Source of the DNA: Phaeodactylum tricornutum CCAP 1055/1
Lineage: Eukaryota > Bacillariophyta > Bacillariophyceae > Surirellales > Neidiaceae
Assembly: GCF_000150955.2 (NCBI RefSeq)
Contig: NC_011674.1
Span: 310,001 to 374,000 of the forward strand
Direction of reading: 5' to 3'
Length of the DNA stretch: 64,000 bases
Below, piece after piece: positions 1 to 64,000 of this stretch (positions within the stretch are counted from its first letter, which is position 1; every line of letters starts with the position of its first letter). Under the pieces are notes generated by a model. The model saw only the letters and a list, made by a program, of their open reading frames with translations, had not been told where the DNA came from and made no database searches. The translations under genes were made by a program, and so were the position numbers.

Positions 1-2391
1 GCATTCGATCCGCAAAACAACGCTAGCAACAACGCACAATCACAGTCGCAAATGATGATGCAGAACGTGGCTATTATGAGTGGAATGGCGAACTACAAGC
101 AACAGGATCGGACTGCGGGAGTGGTGCTTCCCGTGGCTCCGGCATCGGCAAGTGCCGGTGACGACCTCTTTTTTGACTCGAACACCAGCAAATCCCACAA
201 AGGTGATTTGACGAGTGAGGAGCGGGCACAGCAAAACCGTGATCGGAATCGGGAGCACGCAAGGTCGACGAGACTTCGCAAAAAGGCCTACGTGCAAAAG
301 TTGCGCGAACTCGTCGAGGGTCTGCATTCCGAACGTACGGAAGAAGTACGACGAAGGAGAGTAGCAATACAGCATCTCGCGGAAAAGCAAAACGTTCGGA
401 AAAAGGTTGTGCGGAACTTTTTACAGTATGGTTCCAACTACGAAACGGACGAGCGCAAGTGGGGGACCATTTTGGAAGACGATTTCTATTTGAAACAGCC
501 GGTAACTCCGTACCGGTCCTTTCCGAGGGCAGAAATCGAAAAAGTACGTTGACGCATATAGGCTCGACCGCATCCTAACCTACGTCAATCGGTAAAACCT
601 CATCATTTTCTTTCGCTCACAAACTACAGGAATGTCGAATCTCTCGTGGAATCGACTCTATTATCAACGACGGAGCTAGTCTCTCGGTAATGGTGGAGGG
701 TATTGGATCACGGAGTACTCGCTGGATGCAGATGAAGCGTGATGAGTTTTTGCTCCTGAACGAAGCCAAGCACGGTTCCAAGAGGATGCCTAACTGCATT
801 TTACGACAAGACAGTCGCTACAAGCACGCGATTTCGAGCCTCTCTTCGAGCTCAGGTTCCTCCAATCAAAATTCAAGTAGTGAAGAGGAAAAGCAAAACG
901 AACGCATCCAGCCTACGAACGCTTTGGCGACACACACCGAAAATCCTGAGGATGGAACATCAGGTTCTCCAAGTGACGAGGTGGCAGCAACTAAAGTCAG
1001 TTCGTCGGGCGGCAGTGGAAATAGCAGCAACGAAAGCAACACGGGCAGCGACGGCGGCCGACAGTCAAAGCAGCAGGACGCTTCTCAAGGTTTCCACGAT
1101 TACCATGCAAAACCATTGCCTGATCCAAAGTTGGAAGATTCAGAGCGCAGTAGCCCATCGGGGGACGACTCACCCGAAGAATCCAACGACAACGCTTCGA
1201 ATGGCGGAACGAAGCGCGTCAGCACGGATTCTTCTTCTGGAGATGATAGTGCCGCAGCAATAGCGCGCCCCAGTAAGCGCCGAAAGCATCAAGATGAAAC
1301 CTCCAGCAGTGTGAATACGGCTGGACATGCTGTATATGCTTCCAGAACGGCGCCCAATCCGCTTCTTCCACCAAATATCGCCAAAAAAGGCGGAATTCCT
1401 CACAATGTTCAGCCTGCGGGAACTTCTGTCTCGTCGAACAATGGGATTGCCCGGATCGGGACTGCGCCAGCTATCCCGCTGCCCCCGTTTACAGGGATAG
1501 GAAAAAATTGTTCGGTTGCTTCTGATGGTCATGCTGCGGCAATGCCGACTATATCAGTGCCTCAAGGAAAAAGCATTGCATCCTCTGCGAAGGATGGTAC
1601 AGCCGAGCCCACCGTTCTATCAGCCGAGGTCGAGACTTCTTCGAGCACTTCGGGAAGAAAGAGGCCACAGATTAGAGCCTACTATCACATCAATGAGGAC
1701 GACATGATTTTGATGGAGGACTTTCTTATGTGCCCGTTCATCTTTCGTTCTCAGGATGCCGTTCTTTGTGGTGCGTTGTCTGAATGTGTGATGCCTGGTA
1801 TGCTTCGGGCGCATTTTTCGCCGAGAAACAAGCTAGTTAGCGTTGAAATGGTGTACGATGCCATGGGCTTTATGCAATTGTTAGAACGCGCAAGTGGGAA
1901 CGAAGGCACCTTTCAGATTATTCCTGGTAGCCTTGAAATGGCGCTGGCGCCTATCAATACAGAAGCAAGAGTCATTACCTTGGCTGAGGCACCTTTTTTG
2001 ATCGTCAATGTAAATGCAGAATTTACGAAGACAACTGGATACACCCAACTGGAAGCTGAGGGCAAGGAGTATCTCAGCCTGCTCGGAGGTGAAGGGACCA
2101 TCCCGGAAGCTTGTGAGCGCGCCAACAAACCCGTACATAAGTTGGAAGAAGTAGCCAATGGTCGATGTGCGTGCTCAACCAATATTCACTACGACAGGGA
2201 CGGTCAGGACTTTATTGAATACGTTTGTTCGTATCCACTGACTAAGTAAGTCTTCGTGCTCGCGGCAACGACAATCTGTTCTGCATTCATTAACGCTTCT
2301 CTTTTAACATTGCAGTTCCAACGATGAAGTTACTCATTTGCTTCATGTTCACAAGGAGCTACCATCTCTTCAAAACTCCGTTCATGATTGA
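1..2391 (+). CDS. bZIP-PAS transcription factor (5' end outside window)
   Basis: Three exons, 1-543, 630-2245 and 2316-2391, joined by GT-AG introns (86 and 70 bases) that keep frame. The frame is open to base 1, so the gene may begin upstream; the first ATG inside is at 52. Exon 1 encodes a basic region (RDRNREHARSTRLRKKAY) followed by a leucine-zipper-like helix. The middle is a long Ser/Asn/Asp-rich disordered stretch. The C-terminal ~150 residues, finished by the small third exon, resemble a PAS domain (core APFLIVNVNAEFTKTTGY). The flavin-binding NCRFLQ motif of aureochrome LOV domains is absent, so I read this as a non-photoreactive bZIP-PAS factor, a class known from diatoms. It should act in the nucleus as a dimer; ligand and targets cannot be read here. 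Confidence 0.87.
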
Positions 2392-2460
2392 CGCATTTCA
2401 GTAGAAAGTACTTTAAGAATAGCCCATTGCTTTTGATCTTTTATGTACATAATGTTGTGC

Positions 2461-3834
2461 TTATTCTGTTGCTTCTCGCGTTTTTTTGTTGGATTTCACG
2501 TCACTCTTGGTGTCCTCTGGATCAGGAAGTCGGCAAGCTTTGACTACAGCTTTGTATCGGGTTTCAATGGCGTTTTTGTCATGATCATTGAACATTGCGG
2601 GGGTTGTGTCACGCTTGACCATTGTAGCTTGCCTTAAGAGGGCGCGTCGCTGGTCTTCGCGGTCACTTACGAGCGCAGTAGTTTTCAGCATTTTGAGCAG
2701 ATGGCACGAAACGGCGCAATTTGTTCGCGCAGACTGACGAATTTGGTCAACGGCCGCGCAGACAAGTCCTTCATAATCAGTGACGTGCCAAATCACTCGA
2801 ATGCTGTCCTCCGCATCACGGTAAACCGACTGAGGTAATTGGCGTTCAAAGATTGTCTGCAGCCCCGACCCCAGGTAGTCGATACAGTCAATGGCTGTGT
2901 AAGGGTCGTTTATCCCTGGCGAAAGTGCTCGCAAGGCAACCTCTACAAGCTGCCGAATGCCATATTCATAATCTTGTTCTGAAGTGCGATTTCTTCCGAC
3001 ATAAATACACTGCTGGATTCTTTGTATTGTTTCTTTTGTCAGTTTTTCTTCCGGTTCCCCTTCTATAACACGTACAATTGTCTCAGCGGAAGAGATAAAG
3101 TCTCCAGCACGGACCCACAAGTACAGCTTGGCACTTTCACTAGACGCAATTTGCACCAAGGACATCTTGTCGATGGCTTGGACGTAGCCGCTCCTCCCAG
3201 ACTTGATTGGCCAACCTTCATCGTCGTCCGGATCATGTATGCGCTCTTGTACCTTTCCGTCGTCGGGATTGGGGAATACATTTCGAATAGTTTCAAGAAG
3301 GCCAAGATGTGCATCAGCAACGACATTCTCTGCCTGAATAATTAGAAGCGTATGCTGCACAAATCTAATAAAAATTCCGAGACTGAGTAGTGCAAGGACT
3401 GTCGCTACGAACGCCGAAATCTGCGGTGCAAAAGGTTTGTCGTCCACCTCTTCCACTGGTGGTCCACGAATAATAAACAGGCAGTATGTATACGTTCCCA
3501 TAAGGGTTCCAAGCGTGTATCCGCTCGTCCTATCCTTCATGAAATTTCGCAACAACCGTGGGCCGAACTGCCCGGAAGCTAGCGTCATGGTCACCATGAT
3601 GCTAGAAAACGATAGACCTGCTAAGGAAAGAGAAGAAGTCGCGATGGTAGAAAGCAAATCGGACATCCCCTGGGAATTCGTAATGAAAAACCATCCTGAA
3701 GCATCTTGAGTATAGCGATCGTCCAAAAACAGAGTGAATTGCGACAACACAATGGCAAGAACAACACAGCCAGCAGGTGCAGACCAAACCGACGCCTTAA
3801 GCTGTTCACAGAAGTGCTGAAGTAAGGTGTGCAT
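2461..3834 (-). CDS. DUF2254 family membrane protein
   Basis: A single exon of 457 residues, starting at the ATG at 3834. It has hydrophobic segments near residues 20-37, 60-85, 105-122 and 137-160, then a soluble C-terminal half. The motif ALRALSPGINDPYTA is the hallmark of DUF2254 (a predicted membrane protein family common in bacteria), and the length fits the family. The function of the family is not established to my knowledge. The C-terminus is Lys-rich. The gene is convergent with the bZIP-PAS gene, with about 70 bases between stop codons. A bacterial-type family without introns in a diatom suggests old horizontal transfer, which is inference. Confidence 0.83.
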   Translation of the reverse strand: MHTLLQHFCEQLKASVWSAPAGCVVLAIVLSQFTLFLDDRYTQDASGWFFITNSQGMSDLLSTIATSSLSLAGLSFSSIMVTMTLASGQFGPRLLRNFMKDRTSGYTLGTLMGTYTYCLFIIRGPPVEEVDDKPFAPQISAFVATVLALLSLGIFIRFVQHTLLIIQAENVVADAHLGLLETIRNVFPNPDDGKVQERIHDPDDDEGWPIKSGRSGYVQAIDKMSLVQIASSESAKLYLWVRAGDFISSAETIVRVIEGEPEEKLTKETIQRIQQCIYVGRNRTSEQDYEYGIRQLVEVALRALSPGINDPYTAIDCIDYLGSGLQTIFERQLPQSVYRDAEDSIRVIWHVTDYEGLVCAAVDQIRQSARTNCAVSCHLLKMLKTTALVSDREDQRRALLRQATMVKRDTTPAMFNDHDKNAIETRYKAVVKACRLPDPEDTKSDVKSNKKTREATE

Positions 3835-4742
3835 TTCTCAGAGAAAAACTGAACTCAGTAACTAGCGAGTTGCGTCTCGAATTTCGACGTCGTTCAGCAG
3901 CTTCAGTAAGTGCAAGCTGCGCTGTGCTGTGCTGTGCGTGACAACACTTACGAAATAATCGGGGGCACGTAAAAAATGGACTTCAAAGCAGCTCTCGAAC
4001 GTTTCTGGACATGAGTTGCCACAGTTTTGGATCCACTTAGAAGCTCGTTGAACCCTGCTCTCTCTCACTGTCAGCCTCGGGCGCACTGACTGTAAACGAG
4101 AAACACTTACTGCTAGGCGGACGAATGACGGATGACGATGCAAGGGATCTGTGACGAACTGGACGTAGAGATGGTTTTTATAGGTAGTAGTCATGATCGT
4201 AGCTATTTTACTGTTAAATGTAAAGGACTACCAAAGCGTTACTTATAGTTATTTAACTGTCAGCGCAACTTGTGAGGTCCGATACACTCGAACATAAGCT
4301 GAATCCAAGGACGTCACGTCACTGATATAAGTAGTATTCTGTCTGGATCCAAGGAAGTCATGTCACTCAAATAAGTATTATTCTGTCTGTATTGAGGCAT
4401 GCAATGATGACGTGACAAAGCCCAGCCTTCACTGACGATTTACCGCATGTAATTATCTATCTCTTGTGAAGTGCCAACGAATGAGATAACAATGACTCTT
4501 GCGGTTTGAGAAAGACCAAGGCCGCAAAACTGAGAAATGGCTAGTTGTCGAACGCAACACGAAGCTTCGTCGGCTGAGACCCACCAACTATATGTCAGCC
4601 CCACCGCGTCCTTCTCTTTCCTTTGCTTCTTGATTGTTGCCGAAGAAACAGTAGAGCTCGAAGGAGAGATTTTCGGGCATCTTCTCATTCGAACCCGTTC
4701 TGAACACAAGTAACTCTGGCTCCAAAACAGAAAGTCACAACG
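3835..4742. other. Divergent intergenic region, 908 bases
   Basis: This lies between the starts of the DUF2254 gene and the cNMP-dependent kinase gene. It contains an imperfect tandem repeat of about 52 bases (4298-4398; the shared text includes GGATCCAAGGAAGTCA and TATTCTGTCTG) and CRE-like hexamers (listed separately). Short open frames here lack family signatures and I do not call them genes. Confidence 0.6.
4311..4413. promoter_or_regulatory. Cluster of CO2/cAMP-responsive-element-like hexamers
   Basis: Two ACGTCA hexamers sharing one base occur at 4311-4321, and TGACGT at 4408-4413. These are the core words described as CO2-cAMP-responsive elements in P. tricornutum, bound by bZIP factors. 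They lie about 330-430 bases upstream of the kinase ATG and inside or next to an imperfect tandem repeat. A regulatory role is inference. Confidence 0.4.
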
Positions 4743-7362
4743 ATGGAACAAGAACAGCAACAAAGCATCAAAGACCGCATACGCTTGTTTGACCAAAGCG
4801 TCAGTTTTCCACCGGAAAACATGCCCAATGTAGTAAGAGTCGCCTTGACGAGAAAAGATGGCGTATTTAGGCCGAGAAAGCCAATTTCAAGAACAGAAAA
4901 GCTGGAAATGAGAAAGGAACTCGTTCGAGAGAAAGACCAATCGAGGAGAAATCTGCTAGAAGAAATTGAAACTTCACCAGAAGTACCGGAGCAAGCACCG
5001 GAATTATCGACGCTGGCACCATTGCCCGACTGCCAGGATCGATCAAGAGGCCTGATTCGGAGAAAATCCTCCCGAGATGGTATGTGTTCCGCCGTTGGAA
5101 ATGTACCGGAGAATGTATATAGGCGACAGCCCATAAAGTCAACGCGAGCACCGCCCAAGTTTACCCGAAGTACTTTGGAGAGTGACGTAATCCAAACGGC
5201 TCTAGAGGAGAACTTCGTTTTTAAGGATCTGACCAGGCAGCAGTTAACACCTTTCATCGCGGCATTTGATCGAAAGACGTTTGAACAGGGAGAAAAAATC
5301 ACGGAACAAGGCGATCCCGCTGATTATTTCTATATCATTGAAAGAGGCGCTGTTGTTTTTGAAGTCAACGGTATAGAGGTCGGAACAGCCGGTGGTGGGT
5401 CCAGCTTCGGAGAATTGGCGTTAATTTACTCCAGTCCGCGTGCAGCAACTGTTGTTGCACTTGAAAGGACTTCTGTTTTTCGAGTTGAGAGAGAAATATT
5501 CAGCTCCATTTTGCAATCACAGGCTGAAAAATCGGAAGATTCAAAGATTGCGATCCTAAGGAAAGTCATCTTTTTGAAAGATTTGACGGATTCCGATCTG
5601 AAAAAACTTGCAATGGCCATGACACCTATGTTTTTCGAGAGAGGGGAACTTCTTATCCGAAAAGGTGATGTTGGAGAAGACTTTTTTATTCTCGAGGAAG
5701 GCGAAGTCCTTGTGAGAGATATTTCAATGGGCTCAACCGTGTATGAGGATGTTACCTTAGGCCCCGGAGAGTATTTTGGTGAAAGAGCTCTCGCAAAGTC
5801 TGAGCCCTGTGAAGCAAATGTAAGCAGCACAAAAAAGGGCATGGCATTCAAGATCAAATTCATAACATTCAACAAAGTATTGGGCAAGATGTCGAAGCTG
5901 ATTCTCAAAGCACAGGATACGCGCAAGCTTGCAGGAGTCAAGGCTCTATCAGAGGCAAACTTGGAGCCATCTCAAATTACAAGTCTTGCGAGTATGATCA
6001 CCAATAGAATTTTCAAAGAAGGTAAAAACATATTCAAGGAAGGTAAACATATAGAGCCGGCACTCTATTTCGTTCGAGAGGGAAAGGTTTTGCTCAAGTC
6101 CAGCAACTTTGAGCGAGAAGTCTCGGATGACGGCTACTTTGGCCTGGAAAAAATTCCATTGCCAAAAAACTCAATTTATCAAGCAACATGCAAGAGTGTT
6201 TGCGTCATCGGTGTCTTGACCCTTGCCAGCTTTCGACAAGTATTCGACACAGAATTCCTAGAAGGAGCAGCTCAAGAGGAAGTTTACAGCTGTTCCACTA
6301 CTGCGGAGCTTCCAAGCCTAAAATTGGAAGCTTTGCGTAAGTATCAGATCTTAGGGGAAGGTAATTTTGGGCAGGTCTGGCTCGTAACTGAAAGTGAATC
6401 GAGTTCTACACCGTATGCACTCAAAATCCAAGCGAAGTTTGAACTTATTGAAGGAGGACAGGCCGATACAGTCCTTCGTGAAAAGGAAATAATGTCACAA
6501 GTTCGTCACCCATTCATCTCGAACCTCGTCAAAACGCATCAGGACACTGACTTTCTATACATGCTTCTGGACTATGCACAAGGAGGAGAGCTCTTCAATG
6601 CTATCCACGCCGATGACCATGATGGCTTACCTGAGGAAAATTGCCAATTTTACGCTTGCGTTATTGCGGAGGCTCTCGCTTATATGCATCGCAGGTTCAT
6701 CGCCTTTCGAGACCTTAAACCTGAAAACGTGGTAATCGACAAATCCGGTTATCCAGTACTGATTGATTTTGGATATGCTAAATACATTCCGGAAAAATCG
6801 TTTACTCTCTGTGGCACACCGTAAGTCGAGGTTTAGCTTGCTGATCCTTTGCAGTTCCGTTAAGTCTTTCTCATTGTCTGTGTCTTTTCGCAGTAACTAT
6901 TTGTCGCCGGAGATGATCACGAGTCGTGGACACAGCTGTTCGGTTGATCACTGGGCACTAGGAGTTATCACGTATGAAGCCCTAACAGGTTTGAATCCTT
7001 TCTTCGAGGAAGGAATGGACCAGACAACGCTGTACAAGTCCATCGTACAAGATCACTACCCATACCCTGACGAAGCAAGCGCAATAGCTGCAGATTTCAT
7101 CGAAAAGCTGCTCATTAAAGACCCCAACCAGCGGCTAGGGTCACTAGCTGGAGGAGAGGACGACTTGTTTGCGCATGAATGGCTGGAACGCTTCGACCTT
7201 GAACGACTTCGAAAGCGCGAGCTAGTTGCTCCCTGGGTGCCAGAATGCAGAGATGCGCTAGATACAAGCAATTTTGCGGATTGGAGTGATGTAGGCGACA
7301 AGACGATAGAAAAATACCCGCCACTCTCTCTTAAAGACCAAAACCTCTTTGAGGGTTTCTAA
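4743..7362 (+). CDS. Cyclic-nucleotide-dependent AGC protein kinase (PKG-like)
   Basis: Exons 4743-6820 and 6894-7362 (73-base intron) give 848 residues; splicing restores the activation-loop text CGTPNYLSPEM. The order is a ~150-residue basic N-terminus, three cNMP-binding domains (about 160-270, 280-385, 405-505) and an AGC kinase domain (about 533-790). Domain A has a complete phosphate-binding cassette (FGELALIYSSPRAATV, 222-237). Domain B has FGERAL but lacks the cassette arginine, and domain C is degenerate. The kinase has GEGNFGQV, K561, FRDLKPEN in place of YRD/HRD, DFG at 675, and a C-terminal hydrophobic motif FEGF. The layout is that of protist PKGs. In domain A the residue after the cassette Arg is Ala, which is PKA-like and favours cAMP in known families, whereas PKGs usually carry Thr or Ser there. 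Confidence 0.93.
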
Positions 7363-7417
7363 ACCAAAAGCAGTATGGAAACTGAATCGCCCAATGAGAT
7401 TTAGAATCTTCAACAGC

Positions 7418-9145
7418 CTACTTTTCTTTGTTGGTCTTTGCCTCCATTTTGTCGGCCTTATCCATTTCTGTTTGTGCTTGAAAAAGCCCACTTAGTCGGC
7501 CAGCTGCGCTCATCCACGCAACAAGGACACTGTAGTAGACAACCCCTACTACAGGTGCGGCATTAATGATATTTCCAAAAACAAAGACCAAGCCCTGCTG
7601 GATCAGTGAGCCTCCACTCTTTCCAATCCGCGATCCCAAAACATCAATTGCCGCTTTTCCTTTGACCTTTGATTCGTCGTCCAGAGGAATATAAGCCATT
7701 TGTGTGGTAGGGTCGAAAAGGGCATACTTGGAGGTTTTGCTCAGCAAACTCTGAATTGTTCCAAAGATTACGGCGATCTCCAATCGTGCTGGACTATCCA
7801 AACCCAACAAAATGCAAGCAAAAAAGGGTAACGCTAGAATGGCCATGATCCCAGGTGTAGCCAACGCTCCGACTTTCCACCCCAACAAACGGATCACGTG
7901 CACACCGAAGAAAATAACAATGCATGTGCTCAAACCAACCGCTGACGAGAAGTTACCCATAAATCGTTGATAATCTAGCGGGTCTGGATATTGTTTCTTC
8001 ACCAAGCTTTTCCACATGATTTCGGTAAAGTTAATACTGAGGCCGTATCCCAGCACCAGCATGGCAATTAGACGCAGGTACTGACTTGACGCGAGAAATT
8101 TCCCCGATTCAACCATGGACATTTTGGGTTTCTTCTTTTTCGGTTTGATAGACTGCTCGTTATCTGCCGCTGGCTTTGCTGATTCCGTTCGCTCCACATA
8201 TGACGAACTGAGTTGGTAAAAGATGCAAATCATAATACCAGCAAATGTTACGGCCGCCGTGAGTCGATGCATGGATGCCTCAAAGTTGACCGCTTTGCTG
8301 GCAAACCGTACCACATACTGGCCCGCTAAAACTGGAGCGAGGCCACTCATTTGAGCAAATAATGGATAAAAGCGCTTGGCCTGATCCACGTTGACGACGT
8401 CGTTCGCAAACTGCCAAAACAATAGCCCCACCGATACGGAAGAATATATTTCCGCCATGACGTAAAATAAGGCGGATGTCCAGTGTGTCGCAATCTTGGC
8501 CAGAACCGCCATGCCGCCAGATGCGGCACCGCCCGGGAGAATTGCCTGCACGGCTTCCAAACTAGGGTGCAGTCGCTCCGCGTTCGGGTAAATGAAAACA
8601 TCAAACAGCCCGAAAAAGGTAAAGAAAGGAATGCAAGTGGAATAAAATAGCATTTTTTTGCCCATGGCGTTGGACATTTTGGAATAGAGCGCGATAAATG
8701 CGGTCGCTGCGGGTAGCACCCCGTATATTTTGAGAAAGGCAATCGCTTCGGCACCACATTGCGTGACAATCAACGTGTCCTTGGTATCACGCGTGAGCGT
8801 GAGTGCCAAGATTATAAAGAATTTAATGGATCCGATGAGCAGAAATTTGGTGACTTCTTGGTTTCCGTAGATGGGAAAGACGGCTTGTCGCACTTTGCGG
8901 AGCGCACCGCCGGTTGCCAACGGTGTAGTTGGCGCAACAGTACTGCCTCCCCGAGGGGGGTCGAAGGACGAGGATACACTCTTGGTTTTGGCCATGATAT
9001 ATAGCTTTGACAACTTCGGAGAGTCCGGGACATGCGTTCCCTTTTTGACAGGAAGTGCACTTGCTTGATGAGAGGAAGTGGCCGAAATACGAGTCGCCGC
9101 CGAAAGAAAAACCGAAATCAAGGCAATCGTCGGATATGGTCTCAT
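7418..9145 (-). CDS. NTT2: Plastid nucleotide transporter (ATP/ADP translocase family)
   Basis: The 575 residues run from the ATG at 9145; the frame is open further upstream but this start yields a clear signal peptide (MRPYPTIALISVFLSAATR). The protein belongs to the TLC/NTT family (plastid and rickettsial nucleotide transporters) with about 11-12 hydrophobic segments and conserved charged residues such as TLTRDTKDTLIVTQCGAEA. As I know the sequence, it is P. tricornutum NTT2, reported to exchange a broad range of (deoxy)nucleoside triphosphates. That breadth is why it was used to import synthetic base-pair triphosphates into E. coli. Diatom plastids cannot make their own nucleotides and need such import. 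The gene is convergent with the kinase gene, 55 bases apart, and has no intron. Confidence 0.95.
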   Translation of the reverse strand: MRPYPTIALISVFLSAATRISATSSHQASALPVKKGTHVPDSPKLSKLYIMAKTKSVSSSFDPPRGGSTVAPTTPLATGGALRKVRQAVFPIYGNQEVTKFLLIGSIKFFIILALTLTRDTKDTLIVTQCGAEAIAFLKIYGVLPAATAFIALYSKMSNAMGKKMLFYSTCIPFFTFFGLFDVFIYPNAERLHPSLEAVQAILPGGAASGGMAVLAKIATHWTSALFYVMAEIYSSVSVGLLFWQFANDVVNVDQAKRFYPLFAQMSGLAPVLAGQYVVRFASKAVNFEASMHRLTAAVTFAGIMICIFYQLSSSYVERTESAKPAADNEQSIKPKKKKPKMSMVESGKFLASSQYLRLIAMLVLGYGLSINFTEIMWKSLVKKQYPDPLDYQRFMGNFSSAVGLSTCIVIFFGVHVIRLLGWKVGALATPGIMAILALPFFACILLGLDSPARLEIAVIFGTIQSLLSKTSKYALFDPTTQMAYIPLDDESKVKGKAAIDVLGSRIGKSGGSLIQQGLVFVFGNIINAAPVVGVVYYSVLVAWMSAAGRLSGLFQAQTEMDKADKMEAKTNKEK

Positions 9146-9771
9146 CCGCTTGCAAACCAGATAAAACCGGCAAAAAAGTGTTTCCGAGGAGCTATCAATG
9201 CCTATCACCGTATTTCGAAAGATTGCAACGTTTGCCACCTCTCCAATGAAGTTCGTCGTAGAGTTTCGGAGGAACGAATCGGTGGATTCATCACATTCAA
9301 CCAGAATCGTCGACAAACTTCATCGGCGAGCCATCACTTCATTCACGCTCATGTCACGGCCTGACGGCCAACAAGAGACGAAGACATCAGAGGTGTGGCG
9401 CCTTTTGGTTAGCGTACTTCTGAGTTGACTGTCGCCTAAAAGAACAGGTGGACAGACGAGTCTTCTACTTACAGGTAACTTACGTTAACAGTAAGTGCGA
9501 ATTGATAGATCAGACAGGTAGGTAGGCATCTTCAGGACAGCAGCATATACAGTCAACTATATGCCATTTTAGTACTGATTGTGACAGTAAGGACCAATCA
9601 AGTCTATTCACGGGTTAACAGGACAAGGTAGGTAATTCACGATCGATTCATCCAAGTACAAGGTAGTTTGCAGCATCTTGACAAAGGTCAAAGTGGGCAG
9701 GTCTAACACGGACTTCTTCATCGGTGAAGGTCCCGCTAGCCGACACAACGAAAGAAAGAGATTGCTGCACC
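9146..9771. other. Divergent intergenic region, 626 bases
   Basis: This separates NTT2 from the plastid protein gene. The first ~170 bases continue the NTT2 frame but precede its signal-peptide start and are probably 5' UTR. The rest shows only short GGTAGGTA-type and GTTAAC words; I see no gene or RNA. Confidence 0.5.
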
Positions 9772-10617
9772 ATGAGGCTTGCCTACTCGCTGCTAGGGCT
9801 GATTGCTACCGGTTGTGCCTTTTCGCCGTGGATTGCGATAGGTCCAGCGCAAACGCGCTCACAAATCGCACTGCTTCCTCCGCCAAGGCACGAGGCCTTG
9901 ATTTCACCGTCGCGACGAAGGGCGCCCGCCCTTGCTCTTTCCTCGAAAGATTGGGACGCTATACTTGCGGAGGACGACGACAGTAATCAGAATGGAAGAA
10001 TTCCTGCCAAACCAGATATGCAGTACAATCCGCGCAACATTCAACGCCAACATCACAATTTTGTTGCCATTCGCGAAGCCGGCGGTCCCGAAGTTACCAA
10101 CGATGTGTATGTGCCTGAGCCAAACTCGGAAGTCTTTTGGTTTGTCGGTAAGGTGGCTCGAATCTCCGATGTCTCGGTCGAACAAGTCATTGCTAGACAG
10201 TGGCCTCTCATTGAACAGCACGCTGCCAATCTACGGCCAATTGAGCTATATCCGAGCCGTGGAAGGTTGGAAATTTGGTACGCGCCGGGTGACTCGGAAA
10301 TGGAAGTGGCATACAATCGGCCGGATTTGGTATTACAAAAGGCTTTCCGGGATGCAGAAGGCGCCGACTCTATTAAGCACAACTTAATTGGTTTTCAGGG
10401 GGAAATGTACCAGGGTGGAGAGGAAGGATTCCGTACCCGCCGCAAATCCGACGGTAGCCCGGTCAAGCCAGAGATCCAATCACCCAATGCGAACGAGCTC
10501 CAGGCGCCGACTGAGGATGATATGGAACGATTGGAAAAGGAACTAGAAGGAAAAGATATTAACGAAGTCTATAAAGAGCAACAAAGGCGGTACGGGAACA
10601 AAGTGGACGACGATTAA
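9772..10617 (+). CDS. Plastid-targeted conserved protein of unknown function
   Basis: 281 residues from the ATG at 9772. The N-terminus is a signal peptide with a diatom plastid-type cleavage motif (GCAFSP, Phe17), followed by a Ser/Arg/Pro-rich transit-like stretch, so stromal import across four membranes is expected. The mature part holds a compact acidic/aromatic domain (around HHNFVAIREAGGPEVTNDVY and VFWFVGKVARISDVSVEQVI) and an acidic, coiled-coil-like C-terminus. I do not recognise the family. It has no transmembrane segment after the presequence and no intron. Confidence 0.75.
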   Translation: MRLAYSLLGLIATGCAFSPWIAIGPAQTRSQIALLPPPRHEALISPSRRRAPALALSSKDWDAILAEDDDSNQNGRIPAKPDMQYNPRNIQRQHHNFVAIREAGGPEVTNDVYVPEPNSEVFWFVGKVARISDVSVEQVIARQWPLIEQHAANLRPIELYPSRGRLEIWYAPGDSEMEVAYNRPDLVLQKAFRDAEGADSIKHNLIGFQGEMYQGGEEGFRTRRKSDGSPVKPEIQSPNANELQAPTEDDMERLEKELEGKDINEVYKEQQRRYGNKVDDD

Positions 10618-10850
10618 AGGACCTACGTAAGCACTTTTCCCAGGACGAGGCAAAAACCCAAAGCAAGAATGAGAAAGGGATCTTTCGCGCATTCAGTAAT
10701 GCCCACGGAATCGTTAGCATCCCATGTGGTATACTTTAGATAAGTTCTACAGTGTGAGAGCAGCCCGTCTAGCTAGCAATAGTAACAGCAAGGTTTCGCT
10801 AAACAATGAGAGTTGTGCTTGAGTACCGCGCCGAGCCCCTATTTCTCACT

Positions 10851-13800
10851 TCACCGAAAGTCCGTCTTTCGCTTCTTCTGCGGACGGCCCCCGGACTTCT
10901 TTTTCGGCAGGTGAACAAACTTGTGCCGGCGAAGATTAATCCATTCGTCTTCTCCGTCGTCGTACTTCAAATAAAACGAGGCCTTCTTGTCCTTCTTTAT
11001 GCTCATTATTTTCCCCTTGTAGTATTCATTGTCGCCATCCCAATATACGGCAACGCGACACCCAATCGACACTTTAGAAGCATCTCCCTTCTCGTGCTCC
11101 TCATTCAGATCGTCAAGAGCTTCTCCTTCATCATAGTCTTCTGCAGTATCTGTATGTACCTCGTCCCTCTCATCCGTAATAAACAGGCGGAATTGGTGGT
11201 CGTCAAAATCGATCCATTCGCTGTCACCGTCGTCGTACTCGACGAAAAAGTTTTTTCGATTGGCGCTACGTTTTCGTGTCACAGAGCCGTTAAAGTACTT
11301 TCTATCCCCTTCCCAAAATACTGCAACTCTGCAACCGACGGTGATACCATAAATGTTGTCCTCTGGATCATTTTCTTCTCCATTATTGGAGTCGTCCAGA
11401 ATTGATACCCCTTTCTTCCGACCTCGACGAAGCTTTTTTACTCGGGTTCCAATTGGATTGATCTCATGGAATCCACCTGTGGCGGCATACTTCTTCGTTT
11501 CGCTACTTGTTAACTCAATTTCGGAAACTCGTTTTTTGCAGAGAGCATTCAATATCTCTGCCTTGCGCTTGGCCTTGCTCGTATCGTGTGTGACGCTTTC
11601 GATCAGACGAAACTTGTGTGCCGCAAAGTCTATCCACTCTCTATCACCGTCATCGTATTCGACATAGAACGCCCGTTTGTGCTCTCGCTGTTTCATCACA
11701 ATCCCAGCAAAATACTGCTGTTCCTCTTTCCAAAACACTTCGACTCGTGCCCCAACCACTACGAGATCGACTGGACGTTTCCGACCTCTTCTCTTATGAG
11801 AAGGTTGTGCGTCCTCATTCTCTTTCTTAAAGAGTCCTCGTCGTAGCCGAGAGCCACCAGAGATTGGGGAATCTGTTGACTTGGCGATCGAAGGACCGTT
11901 TTCGGATTCGCTATCGACAAGATCGGAAGCGGCAACAGTGTTGTCCACGGAATCTTCGTCAAAAATGCTCTTGTCGAGACTTTTGTTTGCCTGTTTCGAC
12001 ACAATAGAGCGAGAGTCACAGCGTTCCGGCTCAAGATTTTTGATATGTCTAACGCTTTCTTTACCGGCCCGGTCGCTCTTATGTTTCGACAACAACCTCT
12101 TCTCGTTGGTCGTATCCGGTGGCGCAGAGTCGTACGCCGATCCCATTTTATTCGACGGCAACCCCAATACGCGGGATTGTGATTTTTGTCTCTCCCATTC
12201 GTTACGTTTTCGCTGCAACCAACGGGCAATTTTCGTACCGTGTGTGTTTCGGTCCCTCATCGTTCCGTCAGGCACGACGACCGATTCAATGTCTTTTGTC
12301 CCTTGAGTAGCATTGCCCACTACCGTCGACTCACCCAAGTCCACGTTGACGTTCGATTCCAAATCATCGCTGTGTTCACGTTCGGAGCCAAAACTGGATC
12401 GCTGCACTTTGCCTTCGTCGGCTTCAATGCTCGAGTCGCTGACGGTGCGCGGCGATTTCTCCTCGGTTGGCGGAGTCATCGTGTAGCGTCTCGGCGACAC
12501 GAGCACCGTCCCACTGGGTTCTGCCTCCGCAATAAGTACGGGGGAAGGTGGGCGTCCGTTTTTCCCGAATCTTTCTTGAGCGAACAATTTAGGTTTCCTG
12601 GAAGCACGTCTCCTAGACGTAACCGTGTCCGGGTAAAAGGGGACGCGATCCACGGACACAGGCTCGCGATCCGCACGAGATCTCCTCCGCGAGCGTGGTG
12701 ATCCGTTGGTAGTGTCCGTCTCATCCGTTGCGTTCTTGCGAGAACGATGCCGTTTGCGTGGGGAGTTTAAATTTTCCTCCGTGACAACGGGATCGATCTC
12801 TGCTTTAGGAGTCGCTCTGGTCACCGTCCGAATGTCACGGCGGCGACGGCGCGAATCTTTGGTGCGGCGGTTGCTGGTGTTGTTGTGAATGGATTCGCCG
12901 CTAGGCCGCACTAGGCCGACGGTCGTGGTCCGCGCACGGGCCAACCGTGCGAGGGTGGCATCGTCCAAGACGGGTGGCCGTCCGTTTTTTCCAAAAATTT
13001 CGTCGGCAAAATTGACCGGTTTTTTGACAACGCGTCCGGTCACGTTGGAATTGATCCGGAGCAATGGTGGGGGCGCGACCGAGTTGCCTACAGTGATGCG
13101 TGGTGGCACGACGACGTTTGCGCTGATGCGTGCCGAGGCTTTCGTGGTCTTTTGTTGATGCGTCGCGATGAGTTTGCGGAGTTGCGGTTTGGTCAGGACG
13201 CGCTTCGGGTGGTTGCGGTGTAGCAGTACGGGTGGACGTCCATTTTTGCCAAAGATTTCTTCGGCAAACGTCAGTGGCTTTTGGACCACGCGACCCGAGT
13301 GCGTGGCCCCGACACACTGCGGCGGTGGCGTCAGGAAATTCGAGGGTACCGGTGCGTCGGACTCTGGTTGTCGGGTATTCGATTCGGTTCGTCCGACACG
13401 TATCGATCCGTCGATAAAGTTTGGCAAGTGTTGTTGTTGTGGTGGTGGTAGTAGTAATTGTTGTGATGGTGGTGGTAGTAATGGTACAGTATGGGGCTTG
13501 TTCGAGTGGCTGGACGCCTGGGATGTGGATCGGTGTGGAACAGGTACCGGAGACACTCGTTGGACCTGGTGCGGCCGGGGTCGTCTCCCGACTGGGCAAC
13601 TAGCGGTACCATCGACTTGAAAACCATCGATTACGAGCGGCGGCGGACTAGTGCTGGAGCAACTGCCGTTGGACAGGGTACCATGGGCGGTTGTCGTAGC
13701 TTGTTGTGCAGCTGGGGTTCGCTGGGGTTGGACCCGATTGGAAGCAGCGTGGGCGTTCGTGGTGCCGAGAGATGACCGTCGATCCGGAGACGCAAACAAG

Positions 13801-14198
13801 GGCGGAGGGGCCAACGGACCGCTCGGTTGGATAGCAGCGGCGGTGTGCGGACGAAGGCACTCTCCCGAAGGAACCCACGGAGTGCTCGGACTCGGAGCGT
13901 CGTTAGTTGTTGTCGTAGTAGTTGTTGTAGCAGTAGTCGTACTGGTGTTCGTCATTGTCGTGTTCATGGTCGCATCGGGTTTCCATCCCCACATTGACGA
14001 CTGCGACCACAACGTCGTGGCTTCGCCCCGCCGCACGTGCGTGTGCGCAATCCCCAACAATCCCGCCGCGGCATTTTGAATGTCCTCGTCCACGTGCAAT
14101 GACGACAGGCGGTACGGAACGGTGGTGGATGGGTGTGACGCGTCGTCCCTAACGGTACCGTTCCACCACGACGACGACGACGACGCCCCGAACGGCAT
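10851..14198 (-). CDS. Triple-Tudor chromatin-type protein with FGKNGRPP repeats
   Basis: 1115 residues from the ATG at 14198; an upstream exon cannot be excluded because the frame stays open to 14288. The N-terminal 300 residues are low complexity (Thr, Gln, Pro, Ser). Three copies of a motif with FGKNGRPP and the context KP-x2-FA-x-E lie near residues 316, 402 and 544. They are followed by basic RS/KR stretches. The C-terminus has three Tudor-like barrels of about 52 residues, each with W/Y, YDDGD(S/R)EWI and HxF, at about 815-867, 954-1006 and 1045-1098. RGRK or GGRP basic patches lie by each barrel. Tudor-type folds bind methylated Lys or Arg, and GRP-core patches recall AT-hooks, so a nuclear chromatin reader is the likely role (inference). 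Confidence 0.8.
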   Translation of the reverse strand: MPFGASSSSSWWNGTVRDDASHPSTTVPYRLSSLHVDEDIQNAAAGLLGIAHTHVRRGEATTLWSQSSMWGWKPDATMNTTMTNTSTTTATTTTTTTTNDAPSPSTPWVPSGECLRPHTAAAIQPSGPLAPPPLFASPDRRSSLGTTNAHAASNRVQPQRTPAAQQATTTAHGTLSNGSCSSTSPPPLVIDGFQVDGTASCPVGRRPRPHQVQRVSPVPVPHRSTSQASSHSNKPHTVPLLPPPSQQLLLPPPQQQHLPNFIDGSIRVGRTESNTRQPESDAPVPSNFLTPPPQCVGATHSGRVVQKPLTFAEEIFGKNGRPPVLLHRNHPKRVLTKPQLRKLIATHQQKTTKASARISANVVVPPRITVGNSVAPPPLLRINSNVTGRVVKKPVNFADEIFGKNGRPPVLDDATLARLARARTTTVGLVRPSGESIHNNTSNRRTKDSRRRRRDIRTVTRATPKAEIDPVVTEENLNSPRKRHRSRKNATDETDTTNGSPRSRRRSRADREPVSVDRVPFYPDTVTSRRRASRKPKLFAQERFGKNGRPPSPVLIAEAEPSGTVLVSPRRYTMTPPTEEKSPRTVSDSSIEADEGKVQRSSFGSEREHSDDLESNVNVDLGESTVVGNATQGTKDIESVVVPDGTMRDRNTHGTKIARWLQRKRNEWERQKSQSRVLGLPSNKMGSAYDSAPPDTTNEKRLLSKHKSDRAGKESVRHIKNLEPERCDSRSIVSKQANKSLDKSIFDEDSVDNTVAASDLVDSESENGPSIAKSTDSPISGGSRLRRGLFKKENEDAQPSHKRRGRKRPVDLVVVGARVEVFWKEEQQYFAGIVMKQREHKRAFYVEYDDGDREWIDFAAHKFRLIESVTHDTSKAKRKAEILNALCKKRVSEIELTSSETKKYAATGGFHEINPIGTRVKKLRRGRKKGVSILDDSNNGEENDPEDNIYGITVGCRVAVFWEGDRKYFNGSVTRKRSANRKNFFVEYDDGDSEWIDFDDHQFRLFITDERDEVHTDTAEDYDEGEALDDLNEEHEKGDASKVSIGCRVAVYWDGDNEYYKGKIMSIKKDKKASFYLKYDDGEDEWINLRRHKFVHLPKKKSGGRPQKKRKTDFR

Positions 14199-15521
14199 GG
14201 TACACACCACGTTCAGCCTTGGCGTGCAGCCGTCGACGGACGAGGAAACCAACAAGACGCCAGAGACGTCTCCAACACACTCCAACACGTAGTGGTGAGT
14301 TGTTTCTGGATATCAATTCCAGGTTAGTAAGGAAGCCTATCGGGGAGGACGAGAAAAAAAGACTCGATCGCGTGTCTACGTGTGTCGACGCGCCCGCAAC
14401 GGATTGTGAGAGTAATAATACCCTCTGCCTGACACAAGTATACAAAGGTACAGTCAAAACAAGTACAAGGCATACACAGTGAGAAAGAGAGACTCGGTCC
14501 TCTTCCACAGCGGGTTCGCAAACGCCTCCCCAACCTTGTGGCTGGCGGGACTGTGTATGTGTGTGTGCGTGTGCGGTGTGTTGGGTTGGAGCGAGAGAGC
14601 GAGAAAGCCTCGCTCACGGACGTTTGGGAGAAAGTCCGTAGCCCCCGAACGGGTTCTTCCTCCGGGTGTGCTGTGTACCACACCACACAAAGGGTGGGGG
14701 GTGGGTGGGGAGACGTCGATCGAGGCTCACAGTCAAATTGTCAATCACTAACAGTAACTGTAATTCCGGACACTTATTTCCGTTCCTGTTAGTACCGGTA
14801 CGTTAGTAGCCTCTACCAATCCCGTTCTCGTTTACAGATTGCTGGCATCCACCGGTTGGAGACTGCCGGAATTTGGGTCTCCACGACCCAAACGGAGGAG
14901 GAGCTCGGTCCCGGATATTAACGGATGGATACCGTCCGTTCTCCGCGACGACATGGAACTGATTCTATTTGAAGTACTATATATGAATTTATATATATCA
15001 ATACCGTAGGTATCCGTACCGCACGAAGCGGGTGGAAACACGGCAAGTTGGCGCGACCGAGACATCGTGCTGGGAAATCTTTCGAAGGGTTCGCCATCCG
15101 CGAGTCTTTGGCGATCGGGAACCACCGTGAGGTGCTGATAGGGGTAGGGTTTAGGGAACCGACCCTTTGAACCCACCCCACCTTCCTCCGGGGGCGTCTG
15201 GTTAGGTTCCCCTACCCTCCTTTTATTGCCCTACCCTACGTTCGAGTCCGGCGTTCCCAACGGTCGCCCCAACGCGGCATTCCTTCCTCGCGCAACGGCG
15301 CGACGCTCCTCCACCATCCTTCGCTCTCGTTCTCGTGCGCGACTAACTGGAACAGTCGGTACCGAGAGAGCTAGCTAGCTAGCTCCTTGGAATTGCCCTC
15401 GTTCCCACCCCGGCATCACAAACCGGTTGCCTACTACTACTACAAACACAGAGAGTCGATTGAACACGCAATCAATCGGTACAAAATAGCACACATTCCC
15501 AAACGCGCCCTTGTTTTTACC
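14199..15521. other. Divergent intergenic region, 1.3 kb
   Basis: This lies between the Tudor gene and the DIX gene. It holds TG-rich tracts (14555-14580), an AT-rich stretch (14975-15000), a TAGGGTTTAGGG telobox-like word at 15145-15156 and the AGCT palindrome at 15368-15385. No protein gene is convincing. Confidence 0.5.
15368..15385. repeat. 18-base perfect palindrome GAGCTAGCTAGCTAGCTC
   Basis: A perfect self-complementary AGCT/CTAG run about 140 bases before the DIX start codon. The same 18 bases recur at 30148-30165 in another divergent intergenic region. Function is unknown. Confidence 0.6.
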
Positions 15522-16449
15522 ATGACGACCATACGGTACGTTGGTCCGAGGTTACAATGCCGGTAGGGCCGGATACCCGCGTTGTTGCTCGTGCACACCG
15601 TGTCCGCAATGCACTGCTGCTCTCATTCACACACACAAAAATATATGCATACTGCTCTCACTCACTCACTCACTCACTCACGCGATACTAACTCACTCAC
15701 GCACTCACTCACTCGGTAGCTACTTCATTCCCGAAGACGGGGATTCGGAGTTACAACCCAATGTCTTTTTGGCTCCCAAACCGCGTCAACCGGGATATCC
15801 ACCGACACTGGGACAGATCAAACAAGCCTTGCCGGTGCCGGGACGCTACCACTTTCGCTTCAAGAGTCCGCTCGTTCCGGGAGCCGACCGGGACAAGACC
15901 AGTATGGCCGTGTGGATGGACTGCGTCGACGACCGACAAGCCGTTCCGGTATGGCGATCCACCATTGTCGCCAAACTCACCCGCATCGGCGTCGAAGAAG
16001 ACGACGATGACGACGACGAGTTACTAGCCGAAGCGACATCCCGGACTCACGCTACTCCCCGGACGGCATCGGCACCCACCACGGTCAGTCACGGCACCGC
16101 CCAATCCGGACACGCACCACCACCACCGTCCCACACCACCACTAGCAGCACCACGTCGACTACTACCACCAACACGCAACGACATCCATCCACACCCGGA
16201 TTCGATCTCTTTGACGCGGCACCGCCCACGACACCACACGTCAGCAGTGGGGACTTTTTGGATATGCACTACGGAGCTCCCGCCACGGCGTCACAATCCC
16301 ACCAACCGCACGACTTTTTGGGAATGCACACGCCCGGTCCTCCCGTTGCGAATCACGGCACTGCCAACTCGGGGTTCCCACCTCCCGCACACCAGCAATC
16401 GTTCGGGAGTACCTCGCAACCGTCCCAAACATCGGGACCCTTTTTTTAA
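15522..16449 (+). CDS. DIX-domain protein
   Basis: Exon 1 (15522-15535) codes only MTTI plus two bases of the next codon; exon 2 is 15720-16449. The 184-base intron has a perfect TACTAAC branch site at 15686-15692 and CTCA microsatellites. The spliced product is 247 residues. Residues 1-95 fit the DIX fold: MTTIRYFIPEDG as first strand, LGQIKQALPVPGRYHFRFK, then VWMDCVDDRQAVPVWRSTIVAKLTRI, the typical D-x5-LP-x-G-x-I-x-A-x-V pattern. Splicing is needed to make the first strand, which supports the model. The rest is acidic, then Thr/Pro/His-rich and disordered, with repeats DFLDMHYGAP and DFLGMHTPGP and a FDLFDAAP stretch. DIX domains form head-to-tail polymers in Dishevelled, Axin and plant SOSEKI proteins; a scaffold role in the cytoplasm is inferred. 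Confidence 0.8.
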
Positions 16450-16831
16450 AGATAGTCGTAGAATCATACTCACTGTCAAGTCTTCCACTTGCGCCAACCG
16501 TCCCTAATGGTTGTAGACTATCGGGCACGGACCCCAATCGTATAGGAAAAACAACGCATTGTAGGTACAATACTAAAAACGAACGGGCTGTGTTACCCGC
16601 AACCAACACACGCAACGTTTGTCATTCAAAATCGTTTAAAGTTACAAGTCTATAGGTGTAGGAGTGTGTGCGTGGGTGTGTATCCAAGCAAAGGTGTAGA
16701 AACATATATGTGTGTGTTGTACAGAGTTGTTTTGGCCGCATAGTCTGTATGGAACTAGGGGCAAAGTTGAGCAAGGTGGTGGATGGGTTGAATTGGTTGT
16801 TGGAAGCACACCAAGGGGGCTTGTTCGTCTC
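16450..16831. other. Convergent intergenic region, 382 bases
   Basis: 3' ends of the DIX and PPR genes. It contains a TG-rich tract around 16660-16720 and nothing gene-like. Confidence 0.5.
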
Positions 16832-18445
16832 TTAGACTTCGGCGCGTTTGCGTCGATGGTGTTGTTGCGCCGGGCGCTTGGAAGTCTTCTTTCGTCGTGG
16901 GTCGCTCTTTTCCTCCACACGTCTGGTCCATGAGGATGGTAAAGATTTTTTGGAATGCCCCTGCAGGAGACTCTTGAACACGTCCGGACTGGCGGCTTCT
17001 CGCAATCGCGCGATCACCATGTCGCCCACGCAGCCAGCGTCGCAGCACTGATCAAATACTCGGCGAGTCCATTGACGACGCAAATTGGAATTGGGTGGTA
17101 AAAGTTTGGCAATCGCTTTGAGCATGGTGCCGTACGTGACGTGATTGGGTTCGTCGTGCTGAGGTAGTTGTTGAAAGGTCTGTAGAGCGACCTGAAAGGC
17201 GTTCGCCTTCTCGGTAGGATCCTTTTCGGCCGCGCAGCTGGCAATCACGGATGTGTAACCGTACACGTCCGGTTTGCTTACATCGTTTCCCGTACTCTCG
17301 TACAGAGTGATTTGCTGATCCAGAATAGCTCGCGCCTTACGGTAGGCACCCGGGACGCCGGCCTTCGCCCAGCAGCCCATGGCAGTATTGAACAAAATGG
17401 CATCGAGAACCAGATGCTGCTTGGCTGGTAGCGATTGGGAGCCTTCCATGGCGTGTTGCAGAATCTCGTCCGCCTTTTGTGCGGCAATCGCTTGACTTGC
17501 GTGACGGGCCAAAGCCCCCATGACCGTGGCGTAACTCGCCGCGTCTGGAGCGACTTGCCAATCGCCATCGCGATAGGCGAGTCGCTCCATAAACGCCAGT
17601 ACATCCGAGGCGCGCTCGGCGGCCTGTGGTTGCGACGATTTGGACCAAGCCGCCAGTACCGCGTTGAAGCTGGTCGTCCGGGGCTTGAGCCGTTCCAACT
17701 TTGTACTTTCGTACAGGCGTTCCATGGCGAATAGTACTTGTTCCGCATTCTTTGGAGCCTGTTCGTGAGTGGACCGTCCCCACGTTTGTAGCACGATATC
17801 GAAACAATCCGCATCGGGCAAGGCCTTGTCGTTCCGTCCTTGCTGGTAGAGTTCCACCATCCAGGACAGTATGCGCTGCGAACGGTACGGCGCGTAATCC
17901 AAACCAGCTTGTTGTCGCCACGCCATCAGCACAGCTTTGAAACTCGAGAGATTGGGCTTCTGCGTCTCACTGGGTTGATCCTGCATGGCCTGTAATATTT
18001 GCTCCACTCGTTCGGCCGCAAAGACGCCGGCTCCGGATCGAGCCCAGCCTTCCAACACGCAGTTGTAGTCGGCCGTGGTCACGTCGGCGACGTCGTTCCC
18101 CGCCATGCGTTCTTCGACGAGTCGTTTGACGAGCGATTCCATGGCGAGAGGGGCAGCGTATGCCGAAACGCGCGGAGATTGCGGTGGGGGTGTACGCGTG
18201 TTAGACCAGGCGTACATAATGTCGTGGCCTTGGGACACCTTGTCGGCAGTGAGTTCACCGGGTTTGCTGCGGATCAAGTCCACCGTGAGCTCCTGCAACC
18301 AAGCTTCTTGACGCTTGGCCGGTACGGCTCCGTAGGATGTAATGTACGCCGAAACCGAACGATTCTCGACGAGACCGATGGCATGCAAAGCCACGGCGAG
18401 AAGACACCAACGGGGAACCGTCGAGGGTCTCCACGAGGCTTTCAT
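16832..18445 (-). CDS. Pentatricopeptide-repeat (PPR) protein, probably organellar
   Basis: 537 residues from the ATG at 18445, chosen because it opens with a signal peptide (RWCLLAVALHAIGL) followed by SVSAYITSYG, resembling the diatom plastid cleavage motif with Tyr in place of Phe. An array of 35-residue-type helical repeats follows (for example DYNCVLEGWARSG, SFKAVLMAWRQQAG, SFNAVLAAWSKS, YGYTSVIASCAAEK, TYGTMLKAIAKLLP). The C-terminus is basic (RRKKTSKRPAQQHHRRKR). PPR proteins bind organellar RNA and act in its processing or translation. No DYW or SMR domain is visible, so it is a plain P-type protein. Confidence 0.85.
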   Translation of the reverse strand: MKASWRPSTVPRWCLLAVALHAIGLVENRSVSAYITSYGAVPAKRQEAWLQELTVDLIRSKPGELTADKVSQGHDIMYAWSNTRTPPPQSPRVSAYAAPLAMESLVKRLVEERMAGNDVADVTTADYNCVLEGWARSGAGVFAAERVEQILQAMQDQPSETQKPNLSSFKAVLMAWRQQAGLDYAPYRSQRILSWMVELYQQGRNDKALPDADCFDIVLQTWGRSTHEQAPKNAEQVLFAMERLYESTKLERLKPRTTSFNAVLAAWSKSSQPQAAERASDVLAFMERLAYRDGDWQVAPDAASYATVMGALARHASQAIAAQKADEILQHAMEGSQSLPAKQHLVLDAILFNTAMGCWAKAGVPGAYRKARAILDQQITLYESTGNDVSKPDVYGYTSVIASCAAEKDPTEKANAFQVALQTFQQLPQHDEPNHVTYGTMLKAIAKLLPPNSNLRRQWTRRVFDQCCDAGCVGDMVIARLREAASPDVFKSLLQGHSKKSLPSSWTRRVEEKSDPRRKKTSKRPAQQHHRRKRAEV

Positions 18446-19283
18446 GGTGCGATGTTGTTTACTTTTATTGGCAGAGTCACTGTCACTCACTGTGGGTCGC
18501 AAGTAGTGGAGAGAGGGTGTCAAGGAAATACAAAAGAGATGGTTGTAGTGGGATTTGAGTAGTTCCACCGTGTGTGTGTATCCGATGCACGTGATGATAG
18601 GCACGCAAGAACGTGAAGAGTTGTTTTTTTTTATGATTGAATCATCAGGATTGGAAAAGGGGGCGCATTCCATTCGTTTGGGACGATTCTCACTGCGATT
18701 TCAAAACCAGCACAGCAAAGAATCAGAATTTCTGGCTGGGCTGGAATCCTTACGGCTCTTTCAGTCGTATCTGGCAGAGAAATTCCGAAATAAGTAGGAG
18801 GTCAAACCGACCGACAATCTGTCGTTTTCCTATTTGCCGACAAAATCCGGAATTACCGACCGTGTTCGAAGCGTCTTCCAACAGCAACGTCAGCAATGTC
18901 CGGGTCTTCGGGGCATCGAAGGACGTGATGTCAGCATTTCACTTCAACTTGCATGTCGTGCGGGATCCACACGTCAGCTGACGTCAGCGGAGTTCTAGAT
19001 ACACTTCACCCAATTTCGCAAGTTGCAGTGCGACATAGATTGCCCCTGTGTCGCACTTTCCAACGAAATGTGGCGGCTGAACTTTGGACAAGTGATTTTG
19101 TGACAGTGAAACCCTTTGCTCACTACCACTGTGAGTCGGAGTCACGGTCAATGTCGATTGGGGGTCGGTGTCATTCTCACCGTCAGTCAATGACAGTATC
19201 GCTACGGCATCACTGAGGCCTACCTACCTAGCAACCGACCCCTATCCATAAACCTCGGCATTCAATCAAGCTAGTGGTAAAGT
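18446..19283. other. Divergent intergenic region, 838 bases
   Basis: The shared promoter region between the PPR and lumen-protein genes. It includes the palindromic CRE cluster near 18971 (separate entry). Open frames here have no recognisable content. Confidence 0.5.
18971..18986. promoter_or_regulatory. Overlapping palindromes with a perfect CRE
   Basis: A perfect 14-base palindrome, ACGTCAGCTGACGT (18971-18984), overlaps a full CRE, TGACGTCA (18979-18986). It lies 526 bases upstream of the PPR ATG and 298 bases upstream of the lumen-protein ATG. TGACGT/ACGTCA are the words of P. tricornutum CO2/cAMP elements bound by bZIP proteins. Function here is inferred. Confidence 0.5.
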
Positions 19284-20261
19284 ATGGCGCACGAGAAAAG
19301 GAAACGTCCCCGACGAATCGGTGTTACGGTGTGCGTGGGGACATTTCTGTGGTTTCTTTCCCTGGTGGAATCCTGGAGCGCTCGGTCGAGGCTGCGACGG
19401 CCCCCATCGGCACTCGTCTTGAGGAGTACGTCACGTCGCACGCTCGAACGTGTCGACGACGGCATTCGTCGTAAACTATGCACGGCAGGAATACTGGCAC
19501 CCACTCTACTACTCACGGGGCCGTCCCAGAATGCCGTGGCGGCCGATGCCGGGAATCCGGCCGAAGCCTTCCGACGGGGCGCCGCCAATTTTCCCGGATA
19601 CGGTCCCTCCGATGTCTTTTATCCCGCCACGCTACAAGGTGTATGGATGTTGCGACGCGAGGTTACCCTCTACACGAATGGTGACGCCACCACGTTGATC
19701 TTGTCCTATCCGGTACGATTCCTCACGTCCGTCCAGCCGGAAGCCGTCGTGGCCGACCGGGGATTCAATCAAGTCAGTCTGGAACGCGCTTTGCGAGATC
19801 GACGATCAAACGTGACGGAGAGGGATACGATCGAAACCAGAGTACCAATCGCGTACGAATGGAGCGTAAACAATCCCAACGACCTGCGGATTACAATCCC
19901 TACCGATCAGGAAGGTGGAGGGAGGAAAGAGATCAAGACCACCAAGCGATCAACGGAATACAACAATCTTGATGGTGACGCTGTGGCAGTCACGAGCTCG
20001 GAATTCCAACGCGTCACGGTGGAAGACACCCGTGGTATCCCGAGCATTTCGGCCCGACGTGTTCTTACGAAATGGATCATCAACCAAAACGAGGAAAACG
20101 GCAATGTTGCCGAAGGATTGGAAATTGTTTACGACATGAGTTCTAGTGGGGGCCTTGCGGGTGACCCCATGGCCTTTTCTACAGCCAAAACGGTATCCTC
20201 GTCGTCTAAACCTATGATACTTTCCAAATCCAGACTTCGGTTGGAACGTGCGGTGCCGTAA
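19284..20261 (+). CDS. Probable thylakoid-lumen protein (DUF6816-like)
   Basis: 325 residues, no intron. The N-terminus reads as a tripartite presequence: a signal peptide (about 11-30), a basic transit stretch (31-60), then a second hydrophobic segment with a twin-arginine-like start (IRRKLC, 61-66) and an alanine cleavage site (NAVAADA, about 83-89). That predicts delivery into the thylakoid lumen. The mature domain begins NFPGYGPSDVFYPATLQGVW and resembles a cyanobacterial/plastid family that I tentatively equate with DUF6816. It reads like a soluble beta-rich fold. The biochemical role is unknown. Confidence 0.72.
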   Translation: MAHEKRKRPRRIGVTVCVGTFLWFLSLVESWSARSRLRRPPSALVLRSTSRRTLERVDDGIRRKLCTAGILAPTLLLTGPSQNAVAADAGNPAEAFRRGAANFPGYGPSDVFYPATLQGVWMLRREVTLYTNGDATTLILSYPVRFLTSVQPEAVVADRGFNQVSLERALRDRRSNVTERDTIETRVPIAYEWSVNNPNDLRITIPTDQEGGGRKEIKTTKRSTEYNNLDGDAVAVTSSEFQRVTVEDTRGIPSISARRVLTKWIINQNEENGNVAEGLEIVYDMSSSGGLAGDPMAFSTAKTVSSSSKPMILSKSRLRLERAVP

Positions 20262-20615
20262 TAAGTTACAGAAACTATTGACAGTCCATACAGTAGGAAT
20301 GGATAGGTGCGGCGGGTACGCAAGCGGATTCAAAAAACCTAGATTGCTCTGGCTAGAAGGAAACGTTGCCGCAAGAAAACGCCAAAAGGCAGGGCGCTAC
20401 TGCCCTTTATGTTGGAATGGACGGACCCTAATTGCATTACTGTTGCCACCCGCTCCCAATGCTTCGTGTTGACGAGAAATGGTCTAGCTTCTAAAGTTTT
20501 TATCCAATGAAACAAATAGCACTGCTCCTTTATGAATTTTCTGGTAAAACAATTATTTACAGCTAGTGAAAACAAAAGAAGGCCGGGGCAAACGACCGTC
20601 ATCAGAACGATGCTT
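20262..20615. other. Convergent intergenic region, 354 bases
   Basis: 3' ends of the lumen-protein and MsrB genes. I see nothing else in it. Confidence 0.5.
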
Positions 20616-21218
20616 TTAAGACAATACCGTCGCGTGTGGATTGCAATCTCTTGACAGCGTGTTCTTACTGTACATGAGACTAATACCGTTCACACAGTGA
20701 CGCTCCGAGAAGGTTTTGAGTCGATCCCATTTGGCCGTATTGGTGTCGGCAAACACGTGACCCAAATGCGACTGACAGCGGGCGCAGTGAATTTCGACGC
20801 GTTTCCCCATCACCGGGGACTGTTCCACGGTCGTGGCAACGGCACCTTGTACATGCGTTCCAAACGAGGGCCATCCCGAGCCGGAATCAAATTTGGCCCG
20901 GGCCGCGTAGAGTGGCAACCCGCACGCACGGCAGGCGAAGCAGCCGGTGTCGGGGTACCACGTATCGTACCGGTGGGAGCGGGGTCGTTCCGTACCGTGC
21001 GATCGCAGGACCCGGAATTCTTCCCGTGTCAATAGGCCGCGCCACATAGACTCCGTGTCGTGTTCGGTGGCGTGTGGAATTGGCTGTGAGCCGTTGTGGT
21101 GTTGCGGTGGTACCAGCTTGTCTTGGACCAATTCCCAGTGCGGGAGAGGCTTGCCGTCCCGTTCATTGCGTGATTTCAGCGGCTTGAACATTTGCAGCAG
21201 CCTCTGTCCGACAAGCAT
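20616..21218 (-). CDS. msrB: Peptide-methionine (R)-S-oxide reductase, MsrB
   Basis: 200 residues with the full MsrB/SelR fold. It reduces methionine-R-sulfoxide in proteins. The zinc site is complete: C96-x2-C99 and C145-x2-C148. SGSGWPSF and SHLGHVF are conserved. The catalytic cysteine is C175 in RHCVNG, where most homologues have RYCIN, so the enzyme is the Cys rather than the selenocysteine form. The N-terminal 55 residues show no clear signal peptide; a cytosolic or mitochondrial location is possible. Compare the degenerate MsrB-like gene at 38322-39089. Confidence 0.9.
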   Translation of the reverse strand: MLVGQRLLQMFKPLKSRNERDGKPLPHWELVQDKLVPPQHHNGSQPIPHATEHDTESMWRGLLTREEFRVLRSHGTERPRSHRYDTWYPDTGCFACRACGLPLYAARAKFDSGSGWPSFGTHVQGAVATTVEQSPVMGKRVEIHCARCQSHLGHVFADTNTAKWDRLKTFSERHCVNGISLMYSKNTLSRDCNPHATVLS

Positions 21219-21721
21219 AGTGGTGATGGTGATGAGAAGATTAGTTTAGGAGAGAGGTTGTGTAGAGACGTGTTCCCCCGATTCCGACCTTGTGTGATCG
21301 CCGCGCTGCGTCTTCATCGTTGCCTACAGTCGTATCAGAAGAAAGAGTGGGTGGGAGGGATTGTCAATTGCACGGGCAGTTTGATAAAGGTGTTGATTCT
21401 TGTCAAATCATGACTGTCTCTGTCAATTCATAGTCATACGTCATACGGGACCGATTCTATGTTGAATCTTACGAGAGATTTTAGTCGCACCGATTCCGAG
21501 TCGAACCGTTTCCCCATCGAACATCTTCGTCGGTCCAACGCGGCGCAGACTGCTGGAATTCACTGCCAATCCCAACGAACGCTTTTTCCCAGTCGCGTGC
21601 CATTACCTCTAAAGAAATTCGTAGCGACTCACGCCGAATTTTGTATTTTACAGCTGCTCGTTCGAATAAGTCCTTGTCAAGAGGTATAGGAATAGCAATA
21701 CAGCGACAGGAATCCATCAAC
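21219..21721. other. Divergent intergenic region, 503 bases
   Basis: This lies between MsrB and the ThDP-enzyme gene. There is one CRE-like ACGTCA at 21438-21443; otherwise nothing I can identify. Confidence 0.45.
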
Positions 21722-23920
21722 ATGAGTAGTGAAGATGGGGATGAGGGGCGGGAAGTAAACGTTTCCGAATGGATTGCCAACGCCATGTAAGTTCGTTGCG
21801 GATCCAAAAATCCAGCAGTTCCAGACGAAGCTCGCTTCATGTCGACGAGACTCAACGGTGCATCAATTTTGTTATTCTGCAGCGCCGACACGGGTTGTCG
21901 GGTAGTGTACGGCGGGCACGGTGGGGCGCTGGTACCGTTGGTCAATGCGGTGAGCGCACATCCAGCCCTGCGCTGGGTCTACGCCCGCAACGAACACGAC
22001 GCCGCGACCATGGCGGCAGCTCACGCCAAGTATACGGGCGGGCTGGGTTGCGTCATTGCCACGTCGGGTCCGGGCGCAACCAATCTCACCACCGGTCTCT
22101 TGGAAGCCGCGTGGGACAAGGTCCCCCTTCTCGCCGTTACCGGGATGAAACCCACTTCCGTGATTGGCTACTCCGAGTTCCAGGACGTCAATCAGTCGCG
22201 TTTGTTTGCAGGTGCCGGCATTGAATGGTCCAAGGACGCGACGTCGGCCGATTCCGCCATTCCCCTGTTGCGGGACGCCGTCGCCACGGCCTTGTCCCGT
22301 CGGACCTGTGTGCACCTGGCCATTCCCGTTGACATTCAGGCCGCCGCGTCGCCTTTAAAGCTGAAACACTTTTGTGCCTCCCACGCGAACGTGGGATTGC
22401 GGCCGCCCCGGGTGGATGCCGAGTACGTCCATCAGGCCGCCGCAACCCTCGTGGGTGTACCGGAAGAGCGCAAACCCCGTAACGTCATTGCGGTAGGCCT
22501 CCGGGCGCGTTGTCACGGGATCGGTGGAGATGTCCATCCCGATATTTCGAAAGCGATTCTGGAATTGGCCGAAGCTTTGAACGCTCCCGTCTTGACCCGG
22601 CTGCACGCCAAAGGTATCGTCGACGAATCGCATCCGCTTTCGTTCGGAGTCATTGGAGTGCACGGTAAACCTGGATTGGAGAAAGCGGCCGCTTTGATCA
22701 GTACTTCCGATCGCATTCTCAGTATCGGCGTAGAAGACGAAACTTTGTTGCTCTGTAACGCTGCCGGCTTGCAAATTCGCAAGTTGATTGAAATCCAGCC
22801 CGATGCCATGGCGGTCGGGACCCGTTACAATGCGGAACACACCATTTTGGGAGATATTTACGAGATTTGCACGCAGTTGACCGAACGAGTAGAAACCTTG
22901 TCGGTCAAGGTTGAGAAGAAGCGCAATCTCGTGGCGCACCAGAGGGATCCCAACAATGGTCTCCACAATCATCGTCGAGAGAACACGTTGGAAGAATTCG
23001 GCTACGCAGCTTTTGGCAATCCCGACGCGGTCATGGACGAAAATGAGGAATTGACATTGCCCGCACTCAAAGAAACGGGTCCGGACGAAATGAGACGGCG
23101 TACCGATCGGCTTTGGCAAGCTATGCATGCGGCTAACGTACGTTATTCGCTACTGAACAGACACGGTTGTCTCTCTGCAGCGATATTCTTGATATTGTAT
23201 ATTCACCCTTTCTGTCTCTCTCTCTCTCTCTGATAGTGGAAAGAGTTGGCCAAGCTGAGCGACGGCCCCATTCAGTTCGAATGCGATAGTGCGCCAGACT
23301 CGGACGGCTACTGCCATCCCGCCTCTGTCCTGCAGGCCTTATCCGACGCACGGATGGATTGCAACGGCACGGACAAGGTGTCTCGCGAGGCCGTTATTGC
23401 GGTAGATGTGGGGGACGTTACGTTGTGGGCATCCTTATGCTTACGACTCACCGCGGGTTCCCGGACGTTGTATTCGGAACACTTGGGAACCATGGGGTAC
23501 GCCTTGAATGCGGCCATTGCCGGTATTCTAGCAAGAGACGGTCCGGCGGGAGCCGTTGTTCTGTCCGGGGATGCCGGTTTCCAAATGACGCTGGTCGAGC
23601 TAGCGACGTTCCAACAAATGAAACGAGACGGTGATAAACTGCTGTGTGTCGTCTTTGACAATCAAGTGATGGGTCGGGTAGCTTTTGGGTTTGAAAATGC
23701 GGCTGGTTGCGACGTCGGTGGCCCAGACTACGTAGCCTTGGCAAAAGCTTATGGTGGGGACGGGGTGTTACTGGACGATAGCCGCAAGGCACCTCAGGTT
23801 GTCAGGGATGCTTTGATCAAGGAAGGGCTTTACATTGTTCACGTGAAGGTGGACCCACATGTAAAAGCAGACATGGCCTCATTCAAAGACAATTCTCTCA
23901 AAGTTATGAATAGTGGTTGA
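21722..23920 (+). CDS. Thiamine-diphosphate-dependent enzyme (acetolactate synthase/pyruvate oxidase-like)
   Basis: Exons 21722-21786, 21883-23137 and 23237-23920 give 667 residues. The first intron (96 bases) splits the codon for Ile22 and yields SEWIANAIADTGCRVVYG, a proper start of the Pyr domain; the second (99 bases) carries a CT-rich tract. The catalytic Glu is E59 (YARNEHDAA). SGPGATNLTTG lies in the Pyr domain, the central Rossmann-like domain follows, and the PP domain has SEHLGTMGYALNAA and the ThDP/metal motif from GDAGF (551) to N582. The middle is longer than usual, with about 100 extra charged residues between the central and PP domains. No targeting peptide is seen. Substrate cannot be set from the sequence; true acetolactate synthase would normally be plastid-targeted, so another 2-oxoacid enzyme is as likely. 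Confidence 0.85.
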
Positions 23921-24317
23921 GTTTGAATGAGAGCTGAATTTCGTATATCTGTTAAGAGATGCGTGGGGGTAAAAGGAGTCATACTCCGAACTAGATACCC
24001 TAACTGTAAGTAGTTTGCGAGTCAAACAGACGACTCCATCGTAGTGTATTTTGATTGGCCAAACGAGTCTCAGCTAGTGTCTGTCACGGTCGAATACCAG
24101 ACGGAATTGAGGCTCGACAGCACCACGAGGCATAACACTAAAATGAAAAGGTCGTCTCATACTTTTTGTTGCTCACTTAGCTTGTGAGGCAACCGCCATT
24201 CTATCGCCGCGTTCACTATTTACTGTTAATTTCATTGTTTGGAATTCTTACGGGTCGCGCCAATTTCTTTTGATTCCGCAGGAGACTCGGATTGACACTT
24301 CACCGTAAACACGCAAT
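23921..24317. other. Intergenic region, 397 bases, between two plus-strand genes
   Basis: The terminator of the ThDP gene and promoter of the actin-related gene. It holds ATTTTGATTGGCCAA (24048-24062), an inverted CCAAT box identical over 15 bases to half of the palindrome at 50041. Nothing else was identified. Confidence 0.5.
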
Positions 24318-26003
24318 ATGGCGGCCTCGTTTTACAGTGGCGATCAGGTTGGAGCAGTGGTAGCCGACGTTGGACATTATTCCACCAAGATTGGTTGGGC
24401 CGGTAGTGATACGCCGAAAAGCTACTTTCGATCGGTACGTAGGGAGCGATCAGAGAATATATAAACGTATGCAAGCCGTCACAAGGAATTGCTTCTCGCT
24501 CACGAATGTCAAATTTGTCCTTACTTTCTTGCGTTATCACTTTCTCAGAATGTTGCAGTGTCCCGAGAAGAAAGCGATGGGAACACTAGCGGCAACAGCA
24601 ACAGTCAACAGGATGATCCTTCTCTAGCACATCACCACAGTATACAGAAAGCGAATTACGACTACTTCCACGGTCCTATTGATCCCAAAAGCAAGTCGGA
24701 CGGGACCTATAAAGTAGTCAATCCAGTGCATACCACGACGGGTCTCTGGTACGATACCGAGCCCAAAGTGGACGGCTCGGACTGGAACGACTTGTTACCT
24801 ACGTTCCTCACTCACGGCTACAAAGCCTCTTTAAAGGCGGATCCTTCGGAGCACCCCTTGCTGTTGGTGGAACGCGCATACAACACTCCCGCCATTCGAC
24901 AGCAAACGCTCGAAGTCTTGTTCGAAACCGTCGACGTCCCAGCCACGTTTCTGGGTAAGGATGCCGTCTTGAGTTGTTACGGCTGCGGACGGACGACGGC
25001 TACCGTGGTTGACGTGGGGTCGAGTCATACCACGGTTACCCCCGTCTTTGAAGGTTTTGCAGAAAAGGCCAACATCAAGGTCAGTCCGATCGGGGTACAC
25101 GCCATGGACGAACTGATTCTGCAACAGTTGGACCAATTGCACAAGTCCCCCATCCTGCCTCTGTATCGATTTCGGCAACCCGAATTGCAGCGTGGTAAGG
25201 ATATTTACCACGCAGCTCGACTAGCCTTGGCACAGGAATGCCGGGAACTTGGGGCGGGCGCCGCCATCAACATGGCTCCGGCAGCCGCCACGGCAACCTT
25301 CCACGCCCCCCACAAAACTTTTTACCTTCCGGACGGGACCGGAGTGGACGTTCCCTCGAAGGTTCGCTTTGCCGTTGCGGATCTGTTGCTCGGCGATGAT
25401 CCCATATCCGTCACGCGACGACAAGAAGCACTACAAGCTCAACAAGCCGAGCTAGACGAATTGCTCCAAAACGCGGAGGCTCAACCCAGCGACGGCGATG
25501 GAGCCGACGACGAGTTGTATTCCGAAGCGGCCGCAGTTGGCTTGTCCAAACGACGAACAAAGCGGCGAAGCAAGCCCGCCGCGAAACGTCGATTTTCCAA
25601 CCGTCCGCTCCAAAAAGCGTGCGCTCCGCACTGGCATACCCTCCGCACGCAACTCACGGCGGCACCGCTCGCACAAATGGTCTGCGACGCCGCCTACCGA
25701 TGCGACCGTGATCAGCAAGGCGCCCTGCTGGGTAACGTGGTATTGGGTGGGGGCGGATCGTGTCTGGGACCGACCGAACAAGCCTTTCCGGAAACGCTAC
25801 GGGAAAATATAGAGAGTTTGATTCATGTGCACACGCCGGGGTGGAAGGTCAAGCTGTTGGCACCCGCGGTGGCGGAAAGAGCTATCTTGAGCTGGCTGGG
25901 TGGAAGCATTTTGGGTAGCCTCGGAACATTTCATGATATGTGGATTACCAAAGCCGAATACGAAGAATGGGGATCGGCTATTGTAAATAGGAAGTGTCCA
26001 TAA
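24318..26003 (+). CDS. Actin-related protein, ARP4/BAF53-like
   Basis: Exons 24318-24434 and 24549-26003 give 523 residues. Splicing places the actin N-terminal phosphate loop (VGAVVADVGHYSTKIGWAG) in front of the body. Family features include YDTEP, a HPLLLVERAYN stretch matching actin's LLTEAP region, TTATVVDVGSSHTTVTPVFEG as phosphate loop 2, and a C-terminal WLGGSILGSLGTF that matches actin's WIGGSILASLSTF. The FYSGDQVGAVVADVG opening resembles nuclear ARP4/BAF53, a subunit of SWR1, INO80 and NuA4 complexes. Insertions near residues 45-70 and 330-380 (acidic, then Arg/Lys-rich) make it longer than actin. Assignment to ARP4 rather than another ARP is likely but not certain. Confidence 0.86.
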
Positions 26004-26241
26004 ATGTACTAGAGCGCTGGAAGACGGCAGGGAATAAGTTATGCAGCTAATAAATTGTCTTTTTGCTTGTGCCTATTTGCCTTACATGCCTTTTCCCGCT
26101 TTTTAACCTTGAACTTCGTGGAATTGATGATTCTAAAACTGCATACCGAATTGGGCGTTGGTGATCTATTGTCCCAACTCCTAGGAGCCGGCAAAATTAA
26201 CGCCAGAAACGCTCGTCAACTCGCAACTCCATAGCGTGCCA

Positions 26242-29200
26242 CTAATGGTGGGCTTCCGTAGTCTCAATATACGCAGCAGCAAATTCTTCGAGCGAATTCA
26301 ACAACCACTGTGCTGGCGCGTCGCATTCCGGGAATTTGTGCGCCGCTGCCAGCGCTAGCTCTCCCGCGTTTGACGCTTGTAATGATTTAAGGTTTTCGGC
26401 AACACAAAGCTGTGATAAAATTTGACATCCTTGCTGTTGTACTTTGATTTCGTCGCCAAATAGGACCATGGCCAACACGATGGCATCCAAGGCTTCCTCG
26501 TCTACAATGCGAAGCTTGGTTGCTTGATCTGTTGCTAGATTGCACAAGACAGCACATCCCATTTCCTGAACCGTCGATGAATCTACATGTGCTTGCATAG
26601 CATTAACTACAGCCGAGATCCCACCCACGTCCAAAACTACCAATCGGTTCTGGGGCTCCAGTGCCAAGGTAAACAAGGCTCGACAGCACCATTCTTGAAC
26701 CGATACTTCATCCGAATGTACCCACATAGCTCGCACAATCACGTCCACTCCCCCGCACTCGCCAATTATCCTTTTGTTATCAACGAAACCGGCTAAGTTG
26801 GACAAGCTCCAGGATCCAGTTTTTTGAATACCAGCTTCGTCGCGGTGGACTTGCATGGCACCAATCACTGATTCGATCCCGCCAATGCGAGCTAGCTCCA
26901 TTTTGTTCTCGTCTGAGTTTGCCGACAAATTGCGCAAGGCCTGCAGTGCTTTTTCCTGCAATTCGACATCGCCAGGATGCATCACCATGGAAACGACCAC
27001 AGCTCCGCCTCCTCCTTGGTCCATGATGGTCTTTTTCAAAGGCGTCGTGTGTGAAGCCATGTTGGTAATGGCGGAACAACCCTTTATTTGGACTTGACGA
27101 TTTTCGGAATGCTTGTTCATAGCTTCAACAATGCGTGTGACCGAGTGTTCTTCTATCAGAATCGGCAAGTTCGCTTCAAGGACACTCAAATTGGCGATGG
27201 TTGCCATTGCATATTCCTGCACGGTCGCATTCTCCAAAAGATTTTGCATCAGGGTGGACACATGTTCAACCGTTTGGTTTTGCACAAAATTTATTTGCGC
27301 TTCCGACGTTCCCGTAACGTTTAGAATAGCTCGACAGGCGGCCGTTTGCAATTCGACCTGAGACGTATCGTGGGCGTAACGACGCATTGCGTCTAAGATT
27401 ACCTGCACCACTCCAATATTGAGCAACGTCTCCGAATCTTCTTCACTCAGGGTCAATTCAGACAATACGTGCAAACCAGCTGTTTGTGTACGCAAAGAGT
27501 CCGGGAGATCCCGTAAAGTATTGAGAACTTCAACGAAATCCACACCGGCTTGTTGAATGCGGGCGACGCCAGGATCTTGTGATACCGCAGAGCTTTCTCG
27601 AAAGCTCGTATCGCTCGGGGCGCTCTCCGCATCATTGCTATTCAAAATGCTGGCGTTCACTTCTTCCCCAAAACTACTCATCGAATCCAAAGATCGCGAG
27701 CTGCTGGGCCGTGAACTTCCACGTCGATGATGATGCGAACTACTATTGACGGTACCAGTGAGACTCTGCGGACCTTGTGCTTGATTCCCTTGATGTTGCA
27801 AGTGCTGAAAAGACACGACACCGCCGCGGTTCAACACACCGTGGGAAGGAAGATGATCGCTCTCCCCTGCTGGCATTCCTGTCGTTTCGGGGCCACCGCT
27901 GCCACTCAGCGACCCGCTAGTCATCCGGCCCCCAGCGACCGATCCAGTACCGTTGCTACCGTGGTGCTGTAACGAGCGTTGGGATGCTTCTCGAAAGGTT
28001 CGACGATAGTAATCCAAAAGCTCTGCGGCAGTTGGATGAGCCGTTAAATTGGTGTCTGGTTGTTGCTGTGGCAAATCCACATCCGGTCTCTGTTCCGTGA
28101 CAGGAGATGGTGCATCGTGTAGTTCATCATTTCCCGATACGTCGTCCGTGGACGCCGTCGAGATGTGGTGAGATGGAAGCGATTCGTAGGAGGTATCCGT
28201 AGCGCGCGATGACGGGACCGCGAAGGTGTCGTGCTCGTAGTAAGGGTGTGTGGTCGGCCCCGTGTGGACCAAGTCACCGGAACCATTCACACTCGTATCG
28301 ACACCACTATTGCTACAGTGTGGTGATTGACGCACGTGTGCACTACTGCTGATACTGCCGTCGATACTGGTGTTGACACTGTTCCTCCTATTGACGGGAC
28401 TTTCCTCGATTTGTTGCCAGTGTGGATGCGGCGACGATATCGCGGAGGCGCCGGACAAGGCCGAATCCAAACTAATGTGGGACAATCCACTGCGGACACT
28501 GCTTTGTCGGTGTTCCATGTCGTACCGCGGCGATGATCCGGTTGGTGTATTGGCCGGAGACGTGGAGCAACTCCGCGACATGGACAGAGTCTCTCCGTAA
28601 ACTTCCGGCGAACCCCGTCCGGTCCGCGCAAAACTACCCCCACGTTGCAAGCCGTTCCTACGTTGGGACAAGAAACCAGTTGACGGCGATGCCGTGGACC
28701 CGTAATGCAACTGTTGACGACACTGTTCGGGAATGTGATCTTGGTCGGGGTGCGACGATGACGGCGTTAGCTGTGACGATTCCAATCGGACTTCTTCCGA
28801 TTGCTGTTGCAAGAGACTCTCCATCGACCGTCCCGTGGCGGTGGTAATCGAAGCGGCCGTACCCGACGATGCCCTGGCACGTTCCGACTGTCCCCTGATC
28901 AAGCCCCGCGAAGAGGATGCCCGAGGGGCGCTGCGACGGGGTGTAGTGGAAGAATTACCCGTACCAACGTTACCGTTGTGGCTCCCCGTCGGTGTGTTCG
29001 TCATGGGGGTAAACGTGCGTGACGAATTGGACCGGGACCCCCCTCCGTTTGCACTCCCCGAAACGCTTCCTCCGGCAACACTCCCGGTAGCGGTGTTAGC
29101 GGTATTCGGCGGCAAAACGAGATTGTTCTGTGACCGATTGAAGCGTTGGAGATCTTGCATCGTGGCGGGTCGCGATACGGCCGGCAGTACGCCCGAGGCG

Positions 29201-29409
29201 TCGCCGTCCCCGGGCAGAGGATTGCAACCCAAACAGCGCCCGTTGAGCACCTTGCCGTGATCCGTAATGGGAATCATTTTGAAGAGCTTCTTCTGGAAAC
29301 ATTTTTGTCCGCAACGGACGCATTCTCCCTTTTTCCGCCGGAGTTCTTCCAGTTCCCGTTTGCTCATGACGGAACCAGTGGCGTTGAAGTCCGTGCCCAA
29401 CCGTTCCAT
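26242..29409 (-). CDS. Armadillo-repeat protein with N-terminal Cys4 module
   Basis: 1055 residues from the first ATG at 29409. Residues 16-62 form a small Cys module: RKKGEC30-x2-C33, then GRC59-x2-C62, with an IT and a VLNG between, as in the two other ARM proteins of this window. A 500-residue disordered region rich in Ser, Gly, Thr and His follows. The last ~430 residues are ARM repeats of about 42 residues (cores such as VQEYAMATIANLSV, LQEKALQALRNLSA, VQEMGCAVLCNLAT). ARM arrays are protein-interaction scaffolds; no enzyme domain is present. The role is unknown. The gene has no intron. Confidence 0.85.
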   Translation of the reverse strand: MERLGTDFNATGSVMSKRELEELRRKKGECVRCGQKCFQKKLFKMIPITDHGKVLNGRCLGCNPLPGDGDASGVLPAVSRPATMQDLQRFNRSQNNLVLPPNTANTATGSVAGGSVSGSANGGGSRSNSSRTFTPMTNTPTGSHNGNVGTGNSSTTPRRSAPRASSSRGLIRGQSERARASSGTAASITTATGRSMESLLQQQSEEVRLESSQLTPSSSHPDQDHIPEQCRQQLHYGSTASPSTGFLSQRRNGLQRGGSFARTGRGSPEVYGETLSMSRSCSTSPANTPTGSSPRYDMEHRQSSVRSGLSHISLDSALSGASAISSPHPHWQQIEESPVNRRNSVNTSIDGSISSSAHVRQSPHCSNSGVDTSVNGSGDLVHTGPTTHPYYEHDTFAVPSSRATDTSYESLPSHHISTASTDDVSGNDELHDAPSPVTEQRPDVDLPQQQPDTNLTAHPTAAELLDYYRRTFREASQRSLQHHGSNGTGSVAGGRMTSGSLSGSGGPETTGMPAGESDHLPSHGVLNRGGVVSFQHLQHQGNQAQGPQSLTGTVNSSSHHHRRGSSRPSSSRSLDSMSSFGEEVNASILNSNDAESAPSDTSFRESSAVSQDPGVARIQQAGVDFVEVLNTLRDLPDSLRTQTAGLHVLSELTLSEEDSETLLNIGVVQVILDAMRRYAHDTSQVELQTAACRAILNVTGTSEAQINFVQNQTVEHVSTLMQNLLENATVQEYAMATIANLSVLEANLPILIEEHSVTRIVEAMNKHSENRQVQIKGCSAITNMASHTTPLKKTIMDQGGGGAVVVSMVMHPGDVELQEKALQALRNLSANSDENKMELARIGGIESVIGAMQVHRDEAGIQKTGSWSLSNLAGFVDNKRIIGECGGVDVIVRAMWVHSDEVSVQEWCCRALFTLALEPQNRLVVLDVGGISAVVNAMQAHVDSSTVQEMGCAVLCNLATDQATKLRIVDEEALDAIVLAMVLFGDEIKVQQQGCQILSQLCVAENLKSLQASNAGELALAAAHKFPECDAPAQWLLNSLEEFAAAYIETTEAHH

Positions 29410-29852
29410 AGTAATGGATGTTTTTTTGACTGGCAATGGTGGCTCGCGAAAAGATTCAGAGAATGGCTGGGTGCCTTTTTTGGCAAGTCTCCCACACTAC
29501 ACACACTACGAGCGAGGGACTGATTGTGGTTTGCGGAGGAGGATGGCGTGATTCTTGACAAGTGTGTGGGTAGCTCAAAATTTCGTGTATTCCCGTCCGC
29601 AAAAGCGATCCCGGCGTCGGACTCGGTTCCTCTCACCAATCCAGCAGACTGAGCACGATAGGCCGCAACGCCAACCGTCCAGTGGCAGCGACGCAAGGTT
29701 ATTCGAGAAAAACAAAAGTGGAATCCCGTACGTGCGAAAAACGGCAGTGACCGGGAAAGATCGAACGTCCGGGGTCGCGCAACCCAGGACTAGCTTTGCG
29801 GGTCACCCACGTGCGCGTGGAACACCAAGGATCGCTCCCGCAGACTCTTACG

Positions 29853-29876
29853 AGGATGGATGGATGGATGGATGGA
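29853..29876. repeat. ATGG tetranucleotide microsatellite
   Basis: About five to six tandem GGAT/ATGG units in non-coding DNA. Confidence 0.7.
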
Positions 29877-30145
29877 TTTAGTTGTAGTAGTAACGAGACG
29901 AGACGTTGCAATGTGGGACTGTTCGTTCTATTGGAAAGACAAGGATTGTTCGGGGGAGAAAAGTCTTTTGGCAGACACCCGCAAAAAGAGGGGGGGGAGA
30001 GAAAGGGCGGGTTTTGTCCCGTCGTACTGGCACATATCTCTCTTGTGTGTCGCGTCGCGTACATTTCTTCGATGCAGGTTCGGAACGCATAGGTACATGC
30101 AGTACGGTATCGTATCCCCCCACCCTTGCTGGGAAGCTCTACTAC

Positions 30146-30167
30146 TAGAGCTAGCTAGCTAGCTCTA
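30146..30167. repeat. 22-base perfect palindrome around an AGCT run
   Basis: A self-complementary sequence whose inner 18 bases (30148-30165) equal the palindrome at 15368-15385. It could form a cruciform or bind a dimeric factor; function is unknown. Confidence 0.6.
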
Positions 30168-31209
30168 CTATCGTACGGACGAGTCCTAAAAGTCCCCAAC
30201 GCGGAGTGACAAAGAACGATCGGAATGGCAATGTGGTGTCGCGCGTGCGGGCAGTGAAGCGAGACCGAAATTCGTTAAATACCATGGCGACATCTTGGAG
30301 GAAACGCCGTGGAACAGTCACTGAAAATGACCTACGAATCCAAAGCCTTAGTTCATTTATAGATTTTTCGAAAATTGGGTCTTCCATCAAAGTTGAGTAG
30401 ACAAAAAGCCAGTCCTCACAGTCAAGAGTACCTAGTAGGAAGGCGAAAAAGACTCGAGCGCGGTACGAAATCGAGTCACGCTTTGGCGAGGGACACCGAC
30501 AAATAGGAATTCACAGGCACAGGCACCACTGACTCAAAGTGACTTGGGCGTCCGATTACTGCTGCACGGCGGGATTACTATTCCATCCGACTGTGCCTTG
30601 GTTTATGCCCTCACAGAGCAGTGTACAGTTAGTCAATGTAAAAAATAAAAAGCTATTTACGCAAATTCATGTCCAACGTATGTACGTTACATCATTGGAG
30701 TATTGCGGAAACGTTTACGCTCAACCATTCACTCGCAATCTCCCACGAGTAGAACATGAATCAATCTCGGTCGGGCCGGGCAATCCCAGTTTTTTGTATT
30801 CAGTCACGATATCACAACGTCAAAACGCCACCCCGTTTCCAATCCGAGCATTTGAGAGTGAAGTGGATCACGCCCGCAGTGTCGGTGTTTCTGTTTTCGC
30901 ACAGGAAGTGTCCGAACTATATATAGTTTGACGTTATCGACGCGCGTGCCGGATTCGTGGACAGGAATGTAAATGCTCGCATTCGGTGGAAACTCGACTG
31001 TAACTTACAGCAGAAAAGGTGGGGGTGACTGTGAGCGACAATCGATCGATACCGAATTCGACCATCCATCCACTCGAGTCGAGTAACTGTTAGTGATTGA
31101 CGGAGAGAAGCAAGTCCTACCAAGCGTTTGCGTCCAACATCGACAGCGACTCCCTCTCTTACTCTTATCGTAAAGTGTAAAAAGTACGCAATCGTCTCTG
31201 ACTGTCACC

Positions 31210-31992
31210 ATGGATATGTCCGACACTCCGTATACCAACGCGGAAGGCTCGGCTCCCTTGAATCCCACCGAGGAAACGCTCATGGTACACGTCACGGCCC
31301 CGGCTTCTCTCCAGGCCGGCTACACCTTTGAAGCCGAAATTAATGGCGACCCGGACAAAGTTTTCACCTGCCAAGTCCCCCAAGGTGGTGTAACGGAAGG
31401 CCAAGTCTTCTTGACCCCGTTGCCCCTCACCTACGATGGTCTGCGCCTCCGGGCACCGGTAGGGCAATGGAAGGACGGACTCTGCGACTGCTGCGCCCTC
31501 GGTGTGTGCCACCCCACACTCTGGTGTGCCCTCTGTTGTACGCAAATTGCCATGGGGCAGATTATGAGTCGGATGCAGTTGACTTGGTTGGGCGAATACG
31601 GACCCATTGCGTCTACGGCGAACACGTTCCGCGTCGTTGTCCTCCTCGTTGCTTCCTACTACGCGTACTCGACCTGTTTGCTGATGGCCGAGTTGCCCTA
31701 CGCGACACAGGGGGTACCCACGCCAACTTCCATTGCCGTTCTCAAGTTTGTGGGAAGTTTCGTAGTATCTGTTTGGGCCGTTTACAGTCTGTGCCGGGTC
31801 CGCGAAAACGTCCGGGCCCGGTATCAAATTCCCGAAACACGCTGCGCCGGTTGCGAAGATTTGTGCTGTAGTCTGTGGTGTAGTTGTTGCGTCACGTCAC
31901 AGATGCTCCGGCACACGGGGGAGCACGAAACCTACCCCGCGGTGTGTTGCACCCGCACCGGACATCCGCCCGGAACTCCAATTGTGGTGTAG
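31210..31992 (+). CDS. PLAC8 (Cys-rich, DUF614) family membrane protein
   Basis: 260 residues, single exon. The PLAC8 region starts at LCDCCALGVCHPTLWC and includes CTQIAMGQIMSRM. Two hydrophobic segments (about 141-163 and 176-196) follow, then a second Cys cluster (CAGCEDLCCSLWCSCCVTSQM). The family includes plant cell-number and cadmium-resistance proteins (CNR/PCR), plasma-membrane proteins tied to metal efflux, calcium or organ size. The ~75-residue N-terminus resembles the 'VTAPASLQAGYTFEAEINGD' type leader found on some algal members. Its transport substrate cannot be inferred. Confidence 0.87.
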   Translation: MDMSDTPYTNAEGSAPLNPTEETLMVHVTAPASLQAGYTFEAEINGDPDKVFTCQVPQGGVTEGQVFLTPLPLTYDGLRLRAPVGQWKDGLCDCCALGVCHPTLWCALCCTQIAMGQIMSRMQLTWLGEYGPIASTANTFRVVVLLVASYYAYSTCLLMAELPYATQGVPTPTSIAVLKFVGSFVVSVWAVYSLCRVRENVRARYQIPETRCAGCEDLCCSLWCSCCVTSQMLRHTGEHETYPAVCCTRTGHPPGTPIVV

Positions 31993-32672
31993 CTTGCCAA
32001 CTCCCGAAAAACTTACAATGGGAAAGTGTCGTCCATACAGGAACGTTGAGATCAACTTGCTTTGAGCGCGCAGCGAAGCATTATCAATTCATCGCTAACT
32101 TGGAATCTGGCTCCGAAGAGTACGACAGCGGCGTTGCTTGTCCTATGATGAAAACAGCATTTGTACGACTTTGAGTTTTCACAAACCATTCTCGTTTCAG
32201 CAACCACGTCTTTCTGTTTCGACCTAGATTAATTCTTTTTGTTTCATTACATAGCATTGCCATTCATTTTTATAGCGCTGGATATCAGGCTCAAGATATC
32301 GGGCACTGCAATGACGCTGAAATCGCAATCTTCCGCTACTGACACTGTCATGTTTAGAATAGTGTTGAGGATGTCGTTTCGGTTCCCTCTCTACTAGCTC
32401 TACATTTGTGCTCATGCGGCTTCTATTACTTTTAACATTTACATTCTCTCTGTTCTTACATGAGATACTATTACTACATTAGCTTGACAAGTCCAGTGGA
32501 TGTATTTGTTGCCCTGTCTTTTTCTTATTTTTTAGGGTCTTGATGTCGTACTTAAAAAATCTATCGATATACTGTCGCTATCAATCCTCACAATCGTTGC
32601 CAGAAACGCACCTTTGCTTTCGATTCCGAAACGAGCTGACATTTATTTTTCTTTCCTACACATTTTTGGGAA
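31993..32672. other. Intergenic region, 680 bases
   Basis: AT-rich spacer between the PLAC8 and cyclodeaminase-like genes, both on plus. I see no gene, repeat or RNA. Confidence 0.5.
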
Positions 32673-33737
32673 ATGCGGCGGACTCTGCTACATAGTATGT
32701 TGATGCTGTCTGAATCGGACGTCAAGAGGGTTTTGACCATGAAGGACTGCCTCCAGGTCAACCGGCTTGCGTTTCAAGCCGTCGCTGCCGACACCGCCCA
32801 AGTCCCCACTCGTCTGGGACTTGCTTACGCTGATCCTGGTGTCTCGAATTCCTCTTCCAGCGAGGCAGCTCAGGACTGGACGCTCTTTAAACCGGCAGCG
32901 TATCAAACAAAAGAGCGTGATCACATGGGTCTCAAAGTAGTCTCCATTCGATCCAACAATGGGAAACGGGGTTTACCGCTCGTTCCGGCTTCCATTCTAA
33001 GCTTGCATCCCTCGACGGGTATGGTCCAGGCCGTGGTTGCTGGCACGTACTTGACAGCCATGCGAACCGCCACCGGGAGTGCCCTCTCGGCCCAACTGTT
33101 GCGTCCAGACGCAGCCCACATTGTTGTGTTTGGTGCCGGACTGCAGGCGGAATTACACGTCCAGGCTCTGGCTACTGCCTTGGAAAAGTCGCTGCCACTC
33201 GTGACCCTCATCAATCGCACTCGCTCCCGAGCCGAGGCTTTGCAATCCACTCTAGAAGCCACGGACTGGGTAGATCACGTGCACGTTGTGGATCTGTCGG
33301 ATCGCCTGAAGGTAGCCGAAACTCTAGCGACGGCAGATGTGGTCGTCACGGCTACCAACACGGCCACGCCTTTGTTTGACGGTAGTTTGCTGCGTCCCGG
33401 AACCCATATTGCCGGTGTGGGATCGTACACACCAGACATGCAGGAAATTTCGGCTCGGACCGTCGATCGTTGCAAAGTGCTTATAGACACGCCGGAAGCC
33501 CGAACCGTGGGAGATCTGAAGAATGTGTCCATGTCGCATCCGGTTGCTTTGTTGGGCGATCTTTTGCAATGTCAGGACGAGAACCGTGAGAATGAGTGGA
33601 TGAATAAGAACTCCTCTCCATTCGACTGTACATTTTTCAAATCGGTCGGTACCGCCATTCAGGATGTGTTGACGGCCGACTTGGTCGTTCAAAAATCCAA
33701 AGAACAAAACATTGGGTTGGAAGTAGACATGTCGTGA
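32673..33737 (+). CDS. Ornithine cyclodeaminase / mu-crystallin family protein
   Basis: 354 residues, single exon. The family reduces or cyclodeaminates amino or imino acids with NAD(P); members include ornithine cyclodeaminase, alanine dehydrogenase and mu-crystallin (ketimine reductase). Visible family features are MKDCLQVNRLAFQA at the N-terminus, GLKVVSIRSNN, the substrate-side GTYLTAMRTATGSALSAQLL, the dinucleotide-binding VVFGAGLQAELHVQAL and VVVTATNTATPLFDGSLLRPG-type strand ends. No organelle signal is seen. The actual substrate is unknown; ketimine reductase is as likely as ornithine cyclodeaminase. Confidence 0.88.
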   Translation: MRRTLLHSMLMLSESDVKRVLTMKDCLQVNRLAFQAVAADTAQVPTRLGLAYADPGVSNSSSSEAAQDWTLFKPAAYQTKERDHMGLKVVSIRSNNGKRGLPLVPASILSLHPSTGMVQAVVAGTYLTAMRTATGSALSAQLLRPDAAHIVVFGAGLQAELHVQALATALEKSLPLVTLINRTRSRAEALQSTLEATDWVDHVHVVDLSDRLKVAETLATADVVVTATNTATPLFDGSLLRPGTHIAGVGSYTPDMQEISARTVDRCKVLIDTPEARTVGDLKNVSMSHPVALLGDLLQCQDENRENEWMNKNSSPFDCTFFKSVGTAIQDVLTADLVVQKSKEQNIGLEVDMS

Positions 33738-33843
33738 AACTTAAAATATTCAAAGTGTTTAACTGTTAACAAGATGGCAATCTTATTTTAAGGAATTTTG
33801 CAATGTACTATGATTTGACAGAAGACATCCCGGTACTGTTTCT

Positions 33844-34908
33844 CTACTGATTTTCGGCAAAGCCAAAGGTCGCTTTGAATTCCGTTGACATTTCCGATTT
33901 TTCCTGCTCCAGCTCGGCTTCGATTGCGGCTTTTTCTTCAACGTTCGCGATTTTTTCTGCCCGTCGCAGGGCCTTGACCTTGCGTCCTTGTCGTCCGTCC
34001 ACATCTTGCTTGGTTACATGCAGGCGACCAATGGTTTCCCCAAACATGTTGGTAGAATGATTCTTGGTCTTTTTAGGCTTGGCCGAAGACGGCTGTTTGC
34101 GTGCGGCCTGGTATAGGTCCGATTCGGCCCACTGCGATCGTCGCACCACCAAATCCAGATCCGGGCCAGACGGAATCAACTGCGGCAACGGCGCAGAACT
34201 ATTAATGCTGCTGTTCACATTCTTCTTCAATTTGACAAAGTATGTGCGTTGGTGAATCAGTGACCGACTAGCGATTCCATTGCTACTAGCTACGTCGGCC
34301 CAGGTAAAAACGATCGCATGGTCGATGCCGCTCAAGGTAAGCTTGTCAACAACATCACCACGGTAGAAATCCACAAGCAGGTTCCGTAAATTTCTTGCAT
34401 CCAGATTACTGCTTTGTTCCCAGCCGTCCCCCACAAAGAGTAACAATGGTTTGCTGCCGATTCGTTTTTTGGGCACACTGCCGCCGTAATCGTGCATGGA
34501 CTTGAATCGCAGGACGCCGAGTTCACACAGATCCAGTATAGTCCGATCAAAGGTGCGTCCCAAAATCAGATTGTTGGGGCGCTTTTTGTTGTGCGACGCC
34601 AATGCAAGTAGAGCGCAATCATTTTTGGTGGTTAAAAATTCCAAACTTTGTTGTCCGGACGTGGAAAAGGGCACAATTTGGTTCTTTTTGGTCAGTAGTT
34701 TGGCGCGTGGCGCCTGGACGGCCCGCAGTTCTTTCAGAACTTGGGTCATGGTTTGGGAACAAGAAATCCCCTGCAGTAGAAGAGCGTTCTTTCCGGGCTC
34801 GCGTAGGACCGCTTCGGTCGATTTGAGGTAACGGGCGACCTTGGCCTTGGGTGCTTTGGCACCCGTCAATTGACGGGTTTTGTACAGCTGATTGTTCGTC
34901 GGAGCCAT
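33844..34908 (-). CDS. RPF2: Ribosome production factor 2 homologue (Brix domain)
   Basis: 354 residues from the ATG at 34908. It carries the Brix-domain signature of RPF2: KKNQIVPF, LEFLTTKNDCALLALASHNKKRP, then NNLILGRTFDRTILDLCELG and GSKPLLLFVGDGWEQ. The C-terminal ~70 residues are basic and coiled. In yeast RPF2 pairs with RRS1 to recruit 5S RNP (5S rRNA, uL18, uL5) to pre-60S particles in the nucleolus. Length and order match the family. It is convergent with the cyclodeaminase-like gene, about 106 bases apart. Confidence 0.93.
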   Translation of the reverse strand: MAPTNNQLYKTRQLTGAKAPKAKVARYLKSTEAVLREPGKNALLLQGISCSQTMTQVLKELRAVQAPRAKLLTKKNQIVPFSTSGQQSLEFLTTKNDCALLALASHNKKRPNNLILGRTFDRTILDLCELGVLRFKSMHDYGGSVPKKRIGSKPLLLFVGDGWEQSSNLDARNLRNLLVDFYRGDVVDKLTLSGIDHAIVFTWADVASSNGIASRSLIHQRTYFVKLKKNVNSSINSSAPLPQLIPSGPDLDLVVRRSQWAESDLYQAARKQPSSAKPKKTKNHSTNMFGETIGRLHVTKQDVDGRQGRKVKALRRAEKIANVEEKAAIEAELEQEKSEMSTEFKATFGFAENQ

Positions 34909-35492
34909 GATTAGCGTACAAGTCGGACGGACGAAATATGTTACGCAAAAATCGTCAAGATAGACAGATTGATCCACCAACGGGAGCCCACTAATACGCA
35001 CTTCAATTCCGTCAAGGAAAGTCTGATGCTTTTCTTGATCTTCTTTTCAAGATGTTCTGTGCGAAAACATAGCTGTACCGTGTCGCTACAGTTCGTGTTG
35101 CGCGGGGACCTTTTTGGTTGGTTGCCGAGCTCATCAATACGTAATTCTTGCCGGTGAGTGAGGAAAGGAGCTTGATACGGACGTCGGACGGTCGAGTACA
35201 ATGTTCACGGTCAGTGAAGAGGAACTTCACTTACATCAGTCACGGGTAAAGCGTGATCCATTTGCGGACGGCGGGAGAACGACTAGGAGGGACCATGACA
35301 CGGATCGAAAAAGGACGTACCGTAGCGATCGTTGCGACAATGGCACGATTGGTACAGGACTCTTCTCAGATCTATCAACAGTCATCGACAGAATAGAGTA
35401 GCGAAGTGTGCGAGAGGAGTAGAGAGAAAAGTGAAACGGAGTCACTTGATTTAAGGAAAGCTTCCTTTGGAAAGGGAGACCAAGTCAGCGGA
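34909..35492. other. Divergent intergenic region, 584 bases
   Basis: This lies between RPF2 and the exonuclease gene. The exonuclease frame is open from 35406 but its first ATG is at 35493. No other feature is seen. Confidence 0.45.
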
Positions 35493-38249
35493 ATGTCGCT
35501 AGAGATGGACCAGAAGAGCAACGGACGACAAAGCCATGGCAAAGGCAAGAGTCGCCACAACGCATCCGGAGGCCGTGGTAATCGCACCGACAAAAAGCCG
35601 CACGATCCCTTCCAGAAGAATGGGAATGATTCTCACCACTCGCAACGATCTACTAAACAGAACAACGGCCAGAATCAACGCCAGCGTCAGCAGCAAGCTC
35701 GGAACATGCCGAATGCGTTACCGTATCCACCACACGAAACCTACGAGGCTTGCATGCAGCGTTACGTCTCGCCACACGCGGCTGATAAGCTGGTGCGAGG
35801 CAAACTCCGTGTGCTACCGTCAACGGCTTCGAACGATGCCGCCAGTTTTGTAACCTGCGATCGTGGTATTTATAAAGTCGACATCTGTATTCCCTCTTTT
35901 TTCGAACGGAATCGTGCAATGGATGGTGATATCGTCTTTGTGGAGCTCCTACCGTTAGAAGACCAGAAGACGACTACGACGCCGCAGGAAGGCAGAGCAC
36001 GAGTCGCGGAGCATCACGACGACGACAATGAGGACGACGAGACGCTGTGGCGGAAGGGTCCAGACGATGCCGAGCTCGTTACGTGGCAGGACGATGAAAC
36101 GCAGATGGATTTGTGGAATCCAATGGTTGCCATCCCCCGTCGGACCATGGCTCCACGATCGGTGGAGAATCGTAATACAAGCGAATCTCCTCAACAACGC
36201 CGCGGCAAGGTAGTGCACGTCGTCGCACCCAAGGCGGTGACACATTCCGAACTTACGCCTAGCGCGTCCTTGGTCCCGCGACGGCGTATCGTGGGCAGCC
36301 TCAAACGATTGCCGCATGGCAACGTCATCCTGTTTACGCCCAACAACTCCTCACTGCCACAGTTCCTTTGTCCGGATAAGCTTGACGTCAAACTTGAAGA
36401 TGGTATGTTGTACAAAGCCGAGTACGTGTTTGGCTCTTGGGAATGTACACAACGGTGGCCGCCTTGTCAGAACGTCCAGGTTCTGGGAAAATCATGCATA
36501 TTAGAAAACGAAATACAAGCTCTGCTGCTTGAGCACGATGTGGATCACGGCGATTTCGATCGAGAGGTGCTTCAAAATGTGGAGAATGCCGTCGCCAGTG
36601 GTGTGTTTGTTACCAGCACGGGCGAGCTGGGATGGAAACCTACCCCAGAAATGTATGCGGGTCGTCGCGACTATCGCGATGCGCGTATCTTTACCATAGA
36701 TCCAACGACAGCCAAAGATTTGGACGATGCTCTTCACGTGACCAAGCTCGCGGACGGCCGCGTCGAAATTGGTGTGCACATTGCGGATGTCTCCTACTTT
36801 GTGCGGCCCGATTCGCCGGTAGACACGGAAGCCCAGTATCGGGCCACGACGGTCTACTTGGTGGACAGGACGGTTCCCATGTTACCCCGACCGCTATGCG
36901 AAGTAGCCTGTAGTCTGAACGAAAACGTCGAACGTTTAGCCTTTTCTTGTGTTTGGACCATGAATGTGGACGGAACAGTTCGTCAGAAGAACGGAAATCC
37001 GGACGTCTGGTATGGAAGAAGCGTGATTAAGTCCTGTGCTCGGCTGGACTACGCCACAGCCCAGAATATCATTGATGGTAAGGTCGGACGAGGAGAGTCG
37101 GACAAGGCAATTGACGAAGCTCTTTGGCCGGAAAGTCGGCGCCCAACCGGCGGACACACAACTGCCCAGGTAGCTCAAGATGTACGGCTCATGCATCGTG
37201 TCGCCATGGCTCGTCGACAGTTGCGTTTTGACAATGGCGCCCTTGCCTTGAATGGCATTAAACTTACATTTCAACTAGATACAGACGGTCAAACACCACT
37301 TTTGGCGGCACCGTATCCACTGAGGGATTCAAACAGGCTGGTAGAAGAGTACATGCTCATGGCAAACTACCTGGTGGCAGAGCGCTTAATCACGCATACT
37401 GGTAGACGCGCCATGTTGCGGCGCCATCCCGAACCCCTGGAAGATGGGTTGGACAAGGTTGCAAGCGTGGCCAAGGCTGGGATGGGATTCAACGTGGACA
37501 TTTCGTCGAGTCAGGCACTACATGCGTCATTATGTCGCTTGGGCCGTGAATGTAGCGACCCACTCGTCTTGCAGTGTGTGACGCAGATGCTGATGACACC
37601 TATGCAACCGGCCGACTACTTTGCGGCGGGTACGATGGACATGGCGGCCTGGAAACATTTCGCCCTGAATATTCCCTACTATACTCATTTTACGAGCCCA
37701 ATTCGTCGATATGCCGATGTTATTGTCCATCGACTGTTGCAGGCTACCATTGACGGTCCGGAAGCGGTTCAAACTTTTCCTTTGGACACCGATGCGGTCG
37801 AATCCATTGCTGCGCACTGCAACGAAAAGCGCATGGCTTCCAAGAAAGCACAAGAGCGGTGCGATCGCGTATTTTTGTCTCTGTTTGTCAAAGCAAAACC
37901 AATGAAATCCCAGCTTGGTATCGTTTTGTCGGTGGGTGTATCCACCTTTACAGTCTTTGTGCCGAGCTTAGGTATTGCTGTTTTGCTCTTTTTGGAGGAG
38001 CACAAGGATACCTTGACATTCACAGCCGGAGGAGATGAGTTTGGTGGCCGCCATATAGTTTTGGAGCAGCAGACTCAGGTGCAAGGGCAGCCGATCGAGC
38101 CGTGGGGTAATGTTTTGGAGATCCGTGTGTTCACAAAATTACGTGTGACCGTCTTTTGCAAAAGCAAGCCACCTATTGACGTCAAACTTCGTCTAGAAGG
38201 ACCTTGGACCAAAGACGAGTCACGTGTTACTAAAAGCTCGAGTACTTAA
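35493..38249 (+). CDS. RNB-domain 3'-5' exoribonuclease, DIS3L2-like
   Basis: 918 residues from the first in-frame ATG (35493). A Lys/Gln/Asn-rich N-terminus precedes cold-shock OB folds (around residues 90-150 and 260-340), the RNB catalytic domain and a C-terminal S1-like region. The active-site aspartates are present as D403, D409, D411 and D412 (TIDPTTAKDLDDALH). GVHIADVSYFV, NYLVAERLI and YTHFTSPIRRYADVIVHRLL are standard RNase II/R-family text. No PIN domain precedes the OB folds, so it is DIS3L2/SSD1-like rather than exosome DIS3. DIS3L2 degrades uridylated RNAs in the cytoplasm in other eukaryotes. An acidic insert (about 155-185) is lineage-specific. Confidence 0.9.
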   Translation: MSLEMDQKSNGRQSHGKGKSRHNASGGRGNRTDKKPHDPFQKNGNDSHHSQRSTKQNNGQNQRQRQQQARNMPNALPYPPHETYEACMQRYVSPHAADKLVRGKLRVLPSTASNDAASFVTCDRGIYKVDICIPSFFERNRAMDGDIVFVELLPLEDQKTTTTPQEGRARVAEHHDDDNEDDETLWRKGPDDAELVTWQDDETQMDLWNPMVAIPRRTMAPRSVENRNTSESPQQRRGKVVHVVAPKAVTHSELTPSASLVPRRRIVGSLKRLPHGNVILFTPNNSSLPQFLCPDKLDVKLEDGMLYKAEYVFGSWECTQRWPPCQNVQVLGKSCILENEIQALLLEHDVDHGDFDREVLQNVENAVASGVFVTSTGELGWKPTPEMYAGRRDYRDARIFTIDPTTAKDLDDALHVTKLADGRVEIGVHIADVSYFVRPDSPVDTEAQYRATTVYLVDRTVPMLPRPLCEVACSLNENVERLAFSCVWTMNVDGTVRQKNGNPDVWYGRSVIKSCARLDYATAQNIIDGKVGRGESDKAIDEALWPESRRPTGGHTTAQVAQDVRLMHRVAMARRQLRFDNGALALNGIKLTFQLDTDGQTPLLAAPYPLRDSNRLVEEYMLMANYLVAERLITHTGRRAMLRRHPEPLEDGLDKVASVAKAGMGFNVDISSSQALHASLCRLGRECSDPLVLQCVTQMLMTPMQPADYFAAGTMDMAAWKHFALNIPYYTHFTSPIRRYADVIVHRLLQATIDGPEAVQTFPLDTDAVESIAAHCNEKRMASKKAQERCDRVFLSLFVKAKPMKSQLGIVLSVGVSTFTVFVPSLGIAVLLFLEEHKDTLTFTAGGDEFGGRHIVLEQQTQVQGQPIEPWGNVLEIRVFTKLRVTVFCKSKPPIDVKLRLEGPWTKDESRVTKSSST

Positions 38250-38321
38250 ATGATCTGTACTTATTGTTTACAATGTGAAGCTAGTTTTGCCTACAGGTTG
38301 ATAAAGGGGAGGAGCGGTTGA

Positions 38322-39089
38322 TCATTCCTCGACTGTACCGGGACGGGGACGACCGGCGACGCTCACGAGGTTGATGCAGTAGCGGTTGCCGCTACGATCA
38401 GGCAAATTGTGACCGAGGTGCGTGCCGTCGACCGAAACGGATTCGCCATCTCGTAAACAACGCACGTTTTCCCAAACTACTTCAGCGTCTGAGGGTTGAC
38501 CAAGGTAGAAAAAACAAGGCGAATGAGACCAAATGGATACAGGTAAATTGCTCTTGATCGACACTCCTAGCATACAAGTCCACAAGGGTTCCAATTCATA
38601 GTCAGATGCAAGATGCGTACCTCGAAAACTGGGCCATCCGTGACTGCGACTTTCCTTTTCGAAGGACTCCCAGCTTCGTCCGACCGGTGCCCGGAACAGC
38701 GGTTTGCCGGTATTAGAATCGTAAAAAACCAGCGGCTGTTTGGCTCCGTCGGCAAAGAATTGCTTGCGGGCGGATCTCCAAAAGGAGACCGATCGAGAAT
38801 CGTGATAGCCGCTCCGCTCGGCGCCGTGGCGGTTGAAATTGGCAATCCGATTGGCCAAAGTTGGGTCCACTTTCCAACGCAAATCTGTTTGTATCGGAAC
38901 AGACGACGTGCCGTAGGCCTTTCGACGCATAATGGAGCGATCACCAAGAATGGGAAGGGCCACGTTACCGATTTTCTTATCCGCTACGTTGTCGTTGGCG
39001 TCGTCGTTGGGTTGAGCGTTTGTCGCTTGCGGTGCTCGTTCGGGCGCCGAATGTATGGTAGTGGTCTTTTTGAAGAGGCGAGCAATCAT
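38322..39089 (-). CDS. MsrB-like protein lacking the zinc-binding cysteines
   Basis: Exons 39089-38621 and 38488-38322 with a 132-base intron give 211 residues. Splicing joins HGWPSFR to DAEVVWENVRCLRDGESVSV, restoring MsrB spacing. The intron is a multiple of three and stop-free, so retention would give 255 residues. The C-terminal half matches MsrB: HGWPSF, DGTHLGHNLPD and the catalytic-type GNRYCIN. Both CxxC zinc motifs are missing (YDSNTGKPLF and GESVSVDGTHLGH stand in their place). The first ~70 residues are a basic presequence, possibly mitochondrial. It may still reduce methionine sulfoxide with C-only chemistry, or may have another role. Confidence 0.75.
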   Translation of the reverse strand: MIARLFKKTTTIHSAPERAPQATNAQPNDDANDNVADKKIGNVALPILGDRSIMRRKAYGTSSVPIQTDLRWKVDPTLANRIANFNRHGAERSGYHDSRSVSFWRSARKQFFADGAKQPLVFYDSNTGKPLFRAPVGRSWESFEKESRSHGWPSFRGTHLASDYELEPLWTCMLGVSIKSNLPVSIWSHSPCFFYLGQPSDAEVVWENVRCLRDGESVSVDGTHLGHNLPDRSGNRYCINLVSVAGRPRPGTVEE

Positions 39090-39537
39090 TGAGAGTTTCT
39101 GTTTATGAGCTGTTTAGTTGCTGATAGAGGTGTCTGGTGTTGTTGGTATTCAATTTTGTGAGAGAATCATCTTGGTCGCCTTGGTGGATCGGACCACTCC
39201 CAAAGAAAGCATGATCCAGTCTCATTGTCAGAATTCCCACACGGTAGCAATCACGCTGGGGCCGGAAATCAACTTGAATGAAAATGGCCCAAGCACGAAA
39301 AATAGTATCCATCTCCGGGTAACTTGATTGATTTTGTGTCCGTCTGCTGTCACCCGGGATATGCGGTAATATGTCACAATCGTGCTCTACTGGATAGAAG
39401 TACAGACGATTCAAGTCCAGGGACCAGCAAGACGCCAGCAGGAAGACATCGTTCGAACGATCATTAGGATTGTCGGCTACCGAATTGCGGGAAGCATTCT
39501 GGAACGAGGTCAGCGTTACCTGGAGATTTCAATCGAT
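39090..39537. other. Divergent intergenic region, 448 bases
   Basis: This lies between the MsrB-like gene and CWC22. The CWC22 frame is open from 39382 but has no ATG before 39538. I see nothing further. Confidence 0.45.
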
Positions 39538-41868
39538 ATGGGGGAAGTCGTTCACGCAGAGAACAATAGTCCGATGTTGCGCGATAGCAAGCTGAAACGG
39601 TCTCGGCCTACCGAAGAGGACGAGGAAGAAGGCCAAATCCCGGAAGATCGCGGCACCCGTCCGACGTTGACCGTTGTCGCGAAACATCCTCCACCCGTGG
39701 TGCGGGGTCACGTTGTCGAAGGTGTCTATATGCCGCCCGCCAAAAGACGCATGCTGGAGCAGCGAGAATTAGCTACCGTATCCAATCACAATCAGCCATC
39801 CCAGCAGGATTCCGCTAATACGAACAATGAAATCGCGAGACAGCGACAAACGTGGAACGATCAAAAACGAGTCATTCATGGCACTATTAATCGTCTCAAT
39901 CTCCAAACAATAAAACCGCTCGTCCATGACTTATTCGCCAAAGTTAATCTTGTTCGTCTCCGTGGCGTCCTGGCGAAATCCATTCTCCAAGCCGCCGTCA
40001 GTGCACCCAGCTACAATGCCGTCTATGCCGCCCTCGTGGCAGTCCTCAACACGAAATTGCCAGAAGTGGGTGAACTCGTCACGATCCGGGCCATTCTGGC
40101 CTTTCGAAGGCATTTTCGGCGGCGGGAAAAGACTTCCTGCGTGGCTATGGCTCTCTTTCTTGGCCACCTGTTCCATCAGGCCGTCACCCACGAATTGCTC
40201 ATTTTGCAAATCTTGACGGTACTCTTGGACGGGGATCCGACGGACGATTCCGTCCAAGTCGCGGTGCAGCTCTTGAGCACCACGGGTTATGCCTTGTTGG
40301 AAGTCACACCGGCGGGAGTCCGTGCGGTTTTGGAACGTCTCCGTGGACTGTTGCATGAAGGGTCGCTGAGCTCACGAGTCGAGTACCAAATGGAAACTCT
40401 ACTCAAGTTGCGCAAGGAAGGCTTTCGCTCGCATCCACCCATTCCGAAAGAATTGGATTTAGTCGAACAGGATGATCAGATCACGTTCGAGATCAGCTTG
40501 GATGATGAAGATCTTCGAAAGCAGGAAGAGTTGGATGTGTTTGCGGTCGACCCGGAGTATGCGCAAAATGAAACCGAATGGGGTATCATAAGGGCCGAAA
40601 TTTTAGGATTAGGTAGCGATGATGATGAAGAAGAAGAAGAAGACTCCAGTTCCGGGGAGAGTGGTGACGAAGACGGAGCTGGCGACGATAATGAAGGGGA
40701 GTTCGAGACGGAAGAGGCCATTGTTTCTGTAGACCAGAACAGTAAGCATGGCACAGTCGTGGTGCGAGACTTATCCGAAGCCGATCTGGTTCATTTACGT
40801 CGGACTATCTATTTGACAATCATGTCGAGTGCTACGTTCGAGGAATGCGCGCACAAACTAGCCAAGGTTGATATTCCAGACGGTCGTGAAGAAGAGCTTA
40901 TTAATATGCTGATTGAATGCTGTTCTCAAGAGCGTACGTTCTTGCGCTACTACGGATTAATCGCGTCGCGATTTTGCTTGCTACATGACCGCTGGAAGAA
41001 TGCATTTATGGATGCATTTGCCCAGCAGTATACAACAATCCATCGACTGGAGACGAATAAGCTGCGCAACGTGGCAAAGCTTTTCGCACATTTATTACAC
41101 ACGGATTCGATGCCTTGGAGCGTCCTAGCCATTGTTCGTTTGAATGAAGACGAGACTACTTCATCCAGTCGTATCTTTGTCAAGATTCTTGTTCAGGAAA
41201 TGGCGGAAGCTCTGGGTATCGCCAGTCTTAAGGAACGACTAGAAACGGACGATCTTGAAATGGCTGAATGGTTCAAAGGAATGTTTCCTCGTGATAACGT
41301 GCGAAATACGCGGTACGCAATCAATTTTTTTACTTCGATCGGGCTGGGTCCTCTCACCGATGGGCTGCGCGAGTTTTTAAAGAATGCTCCCAAATTGATC
41401 ATGCAGCAGGCCAAAGTCCCGTTGGACGGACAAAAGGAGGACGATTCCTCAGTTTCGTCTTCTAGTTCTAGTGATTCCGAGAGCAGCTCGTCGCTTTCCT
41501 CTTCTTCAAGCTCTAGCTCGGGAAGCTATTCTTCTTATTCAGATAATCGTCGAGAAGGACGATCTCGTGGACGGCGTAGAAGGGATCGGTCTAGGTCCCA
41601 TTCTCAGTCTTCTCGAAGTGCATCGTCGCGAAGTAGCTACTCGAGGTCTTCATCACGCTCGCTGTCGAGGTTTCCTTCGCACCCGAAAAATACACGGGGT
41701 GCTCAAAGGCGTCGACCATCCGTTTCGTCTCGGGATTCGAGAAGGTACAGCTCTTCCTCATCAGCAACGAAACAGGTAGAGCAGCAGGGCCGTTCGCGAT
41801 CGGTGGATTCTTTTGGTCGTGAACGACGGGGCTCTAATGCCGCTATCGATCGACGTTTAAGAAAATAG
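39538..41868 (+). CDS. CWC22: Pre-mRNA-splicing factor CWC22
   Basis: 776 residues from the ATG at 39538. The order is an acidic/basic N-terminus with YMPPAKRRMLE, a MIF4G domain (about 95-290; INRLNLQTIKPLVHDLFAKV and RGVLAKSILQAAVSAPSYNA), a Glu/Asp/Ser-rich linker, and an MA3 domain (about 405-520; DLVHLRRTIYLTIMSSATFE). The final ~130 residues are a long Ser/Arg region. CWC22 is a spliceosome component that brings eIF4A3 to the spliceosome for exon-junction-complex assembly. The SR-rich tail is typical of animal and algal orthologues. Length and order match the family. Confidence 0.93.
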   Translation: MGEVVHAENNSPMLRDSKLKRSRPTEEDEEEGQIPEDRGTRPTLTVVAKHPPPVVRGHVVEGVYMPPAKRRMLEQRELATVSNHNQPSQQDSANTNNEIARQRQTWNDQKRVIHGTINRLNLQTIKPLVHDLFAKVNLVRLRGVLAKSILQAAVSAPSYNAVYAALVAVLNTKLPEVGELVTIRAILAFRRHFRRREKTSCVAMALFLGHLFHQAVTHELLILQILTVLLDGDPTDDSVQVAVQLLSTTGYALLEVTPAGVRAVLERLRGLLHEGSLSSRVEYQMETLLKLRKEGFRSHPPIPKELDLVEQDDQITFEISLDDEDLRKQEELDVFAVDPEYAQNETEWGIIRAEILGLGSDDDEEEEEDSSSGESGDEDGAGDDNEGEFETEEAIVSVDQNSKHGTVVVRDLSEADLVHLRRTIYLTIMSSATFEECAHKLAKVDIPDGREEELINMLIECCSQERTFLRYYGLIASRFCLLHDRWKNAFMDAFAQQYTTIHRLETNKLRNVAKLFAHLLHTDSMPWSVLAIVRLNEDETTSSSRIFVKILVQEMAEALGIASLKERLETDDLEMAEWFKGMFPRDNVRNTRYAINFFTSIGLGPLTDGLREFLKNAPKLIMQQAKVPLDGQKEDDSSVSSSSSSDSESSSSLSSSSSSSSGSYSSYSDNRREGRSRGRRRRDRSRSHSQSSRSASSRSSYSRSSSRSLSRFPSHPKNTRGAQRRRPSVSSRDSRRYSSSSSATKQVEQQGRSRSVDSFGRERRGSNAAIDRRLRK

Positions 41869-42697
41869 CGTCGGTCAAGTCGGACTTCGCTTTGCCTAAT
41901 AATTGGTTGTCAGTGACACCAGCAGTAACGCGTCGAAAGACGGATTTAGCCTTGCTTTATCCCAGATGGTCGTGTTTTTTATCGCTATGTCTTTCGCAGC
42001 TCTCTTCGATGCGTTGCCCCATGATCAACGAAACCTAGGCTTGTCCTTCGCCGCTCTTGTTGTACCATGTGTCGCAAGAGACTTAGTATTCTATCTCTTT
42101 TGAGACTAGATAAACACGTGGTGATAGATTGCTGAAACGTATTGGAATGTCTCTTTCTCATTTGGGTTTTCTGGCTTGTTTTCGTACTGTCGGTTTTACG
42201 GTTGCCTCGTAAAGTTTGTATGACCGTTCATTCACGCTACTTCGTCCTGGAGGTGTTTCGTGCTAGGTTGTATAGTAGTCCTAGCAAATAGGTTGGTTGA
42301 TTAGCATTTCCTTGTGGATGGTCCTGCTACGTATAAGCGAGAGCAGGGGCATTTGAGATGGTTCACAGAAATAGACGGTCATTCCTCTTCCAATCATTCG
42401 AATGACCACGACATAGAAGACCTTCGTTGTCAAAAGCATAATTGGACACTTTGATCTAAAAAATCCATTTCCGAACTGATCTCTAAGTTTTACTATAAAC
42501 GAGCTATTTCCCTAAGTACGAGAGTCATCGGGAAAACGCCATAATGACCAAGACATCATAATGAATGAATCGGAATGACCGCGCTTATACTTTTTCAGAA
42601 TATCAGGTCGCTTACACTTAATTGTAAACAATTTACGTATCATCACACGGAAAAGGGAAAAGGGTTGGGCTGATATAAGTTTTGGTTCACTGTACGC
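41869..42697. other. Intergenic region, 829 bases
   Basis: AT-rich spacer between CWC22 and the second ARM gene. Open frames here are short and start without ATG; I found no RNA or repeat. Confidence 0.5.
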
Positions 42698-44851
42698 ATG
42701 CTTCATCTACAGTTAGCCAGGGCAAAATCAAGTGTATTTGTCACAGAAAAACACAATACAGACTGGAAAGGAGACAAAACATCATACCAGCAGGCGACGA
42801 TGGCTTCCGAAACTGAACGCCGAAGCTCTGATTTAGAAAGGGAAGGGCAAAAGATCGACGTTTCGATGCTATCGTACTCGGAGATGACTTTGGTCAGCTC
42901 CGGAGAAGTAATGACACGCGAGACCAAGGCTGCGATTCGCAAAAAGCTTGGGTATTGCACGGAATGTCCAGGGCGACCGGTACTTGTCTTCGACGTGAAG
43001 AGGTCAAAATTAAACCCCTTGTGGTTTTCAAAGAAGGTCAGGAGTATAGATGGGGAATGCAATGATGGGCATTGCCTGAAATGCCATCCTGATTTTGATC
43101 CAAAGAAACCCTCGGAACGAAGAGCCCTTCGGCGCTATTCGGAAAAGAGTTGCGGGACAAACTCAACTGTTTCCATGGGCTCGTCACGCTCGCTAAGGTC
43201 TCAAGAGAGTGATAGTAGTTCACCTAATACTCCTGTGAGAACCACTCCTCGGCCCAAGACCCGTGCTTTAGCCAGGTCTTTGTCAAATGAAACGGACCTT
43301 CAAGCCATCAAGCGAATGCCTCGGCTAGATAGTAAACGTATCATGGAGAACTCCGACTCCGCCAGTGATGAACGACATTATGATCAAAGAGCCAACCGAC
43401 AACATTCTGATGGGAGACCCATGCCTCGTCGCTCCAAGTCTGCTAATCTTTCTCCCGAAACCTCGCCCAACTCCGGTGACTCAGGCGAAGGTCAGAACAT
43501 GACTCTTCGAGGAAACAGCGAACACCTTCGCTCGTCCACGAGCCACCACGAAGGTCGAGTGACTGTTGAACTATCTCGCAAAGTCGTCGACACCCTTTAC
43601 AATGATGATATCAAAGAAGCCTCCGTTCATTCGTTTTCTACAGTTGAAAGATCGGAAAGCTCCCCACCGGCTAGTCCGTCGGATAACTGGAGTCCCACAC
43701 CTAGTCCGAGACCTCGCCGGAAAATTAAGCAACAAGATTTGCAGTCTTCTGCCGTTACCGAACTTCAGGGACTACTGGTTGATCTTGTCTCCAGCGGCAG
43801 CCATCATGTTCTGTCTGAAATTCTTTGTGATTCAATGAAGTCGAATTCTAACGACTTGGAGATTCAGCTGTTATGCCTTCGTACAATATCTTCAGCGTTC
43901 AAGCAGAGCAACGTTGGAATCTCCAAGCTTGTCTTGGCCCGTGCACATATAGAAATCATCAATGCGATGCAACACTTTCATTCATCGATGGAGATACAAC
44001 AGAGGGCATGTGCTGCAATCTGGGCATTATCGCGAGACAATAGCGCAAGGACAGCTTTGATACGTAAGGGTGTCTGCGACTTGATTCAAAGAGCAATGTC
44101 GAGGAACTTTGGTGATAATGTACTTGTAGAAAAGGCCTTAATGGCTCTCCGAGCACTCTCAATCGACGAAGAAGCACGCGACATTCTGCACCGCGTGAGC
44201 GTGGTGCACGACATTGTTCAGGTCATGGAGTGTCACTGTATGAACGCGGATATCCAAAGGGATGGATGTGCAGTCTTGTCCAACATGGCAGTCGAGTTTG
44301 AGAAGAAACAGGCCTCCGTTGTGTCGGTACACGTTCTGAGAGCGGTGGTTGCCGCTTTGAAGACGCACTTAAGTGATCCTGTTGTTGTCGAGAGTGCATG
44401 TTTCGCTCTTAACAACTTCTCGTACGAAGAAACAAATCTGAGGGCTCTTCGTCGTTTTACTGAGATATTCCCTCTTCTAGAACGGGCCCAGCAAATCAGC
44501 AAGGGTGACCATGCATTTGCTGTTGTCGAAAAGCTGCAAATTTCTCGCGCTGAAGATGAGTCCTTGGAGGAACAACTGCATGCGTACTTGCTGCATCTTA
44601 TTGAACAGAAAGCCGATGTACCGGAAGTTGTGGAAGAAGTTGTAGAATTCCTCCGTGCTAACGAATGGTCTCTGCGCATGATGGCAGAAACCCTCAGTGC
44701 GCTGCGTCTTCTCGCCACTAAGGCAACTTTCCACAAAGAAATTCTTCTTGACCAGTTATCAATACCTGATCTCGAAAGAATATTGAGAGTGTTTGAAGAC
44801 GATATTCGTATTCAAACAGAAGCACGCCGACTTATCGAATGCTTTAAGTAA
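42698..44851 (+). CDS. Armadillo-like protein with N-terminal Cys module (second member)
   Basis: 717 residues from the ATG at 42698, or 683 from the ATG at 42800. Numbered from the second ATG, C53-x2-C56 (RKKLGYCTECPG) and C92-x2-C95 (GHCLKCHPDF) form the Cys module, with the extra cysteine C87. A Ser/Arg/Pro-rich disordered region follows, then ARM-type helical repeats (LQLLCLRTISSAF-like, IQQRACAAIWALSR, VEKALMALRALS, IQRDGCAVLSNMA, VESACFALNNFS). It is a paralogue in layout of 26242-29409 and 50400-54269. No catalytic domain is seen. It may be a signalling or cytoskeletal adaptor; that is a guess from the fold. Confidence 0.85.
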   Translation: MLHLQLARAKSSVFVTEKHNTDWKGDKTSYQQATMASETERRSSDLEREGQKIDVSMLSYSEMTLVSSGEVMTRETKAAIRKKLGYCTECPGRPVLVFDVKRSKLNPLWFSKKVRSIDGECNDGHCLKCHPDFDPKKPSERRALRRYSEKSCGTNSTVSMGSSRSLRSQESDSSSPNTPVRTTPRPKTRALARSLSNETDLQAIKRMPRLDSKRIMENSDSASDERHYDQRANRQHSDGRPMPRRSKSANLSPETSPNSGDSGEGQNMTLRGNSEHLRSSTSHHEGRVTVELSRKVVDTLYNDDIKEASVHSFSTVERSESSPPASPSDNWSPTPSPRPRRKIKQQDLQSSAVTELQGLLVDLVSSGSHHVLSEILCDSMKSNSNDLEIQLLCLRTISSAFKQSNVGISKLVLARAHIEIINAMQHFHSSMEIQQRACAAIWALSRDNSARTALIRKGVCDLIQRAMSRNFGDNVLVEKALMALRALSIDEEARDILHRVSVVHDIVQVMECHCMNADIQRDGCAVLSNMAVEFEKKQASVVSVHVLRAVVAALKTHLSDPVVVESACFALNNFSYEETNLRALRRFTEIFPLLERAQQISKGDHAFAVVEKLQISRAEDESLEEQLHAYLLHLIEQKADVPEVVEEVVEFLRANEWSLRMMAETLSALRLLATKATFHKEILLDQLSIPDLERILRVFEDDIRIQTEARRLIECFK

Positions 44852-44961
44852 ATGTACACTACCCCAGTAAATTTTCTTTTACGTCAGCTTATTGTCTAGT
44901 GTGCTACCTGTGATTGGGGCTCCACCTCTTGTCAGTCTCTATCAATAGCATATCTCGGTTA

Positions 44962-45219
44962 CTAGAATATCGCAATTTGATCTACTGTGTCCCCTTCACA
45001 AAGTGGGCACTGAGATAACGATTTCGTATTGGTAACGCAGTGGCGGCAAATACACAAATGGCTGCACAGGAGCATCAGCCCTTCCCTTGAGTGCTGCTGA
45101 CAAAGTAAGCAGCACTCGTTGCTACTGGAAGAGAGACAAAGTTTGAAGGTCTCAAAACAGACTAGTCGAACCGTCCGGGGAAAAGCAGAGTGAATTCGAG
45201 TACGAAGCCCTTCATCCAT
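44962..45219 (-). CDS. Small RING-finger protein (C3HC4/C3HC5 type)
   Basis: 85 residues. The last 50 are a compact RING: CCLLC, LLCSHLCICRHC, then CPLC, in the style of the MGRN1/Neuralized/IAP group, where the domain sits at the C-terminus. Such domains act as ubiquitin E3 ligases with an E2 partner. The N-terminal 33 residues show no domain, so this may be the last exon of a longer gene; the space upstream on the minus strand is only 125 bases before the ankyrin gene's stop. It is tail-to-tail with the ARM gene. Confidence 0.6.
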   Translation of the reverse strand: MDEGLRTRIHSAFPRTVRLVCFETFKLCLSSSSNECCLLCQQHSREGLMLLCSHLCICRHCVTNTKSLSQCPLCEGDTVDQIAIF

Positions 45220-45242
45220 GAAATAAGAACCAGTTCTCTGTT

Positions 45243-45280
45243 TAGAGTATTGAGACTGCTGTAGAGTATTGAGACTGCTG
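45243..45280. repeat. Perfect 19-base tandem duplication
   Basis: TAGAGTATTGAGACTGCTG occurs twice head-to-tail between the RING gene and the ankyrin gene's 3' end. It is probably replication slippage. Confidence 0.85.
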
Positions 45281-45344
45281 GCTTACATAAAGGCGATATT
45301 TCTTTTTTGCCTGAGTTACTATGTTCTTGATTCTTCCTGTAATT

Positions 45345-48300
45345 TTAATGGATATGTACCCCGAAGCTGTCTTCGCACTTTTCTTTGAAAAACCACTTCA
45401 TACTGTGTTTGTCAAAGCCCGCTTCTTTTCTCTGCTCTCGACTTTGTCTTAGAGACTGTTTTCCTTTCAATATTGAAAAAGAATCTATCTGTTCCGATAC
45501 TGTCCTCCAGCGCATAGACTCTCTATCAAAGAATGGTACAGCCTTGACTGAAGAACATGCAGCTAGAGTGCTACCGATATCTTCTCCATGCGCAAACTGC
45601 AACTTTTTGGATCGCTTTTCCCATCGCATCTTCGCAAAATCAAAATAAAACTGTTCTTTCGCATCTGATTCAGACAATTCGCGTCCTGAGCTCGAAAAAA
45701 CATCCATGTCCCTTCCTGGAGTAGGTACTGGGAGCTCGAGTCTACTTTGCCCTGGTTCTGGAATTGTTTTCTGGAATGTCCTTTTGCATCTTTCCTGCTC
45801 CAGAAATCGTTCCAGGTTAGAAGGGGAACTCCGATTTGTAGTCAAATTCTCTTCTGCTCGCAAAAAGGGCGAAATATTGGTCGCAATGGGTTTCTCTCCT
45901 ACAATGACCTTACGAAGCGACTGAGTAGGTCGCTTTCCTTTGCGCGCAGTGACAGACTCTCCTCTGTGTATCCACATCATCTCTATGCTTCTAATGTCCT
46001 CTTCTATTGCTGATACTTCAGTCATTGAATGTGCAGACTCTTCCGGTAGGCTAAAACATTTTCGAACCGCAGAAGACGGGGGCGATAGCTCCATGCTTAT
46101 TTGGAGAGAGTCTCCAAGAACCATAATTTCTTGTTCTTCGCAGTCCGAAGACTGGTCTAGATTTCCGAGCATCAGACTTCCGTAGCGTCCGTTTCCTACC
46201 TGCATCGAGTCAACATTTCTCGTCATTTCCTTCAACGGAAATATCTCTTTTTCGTCGCTTTTCAAACATCTCAGGCCCTGTGGTGGAGCTTTCATTTGTT
46301 GTCGTGAATGTCGTCTCGATCGCTCCAGTGCCTCTCTTAGCATTGGAGACGATACTGAGGCACTACCATTTGAGAAGGAAGAACTCATCAATATTGGATC
46401 ACCTCTCTTCCGTACGGAGCGGGCTTGAGTAGGGTGTTCGCACTCCTTTCTAGAAAAGTTTCTTGCCTTTCGTCGCAACTGAAAAAAAGTCTTCTTCTCC
46501 TGAATCGGATTTCCGTCGCGGCCGTGTTCACTTTCGTTGTCGTGCAACAGAGCCTCTTTATCTTCCTTCTCGGCGACAATGCCTCCTGTCGAATTCTCCG
46601 GAGCTGTGTTATGAAGTGTAGCATCGATTTCAATCAAATCTTCCGCAAACTCATAGCTGCTCTCTGAATCGTCCCTCTGTGATAACTCGACTCTGACATC
46701 GCCGTTTCTCTTTCTCTTTTGTAAATGTTTTGAATCTACTTGGGCCAATGTAGAAACAATTGACATCACGTCAACGATTGAAAGGACTGACACTTCGCAT
46801 TTAAATTGATCGGCATGTGTGTGCCTTGAGCTTTGTTTTGAAAGAAAGGTCTTGAGCCCTGATTCTCCTAGATAAATGTCAGAGTCTTGGTCCTTTATAT
46901 TGGTTGTCAAACCAACGACAGTTCTGCTTGACATACTGTCTCCTTTGCAAGTGAAAAACGACTCGAGTTGTTCACAGTCAGTGGCGTCACTGGTTTCTCT
47001 GTTTGGTTCGTCAGCATCTTGGCCTTCGATTTCTTTTGGTAAGTCCTTCAGCTTCGACCACTCAATAGCAGAGCCAGAGTGTTCAAGCACTGAGGAATCA
47101 GTTCGCAGTAGCTCAAATACAGACGATAACACATTTAATTGGTATTCACGCTGAACGCGACGGAACATTTTAATCTGATCGAGTGGAGAGAGCTGATTCC
47201 AGGTTGAGGTCTTGAAGGCGTTTCGAGCTTTGTACTGCAAATGAAGACGTAGATCGACGGAATACGAGCGTTCCACAGCCATGAGCTGAAACGGGTAGAG
47301 ATTTCTTTCGGCATCTTTAACCTGTAAAGCACCAGTGTGTGTGAAAACTAAAGGCTTTAAGTCCTCCCAAGTCTTTCCTGCAAGAATGGCTATGTGCAGT
47401 GGGAGTTGGCCTCTCGATGAAACGTTGACAACTTCGGGGTTCGCGTCCAAGACAAGTTTCATCGATCCGATGTGTATGGGTTCGAATCTCATAGCCGTGT
47501 AAGGTATTGTCTGGCAAATTATGTGCAAAGGCAGACTATCAGTACCAGGGAGCGGAATGAAAATGGAATCGGGGGACAATGACAGCAAGAACCGTATGAT
47601 TTGTGGGGGTGTTCCAGGGTTGGAAAGGGCGTTATGCAAAAGGAATTTGTCCTCTTCTCGTTGTATTGGTAAGTGACGCTGCCGCGAGCTCGATTGAGAA
47701 CTATTTTCAATGCAAAATCGGAGCTTACTGAGCCAATTCAAAAAGTCAGATGTCATGCCCTCTAGATTTCCGCCAGACAACAGCAACTGCTCTGCTCTCC
47801 GAAGAGTCTCTACGTTCTCGATGTTCGCGCGCCAATGTTCCTGGCTCTGATTTAACGTGTAGCACCACGACAAGAAATGCGTAGCAATCAAGCCCACTCC
47901 GGAACACCCCTGAGCCATATCCACAGGACTCCTTTGATATTCGGTGGTATCGATCACGTTCACTTGCCGTCGAAGGCACTCAAATATCGTCCAAAGCCTA
48001 TTTCTATCCTCCGTTTCAAAAACTCGAGCGACTGCGGCGTCCTTTTGCCTATCTGAAAGTCCCTTCCAGACTGCGTGTGAATATTTGTTGCGAGTAACAC
48101 ACATGACCCGGAATGTGTCAGCCTGGCTTTTGTTCGAGTACGATGCGACTTGTTGAAACGGATATAAGCCAGATACAGGATCTTTCTTATTTAAAGCATC
48201 GTTGTTGGCACTGACCAAATTCGCAATCGACGTCCACGTTTTGCCTGAGTCAATCGCGAAGTGCAGTGGCAGTCTGCGTTCACAGCGACGAAAGGCACCC

Positions 48301-49790
48301 TTGGGATTGGCTGCTACAATCATATCGAGGACACATTCGCTTTCCAGGATTGGCCTCTCGTAGTTGCGTGGACTGTATTCACGTGTCTTGGCTGCCAAAT
48401 GAATTGGAAACGCTCCTCGGTTTCTATGATCAGATAGAGTTACTGACGATGTATACACCGAAAGCAGAACACGAATAATTGCGGGTGGGGTGTCGGAGTT
48501 TGTCAATGCTGCATGCAAAAGCAGGTCTTTAGGGAATCGAGATGGGTCCTCACCAGCACAGAATGCAATCAAAAACTCGACCTTTCTCCACCAATCGACA
48601 AAAGCAGAACCTTCCTCATGCATCTCTTGGTCAACAATGCACTCTCTAATTGAAGAAAAGAAGCTTGGTGACACCGCCCATTCGTAAGTATTGGGCTTTG
48701 TCTCGAAGCAAGCAGAAATGAAATGAGCAGCCAGTAGGCCCATTCCCGTCTCGTCTCTTGCACTTCGAACATCTTTGGGACATTTTGATGCTAGACTAAC
48801 AAGAATCGACAGCGGATAATGTCGAGTGATTGCAGTGTAGAGGGTCGAAGCAGCAAACGCAGTTGCTCTATTTTCATGAGACAAGAGCGATGTGGATGCT
48901 CCGATTAATAAGGAAATCACAATAGGCGGAGCCGAATGCATCATGGCATCAATCAACATGGATGTGTTACCGCCCACCGACAAGTTTGTTTGCGGATACG
49001 TTGCCGACGCTAGTAGTAGCCGCACCATGCTCCATCTTTCGCCTTGTAGTTCCTGCCAAGCAGCTTCTTCGCTTTGGCCCGATGCAGGCATCCAGTAGGT
49101 TCGCGGTATGTCGCAGAGAACGGACTCCTGTTCGGCAATCTCAAAGGCGTAGGAAAGAGGCGTTAAACCTTTCGAATCACGCAATGACATCGCCTCTGGG
49201 AACGCGTCCACCAAGGCGGCTGCCGTCTCGATATGATGCCGATAAACGACAGCGTAGAACAGTGGGACTCGCGCGGAATAGTTTCGAATAGATGCAGCTC
49301 TACGCTCTATTTTTATAAGCGCCATCAAAACATCAGTCGGACTATTTCTGGATGACAACGCCAGATGTAGCGGAGTCTGACCCATTCGGTCTATTTGCAG
49401 GAGCCCATACGGATCTCGTCCGGAATCAGTGCGCGAAGTGGTCACACCCAAAGATAGACGACGCCAAAATGGCTTTTTTCTATTGCCGTTCCGTCGGTCT
49501 ACATTGTCGGGGTCTATTGCTGTACTCGTATATGACGCCACAAGCGAAAGTTGGTGACGAACATTCTCCCATTTGCCCGAGTGCAGGGCATACCCGATAT
49601 CTCGATGCCAGTCCACGGATGAAAACACGATGCGCGGGAGATCCCCATCTTTTCTATAAAGGCGTCTTACGATGCGTCGCTCTGCCAGCGCACGATGAAT
49701 CTGTGTTGACGATGGGGTCTGCCCCGCTGCTTTCTTGGCTGGAGAAGAAAATATGTGTAATTGTGTTATCCTCCCATCCGAAGACGACAT
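45345..49790 (-). CDS. Large ankyrin-repeat protein with an internal domain duplication
   Basis: 1481 residues, single exon. Ankyrin repeats are visible from about residue 130 (RMGQTPLHLALSSRNSPTDV, RVPLFYAVVYRHHIETAAAL, DSKGLTPLSYAF). Two related units of roughly 260-290 residues follow in tandem (about 349-605 and 633-925). Each has G(M/V)GL(L/I)A(A/T)HF, an LLH(A/N)AL-x-N-x3-PP-x-IIR-x-LLS ankyrin core, a (L/I)PLH(F/I)AI-x-x-GKTW core and YPFQ. The C-terminal ~550 residues are Ser/Glu/Arg-rich and disordered. Ankyrin arrays are binding scaffolds; no enzyme domain appears. The gene shares a divergent promoter region with the third ARM gene. Confidence 0.82.
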   Translation of the reverse strand: MSSSDGRITQLHIFSSPAKKAAGQTPSSTQIHRALAERRIVRRLYRKDGDLPRIVFSSVDWHRDIGYALHSGKWENVRHQLSLVASYTSTAIDPDNVDRRNGNRKKPFWRRLSLGVTTSRTDSGRDPYGLLQIDRMGQTPLHLALSSRNSPTDVLMALIKIERRAASIRNYSARVPLFYAVVYRHHIETAAALVDAFPEAMSLRDSKGLTPLSYAFEIAEQESVLCDIPRTYWMPASGQSEEAAWQELQGERWSMVRLLLASATYPQTNLSVGGNTSMLIDAMMHSAPPIVISLLIGASTSLLSHENRATAFAASTLYTAITRHYPLSILVSLASKCPKDVRSARDETGMGLLAAHFISACFETKPNTYEWAVSPSFFSSIRECIVDQEMHEEGSAFVDWWRKVEFLIAFCAGEDPSRFPKDLLLHAALTNSDTPPAIIRVLLSVYTSSVTLSDHRNRGAFPIHLAAKTREYSPRNYERPILESECVLDMIVAANPKGAFRRCERRLPLHFAIDSGKTWTSIANLVSANNDALNKKDPVSGLYPFQQVASYSNKSQADTFRVMCVTRNKYSHAVWKGLSDRQKDAAVARVFETEDRNRLWTIFECLRRQVNVIDTTEYQRSPVDMAQGCSGVGLIATHFLSWCYTLNQSQEHWRANIENVETLRRAEQLLLSGGNLEGMTSDFLNWLSKLRFCIENSSQSSSRQRHLPIQREEDKFLLHNALSNPGTPPQIIRFLLSLSPDSIFIPLPGTDSLPLHIICQTIPYTAMRFEPIHIGSMKLVLDANPEVVNVSSRGQLPLHIAILAGKTWEDLKPLVFTHTGALQVKDAERNLYPFQLMAVERSYSVDLRLHLQYKARNAFKTSTWNQLSPLDQIKMFRRVQREYQLNVLSSVFELLRTDSSVLEHSGSAIEWSKLKDLPKEIEGQDADEPNRETSDATDCEQLESFFTCKGDSMSSRTVVGLTTNIKDQDSDIYLGESGLKTFLSKQSSRHTHADQFKCEVSVLSIVDVMSIVSTLAQVDSKHLQKRKRNGDVRVELSQRDDSESSYEFAEDLIEIDATLHNTAPENSTGGIVAEKEDKEALLHDNESEHGRDGNPIQEKKTFFQLRRKARNFSRKECEHPTQARSVRKRGDPILMSSSFSNGSASVSSPMLREALERSRRHSRQQMKAPPQGLRCLKSDEKEIFPLKEMTRNVDSMQVGNGRYGSLMLGNLDQSSDCEEQEIMVLGDSLQISMELSPPSSAVRKCFSLPEESAHSMTEVSAIEEDIRSIEMMWIHRGESVTARKGKRPTQSLRKVIVGEKPIATNISPFLRAEENLTTNRSSPSNLERFLEQERCKRTFQKTIPEPGQSRLELPVPTPGRDMDVFSSSGRELSESDAKEQFYFDFAKMRWEKRSKKLQFAHGEDIGSTLAACSSVKAVPFFDRESMRWRTVSEQIDSFSILKGKQSLRQSREQRKEAGFDKHSMKWFFKEKCEDSFGVHIH

Positions 49791-50399
49791 TCTCGACAGG
49801 ATTGATAGCCCGCTGTTTCACCTCCTAGACGATGATCTTCATGCGATGAATGAATAAGAAGAAGCCTATTCGACGCTTCGGAATGTGAACGTTGGTGTAT
49901 CGGTCTCAAATCTAGAGCCTTTGACAGAGAGGTAGAATATTTCTCTCTCGAGACTTGCATGTTCGCGGTCATCTAGTTCTCTTGGGCTCTCACTGGGAAT
50001 GTGACTCTTGCATGAATATGACGCTACGCTATACTGTCCACCAATCAAAATTTTGATTGGCCAAGCTGCGACACGGGGCCAACCATTATACAGGCAACTG
50101 ACCATGAAAGTGAAGAAATCAGACTATGAGAACTGCTAGTTAGTACGACGACCACGAAATGTCAATACTGCAATCGTAAAAACGCCTTACCAAAATGACC
50201 TTTACAATCGTTAACAGTAAAGGGCAGGGCGGGGTCCGCATACATCCAAACCATCATTTTTTGGGTCCCGAGGTAAAAACCATAAAACGCTTCGTCGACG
50301 TTGGCCCTTTAGAAGTGTGTAATTTATCTTTCGTATCTAGGACCGGTATTCTTGCCGGCGAGAACAACATTAAAAACGATCCTGATCAGTTTGGCGTTT
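49791..50399. other. Divergent intergenic region, 609 bases
   Basis: The promoter region of the ankyrin and third ARM genes. It holds the 20-base double CCAAT palindrome (separate entry). The ARM frame is open from 50352 but has no ATG before 50400. Confidence 0.5.
50041..50060. promoter_or_regulatory. Perfect palindrome of two CCAAT boxes
   Basis: CCAATCAAAATTTTGATTGG is a perfect 20-base palindrome joining two inverted CCAAT boxes. It sits between the divergent ankyrin (ATG 49790) and ARM (ATG 50400) genes. Its right half extended (ATTTTGATTGGCCAA) recurs upstream of the ARP4-like gene at 24048-24062. NF-Y binding is the established reading of CCAAT; a bidirectional role is inferred. Confidence 0.55.
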
Positions 50400-53300
50400 A
50401 TGGCGGCGCTATCACATTCCGTTTTGGTTGAAGGATCGATTCTCTCTGGTGATCAATTGCGGGATTACGCCTATTCGCACGGTGTTTGCCCTATTTGCGC
50501 CGCGCAAAAAACCCATCGTAAGGCCGGAAGTATTCTCAACAAGATTTGGGAACCGATTACAGATACGAAGAATGGAGAGTACGCCGTTTACAAGGGATAC
50601 TGCCTACAGCCTACCTGCTACACATTGGCGGAAGCCCAATCACAGTTGGGTGAACGAACCTCGCCGAAGAAGAAAAAGAAACGCAGAAGTCGAAAGTCGC
50701 TCGGCAGTGTTTCAACAAGCATTCACACAACAAAGCCGATTTCGAAAGGAATTGTCGTCTCCAAGTCTAATCTATCGGCTGTTACCAGGTCTACACACAA
50801 TTCTTCTAAAAGCACTCTGCCGAGAAGCCAGTTGATTCTACAACCTTCACCAACGCTCACAACACCAAAGTCGACCACTAGCCTGAATATAGTTACAAGG
50901 TCAAGCTTCGCTCGACTCAACGTGCTTCTGCCGAGTGCACCGGGCAAGGAAATGAATCAAAAGACTATATCAAAAACTCAGTGGGACCAGCATTTGTACC
51001 GACCGATTCTTGCAACATCAAAAGCCCAAAAGACCAACTCAATAGAAAGTCAAACTTCCCCGTCCCCAGCCACACTTCAACTTCATCCTTTAGAAGACCC
51101 CCATACGCTTTATGACCCCTCGATAATTCTTCAGGTTCTGGAGCAACACGCAGGTGACCCGCAAGTCGCTGCGTGCTCGCTCCAATCTTTGCGCAAAACG
51201 CTTGTTGCGCTTCAATACACAGATTTCTACAGCCAAAACGACTCTTGGATCAACATATTGTGCGCCAAAATAAAATATCACAGTCATGATGTCAATGTCG
51301 CCTCTCAAGGTGTCCTCTCTCTTCTGACCGTCGCGGCTGTTTCGTCGAAATACGCTCAGAGTATAATTTCGAATAAAGGAATTGGGCTCATTTTGGCCAT
51401 TGATAGATCCCATGAAGGGTGTACCCACGGTTGTATTGGAATGTCTGATCGGTGTTGCGCGGCGCTGGAGGTATTGCTTGGGGCGTGTAAGCGTGTGTCG
51501 CAAGGAGACCTCAAATGTCTGGTGGAGCGGCTCGTCTTTCATGCGTTGGGAAGGGACATAGCTTGCTCTGACTATGCTCTTCGAGCCTTATTTCATGTGG
51601 CTCAAAAGACAGTGCGTGGGAGAAATGAACTTGATTGTACGATCTATCAACTCGTCCATTCCGTGGATGTCGTAAATCTACTGTGGGCAAAGCTGGACGG
51701 AGATTTGGTGAGTGCTCTGATCGCAGAGTCGGCACTCTATTTATTGTGGAAGCTGTCGGTAAACAAAAACTCGGAGGGAGCCCAGCCTCTGCGAGTGACC
51801 AGAGAAAGTGCAGGATCGCTATTGAGACTTGTTGTGAAATATGACGATGTATTTCTCCACGACGCGGCGCTTTGCCTCGTGTCCTGCATAACGTTGACTG
51901 CAGAAACCGCACATCGTCCTGAGTTTGTGGAAACCGTTGTTTCCGCAGTGTGTCATGTTCTCCGGAGACATCCTAACCAGGAAATAATCCAAGTCAAGGG
52001 TCTTTATGTTCTGACTAAGACTTTCGGGGGGAGGGCGTTTTCAGCTGCAATCCAAGAGGACATTGAAATATCTGCTATAGAGGCAGCAAGGCAATTTCCG
52101 ACCAGTGCTGCGCTATATGCTGTGGCCTGTCGTATCATTAGAGAAAATTTTGAACGGGGCAACGGAAAAGAAAATGGGATATCCAACAGCGTTGCACCCG
52201 CATTCCTTGCCGGAGCATTTCAAAAATGCGTTTTCGACTTTCCGCATGACGAAGTTGACTCGATTGCTGCCAAGGACGCGTTGATCTCCGCACTCATCAA
52301 GGTATCGGGAAATGTCACTGCATGTAGGGAGCTTGCAAGATCTGATTTGCTCTGTAACGTAGACCGCGCAATGAACAAAGAAAGCGACGCTCTCTACCTT
52401 GCTTCATTCCATCGTATCGGGATCAACATACTAACGCTTCTAATCAAAGATGTACAACATGTTCAGGATTCCAGCGACACGAAGGAGGGAGTCTCTTTTT
52501 CGCGGCATTCATGCCGATTGCTGGAAATGGTCGAGATAAGCACGATTGTTGCACCGGAATGCTGTATCCTACTTGCCGGAATCTATTCCGCAGTCCCTTT
52601 CCGAGGTAGCTTTGGTCAACATTCAAAATTATACACTTCCCTCGGTTCACTGACGATCGTTTCTCATACCCAAGATGAGTACAACGCTATCCTCCTTTCC
52701 ATGAGAGCATATAAAGAAAATACAGAGGTGCAAAAGGTATGTTGCCTGGCCCTATCAAACTTCATTGCCCCCATTTGCCATTTGAAACGAGCGCCTGAAT
52801 CGTGTGACACGATCGGACATATGACATCTGGGACGCTTGCAATGCTGGCCGATTCTGTCAGTTTTCACAAAGACAATGCTGACGTCTTGTGCAGCTGCTA
52901 CTCGCTATTCTGGACGCTCATATTCGTCAGTAGTCACGCCGACCTTCAGCGATGGACACCGAAACTACTTGCGTCCGTCTTCGAGGCATCGAAGCGCCAC
53001 AAAGACTCCATTGAGATCAAAACAGTTATGGTTTCTGTCTTTCGAGCTCTTCTGGCCAATGACGCAGGATTTTCTTCTCTTTCTTCACAACAAGGCGTCT
53101 CTGCACTTTTTGACAGCCTCACGAACGCTGACGACTCCATTGTCATTCAGGCAGCACAAACGCTCGCGTGCGTTGTCGGCCACGATTATGAAACTGGCTC
53201 TCTCCTCAACACAATAAAAGGGGTGGTTTCGAGCATCTTGACTTGCATGACGATGCACGCATGGTCAGTAGAGGTGCAACTTTCTCTTTCTTCGGTATTG

Positions 53301-54269
53301 GAGGCCCTCGTAGCTCGCCAAGAAAGCAATATTTGTCGAGAAGTAGTTCATTGTGGAGGGTTAGAGGCCATCTCTACGATTCTTCGGGCTCACGCATCTG
53401 AACACTCCGTGATTCAGTACGCTTGCCAAGTACTCGTCGGCGTTCTCTCAGAGGTAGACGATAATATCCTTTGGTCTCACCGATTGTCTCTCAGCCAGGC
53501 CATTGTAATCGCTTTTGAAGCAGGGTCCGAATCTCCAACAGCTATTTGCCTTCTCGAGGCAATTCTGTGCCTCTGTGATACTGCTGACTATTTCAGAGAG
53601 CTTGTTGCCGTATGCTTCCCGTTTGTCTTGCGTTGTATGGCCTCAAACCTAAGGAATGTGACCTTATTAAAGAACGGATACCGAGCAATTCGTGTGCTTA
53701 CTCCCCATGTTGCTAGAAGGGTGTCGCTGATAGATAGAGCGGGGCTGAATGTGGTTGTCAATGGACTCCTTGTCCATCCCGAGTCAAAGGAGCTTCTCTT
53801 GGAAGGTTTGGAAGCCATCAAAATTCTTGCTCTCGATTCGGGCACGAGAGAAGGTTTGGACAGAGCACAAGTCCAAGAAACCATTGTTTGCTTGATGGAG
53901 ATCAATGCCCAAAAGCCGGACATTCTAGCGCAAGCCTTTGCCGCTCTCAACAATGTTGTCATCATAGACGCAGCAAAGAGTCAAGTATCTCCACTCAGAG
54001 AAGGCGTCATTGATATGATCATCTTGGCCATGTTTCGGTACCCTCTTGATGCTAAGACTCAGGAAAATTCTTGCATGTTGCTGAAAAGTTATACGTACAG
54101 CCCCAACCTTTTCGACCTCGTTAGTGACAAAAAGGATGTGCTCATCCCTATCCTTGTTAGCGCCGCCGAAAACTTTCCCGAAGTATGTGGAAAGCGTGCC
54201 TGCTCGATCCTAAAAAGGTCTAGAGGCTGCAATGTTCCACAAAAAGAATTTACGAACAGTAAGATGTAG
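50400..54269 (+). CDS. Armadillo-repeat protein with N-terminal Cys4 module (third member)
   Basis: 1289 residues from the first in-frame ATG. The N-terminal module has G28-x-C30-x2-C33 and KGYC68-x4-C73 with EPIT between, the same plan and the same first Cys positions as the protein at 26242-29409. A Ser/Lys/Thr-rich linker (about 80-220) follows. The remaining ~1050 residues are helical HEAT/ARM-like repeats (VNVASQGVLSLLTVAA, VQKVCCLALSNF, IVIQAAQTLACVV, SVIQYACQVLVGVL, ILAQAFAALNNV). No enzyme domain or membrane segment is seen. The function is unknown; a scaffold role is likely. The gene has no intron. Confidence 0.84.
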   Translation: MAALSHSVLVEGSILSGDQLRDYAYSHGVCPICAAQKTHRKAGSILNKIWEPITDTKNGEYAVYKGYCLQPTCYTLAEAQSQLGERTSPKKKKKRRSRKSLGSVSTSIHTTKPISKGIVVSKSNLSAVTRSTHNSSKSTLPRSQLILQPSPTLTTPKSTTSLNIVTRSSFARLNVLLPSAPGKEMNQKTISKTQWDQHLYRPILATSKAQKTNSIESQTSPSPATLQLHPLEDPHTLYDPSIILQVLEQHAGDPQVAACSLQSLRKTLVALQYTDFYSQNDSWINILCAKIKYHSHDVNVASQGVLSLLTVAAVSSKYAQSIISNKGIGLILAIDRSHEGCTHGCIGMSDRCCAALEVLLGACKRVSQGDLKCLVERLVFHALGRDIACSDYALRALFHVAQKTVRGRNELDCTIYQLVHSVDVVNLLWAKLDGDLVSALIAESALYLLWKLSVNKNSEGAQPLRVTRESAGSLLRLVVKYDDVFLHDAALCLVSCITLTAETAHRPEFVETVVSAVCHVLRRHPNQEIIQVKGLYVLTKTFGGRAFSAAIQEDIEISAIEAARQFPTSAALYAVACRIIRENFERGNGKENGISNSVAPAFLAGAFQKCVFDFPHDEVDSIAAKDALISALIKVSGNVTACRELARSDLLCNVDRAMNKESDALYLASFHRIGINILTLLIKDVQHVQDSSDTKEGVSFSRHSCRLLEMVEISTIVAPECCILLAGIYSAVPFRGSFGQHSKLYTSLGSLTIVSHTQDEYNAILLSMRAYKENTEVQKVCCLALSNFIAPICHLKRAPESCDTIGHMTSGTLAMLADSVSFHKDNADVLCSCYSLFWTLIFVSSHADLQRWTPKLLASVFEASKRHKDSIEIKTVMVSVFRALLANDAGFSSLSSQQGVSALFDSLTNADDSIVIQAAQTLACVVGHDYETGSLLNTIKGVVSSILTCMTMHAWSVEVQLSLSSVLEALVARQESNICREVVHCGGLEAISTILRAHASEHSVIQYACQVLVGVLSEVDDNILWSHRLSLSQAIVIAFEAGSESPTAICLLEAILCLCDTADYFRELVAVCFPFVLRCMASNLRNVTLLKNGYRAIRVLTPHVARRVSLIDRAGLNVVVNGLLVHPESKELLLEGLEAIKILALDSGTREGLDRAQVQETIVCLMEINAQKPDILAQAFAALNNVVIIDAAKSQVSPLREGVIDMIILAMFRYPLDAKTQENSCMLLKSYTYSPNLFDLVSDKKDVLIPILVSAAENFPEVCGKRACSILKRSRGCNVPQKEFTNSKM

Positions 54270-54312
54270 CGCAAAAAACACTTGTGTTACCAGACTTCGA
54301 GTTTAAGTCTCC

Positions 54313-56368
54313 TCAACATCGTCGTAGAATGAGCAGTACTGGGGAAGTGCCGTGTAGCTCTGGTTTCGACGGTAATCCGAAAAATTCCTCGGGCGATATC
54401 AACAACCTCACTTCATATGTGTGAAATTTAACAAGTGATTCGTGCAGTCTCGCCCCTCCTTGTTTAACGAGGTATTCTGCCTGTTTACGGTCTTCCCGAT
54501 TCAACTTGCGCATTTCGCTCTACATTGTTTTGAAAGAAAGCAGTGTTTGAGAGGCCGCATTTGCAAGCGTAAAGTTTCGACAAGTATATGTTGCAATTGC
54601 ACTGACCGGTGGCTTCCCGAAGTATGGTTCCAATATACTACTAGAGATTTTGCACGATAACAGACTGGCGTCGTGCTCGTTGGGACCTCCAAACCGCGCC
54701 GCCATATCGTACTCGTACTTCTCTCCTTGGCCTTTGACGTATTGTTGGCGTTTGGAAATATTGAAGGACAATTTAAGTCCTACTTGTCTTATAGAGGACG
54801 TCAAGAGAATTTTGCCATAGTACTTTTGGTACAAGGCTGGATTGGTGCGCACTCGCCGAAGTAGTTCCATAAGTTCGGCAAACTCCATGGCTGAACCTGT
54901 AGTATTACCAGGGACAGGAGCAACGGTGGTTCGAGCGAAAGCGTTGGGCGTCAAGGTCGACTGTGACGAAACTCCCGCTGAAGGCAAGGGATTAGACTCA
55001 GGTCCCGATACCGCATCCATCCGCTCTGTCGTGTTGGACTGCACCAATGATGCCGAGCCTTGAACCGACGAAAGTGTTCCTGCCGTAAAAGTCGGGGTCA
55101 CGTACGGATTGGCTCCCCGCGCGGCTGGTACGGGAGAGATGACGGTCAAAGATCCTGGGCTGCTGCTGGAGGCGCTTTTTGCGGTGTACGGATTTCTATT
55201 CCGGGGAACTGCGTCCAGTCCGGAAGGCGCTGGACGATACCGAGGAACGGCAGCAACAGCAGAGCGAGCCAGCGGTGGTCGAGTGGCGGGTGTGGGTACT
55301 GTGGCAACCGCCGGACGCGGTGCCATGGGTACTGTGGCAGTAGACGGAGGAAGTTGCGTTGCTCGAGGTGCTGCCACCACGTCTTCACTTTCGTGTTCGC
55401 CTTCGTCTGTTGCGAAAACAAGCGAGCAGAACAAGGGATTGAGCCCGTTGAGATGGCGCGCGCGTACTCGCTTCCTTGCGGTGCCATAGATGGCATCGAT
55501 TGTACGTACCTTCGTCATCGCCACCCAGGCCGACCTGGGCTTCGGGATTCCATACCAATGCTCGGATGGTGGGATCTACACCGACTCCAGCCATGCGCTT
55601 GGCCTGTTGCAACGCGGAGATTTGAATTTCTACCAATTCTGGTACGTTGCCACCCAAAACTATCGTGTTCCCCACGTGCAGGAGCATTACACCGTGACGA
55701 ATGGTGATGGGTCCTTGCAACACAAGCTTGGTGCCCGCCAGGGTATTGACCGAAAGTGACGGAATGGGAGAAATTTCCATGCCGATGATACTCAGAATAC
55801 TAGAGGGTCCCGGGCGGCTACTGCTTACGAGACTGTTTTCCGGACTGTTCGTCTCGAACACTCGGCCGTCCCCGTAGCAACCATCCGACAGGCACATTTT
55901 CAAAAGACGCTTCCTTTGATTGCCAATGGGTGTCGGGGCGTTGGGACTAGCGGGACCCACTTGCAGTCGGGCTTCGGCATTGTGCGAGATATCCAAGAGT
56001 TCCTCCACCTGTACCATCCATCGGAAACTGGCCGACAAGGTTGCCTTGTGGCTGCTGTTACTACTTCTCTGGTCCGATTCCGCGTGGCTTGGCTGCGATA
56101 CCTGGATCGCCTTGCGCAACTGCACCGCGCAGGAAGTCGTACCGTTCGGAGGCCCAGGAGACTGTGGTGACGGCTCGACGAACTCCCGTACCACATCCCG
56201 CAAATCGTGGTGCAAGATCTGTTCCAACACGGCATCGGCCGATACGGATCCACCGGAATAACGCAATTCACGTTGACAATCTTCCAACCAGTGCGAGGAC
56301 GGGCGCACTCCCGCTTGCCGTTCCAGCTGGGATCGCACATCCGCGACACCACCGTTGTCGAACGCCAT
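54313..56368 (-). CDS. RMI1: RecQ-mediated genome instability protein 1 (RMI1)
   Basis: Exons 56368-55510, 55406-54607 and 54519-54313, with introns of 103 and 87 bases, give 621 residues; the frame is open up to 56461, so a longer start is possible. The N-terminal part has the RMI1 helical region (SSHWLEDCQREL) and OB1 (TLAGTKLVLQGPITIRHGVMLLHVGNTIVLGG). A long Pro/Thr/Ser linker leads to OB2 (YDMAARFGGPNEHDASLLSC, SSSILEPYFGKPP). The third exon supplies SEMRKLNREDRK and the final helix, matching the PEMKQL region of human RMI1. RMI1 stabilises the BLM/Sgs1-Top3 complex that dissolves double Holliday junctions in the nucleus. The second intron could be missed by gene callers. Confidence 0.86.
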
Positions 56369-56732
56369 GCAATTAGGATTAGACGAGAATGGTGACGGGG
56401 CGAGTTTAAGCGACTCCGCCAGTGCGAAAATGTTTCGGATACAATGCGTGAGCGTTAGCATGTGACCATGGTCGACCTAAAGAAGCGAATGTACCGGCCT
56501 CGAACACGGCGACTGCCGACTCGTACTTTTTAAAATTTGGAATATTGAACTGAAAGATATTTGAAATGGTTGCGAACACGCATCCGCCGCACGGTCAGAC
56601 GAAGCATCCGTGATCGTACAGTTTTTCCTCTCACCGTCCACGCGGACAGTGAAACCTTAACGTGACGTTCCTTTCTTGGCCCACTTGTGTGTTCTGCATA
56701 ACTGCAAGTACGAACCGGAGAGGGTCGTTACC
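56369..56732. other. Divergent intergenic region, 364 bases
   Basis: This lies between RMI1 and the MiaB-like gene. Parts may be 5' UTR of either; nothing else is seen. Confidence 0.4.
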
Positions 56733-58838
56733 ATGGTAATATCCGCACCGATGGCAACACGGCGAACATTACTTACCACCGCCAGGATGCAGAGGCAGAG
56801 CGGTATGCTTCGGTGGTCCCCGGCAGCGTTCGGGGAACGATACAGGCAATCGCACGGAATGTGGCACACGGGCGTCGACCGACAGTGCCGCGCACAGTCG
56901 GTTGACGTTACTGTTCAGCACACCAGCAAGAAACCGTCCACGCGACTTCCTTCCGATGGACTCGGATTATCGGACTTTGTCGGCGGATCCCGCATGCTGA
57001 CGAAACACTCCAACCTGGAATCGTCTTCGGCTTCATACTCCTCGGTCATGTCCAACGAAACGTCCGAGAACTATGATAATCGGATATCTTCCACCGACAT
57101 CTCGTCGTCCTCGATGCACCCATTCAAATTTCACCTTCGTACTTTCGGATGTCAAATGAACGTCAACGACTCCGACATTGTCCGCGCGCTTCTACTGGAA
57201 CGAGGCTTTACGGAAACCTTGGACGAAACCGACGCGGACGTCTTGTTGACCAACACGTGCGCCATACGGGAAGGTGCCGAGCAAAAAGTGTGGCACCGCC
57301 TGCGGGAACTCCGCGGCAAGTTCAAATCCCGCAAAGTTGTGGGCGTCCTGGGCTGTATGGCGGAACGGCTGCAAACCGACTTGTTCCGGGACGGATTGGC
57401 CGATTTGGTCGTTGGTCCGGACGCCTACCGGGATTTGCCGCGGCTCATGCGAGACTTGCTGCGCGAGCCGGACGACGACGACGCGGAATTGGGACGGGTC
57501 AATCAAGCCTTTAATGTACAGTTGAGCTTGGACGAAACGTACGCGGATGTCACCCCGGTGCGGCGACACGGCAATAGCGTCTCGGCATTCGTCTCGATAC
57601 AACGAGGATGCGCGAACCGCTGTAGTTTCTGTATCGTCCCGTTCACGCGGGGGCAAGAACGCTCCCGCCCCTTTGCGAGTGTCGTCGGGGAGATACAACA
57701 ACTCTACGAACAAGGCGTCAAGGAAGTCACGTTGCTCGGTCAGAACGTAAATTCCTACCATGATACCAGTGAAACCGCACTGTCCGTTCGTCCTGATTCG
57801 GGCTACCGAATGTCCAACGACGGGTTTAGGAGTCGAATTCGTCGACACGACGGTGGGTACTATTTTGCCGACTTGGTGGCCGCCGTGAGTGATATTTCGT
57901 CCGAGCTCCGCGTACGTTTTACCTCCCCACACCCGAAAGACTACCCCCCGCCACTACTCACGCTCATGGCCGAACGACCCAACGTCTGCAACCACCTGCA
58001 CATGCCGGCTCAGTCCGGTTCAACCTCCATGTTGCAACGCATGAAACGTGGATACTCTCGAGAAGCATACCTGGAACTAATGGATACCGTGCACGAAATC
58101 ATTCCCGACGTTGCCATTTCGTCCGATTTTATCGCCGGATTTTGCGACGAATCGGAAGAGGAGCACCTCGATACCCTTTCGCTGATGGAACGCGTGCGAT
58201 ACGATCAAGCCTTTATGTTTGCCTATAGCATGCGCGGGAAAACTCACGCCCACCGCACGATGCAAGATAATGTCCCGGAAGACGTCAAGAAACGGCGACT
58301 AATTGAAATTATCGACACGTTTCAGCGACACGTACAGGAAAAGAACGAGAGCCTCGAAGTCGGGCGGTTACGCCTCGTCCTGGTCGAAGGGGAATCTAAA
58401 CGCTCCCATCCTGGTGCCCGAGCTTGGCAAGGTCGCACGGATCAGAACAAACGCATCATCTTCCCCGTGGACGAGACTGTGACGGTACACGACCACGCTG
58501 CGCTTGCACCGGTATGGACAACGCTACTACGGCCACACGCAAAAAGCGAGCGAGGCTTTGATCCGAAAGTCCAACTCGCTGAACTACCACGAGTTTCTTT
58601 ATCGGTCGGCGACTATGTAGTTGTGCAGGTGACCGAGGCCAAGGGTCACACGCTGCGGGGGAAGGCACTGTGGCGATCGGGTGTCACCGCTTTCGACCAA
58701 ATAGGCTTGTCAGGCATGGACGAAGCCAGCTTGGGACGTGCGCAAGGCTTGCAACATTGGTGGAGCGGGCAATGCCAATCCAAGCAGGAACAACGGACTG
58801 GCGTTCGAAATTTGGAGGTTCGAATGGCAGTGCAGTAA
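56733..58838 (+). CDS. tRNA methylthiotransferase, MiaB/CDK5RAP1 type
   Basis: 701 residues from the first in-frame ATG (56733). The N-terminus is Arg-rich, without acidic residues (ATRRTLLTTARMQRQSGMLR), as in mitochondrial presequences. The UPF0004 domain has cluster cysteines C140, C176 and C208; the radical-SAM motif is C293-x3-C297-x2-C300 (RGCANRCSFC); a TRAM domain closes the protein. These enzymes add a methylthio group to i6A37 of tRNAs with two Fe-S clusters. An insert follows QNVNSYHDTS, and a longer linker lies inside TRAM. About 1 kb from near 58010 onward, including this gene's 3' end, has a decayed direct copy at 62495-63448. Confidence 0.92.
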   Translation: MVISAPMATRRTLLTTARMQRQSGMLRWSPAAFGERYRQSHGMWHTGVDRQCRAQSVDVTVQHTSKKPSTRLPSDGLGLSDFVGGSRMLTKHSNLESSSASYSSVMSNETSENYDNRISSTDISSSSMHPFKFHLRTFGCQMNVNDSDIVRALLLERGFTETLDETDADVLLTNTCAIREGAEQKVWHRLRELRGKFKSRKVVGVLGCMAERLQTDLFRDGLADLVVGPDAYRDLPRLMRDLLREPDDDDAELGRVNQAFNVQLSLDETYADVTPVRRHGNSVSAFVSIQRGCANRCSFCIVPFTRGQERSRPFASVVGEIQQLYEQGVKEVTLLGQNVNSYHDTSETALSVRPDSGYRMSNDGFRSRIRRHDGGYYFADLVAAVSDISSELRVRFTSPHPKDYPPPLLTLMAERPNVCNHLHMPAQSGSTSMLQRMKRGYSREAYLELMDTVHEIIPDVAISSDFIAGFCDESEEEHLDTLSLMERVRYDQAFMFAYSMRGKTHAHRTMQDNVPEDVKKRRLIEIIDTFQRHVQEKNESLEVGRLRLVLVEGESKRSHPGARAWQGRTDQNKRIIFPVDETVTVHDHAALAPVWTTLLRPHAKSERGFDPKVQLAELPRVSLSVGDYVVVQVTEAKGHTLRGKALWRSGVTAFDQIGLSGMDEASLGRAQGLQHWWSGQCQSKQEQRTGVRNLEVRMAVQ

Positions 58839-59057
58839 GCAATTATATACAGTGTAGACAAAAGTTGGACTTCGAGTGTGGGTTCCTGTGGTTTTTGTGT
58901 GTGTGAGTCTAATAAACAACATGGTCTCGTCTTTCCCCTTCCGCGAGCGGAATTTCTTAAATTTCGATCTGGGCATTCAAACGGGTCGCGGCGCCTCGTC
59001 CACATCCCGCACTTTTTCGGGGTCAACACATTGACCTCCTCGACCCGGTCCTTGCAA
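58010..59057 (+). repeat. Direct duplication, copy A (partner 62495-63448)
   Basis: It includes the MiaB-like 3' end, its ~85-base spacer and the last ~45 codons of a YgfZ-like gene. Copy B has the same order and orientation. Identity is patchy with small indels but obvious by eye (for example GATGCAAGATAATGTC... in A against CTATGCAAGATAATGTC... in B). Outside these limits the flanks differ. Confidence 0.85.
58921..59057 (-). pseudogene. 3' fragment of the YgfZ/COG0354-like gene
   Basis: On the minus strand this matches the last ~45 codons of the intact gene at 63309-64000 (its VDPDEVRDED-SPRPVRMPKIEIEEIPL part), but frame changes give NVLTPKKCGMWTRRRDPFEC and the terminal stop is lost. It lies just past the MiaB-like stop, in the same tail-to-tail place as the intact gene has to its own MiaB relic. 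It is a non-functional remnant of the duplicated block. Confidence 0.8.
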
Positions 59058-59409
59058 GGTAGAGCGAAAGATAAGACCATCTTGAGAGTCAGAACGAGGC
59101 ACACGCTAGCCACCGGGAAACAAGTACTTCCGCCTCCCACGAAAATATCCGAAAGTTTCGCCGTATTTCCAACGGCCACTGACCTAAAGAAGGATCAGCA
59201 GCTACCTGTATTTTCTTGGACTTTGTCTCTTCGCCTGTGATTCACTGCAAGGCGGCGGTAGCTGATGCAAATGGCCTTCGTCTCGGACTTTCCCGCCACA
59301 TCGTGGCGACGGTTGCCGAAATGCGGCTTTGCAACCGGATAGAGTCAAAAGCGAACACCTCGGGGGTCGGCGAGGTCAATCAAACAAGCGATTCCCTCGA
59401 GACCCACCG

Positions 59410-62030
59410 CTACTCCGCAAACCCTCGCCGGTGACAGTGTCCTTTCTCCTTGACTTCTATCATGGTACTTGAAATACATTCGTATTGAAGCAGCTTCCTA
59501 AGGAGGCTATTTGTGCCCATTGCTGTTGGGTTGGTGAAGGCGTGTGCAGGGTATTCCGTTGGATACCAAAGAGTAAAGCCGGTGCAATTGGCCAGATGCT
59601 TAAGAAGGCCATAAACCTTATGACTGCTTGCACGAATATCCTTTATTTGTTCGGGGCTTGTGAGTAGACAGGGATCAGGGCCAACACTATTTTCAAAGCT
59701 CTTGAGAATAGTGGCAGGGTCAATGGGACCGGACGGAATGTATCCGTGTCCCCGACATGCCTTTTCATTGTTTCGGACCTCATGTTCAAGGCAACGGGAA
59801 TGAACATGGATAATGGTCAGAGGCACTATATTTGTGGGCTTTTTGTCGTGAGGAGGTAAGATTACACCATTGTGACCACCTAAGTCGACAACTTGCACTG
59901 TCCTAGCATCAAGCACTACTTTCTTCAACTGATACGGGATTTGATGAAATTGGCCAAGATCCGTGCCTCTCCCAGCTTCACAAATTTTGCGATCCTGGAT
60001 AGTGCCTACTGAAGTCTCAATCTGCATTCTGCCTCCATCGGCTTTTATAGGAAGCAGAGAATAGGCTCTCAAGAGTTCAATTACACCATACGGAGAAGTC
60101 GAGCAGTTACCGGACTCGCCATTTCTGCAAGTTGCATTCTGGCTGTTGACTGCCAAAAACTCATCTGTGTCAACTTTCATGAGAAAATCGGCAGCCCCAG
60201 CCAGGGAAAGGGCCATCGCACTGAGTTCCCTTCCCAGTTCATTCAAATTTGCTGGAGTGAATATCACATTGACTCCGAGATGGTCCCTAGCATACTTCAA
60301 GAAAGATATATTGTCCAGACTGGTACTCCCATCCAGAATGTACAGGTGCTTGTACCCAATGAGTTCGCCATGGTAAAAGACCCAACGCTGCAAAAGATCA
60401 CCCTCGTCCTTTGTCATCATGATTAATTTGATGACAGCCTCTAGCGGTCGCAGGGAATGGTTCACGCCATTAACCCACTCCTGCCACATATCACCATGAC
60501 TTTTCTCCTTCTCATGCGGTGTGTCTAGGTATGCTTTATACGTGACATTGCCTCCTGGTCCACCAAGATTGTACCGAGGGCTGGCCAACATGGGTTACAT
60601 CTACAAGGCCAACGTAGCCGTGTTCATAGAGAGCAACGTAGAGTGCTTCAAGCTTGCCTGGGAGGCTAGTCGAGTCTGACTCCCAGCCGTCCAACAGCCC
60701 CAGCAAGGGATTTGTCTTCATGTATAGATCCTGCTCCGCTTGAAAGTCTGCAAGATAGTTATGTGCAGTTCGAGTGTGGGTGACCAAGGGCCCCGCATAC
60801 ACGAGGCTCAAATTAATGTCACGGAATAGTCTCTGGGCAACGTATGCACGCCAGATATCTGTGACACGACCCGGGACAGAAAATGGAAGAAACATTGCCC
60901 AGAAAGAGTTTTGGAGATGAACAGTAGCTTGAGCGTTGTACGACGCAAACGTTTTCGATGCGACCAATAACTTCTGAGAATCTTCTTCAAAGCCAAAGGG
61001 TAAGTCCCTGGTCATTCTCCATATAGCGTCAACATCGGGATCGCCTACAAAATTTAAAGCATGAGAAGTGTGAGATTGAAAAACTGTAGTGACTGTGAGA
61101 CCCTGACAGCGTACCATCGCAAACAGATTGGATCACTCCAATTCGGGAGACCGGTATACTTCCAAACACCAGACTCGGGTCAGACTGCATCCCAGCGTTA
61201 GAAGTGGTTAAATCCTGCAGCGGAAAGCCGCGCGGCCACGGGTTTGTCACATTTGGTCCCATGTACGGCAATGGATTGAAAGGAAGAGGAAGATTTGGTC
61301 TTGGGTCAAAACGCACAAGGATTGAATCGCTCTTCATCCCTTGTCGGTATGTAAACGGTTCTTTGGATTCCCCGTTTTCAGTCTTCTGCAGCACATTGTC
61401 GTCGTCGAAGTCGTAAATGACCTGTGCTCCATGGCGAATCGCAAACAAATAGCCGAGGTTTTTGCGGGCAAAGCTTTGAAAAGGCAGGATCTGACCAAAG
61501 GGAGATTTACCCAAGAAAAGCATTTGGTCACGGGCAGAAAGATAAATAACATTGTCTAGACTGTTGAGATCGGCGTAGGCTGCATCGGGAGTTTTCGTAT
61601 CGCCAATGATAACCAAGCACCAGTTCCGAAGCTTCGAAACACCATAAATAGATTCTCCCGGCTCAAAGATGGTAGTGACGACAGCCCATTGCAAGCAATC
61701 TTTAAAGTTCTTAGAGAACGAGCTGCCTAGGGTTGACTTGTTCTTTTCGTTGTCATCCTTTTGATCATTGTAGTCCCTTAGTCTCCAGGAGCCCTGGAAG
61801 TATCTAGTCTTTTCTCCCTCGAAAACTGTTCCGGTGGCACCCGAAGCTTTTTCCTCGAGCCCACTGAGAGGACCCCCCGGATACCGAAGGAAGATTTCAC
61901 GGTCCTTGCTCGACTTGGATTCTGAAAGCGACGGGACGATCCAAACGTTCAGCGTGATCGTCGCGATTGAAATAAAGGAACAACACATAGTCACAAGCAG
62001 AAGGGATCGTAACCAATTATTTAAAACCAT
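59410..62030 (-). CDS. STELLO-like (DUF288) plus GT92-like glycosyltransferase
   Basis: Exons 62030-61115, 61044-60681 and 60580-59410 (introns of 70 and 100 bases) give 816 residues. The frame is open to 62096, which would add 22. Residues 7-30 are a signal anchor, so a type II Golgi protein is expected. Residues 110-400 are DUF288/STELLO: WAVVTTIFEP, WCLVIIGDTKTP, SFARKNLGYLFAIRHGAQVI and the acidic YDFDDDN. Intron 1 splits DGDPDVDAIWRMTR, a conserved DUF288 string. Exon 3 adds a second glycosyltransferase-like domain (about 480-780) with KLIMMTKDEGDLLQRWVFYH and D564-x-D566. The second splice site, which makes WDPRYNLGG, is less certain than the first; two adjacent genes are the alternative. 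The donor sugar is unknown. Confidence 0.8.
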
Positions 62031-62494
62031 GTTTTTGTTTCTGACCAGGCCGCAAAGAAGATGTGAAGACAGTTTGTGTTGCCAAAAAGAGGGCAAAGAT
62101 CTGTTGTATCTGCGTTTATTTTGCCGTTTTCGTCATTTTTCCGGTCCGTGAAGACAACACTAATGGTAAGGTAAAGCCCGAGGAACGGCTATTTTAAAGT
62201 TCAGAGGAAACGCATTGCAATAAAAAAACCGTTACATTCCCTTTTGTAAATAACCTAAATAACCAATAAATCCATTCACTTAAGTATTTTCTTTCTTTCT
62301 CGGGCGTTCTAGGTAACGGTAGCGGACAAAGTCTCGTGGAAAATAAGTTTCAAAATGGCAGTACCTCAACAAGGTCTCCAGGGATGTGCCTAATCAACAG
62401 TAAAAGAAAGATGTCATACGTTATAAGTGTAAAACGAACAGTACTGGAATTTTTTAGGTGTTTTGACTGTGAAGCACACCCCAGCTATGTATCG
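62031..62494. other. Intergenic region, 464 bases
   Basis: AT-rich upstream region of the STELLO-like gene, reaching to the start of duplication copy B. No gene or repeat was identified. Confidence 0.45.
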
Positions 62495-63245
62495 CGAGCC
62501 AATCCGGTTCAGCTTCAACGTTGCAACGAATCAAACACGGCTAGCTAGACTCGAGAAGCATACATAGAGCTATTGGAAATCGTACACAATTTCACTTTCT
62601 ATGTTGACATTTCATCTAATTTCATCTCATCTCATCGCCAGGTGTTGCGACGAAACGCAGGAGGAGTACTTTATGTCTGCCTACTATGTACGCGGGAAGA
62701 CCCACGCCACCGCACTATGCAAGATAATGTCTCCGAAGCCGTCAACACACGGCGACTAATCGAAATTATCGATACCTTTCACCGACATGTATAGGAAAAG
62801 AGCAAGAGAATCGAAGTCGGCCGATTGCGCCTCGTCCTGGCTGAAGGGAAAATTCAACGCTCCCAGCTCGTTGCCTGGATTTGGCAAGGCCGTGGGGACC
62901 AGAACAAACGCATCGTCTTTCCCGTAGGCGGGACCAAGAGGGTCTCGACAACGCCTCGCTTTTTCACGTCTGGACAAAGATGCTAAGGCCATATGCTTGA
63001 GCGAACGAGGCTTCGCTCCAATAGTACGACTCGCTAATTTCACATGGATTTCATTGGTAGTGGTCGGTGACTAGTTGACCGAGGTCGCTCTCTGAGGGGC
63101 AAGGCATTGTGGCAGTCGGGCGTGATGAATCCAGCTTGGAACGAGCGTAGCGCTTGCAACGGTGGTGGAATGGGCAATCCCAGTCTTAACGGGAAAAACA
63201 AGTTGGCGTTCGTAGTAAAGATGTTCAATTGGCAGTACAAATGCA
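62495..63245 (+). pseudogene. Decayed 3' half of the MiaB-like gene
   Basis: Collinear with 58010-58840: REAYLE (here REAYIE), the GKTHAHRTMQDNV region (GKTHATALCKIMS with a frame change), RRLIEIIDTFHRHV and the TRAM-linked RLRLVL stretch are still readable. A CAG-to-TAG change at 62792-62794, several frame changes and a deletion of some tens of bases near 62620 make it non-coding. No promoter or 5' half is present. It is a host-gene relic left by the duplication, not a processed copy, since spacer and neighbour were copied too. Confidence 0.88.
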
Positions 63246-63448
63246 AAACTTAACAGTTTAGGCAAGCGTTGTACTTTTGAGTGTTGGGTACCCGGGTTGC
63301 GTATACGTCTACTTCAGCTCTCGTCTTTCCCCTTCTGTCAGCGGAATTTCTTCAATTTCGATCTTGGGCATTCGAACGGGTCGCGGCGAGTGGTCCTCAT
63401 CCCGCACTTCATCGGGGTCAACACCATCTACGTCCTCGGCCCGCGCCT
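62495..63448 (+). repeat. Direct duplication, copy B (partner 58010-59057)
   Basis: The block repeats the MiaB-like 3' end in decayed form, then the shared spacer and the first ~140 bases (C-terminal codons) of the intact YgfZ-like gene. It ends inside that gene, at the point where copy A also diverges. Confidence 0.85.
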
Positions 63449-64000
63449 TGCCTGTTTTCGGATCCAAATCGGGCCACCAAAGGGGCAAATACGGCAAATA
63501 ACGTAACTCTTGGCCATTGCCGATGCGTACCTTGTTCGTTTTGGACCATACCCCGCCCTGCAGCAGCCCGACACTCTCCAGTCTCATAATAGCCAACACC
63601 ACGTTGGTCCCTTTAACGGGAGGTGCCACGATCTGTCCAATCGTCTTCCCGTCCTTGGTATCGACAATCTTCGCCCCGGGAGTGCAATCCGTTTCCAACC
63701 GCGCCAGTAAGGCTTCGGCACGGGATTTAATTTGAGCCAGTTCGTCCCGAGCAGCGTTGTCAACAGCCTTTCCGGGAGGCTCGATGGATCCGGTAGTAAT
63801 GGCAACCAAATTCCCCGCCGTGAGAACCGAAAGGCGAGGCAGTCTCGTCGGCAAGGACCGGAGCTCTTCGGCGGAAAATTTTTTCCCCGCACGGCCTTGC
63901 TGCAAGCTACTGGCCAAACCCCAGGCCTGTGGTACTTCCGTGTAGGGGTCCAGAAGCAACAGGGGGAGGATACGTTTGCGGACGGCTCCCGTATGGTGGA
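63309..64000 (-). CDS. YgfZ/COG0354 (GcvT-fold) protein, C-terminal part
   Basis: The frame is open to the window edge, so the 5' part lies beyond 64000. The visible 230 residues begin HHTGAVRKRILPLLL, a string typical of the folate-binding YgfZ/IBA57 group just after its KGCYxGQE region. DTKDGKTIGQIVAP and VVLAIMRLESVG follow, the GcvT C-terminal barrel, then YLPYLPLWWPDLD and an acidic tail. Plant plastid COG0354 proteins have a similar end. The family supports assembly or repair of Fe-S enzymes. Its last ~45 codons belong to the direct duplication shared with 58921-59057. Confidence 0.8.
   Translation of the reverse strand, partial: HHTGAVRKRILPLLLLDPYTEVPQAWGLASSLQQGRAGKKFSAEELRSLPTRLPRLSVLTAGNLVAITTGSIEPPGKAVDNAARDELAQIKSRAEALLARLETDCTPGAKIVDTKDGKTIGQIVAPPVKGTNVVLAIMRLESVGLLQGGVWSKTNKVRIGNGQELRYLPYLPLWWPDLDPKTGKARAEDVDGVDPDEVRDEDHSPRPVRMPKIEIEEIPLTEGERRELK

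Follow-up and report, generated by a model that had tools for sequence, protein, structure and literature searches.

How does a gene come to lie between two convergent neighbours and leave neither of them broken? This question is raised by a locus close to the end of the window, i.e., the whole stretch of 64,000 nucleotides of DNA analysed here, in which a glycosyltransferase gene lies between a MiaB-type tRNA methylthiotransferase gene and a YgfZ/IBA57/CAF17-like gene. The evidence supports the view that these convergent neighbours are now parted by a segment with a ~1-kb direct duplication of its target on either side. The locus is thus a clear single-locus case of a gene placed between convergent neighbours, neither of which is broken, since the 3' ends that they share were duplicated in the same event. 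No long-standing question is opened by this case alone; its paired relics provide two internal clocks for one event.

The duplication consists of copy A (58010..59055, + strand, 1046 bp), which contains the intact 3' part of MiaB, a spacer and a relic of the YgfZ-like 3' end, and copy B (62497..63451, + strand, 955 bp), which contains a decayed MiaB 3' part, the spacer and an open YgfZ-like 3' end in the same orientation and layout. In the local alignment of positions 57998-59055 with 62474-63451, 737 of the 935 ungapped columns are identical (78.8%, a figure that leaves out the 166 gap columns that the alignment contains), and the alignment score is 841.4 versus 32.4-47.5 for 20 single-base shuffles. 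The pair is also recovered by a repeat search of positions 52000-64000 and by blastn across the window with the low-complexity filter on (E 1.2e-113 and 1.1e-12; next pair 2e-9), in agreement with the proposal of the sequence-only reading that a ~1-kb direct duplication flanks the STELLO-like segment. Because a 13-bp gap separates the leading aligned stretch (57998-58010 / 62474-62486), which may be due to chance, from the remainder, the firm start of the alignment was put at ~58010 / ~62497; the ends proposed in that reading, 58010-59057 and 62495-63448, proved correct to within a few bases. Similarity ends sharply at both segment borders. Just outside the copy ends ungapped identity is 13/40 and 11/40, so that the sequences look unrelated, and the alignment scores of the ~400-bp flanks are matched by 130/200 and 60/200 shuffles. 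The proposed check of whether the alignment ends lie at the segment borders is nearly circular, since these ends define the segment; what it shows is their sharpness. On inspection for microhomology, both junctions are too diverged to be placed to the exact base.

The genes that contribute to the duplicated block differ in how firmly they can be named. MiaB is whole (56661..58838, + strand, a stop-to-stop open reading frame with its first in-frame ATG at 56733). Its product matches NCBIfam TIGR01574 with 364 bits, above the cut-off of 355.3, as well as TIGR00089, contains the Pfam domains UPF0004, Radical_SAM and TRAM, and matches the PDB entries 7mjz (1.7e-107) and 7mjv (2e-107). A contig search with MiaB, in collections that are viral or prokaryotic and so say little on eukaryotes, gave 18 pattern stretches, 0 of them confirmed. 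Of the YgfZ-like gene the window holds the C-terminal 229 codons (63309..63998, - strand), the remainder lying past the window end. Its match to PF25455, the CAF17 C-terminal barrel, stays below the cut-off (E 0.0021, 18.2 bits versus 25.7), NCBIfam gives no match, and the best PDB matches are WRAP-T entries (E 2.5e-4), with CAF17 entries at E 0.6 and 0.68; the signature region of the YgfZ/IBA57 family presumably lies past the window end, and the predicted structure of the available part is of too low a quality to be relied on (mean pLDDT 38.4). A YgfZ/IBA57-like identity is therefore a tentative, weakly supported assignment. The geometry of the two copies is reciprocal, with the upstream copy stopping inside the YgfZ-like gene and the downstream copy beginning inside MiaB, so that on each side one of the genes is open and the other reduced to a relic. 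In copy B the MiaB relic contains gaps and, in the frame tried, five stops, and the YgfZ-like relic in copy A (58925..59055, - strand) is interrupted by stops and, by reading of three frames, by an apparent frame change. Alignment and stops thus place the copy ends inside the two genes as originally described; of the accompanying claim of one complete gene and one relic per side, the whole MiaB gene and both relics stand, while the YgfZ-like gene is open in its 3' part and then runs off the window. Because both copies hold the same tail-to-tail MiaB-spacer-YgfZ junction, the MiaB and YgfZ-like genes must, judging from the DNA, have adjoined each other before the event, and the former neighbourhood posited in the sequence-only reading is upheld.

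The relics also bear on how the copies have diverged, in figures that are relative and uncalibrated in time. For the MiaB part, counted over the 721 columns at A positions 58010-58838 in which neither copy has a gap, 49/242, 40/241 and 73/238 sites differ at codon positions 1, 2 and 3, corresponding to Jukes-Cantor divergences of 0.236, 0.188 and 0.394. Position 3 thus exceeds positions 1 and 2 pooled (Fisher p 3e-4) and has about twice the divergence of position 2, a pattern as expected if one copy kept coding and the other, of equal age, drifted freely. For the YgfZ part, counted over 141 columns from B position 63309 upward, the excess at position 3 is not significant (10/48 versus 11/93, p 0.21), and at positions 1 and 2 this part has diverged less than the MiaB part, again not significantly (11/93 versus 89/483, p 0.14). 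A tally of the YgfZ region at A positions from 58920 up gives 18/133 differing sites.

The segment between the copies (59056..62496) measures 3441 bp, has a GC content of 47.2% and contains the glycosyltransferase gene (59410..62030, - strand), which lies on the same strand as the YgfZ-like gene. This gene combines a STELLO-like stretch (PF03385, E 5.3e-09, 35.8 bits, cut-off 27.8) with a GT2-like C-terminal domain (PF13704, E 4.5e-07, 30.7 bits, cut-off 27.5). The PF03385 match spans only profile positions 1-70 (1-69 in a second scan) of 387. A match over the full length of PF03385, as expected of STELLO, is thus lacking, and the GT2-like domain comes after the matched stretch. A 70-nt GT-AG intron is predicted at 61114-61045, and the frame changes near 60594-60536, which could reflect a second intron or a frameshift. 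The predicted structure of the GT2-like part is too poor to use (mean pLDDT 33.3). In contig collections none of the pattern stretches was confirmed for the N-terminal open reading frame (25 in genome_contigs), the STELLO-like middle one (5 in viral_contigs) or the GT2-like one (2); being viral or prokaryotic, these contigs have little bearing on eukaryotes. Our literature search found no paper pairing STELLO with a diatom.

What kind of event could have produced this arrangement? In our opinion it was probably a single repair or replication event, resembling a cycle of templated insertion, in which ~1 kb of host DNA was copied anew and the segment was taken up. Where MiaB and the YgfZ-like gene share their 3' region, a break or a stalled fork would have been repaired via copying, the new strand would have acquired the glycosyltransferase segment from another place, and its rejoining of the host ~1 kb upstream of the exit point would have led to the host block being copied a second time. 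An equivalent route would start with two nicks ~1 kb apart that produce a staggered break; after fill-in its ends would be joined with a captured fragment between them. In either case the superfluous 3' ends of MiaB and the YgfZ-like gene would have decayed afterwards. Tolerance of the event would be explained by the extent of the duplicated block, which included both 3' ends and so left each gene with its tail. A single event is favoured by the reality of the repeat, its sharp ends, the reciprocal layout of genes and relics, the codon-position divergence of the MiaB part, and the lack of terminal repeats beyond chance and of a mobile-element family in the five open reading frames of at least 120 amino acids inside the segment. 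To within the error of the alignment, both ends of the insert also coincide with the duplication junction, a finding that is partly circular because the ends define the segment. Less favourable are the divergence counts of the YgfZ part given above and the rarity of kilobase patch-repair duplications in rice. No donor, empty site or relative was found in the window and the viral and prokaryote collections, and the segment is only presumed to come from elsewhere. The predicted intron and the lack of a long T-run speak for movement as DNA, with the point against a single event that the intron could be a later gain. A retrocopy was considered and set aside on these two grounds: the predicted 70-nt intron, with the same reservation, and the lack of a poly-A tract past the 3' end of the gene, where no T-run at 59056-59410 exceeds 4 bases, although an old tract could have decayed.

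Tandem duplication had been presented in the sequence-only reading as a separate route that needs extra deletions. This holds only if both genes were duplicated whole, since a partial tandem duplication with breakpoints inside both genes leaves the same reciprocal relics without extra deletions, and a tandem duplication with an insert at its junction is the same product as an insertion with kilobase flanking duplication. Two forms of tandem duplication compete with the single event. The first, which we consider unlikely, is a larger duplication of the MiaB end, the whole YgfZ-like gene and a glycosyltransferase gene downstream of it, after which the greater part of the first YgfZ copy was deleted. 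It accounts for the arrival of the gene with its predicted intron and flanks, and the region downstream of the YgfZ-like gene, which may hold a second glycosyltransferase copy, falls past the window; it requires, however, the additional deletion and a matching or lost glycosyltransferase copy downstream of YgfZ, and the location of the gene on the YgfZ strand permits this course of events without demanding it. Somewhat less credible still are two steps, in which a partial tandem duplication of the ~1-kb block was followed by an independent insertion of the segment at the junction. The partial duplication alone accounts for the relics, and kilobase tandem duplications are on record in rice (PMC7971508), but the insertion must then strike a site a few tens of bases wide, and selection for unbroken genes narrows the free sites without favouring the exact junction.

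That a mobile element with long target-site duplications brought the gene is very improbable, even though an insert between direct repeats of target DNA has the form of a target-site duplication. The terminal 200 bp of the segment show no repeats beyond chance (the inverted score was reached by 38/200 shuffles, the direct one by 153/200), and only short repeats occur inside it. Pfam assigned no mobile-element family to any of the five open reading frames of at least 120 amino acids inside the segment and no family at all to the two crossing its left border, and thus no transposase, integrase or reverse transcriptase was found among them. A second copy of the segment was not detected in the window. 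Transposition is not known to produce target duplications of kilobase size. Among the matches listed, one title names long target-site duplications, for HERV-K (PMC5488345). An assembly artefact, for which repeats at segment borders would be classic misjoin sites, can practically be dismissed because a divergence of 21%, together with stops and numerous gaps, is far more than allelic copies or assembly duplicates would show.

The locus has the look of a decayed scar, left by an ordinary accident of DNA repair, and not of a new type of element. It is highly doubtful that in this lineage repair with re-copying of ~1 kb recurrently relocates whole genes between convergent neighbours, surviving chiefly where the block spans both shared 3' ends. 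A comparison of 491 six-frame stretches of at least 60 amino acids with each other as protein revealed no second event of such form in the window.

Comparable products are known from other systems. Cycles of templated insertions put a copied segment into one locus and replicate part of the host chromosome again (PMC7025897), which would leave a direct duplication on both sides of the insert, as at this locus. Those cycles are described in human cancers with 2-7 templates, whereas the present case is inherited, old and involves a single segment. Tandem duplications via patch repair of nearby nicks (Vaughn and Bennetzen, 2014; Schiml et al., 2016; as cited in PMC7407515 and PMC7971508) share with it the direct duplication from a staggered break, and duplications of DNA from other sites are within the reported spectrum. 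Typical patch-repair events are far shorter. In rice, where most insertions are ascribed to patch repair, perfect tandem duplications of more than 1 kb occur, up to 4.9 kb, but above 200 bp tandem duplications make up 5% of the events, down from 70% (PMC7971508), which makes 1 kb a rare size for such a duplication; the present 3.4-kb segment with its gene, set at a 1-kb duplication, also exceeds the 10-1000 bp range of rice insertions (PMC7407515). Many tandem gene duplicates are reported from one diatom genome (PMC7335047), which is background and not evidence for this locus. Repair-mediated duplications of vertebrates likewise result from germline repair that copies chromosomal DNA into a break; there the insert duplicates closely linked DNA and measures up to 619 bp (PMC2671141), whereas here the host block is doubled around other DNA.

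A direct duplication of about 1 kb flanks the 3441-bp segment 59056..62496, which bears a STELLO-like/GT2-like glycosyltransferase gene, its left copy (copy A) lying at 58010..59055 (+) and its right copy (copy B) at 62497..63451 (+). Alignment of 57500-59410 with 62132-64000 gives a single strong local match (A 57998-59055 against B 62474-63451), in which the copies are identical at 737 of 935 ungapped columns and which scores 841.4, whereas none of 20 single-base shuffles scores above 47.5; a repeat finder and blastn give results that agree with it. The firm left end is set at ~58010/~62497 (A/B) because a 13-bp gap separates the first dozen aligned bases from the rest. Past both ends the similarity is gone: identities drop to 13/40 and 11/40, as between apparently unrelated sequences, and the ~400-bp flanks score like shuffles, 130 of 200 and 60 of 200 of which reach the flank score. 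The duplication noticed in the sequence-only reading is therefore real, and had been well placed.

The whole MiaB gene (56661-58838, +) scores 364 bits against TIGR01574 (cut-off 355.3) and contains UPF0004, radical SAM and TRAM domains. The gene entering the window from the right end (-) is tentatively assigned as YgfZ/IBA57-like, judging from a sub-threshold match to PF25455 (E 0.0021) and from the His-His-Thr-Gly stretch that opens its visible part, a stretch known from this family. This visible part has no match in NCBIfam, and in a PDB search its best matches are WRAP-T entries (E 2.5e-4), CAF17 appearing only at E 0.6 and 0.68. MiaB and the YgfZ/IBA57-like gene were once convergent neighbours (56661-63998); in E. 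coli, MiaB activity depends on YgfZ (PMC10002905, PMC3223725), and the pairing here may be functional or due to chance. Left of MiaB, an RMI1-like ORF (55385-56476, -; PF08585, E 2.5e-15) and an overlapping ORF without Pfam match (54520-55575, -) are perhaps one gene with an intron (54520-56476). Elsewhere, ORFs 26245-29496 and 42674-44848, encoded on opposite strands, are weakly similar as proteins (25.7% identity across 230 residues; E 9e-10), and blastn finds a short direct repeat (12970-13037/13228-13295; 79% over 68 bases), visible at the protein level too.

Copy A continues from the intact MiaB gene and ends within the YgfZ-like 3' end, while copy B begins within the MiaB 3' half and continues into the open YgfZ-like gene. 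Because both copies keep the order MiaB end, spacer, YgfZ end, the adjacency before the event, as earlier proposed, follows without other species. The earlier interpretation is only partly correct, however: its proposal that a tandem duplication would need extra deletions is not supported, since a partial tandem duplication whose two ends fall in the two different genes yields precisely this geometry without any deletion, and only the 3.44-kb segment at the junction has to be added. A larger duplication followed by deletion is possible, the stretch past the YgfZ-like gene lying beyond the window.

Across the MiaB part, 49/242, 40/241 and 73/238 sites differ between the copies at codon positions 1, 2 and 3 (Jukes-Cantor divergence 0.236, 0.188 and 0.394; position 3 vs 1+2, p 3e-4). 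If copy B drifted everywhere and copy A only at silent sites, position 2 would record the changes of roughly one lineage and position 3 those of roughly two; the observed ratio comes to about 2.1. The YgfZ part (8/47, 3/46 and 10/48 sites) has a position-3 excess in the same direction, not significant (p 0.21); its divergence at positions 1+2 falls somewhat short of that in MiaB (p 0.14). Both relics are compatible with a single old event.

The inserted gene (about 62030 to 59410, -) comprises an N-terminal part without Pfam match, a stretch covering only positions 1-70 of the 387 in the STELLO profile, and after it a GT2-like domain (PF13704); the joining of the latter two (59410-62030) may represent a fusion. 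A predicted 70-nt GT-AG intron (61114-61045, -) links the first two parts. Between the second and third the frame shifts near 60594-60536, which may reflect a second intron or a frameshift, indistinguishable because many GT..AG pairs (50 candidates of about 31-180 nt, at least 30 of them beginning GTA or GTG) would restore it. No relatives were found among viral or prokaryote contigs, collections poorly suited to a eukaryote; the sequence-only reading took the host to be a diatom.

The best-fitting mechanism is copying repair with capture. Neither transposition nor retrocopying fits well, because the segment has no terminal repeats beyond chance, its five ORFs of 120 aa or more match no mobile-element family, no poly-T run over 4 bases lies 3' of the inserted gene and an intron is predicted. 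The event may have survived because the duplicated block, which contains the 3' ends of both genes, spans them. The sequence fits either of two routes. Template switching would re-enter the host upstream of the exit point, a process described as cycles of templated insertions, in which a host segment is re-replicated (PMC7025897). Alternatively, a staggered break would be filled in and its ends would be joined with a fragment between them, which is the patch-repair route to which insertions in rice have been attributed (PMC7407515, PMC7971508); the latter paper gives rice tandem duplications up to 4.9 kb, although they make up only 5% of the events longer than 200 bp. The locus is a tidy case of an already known kind of rearrangement.
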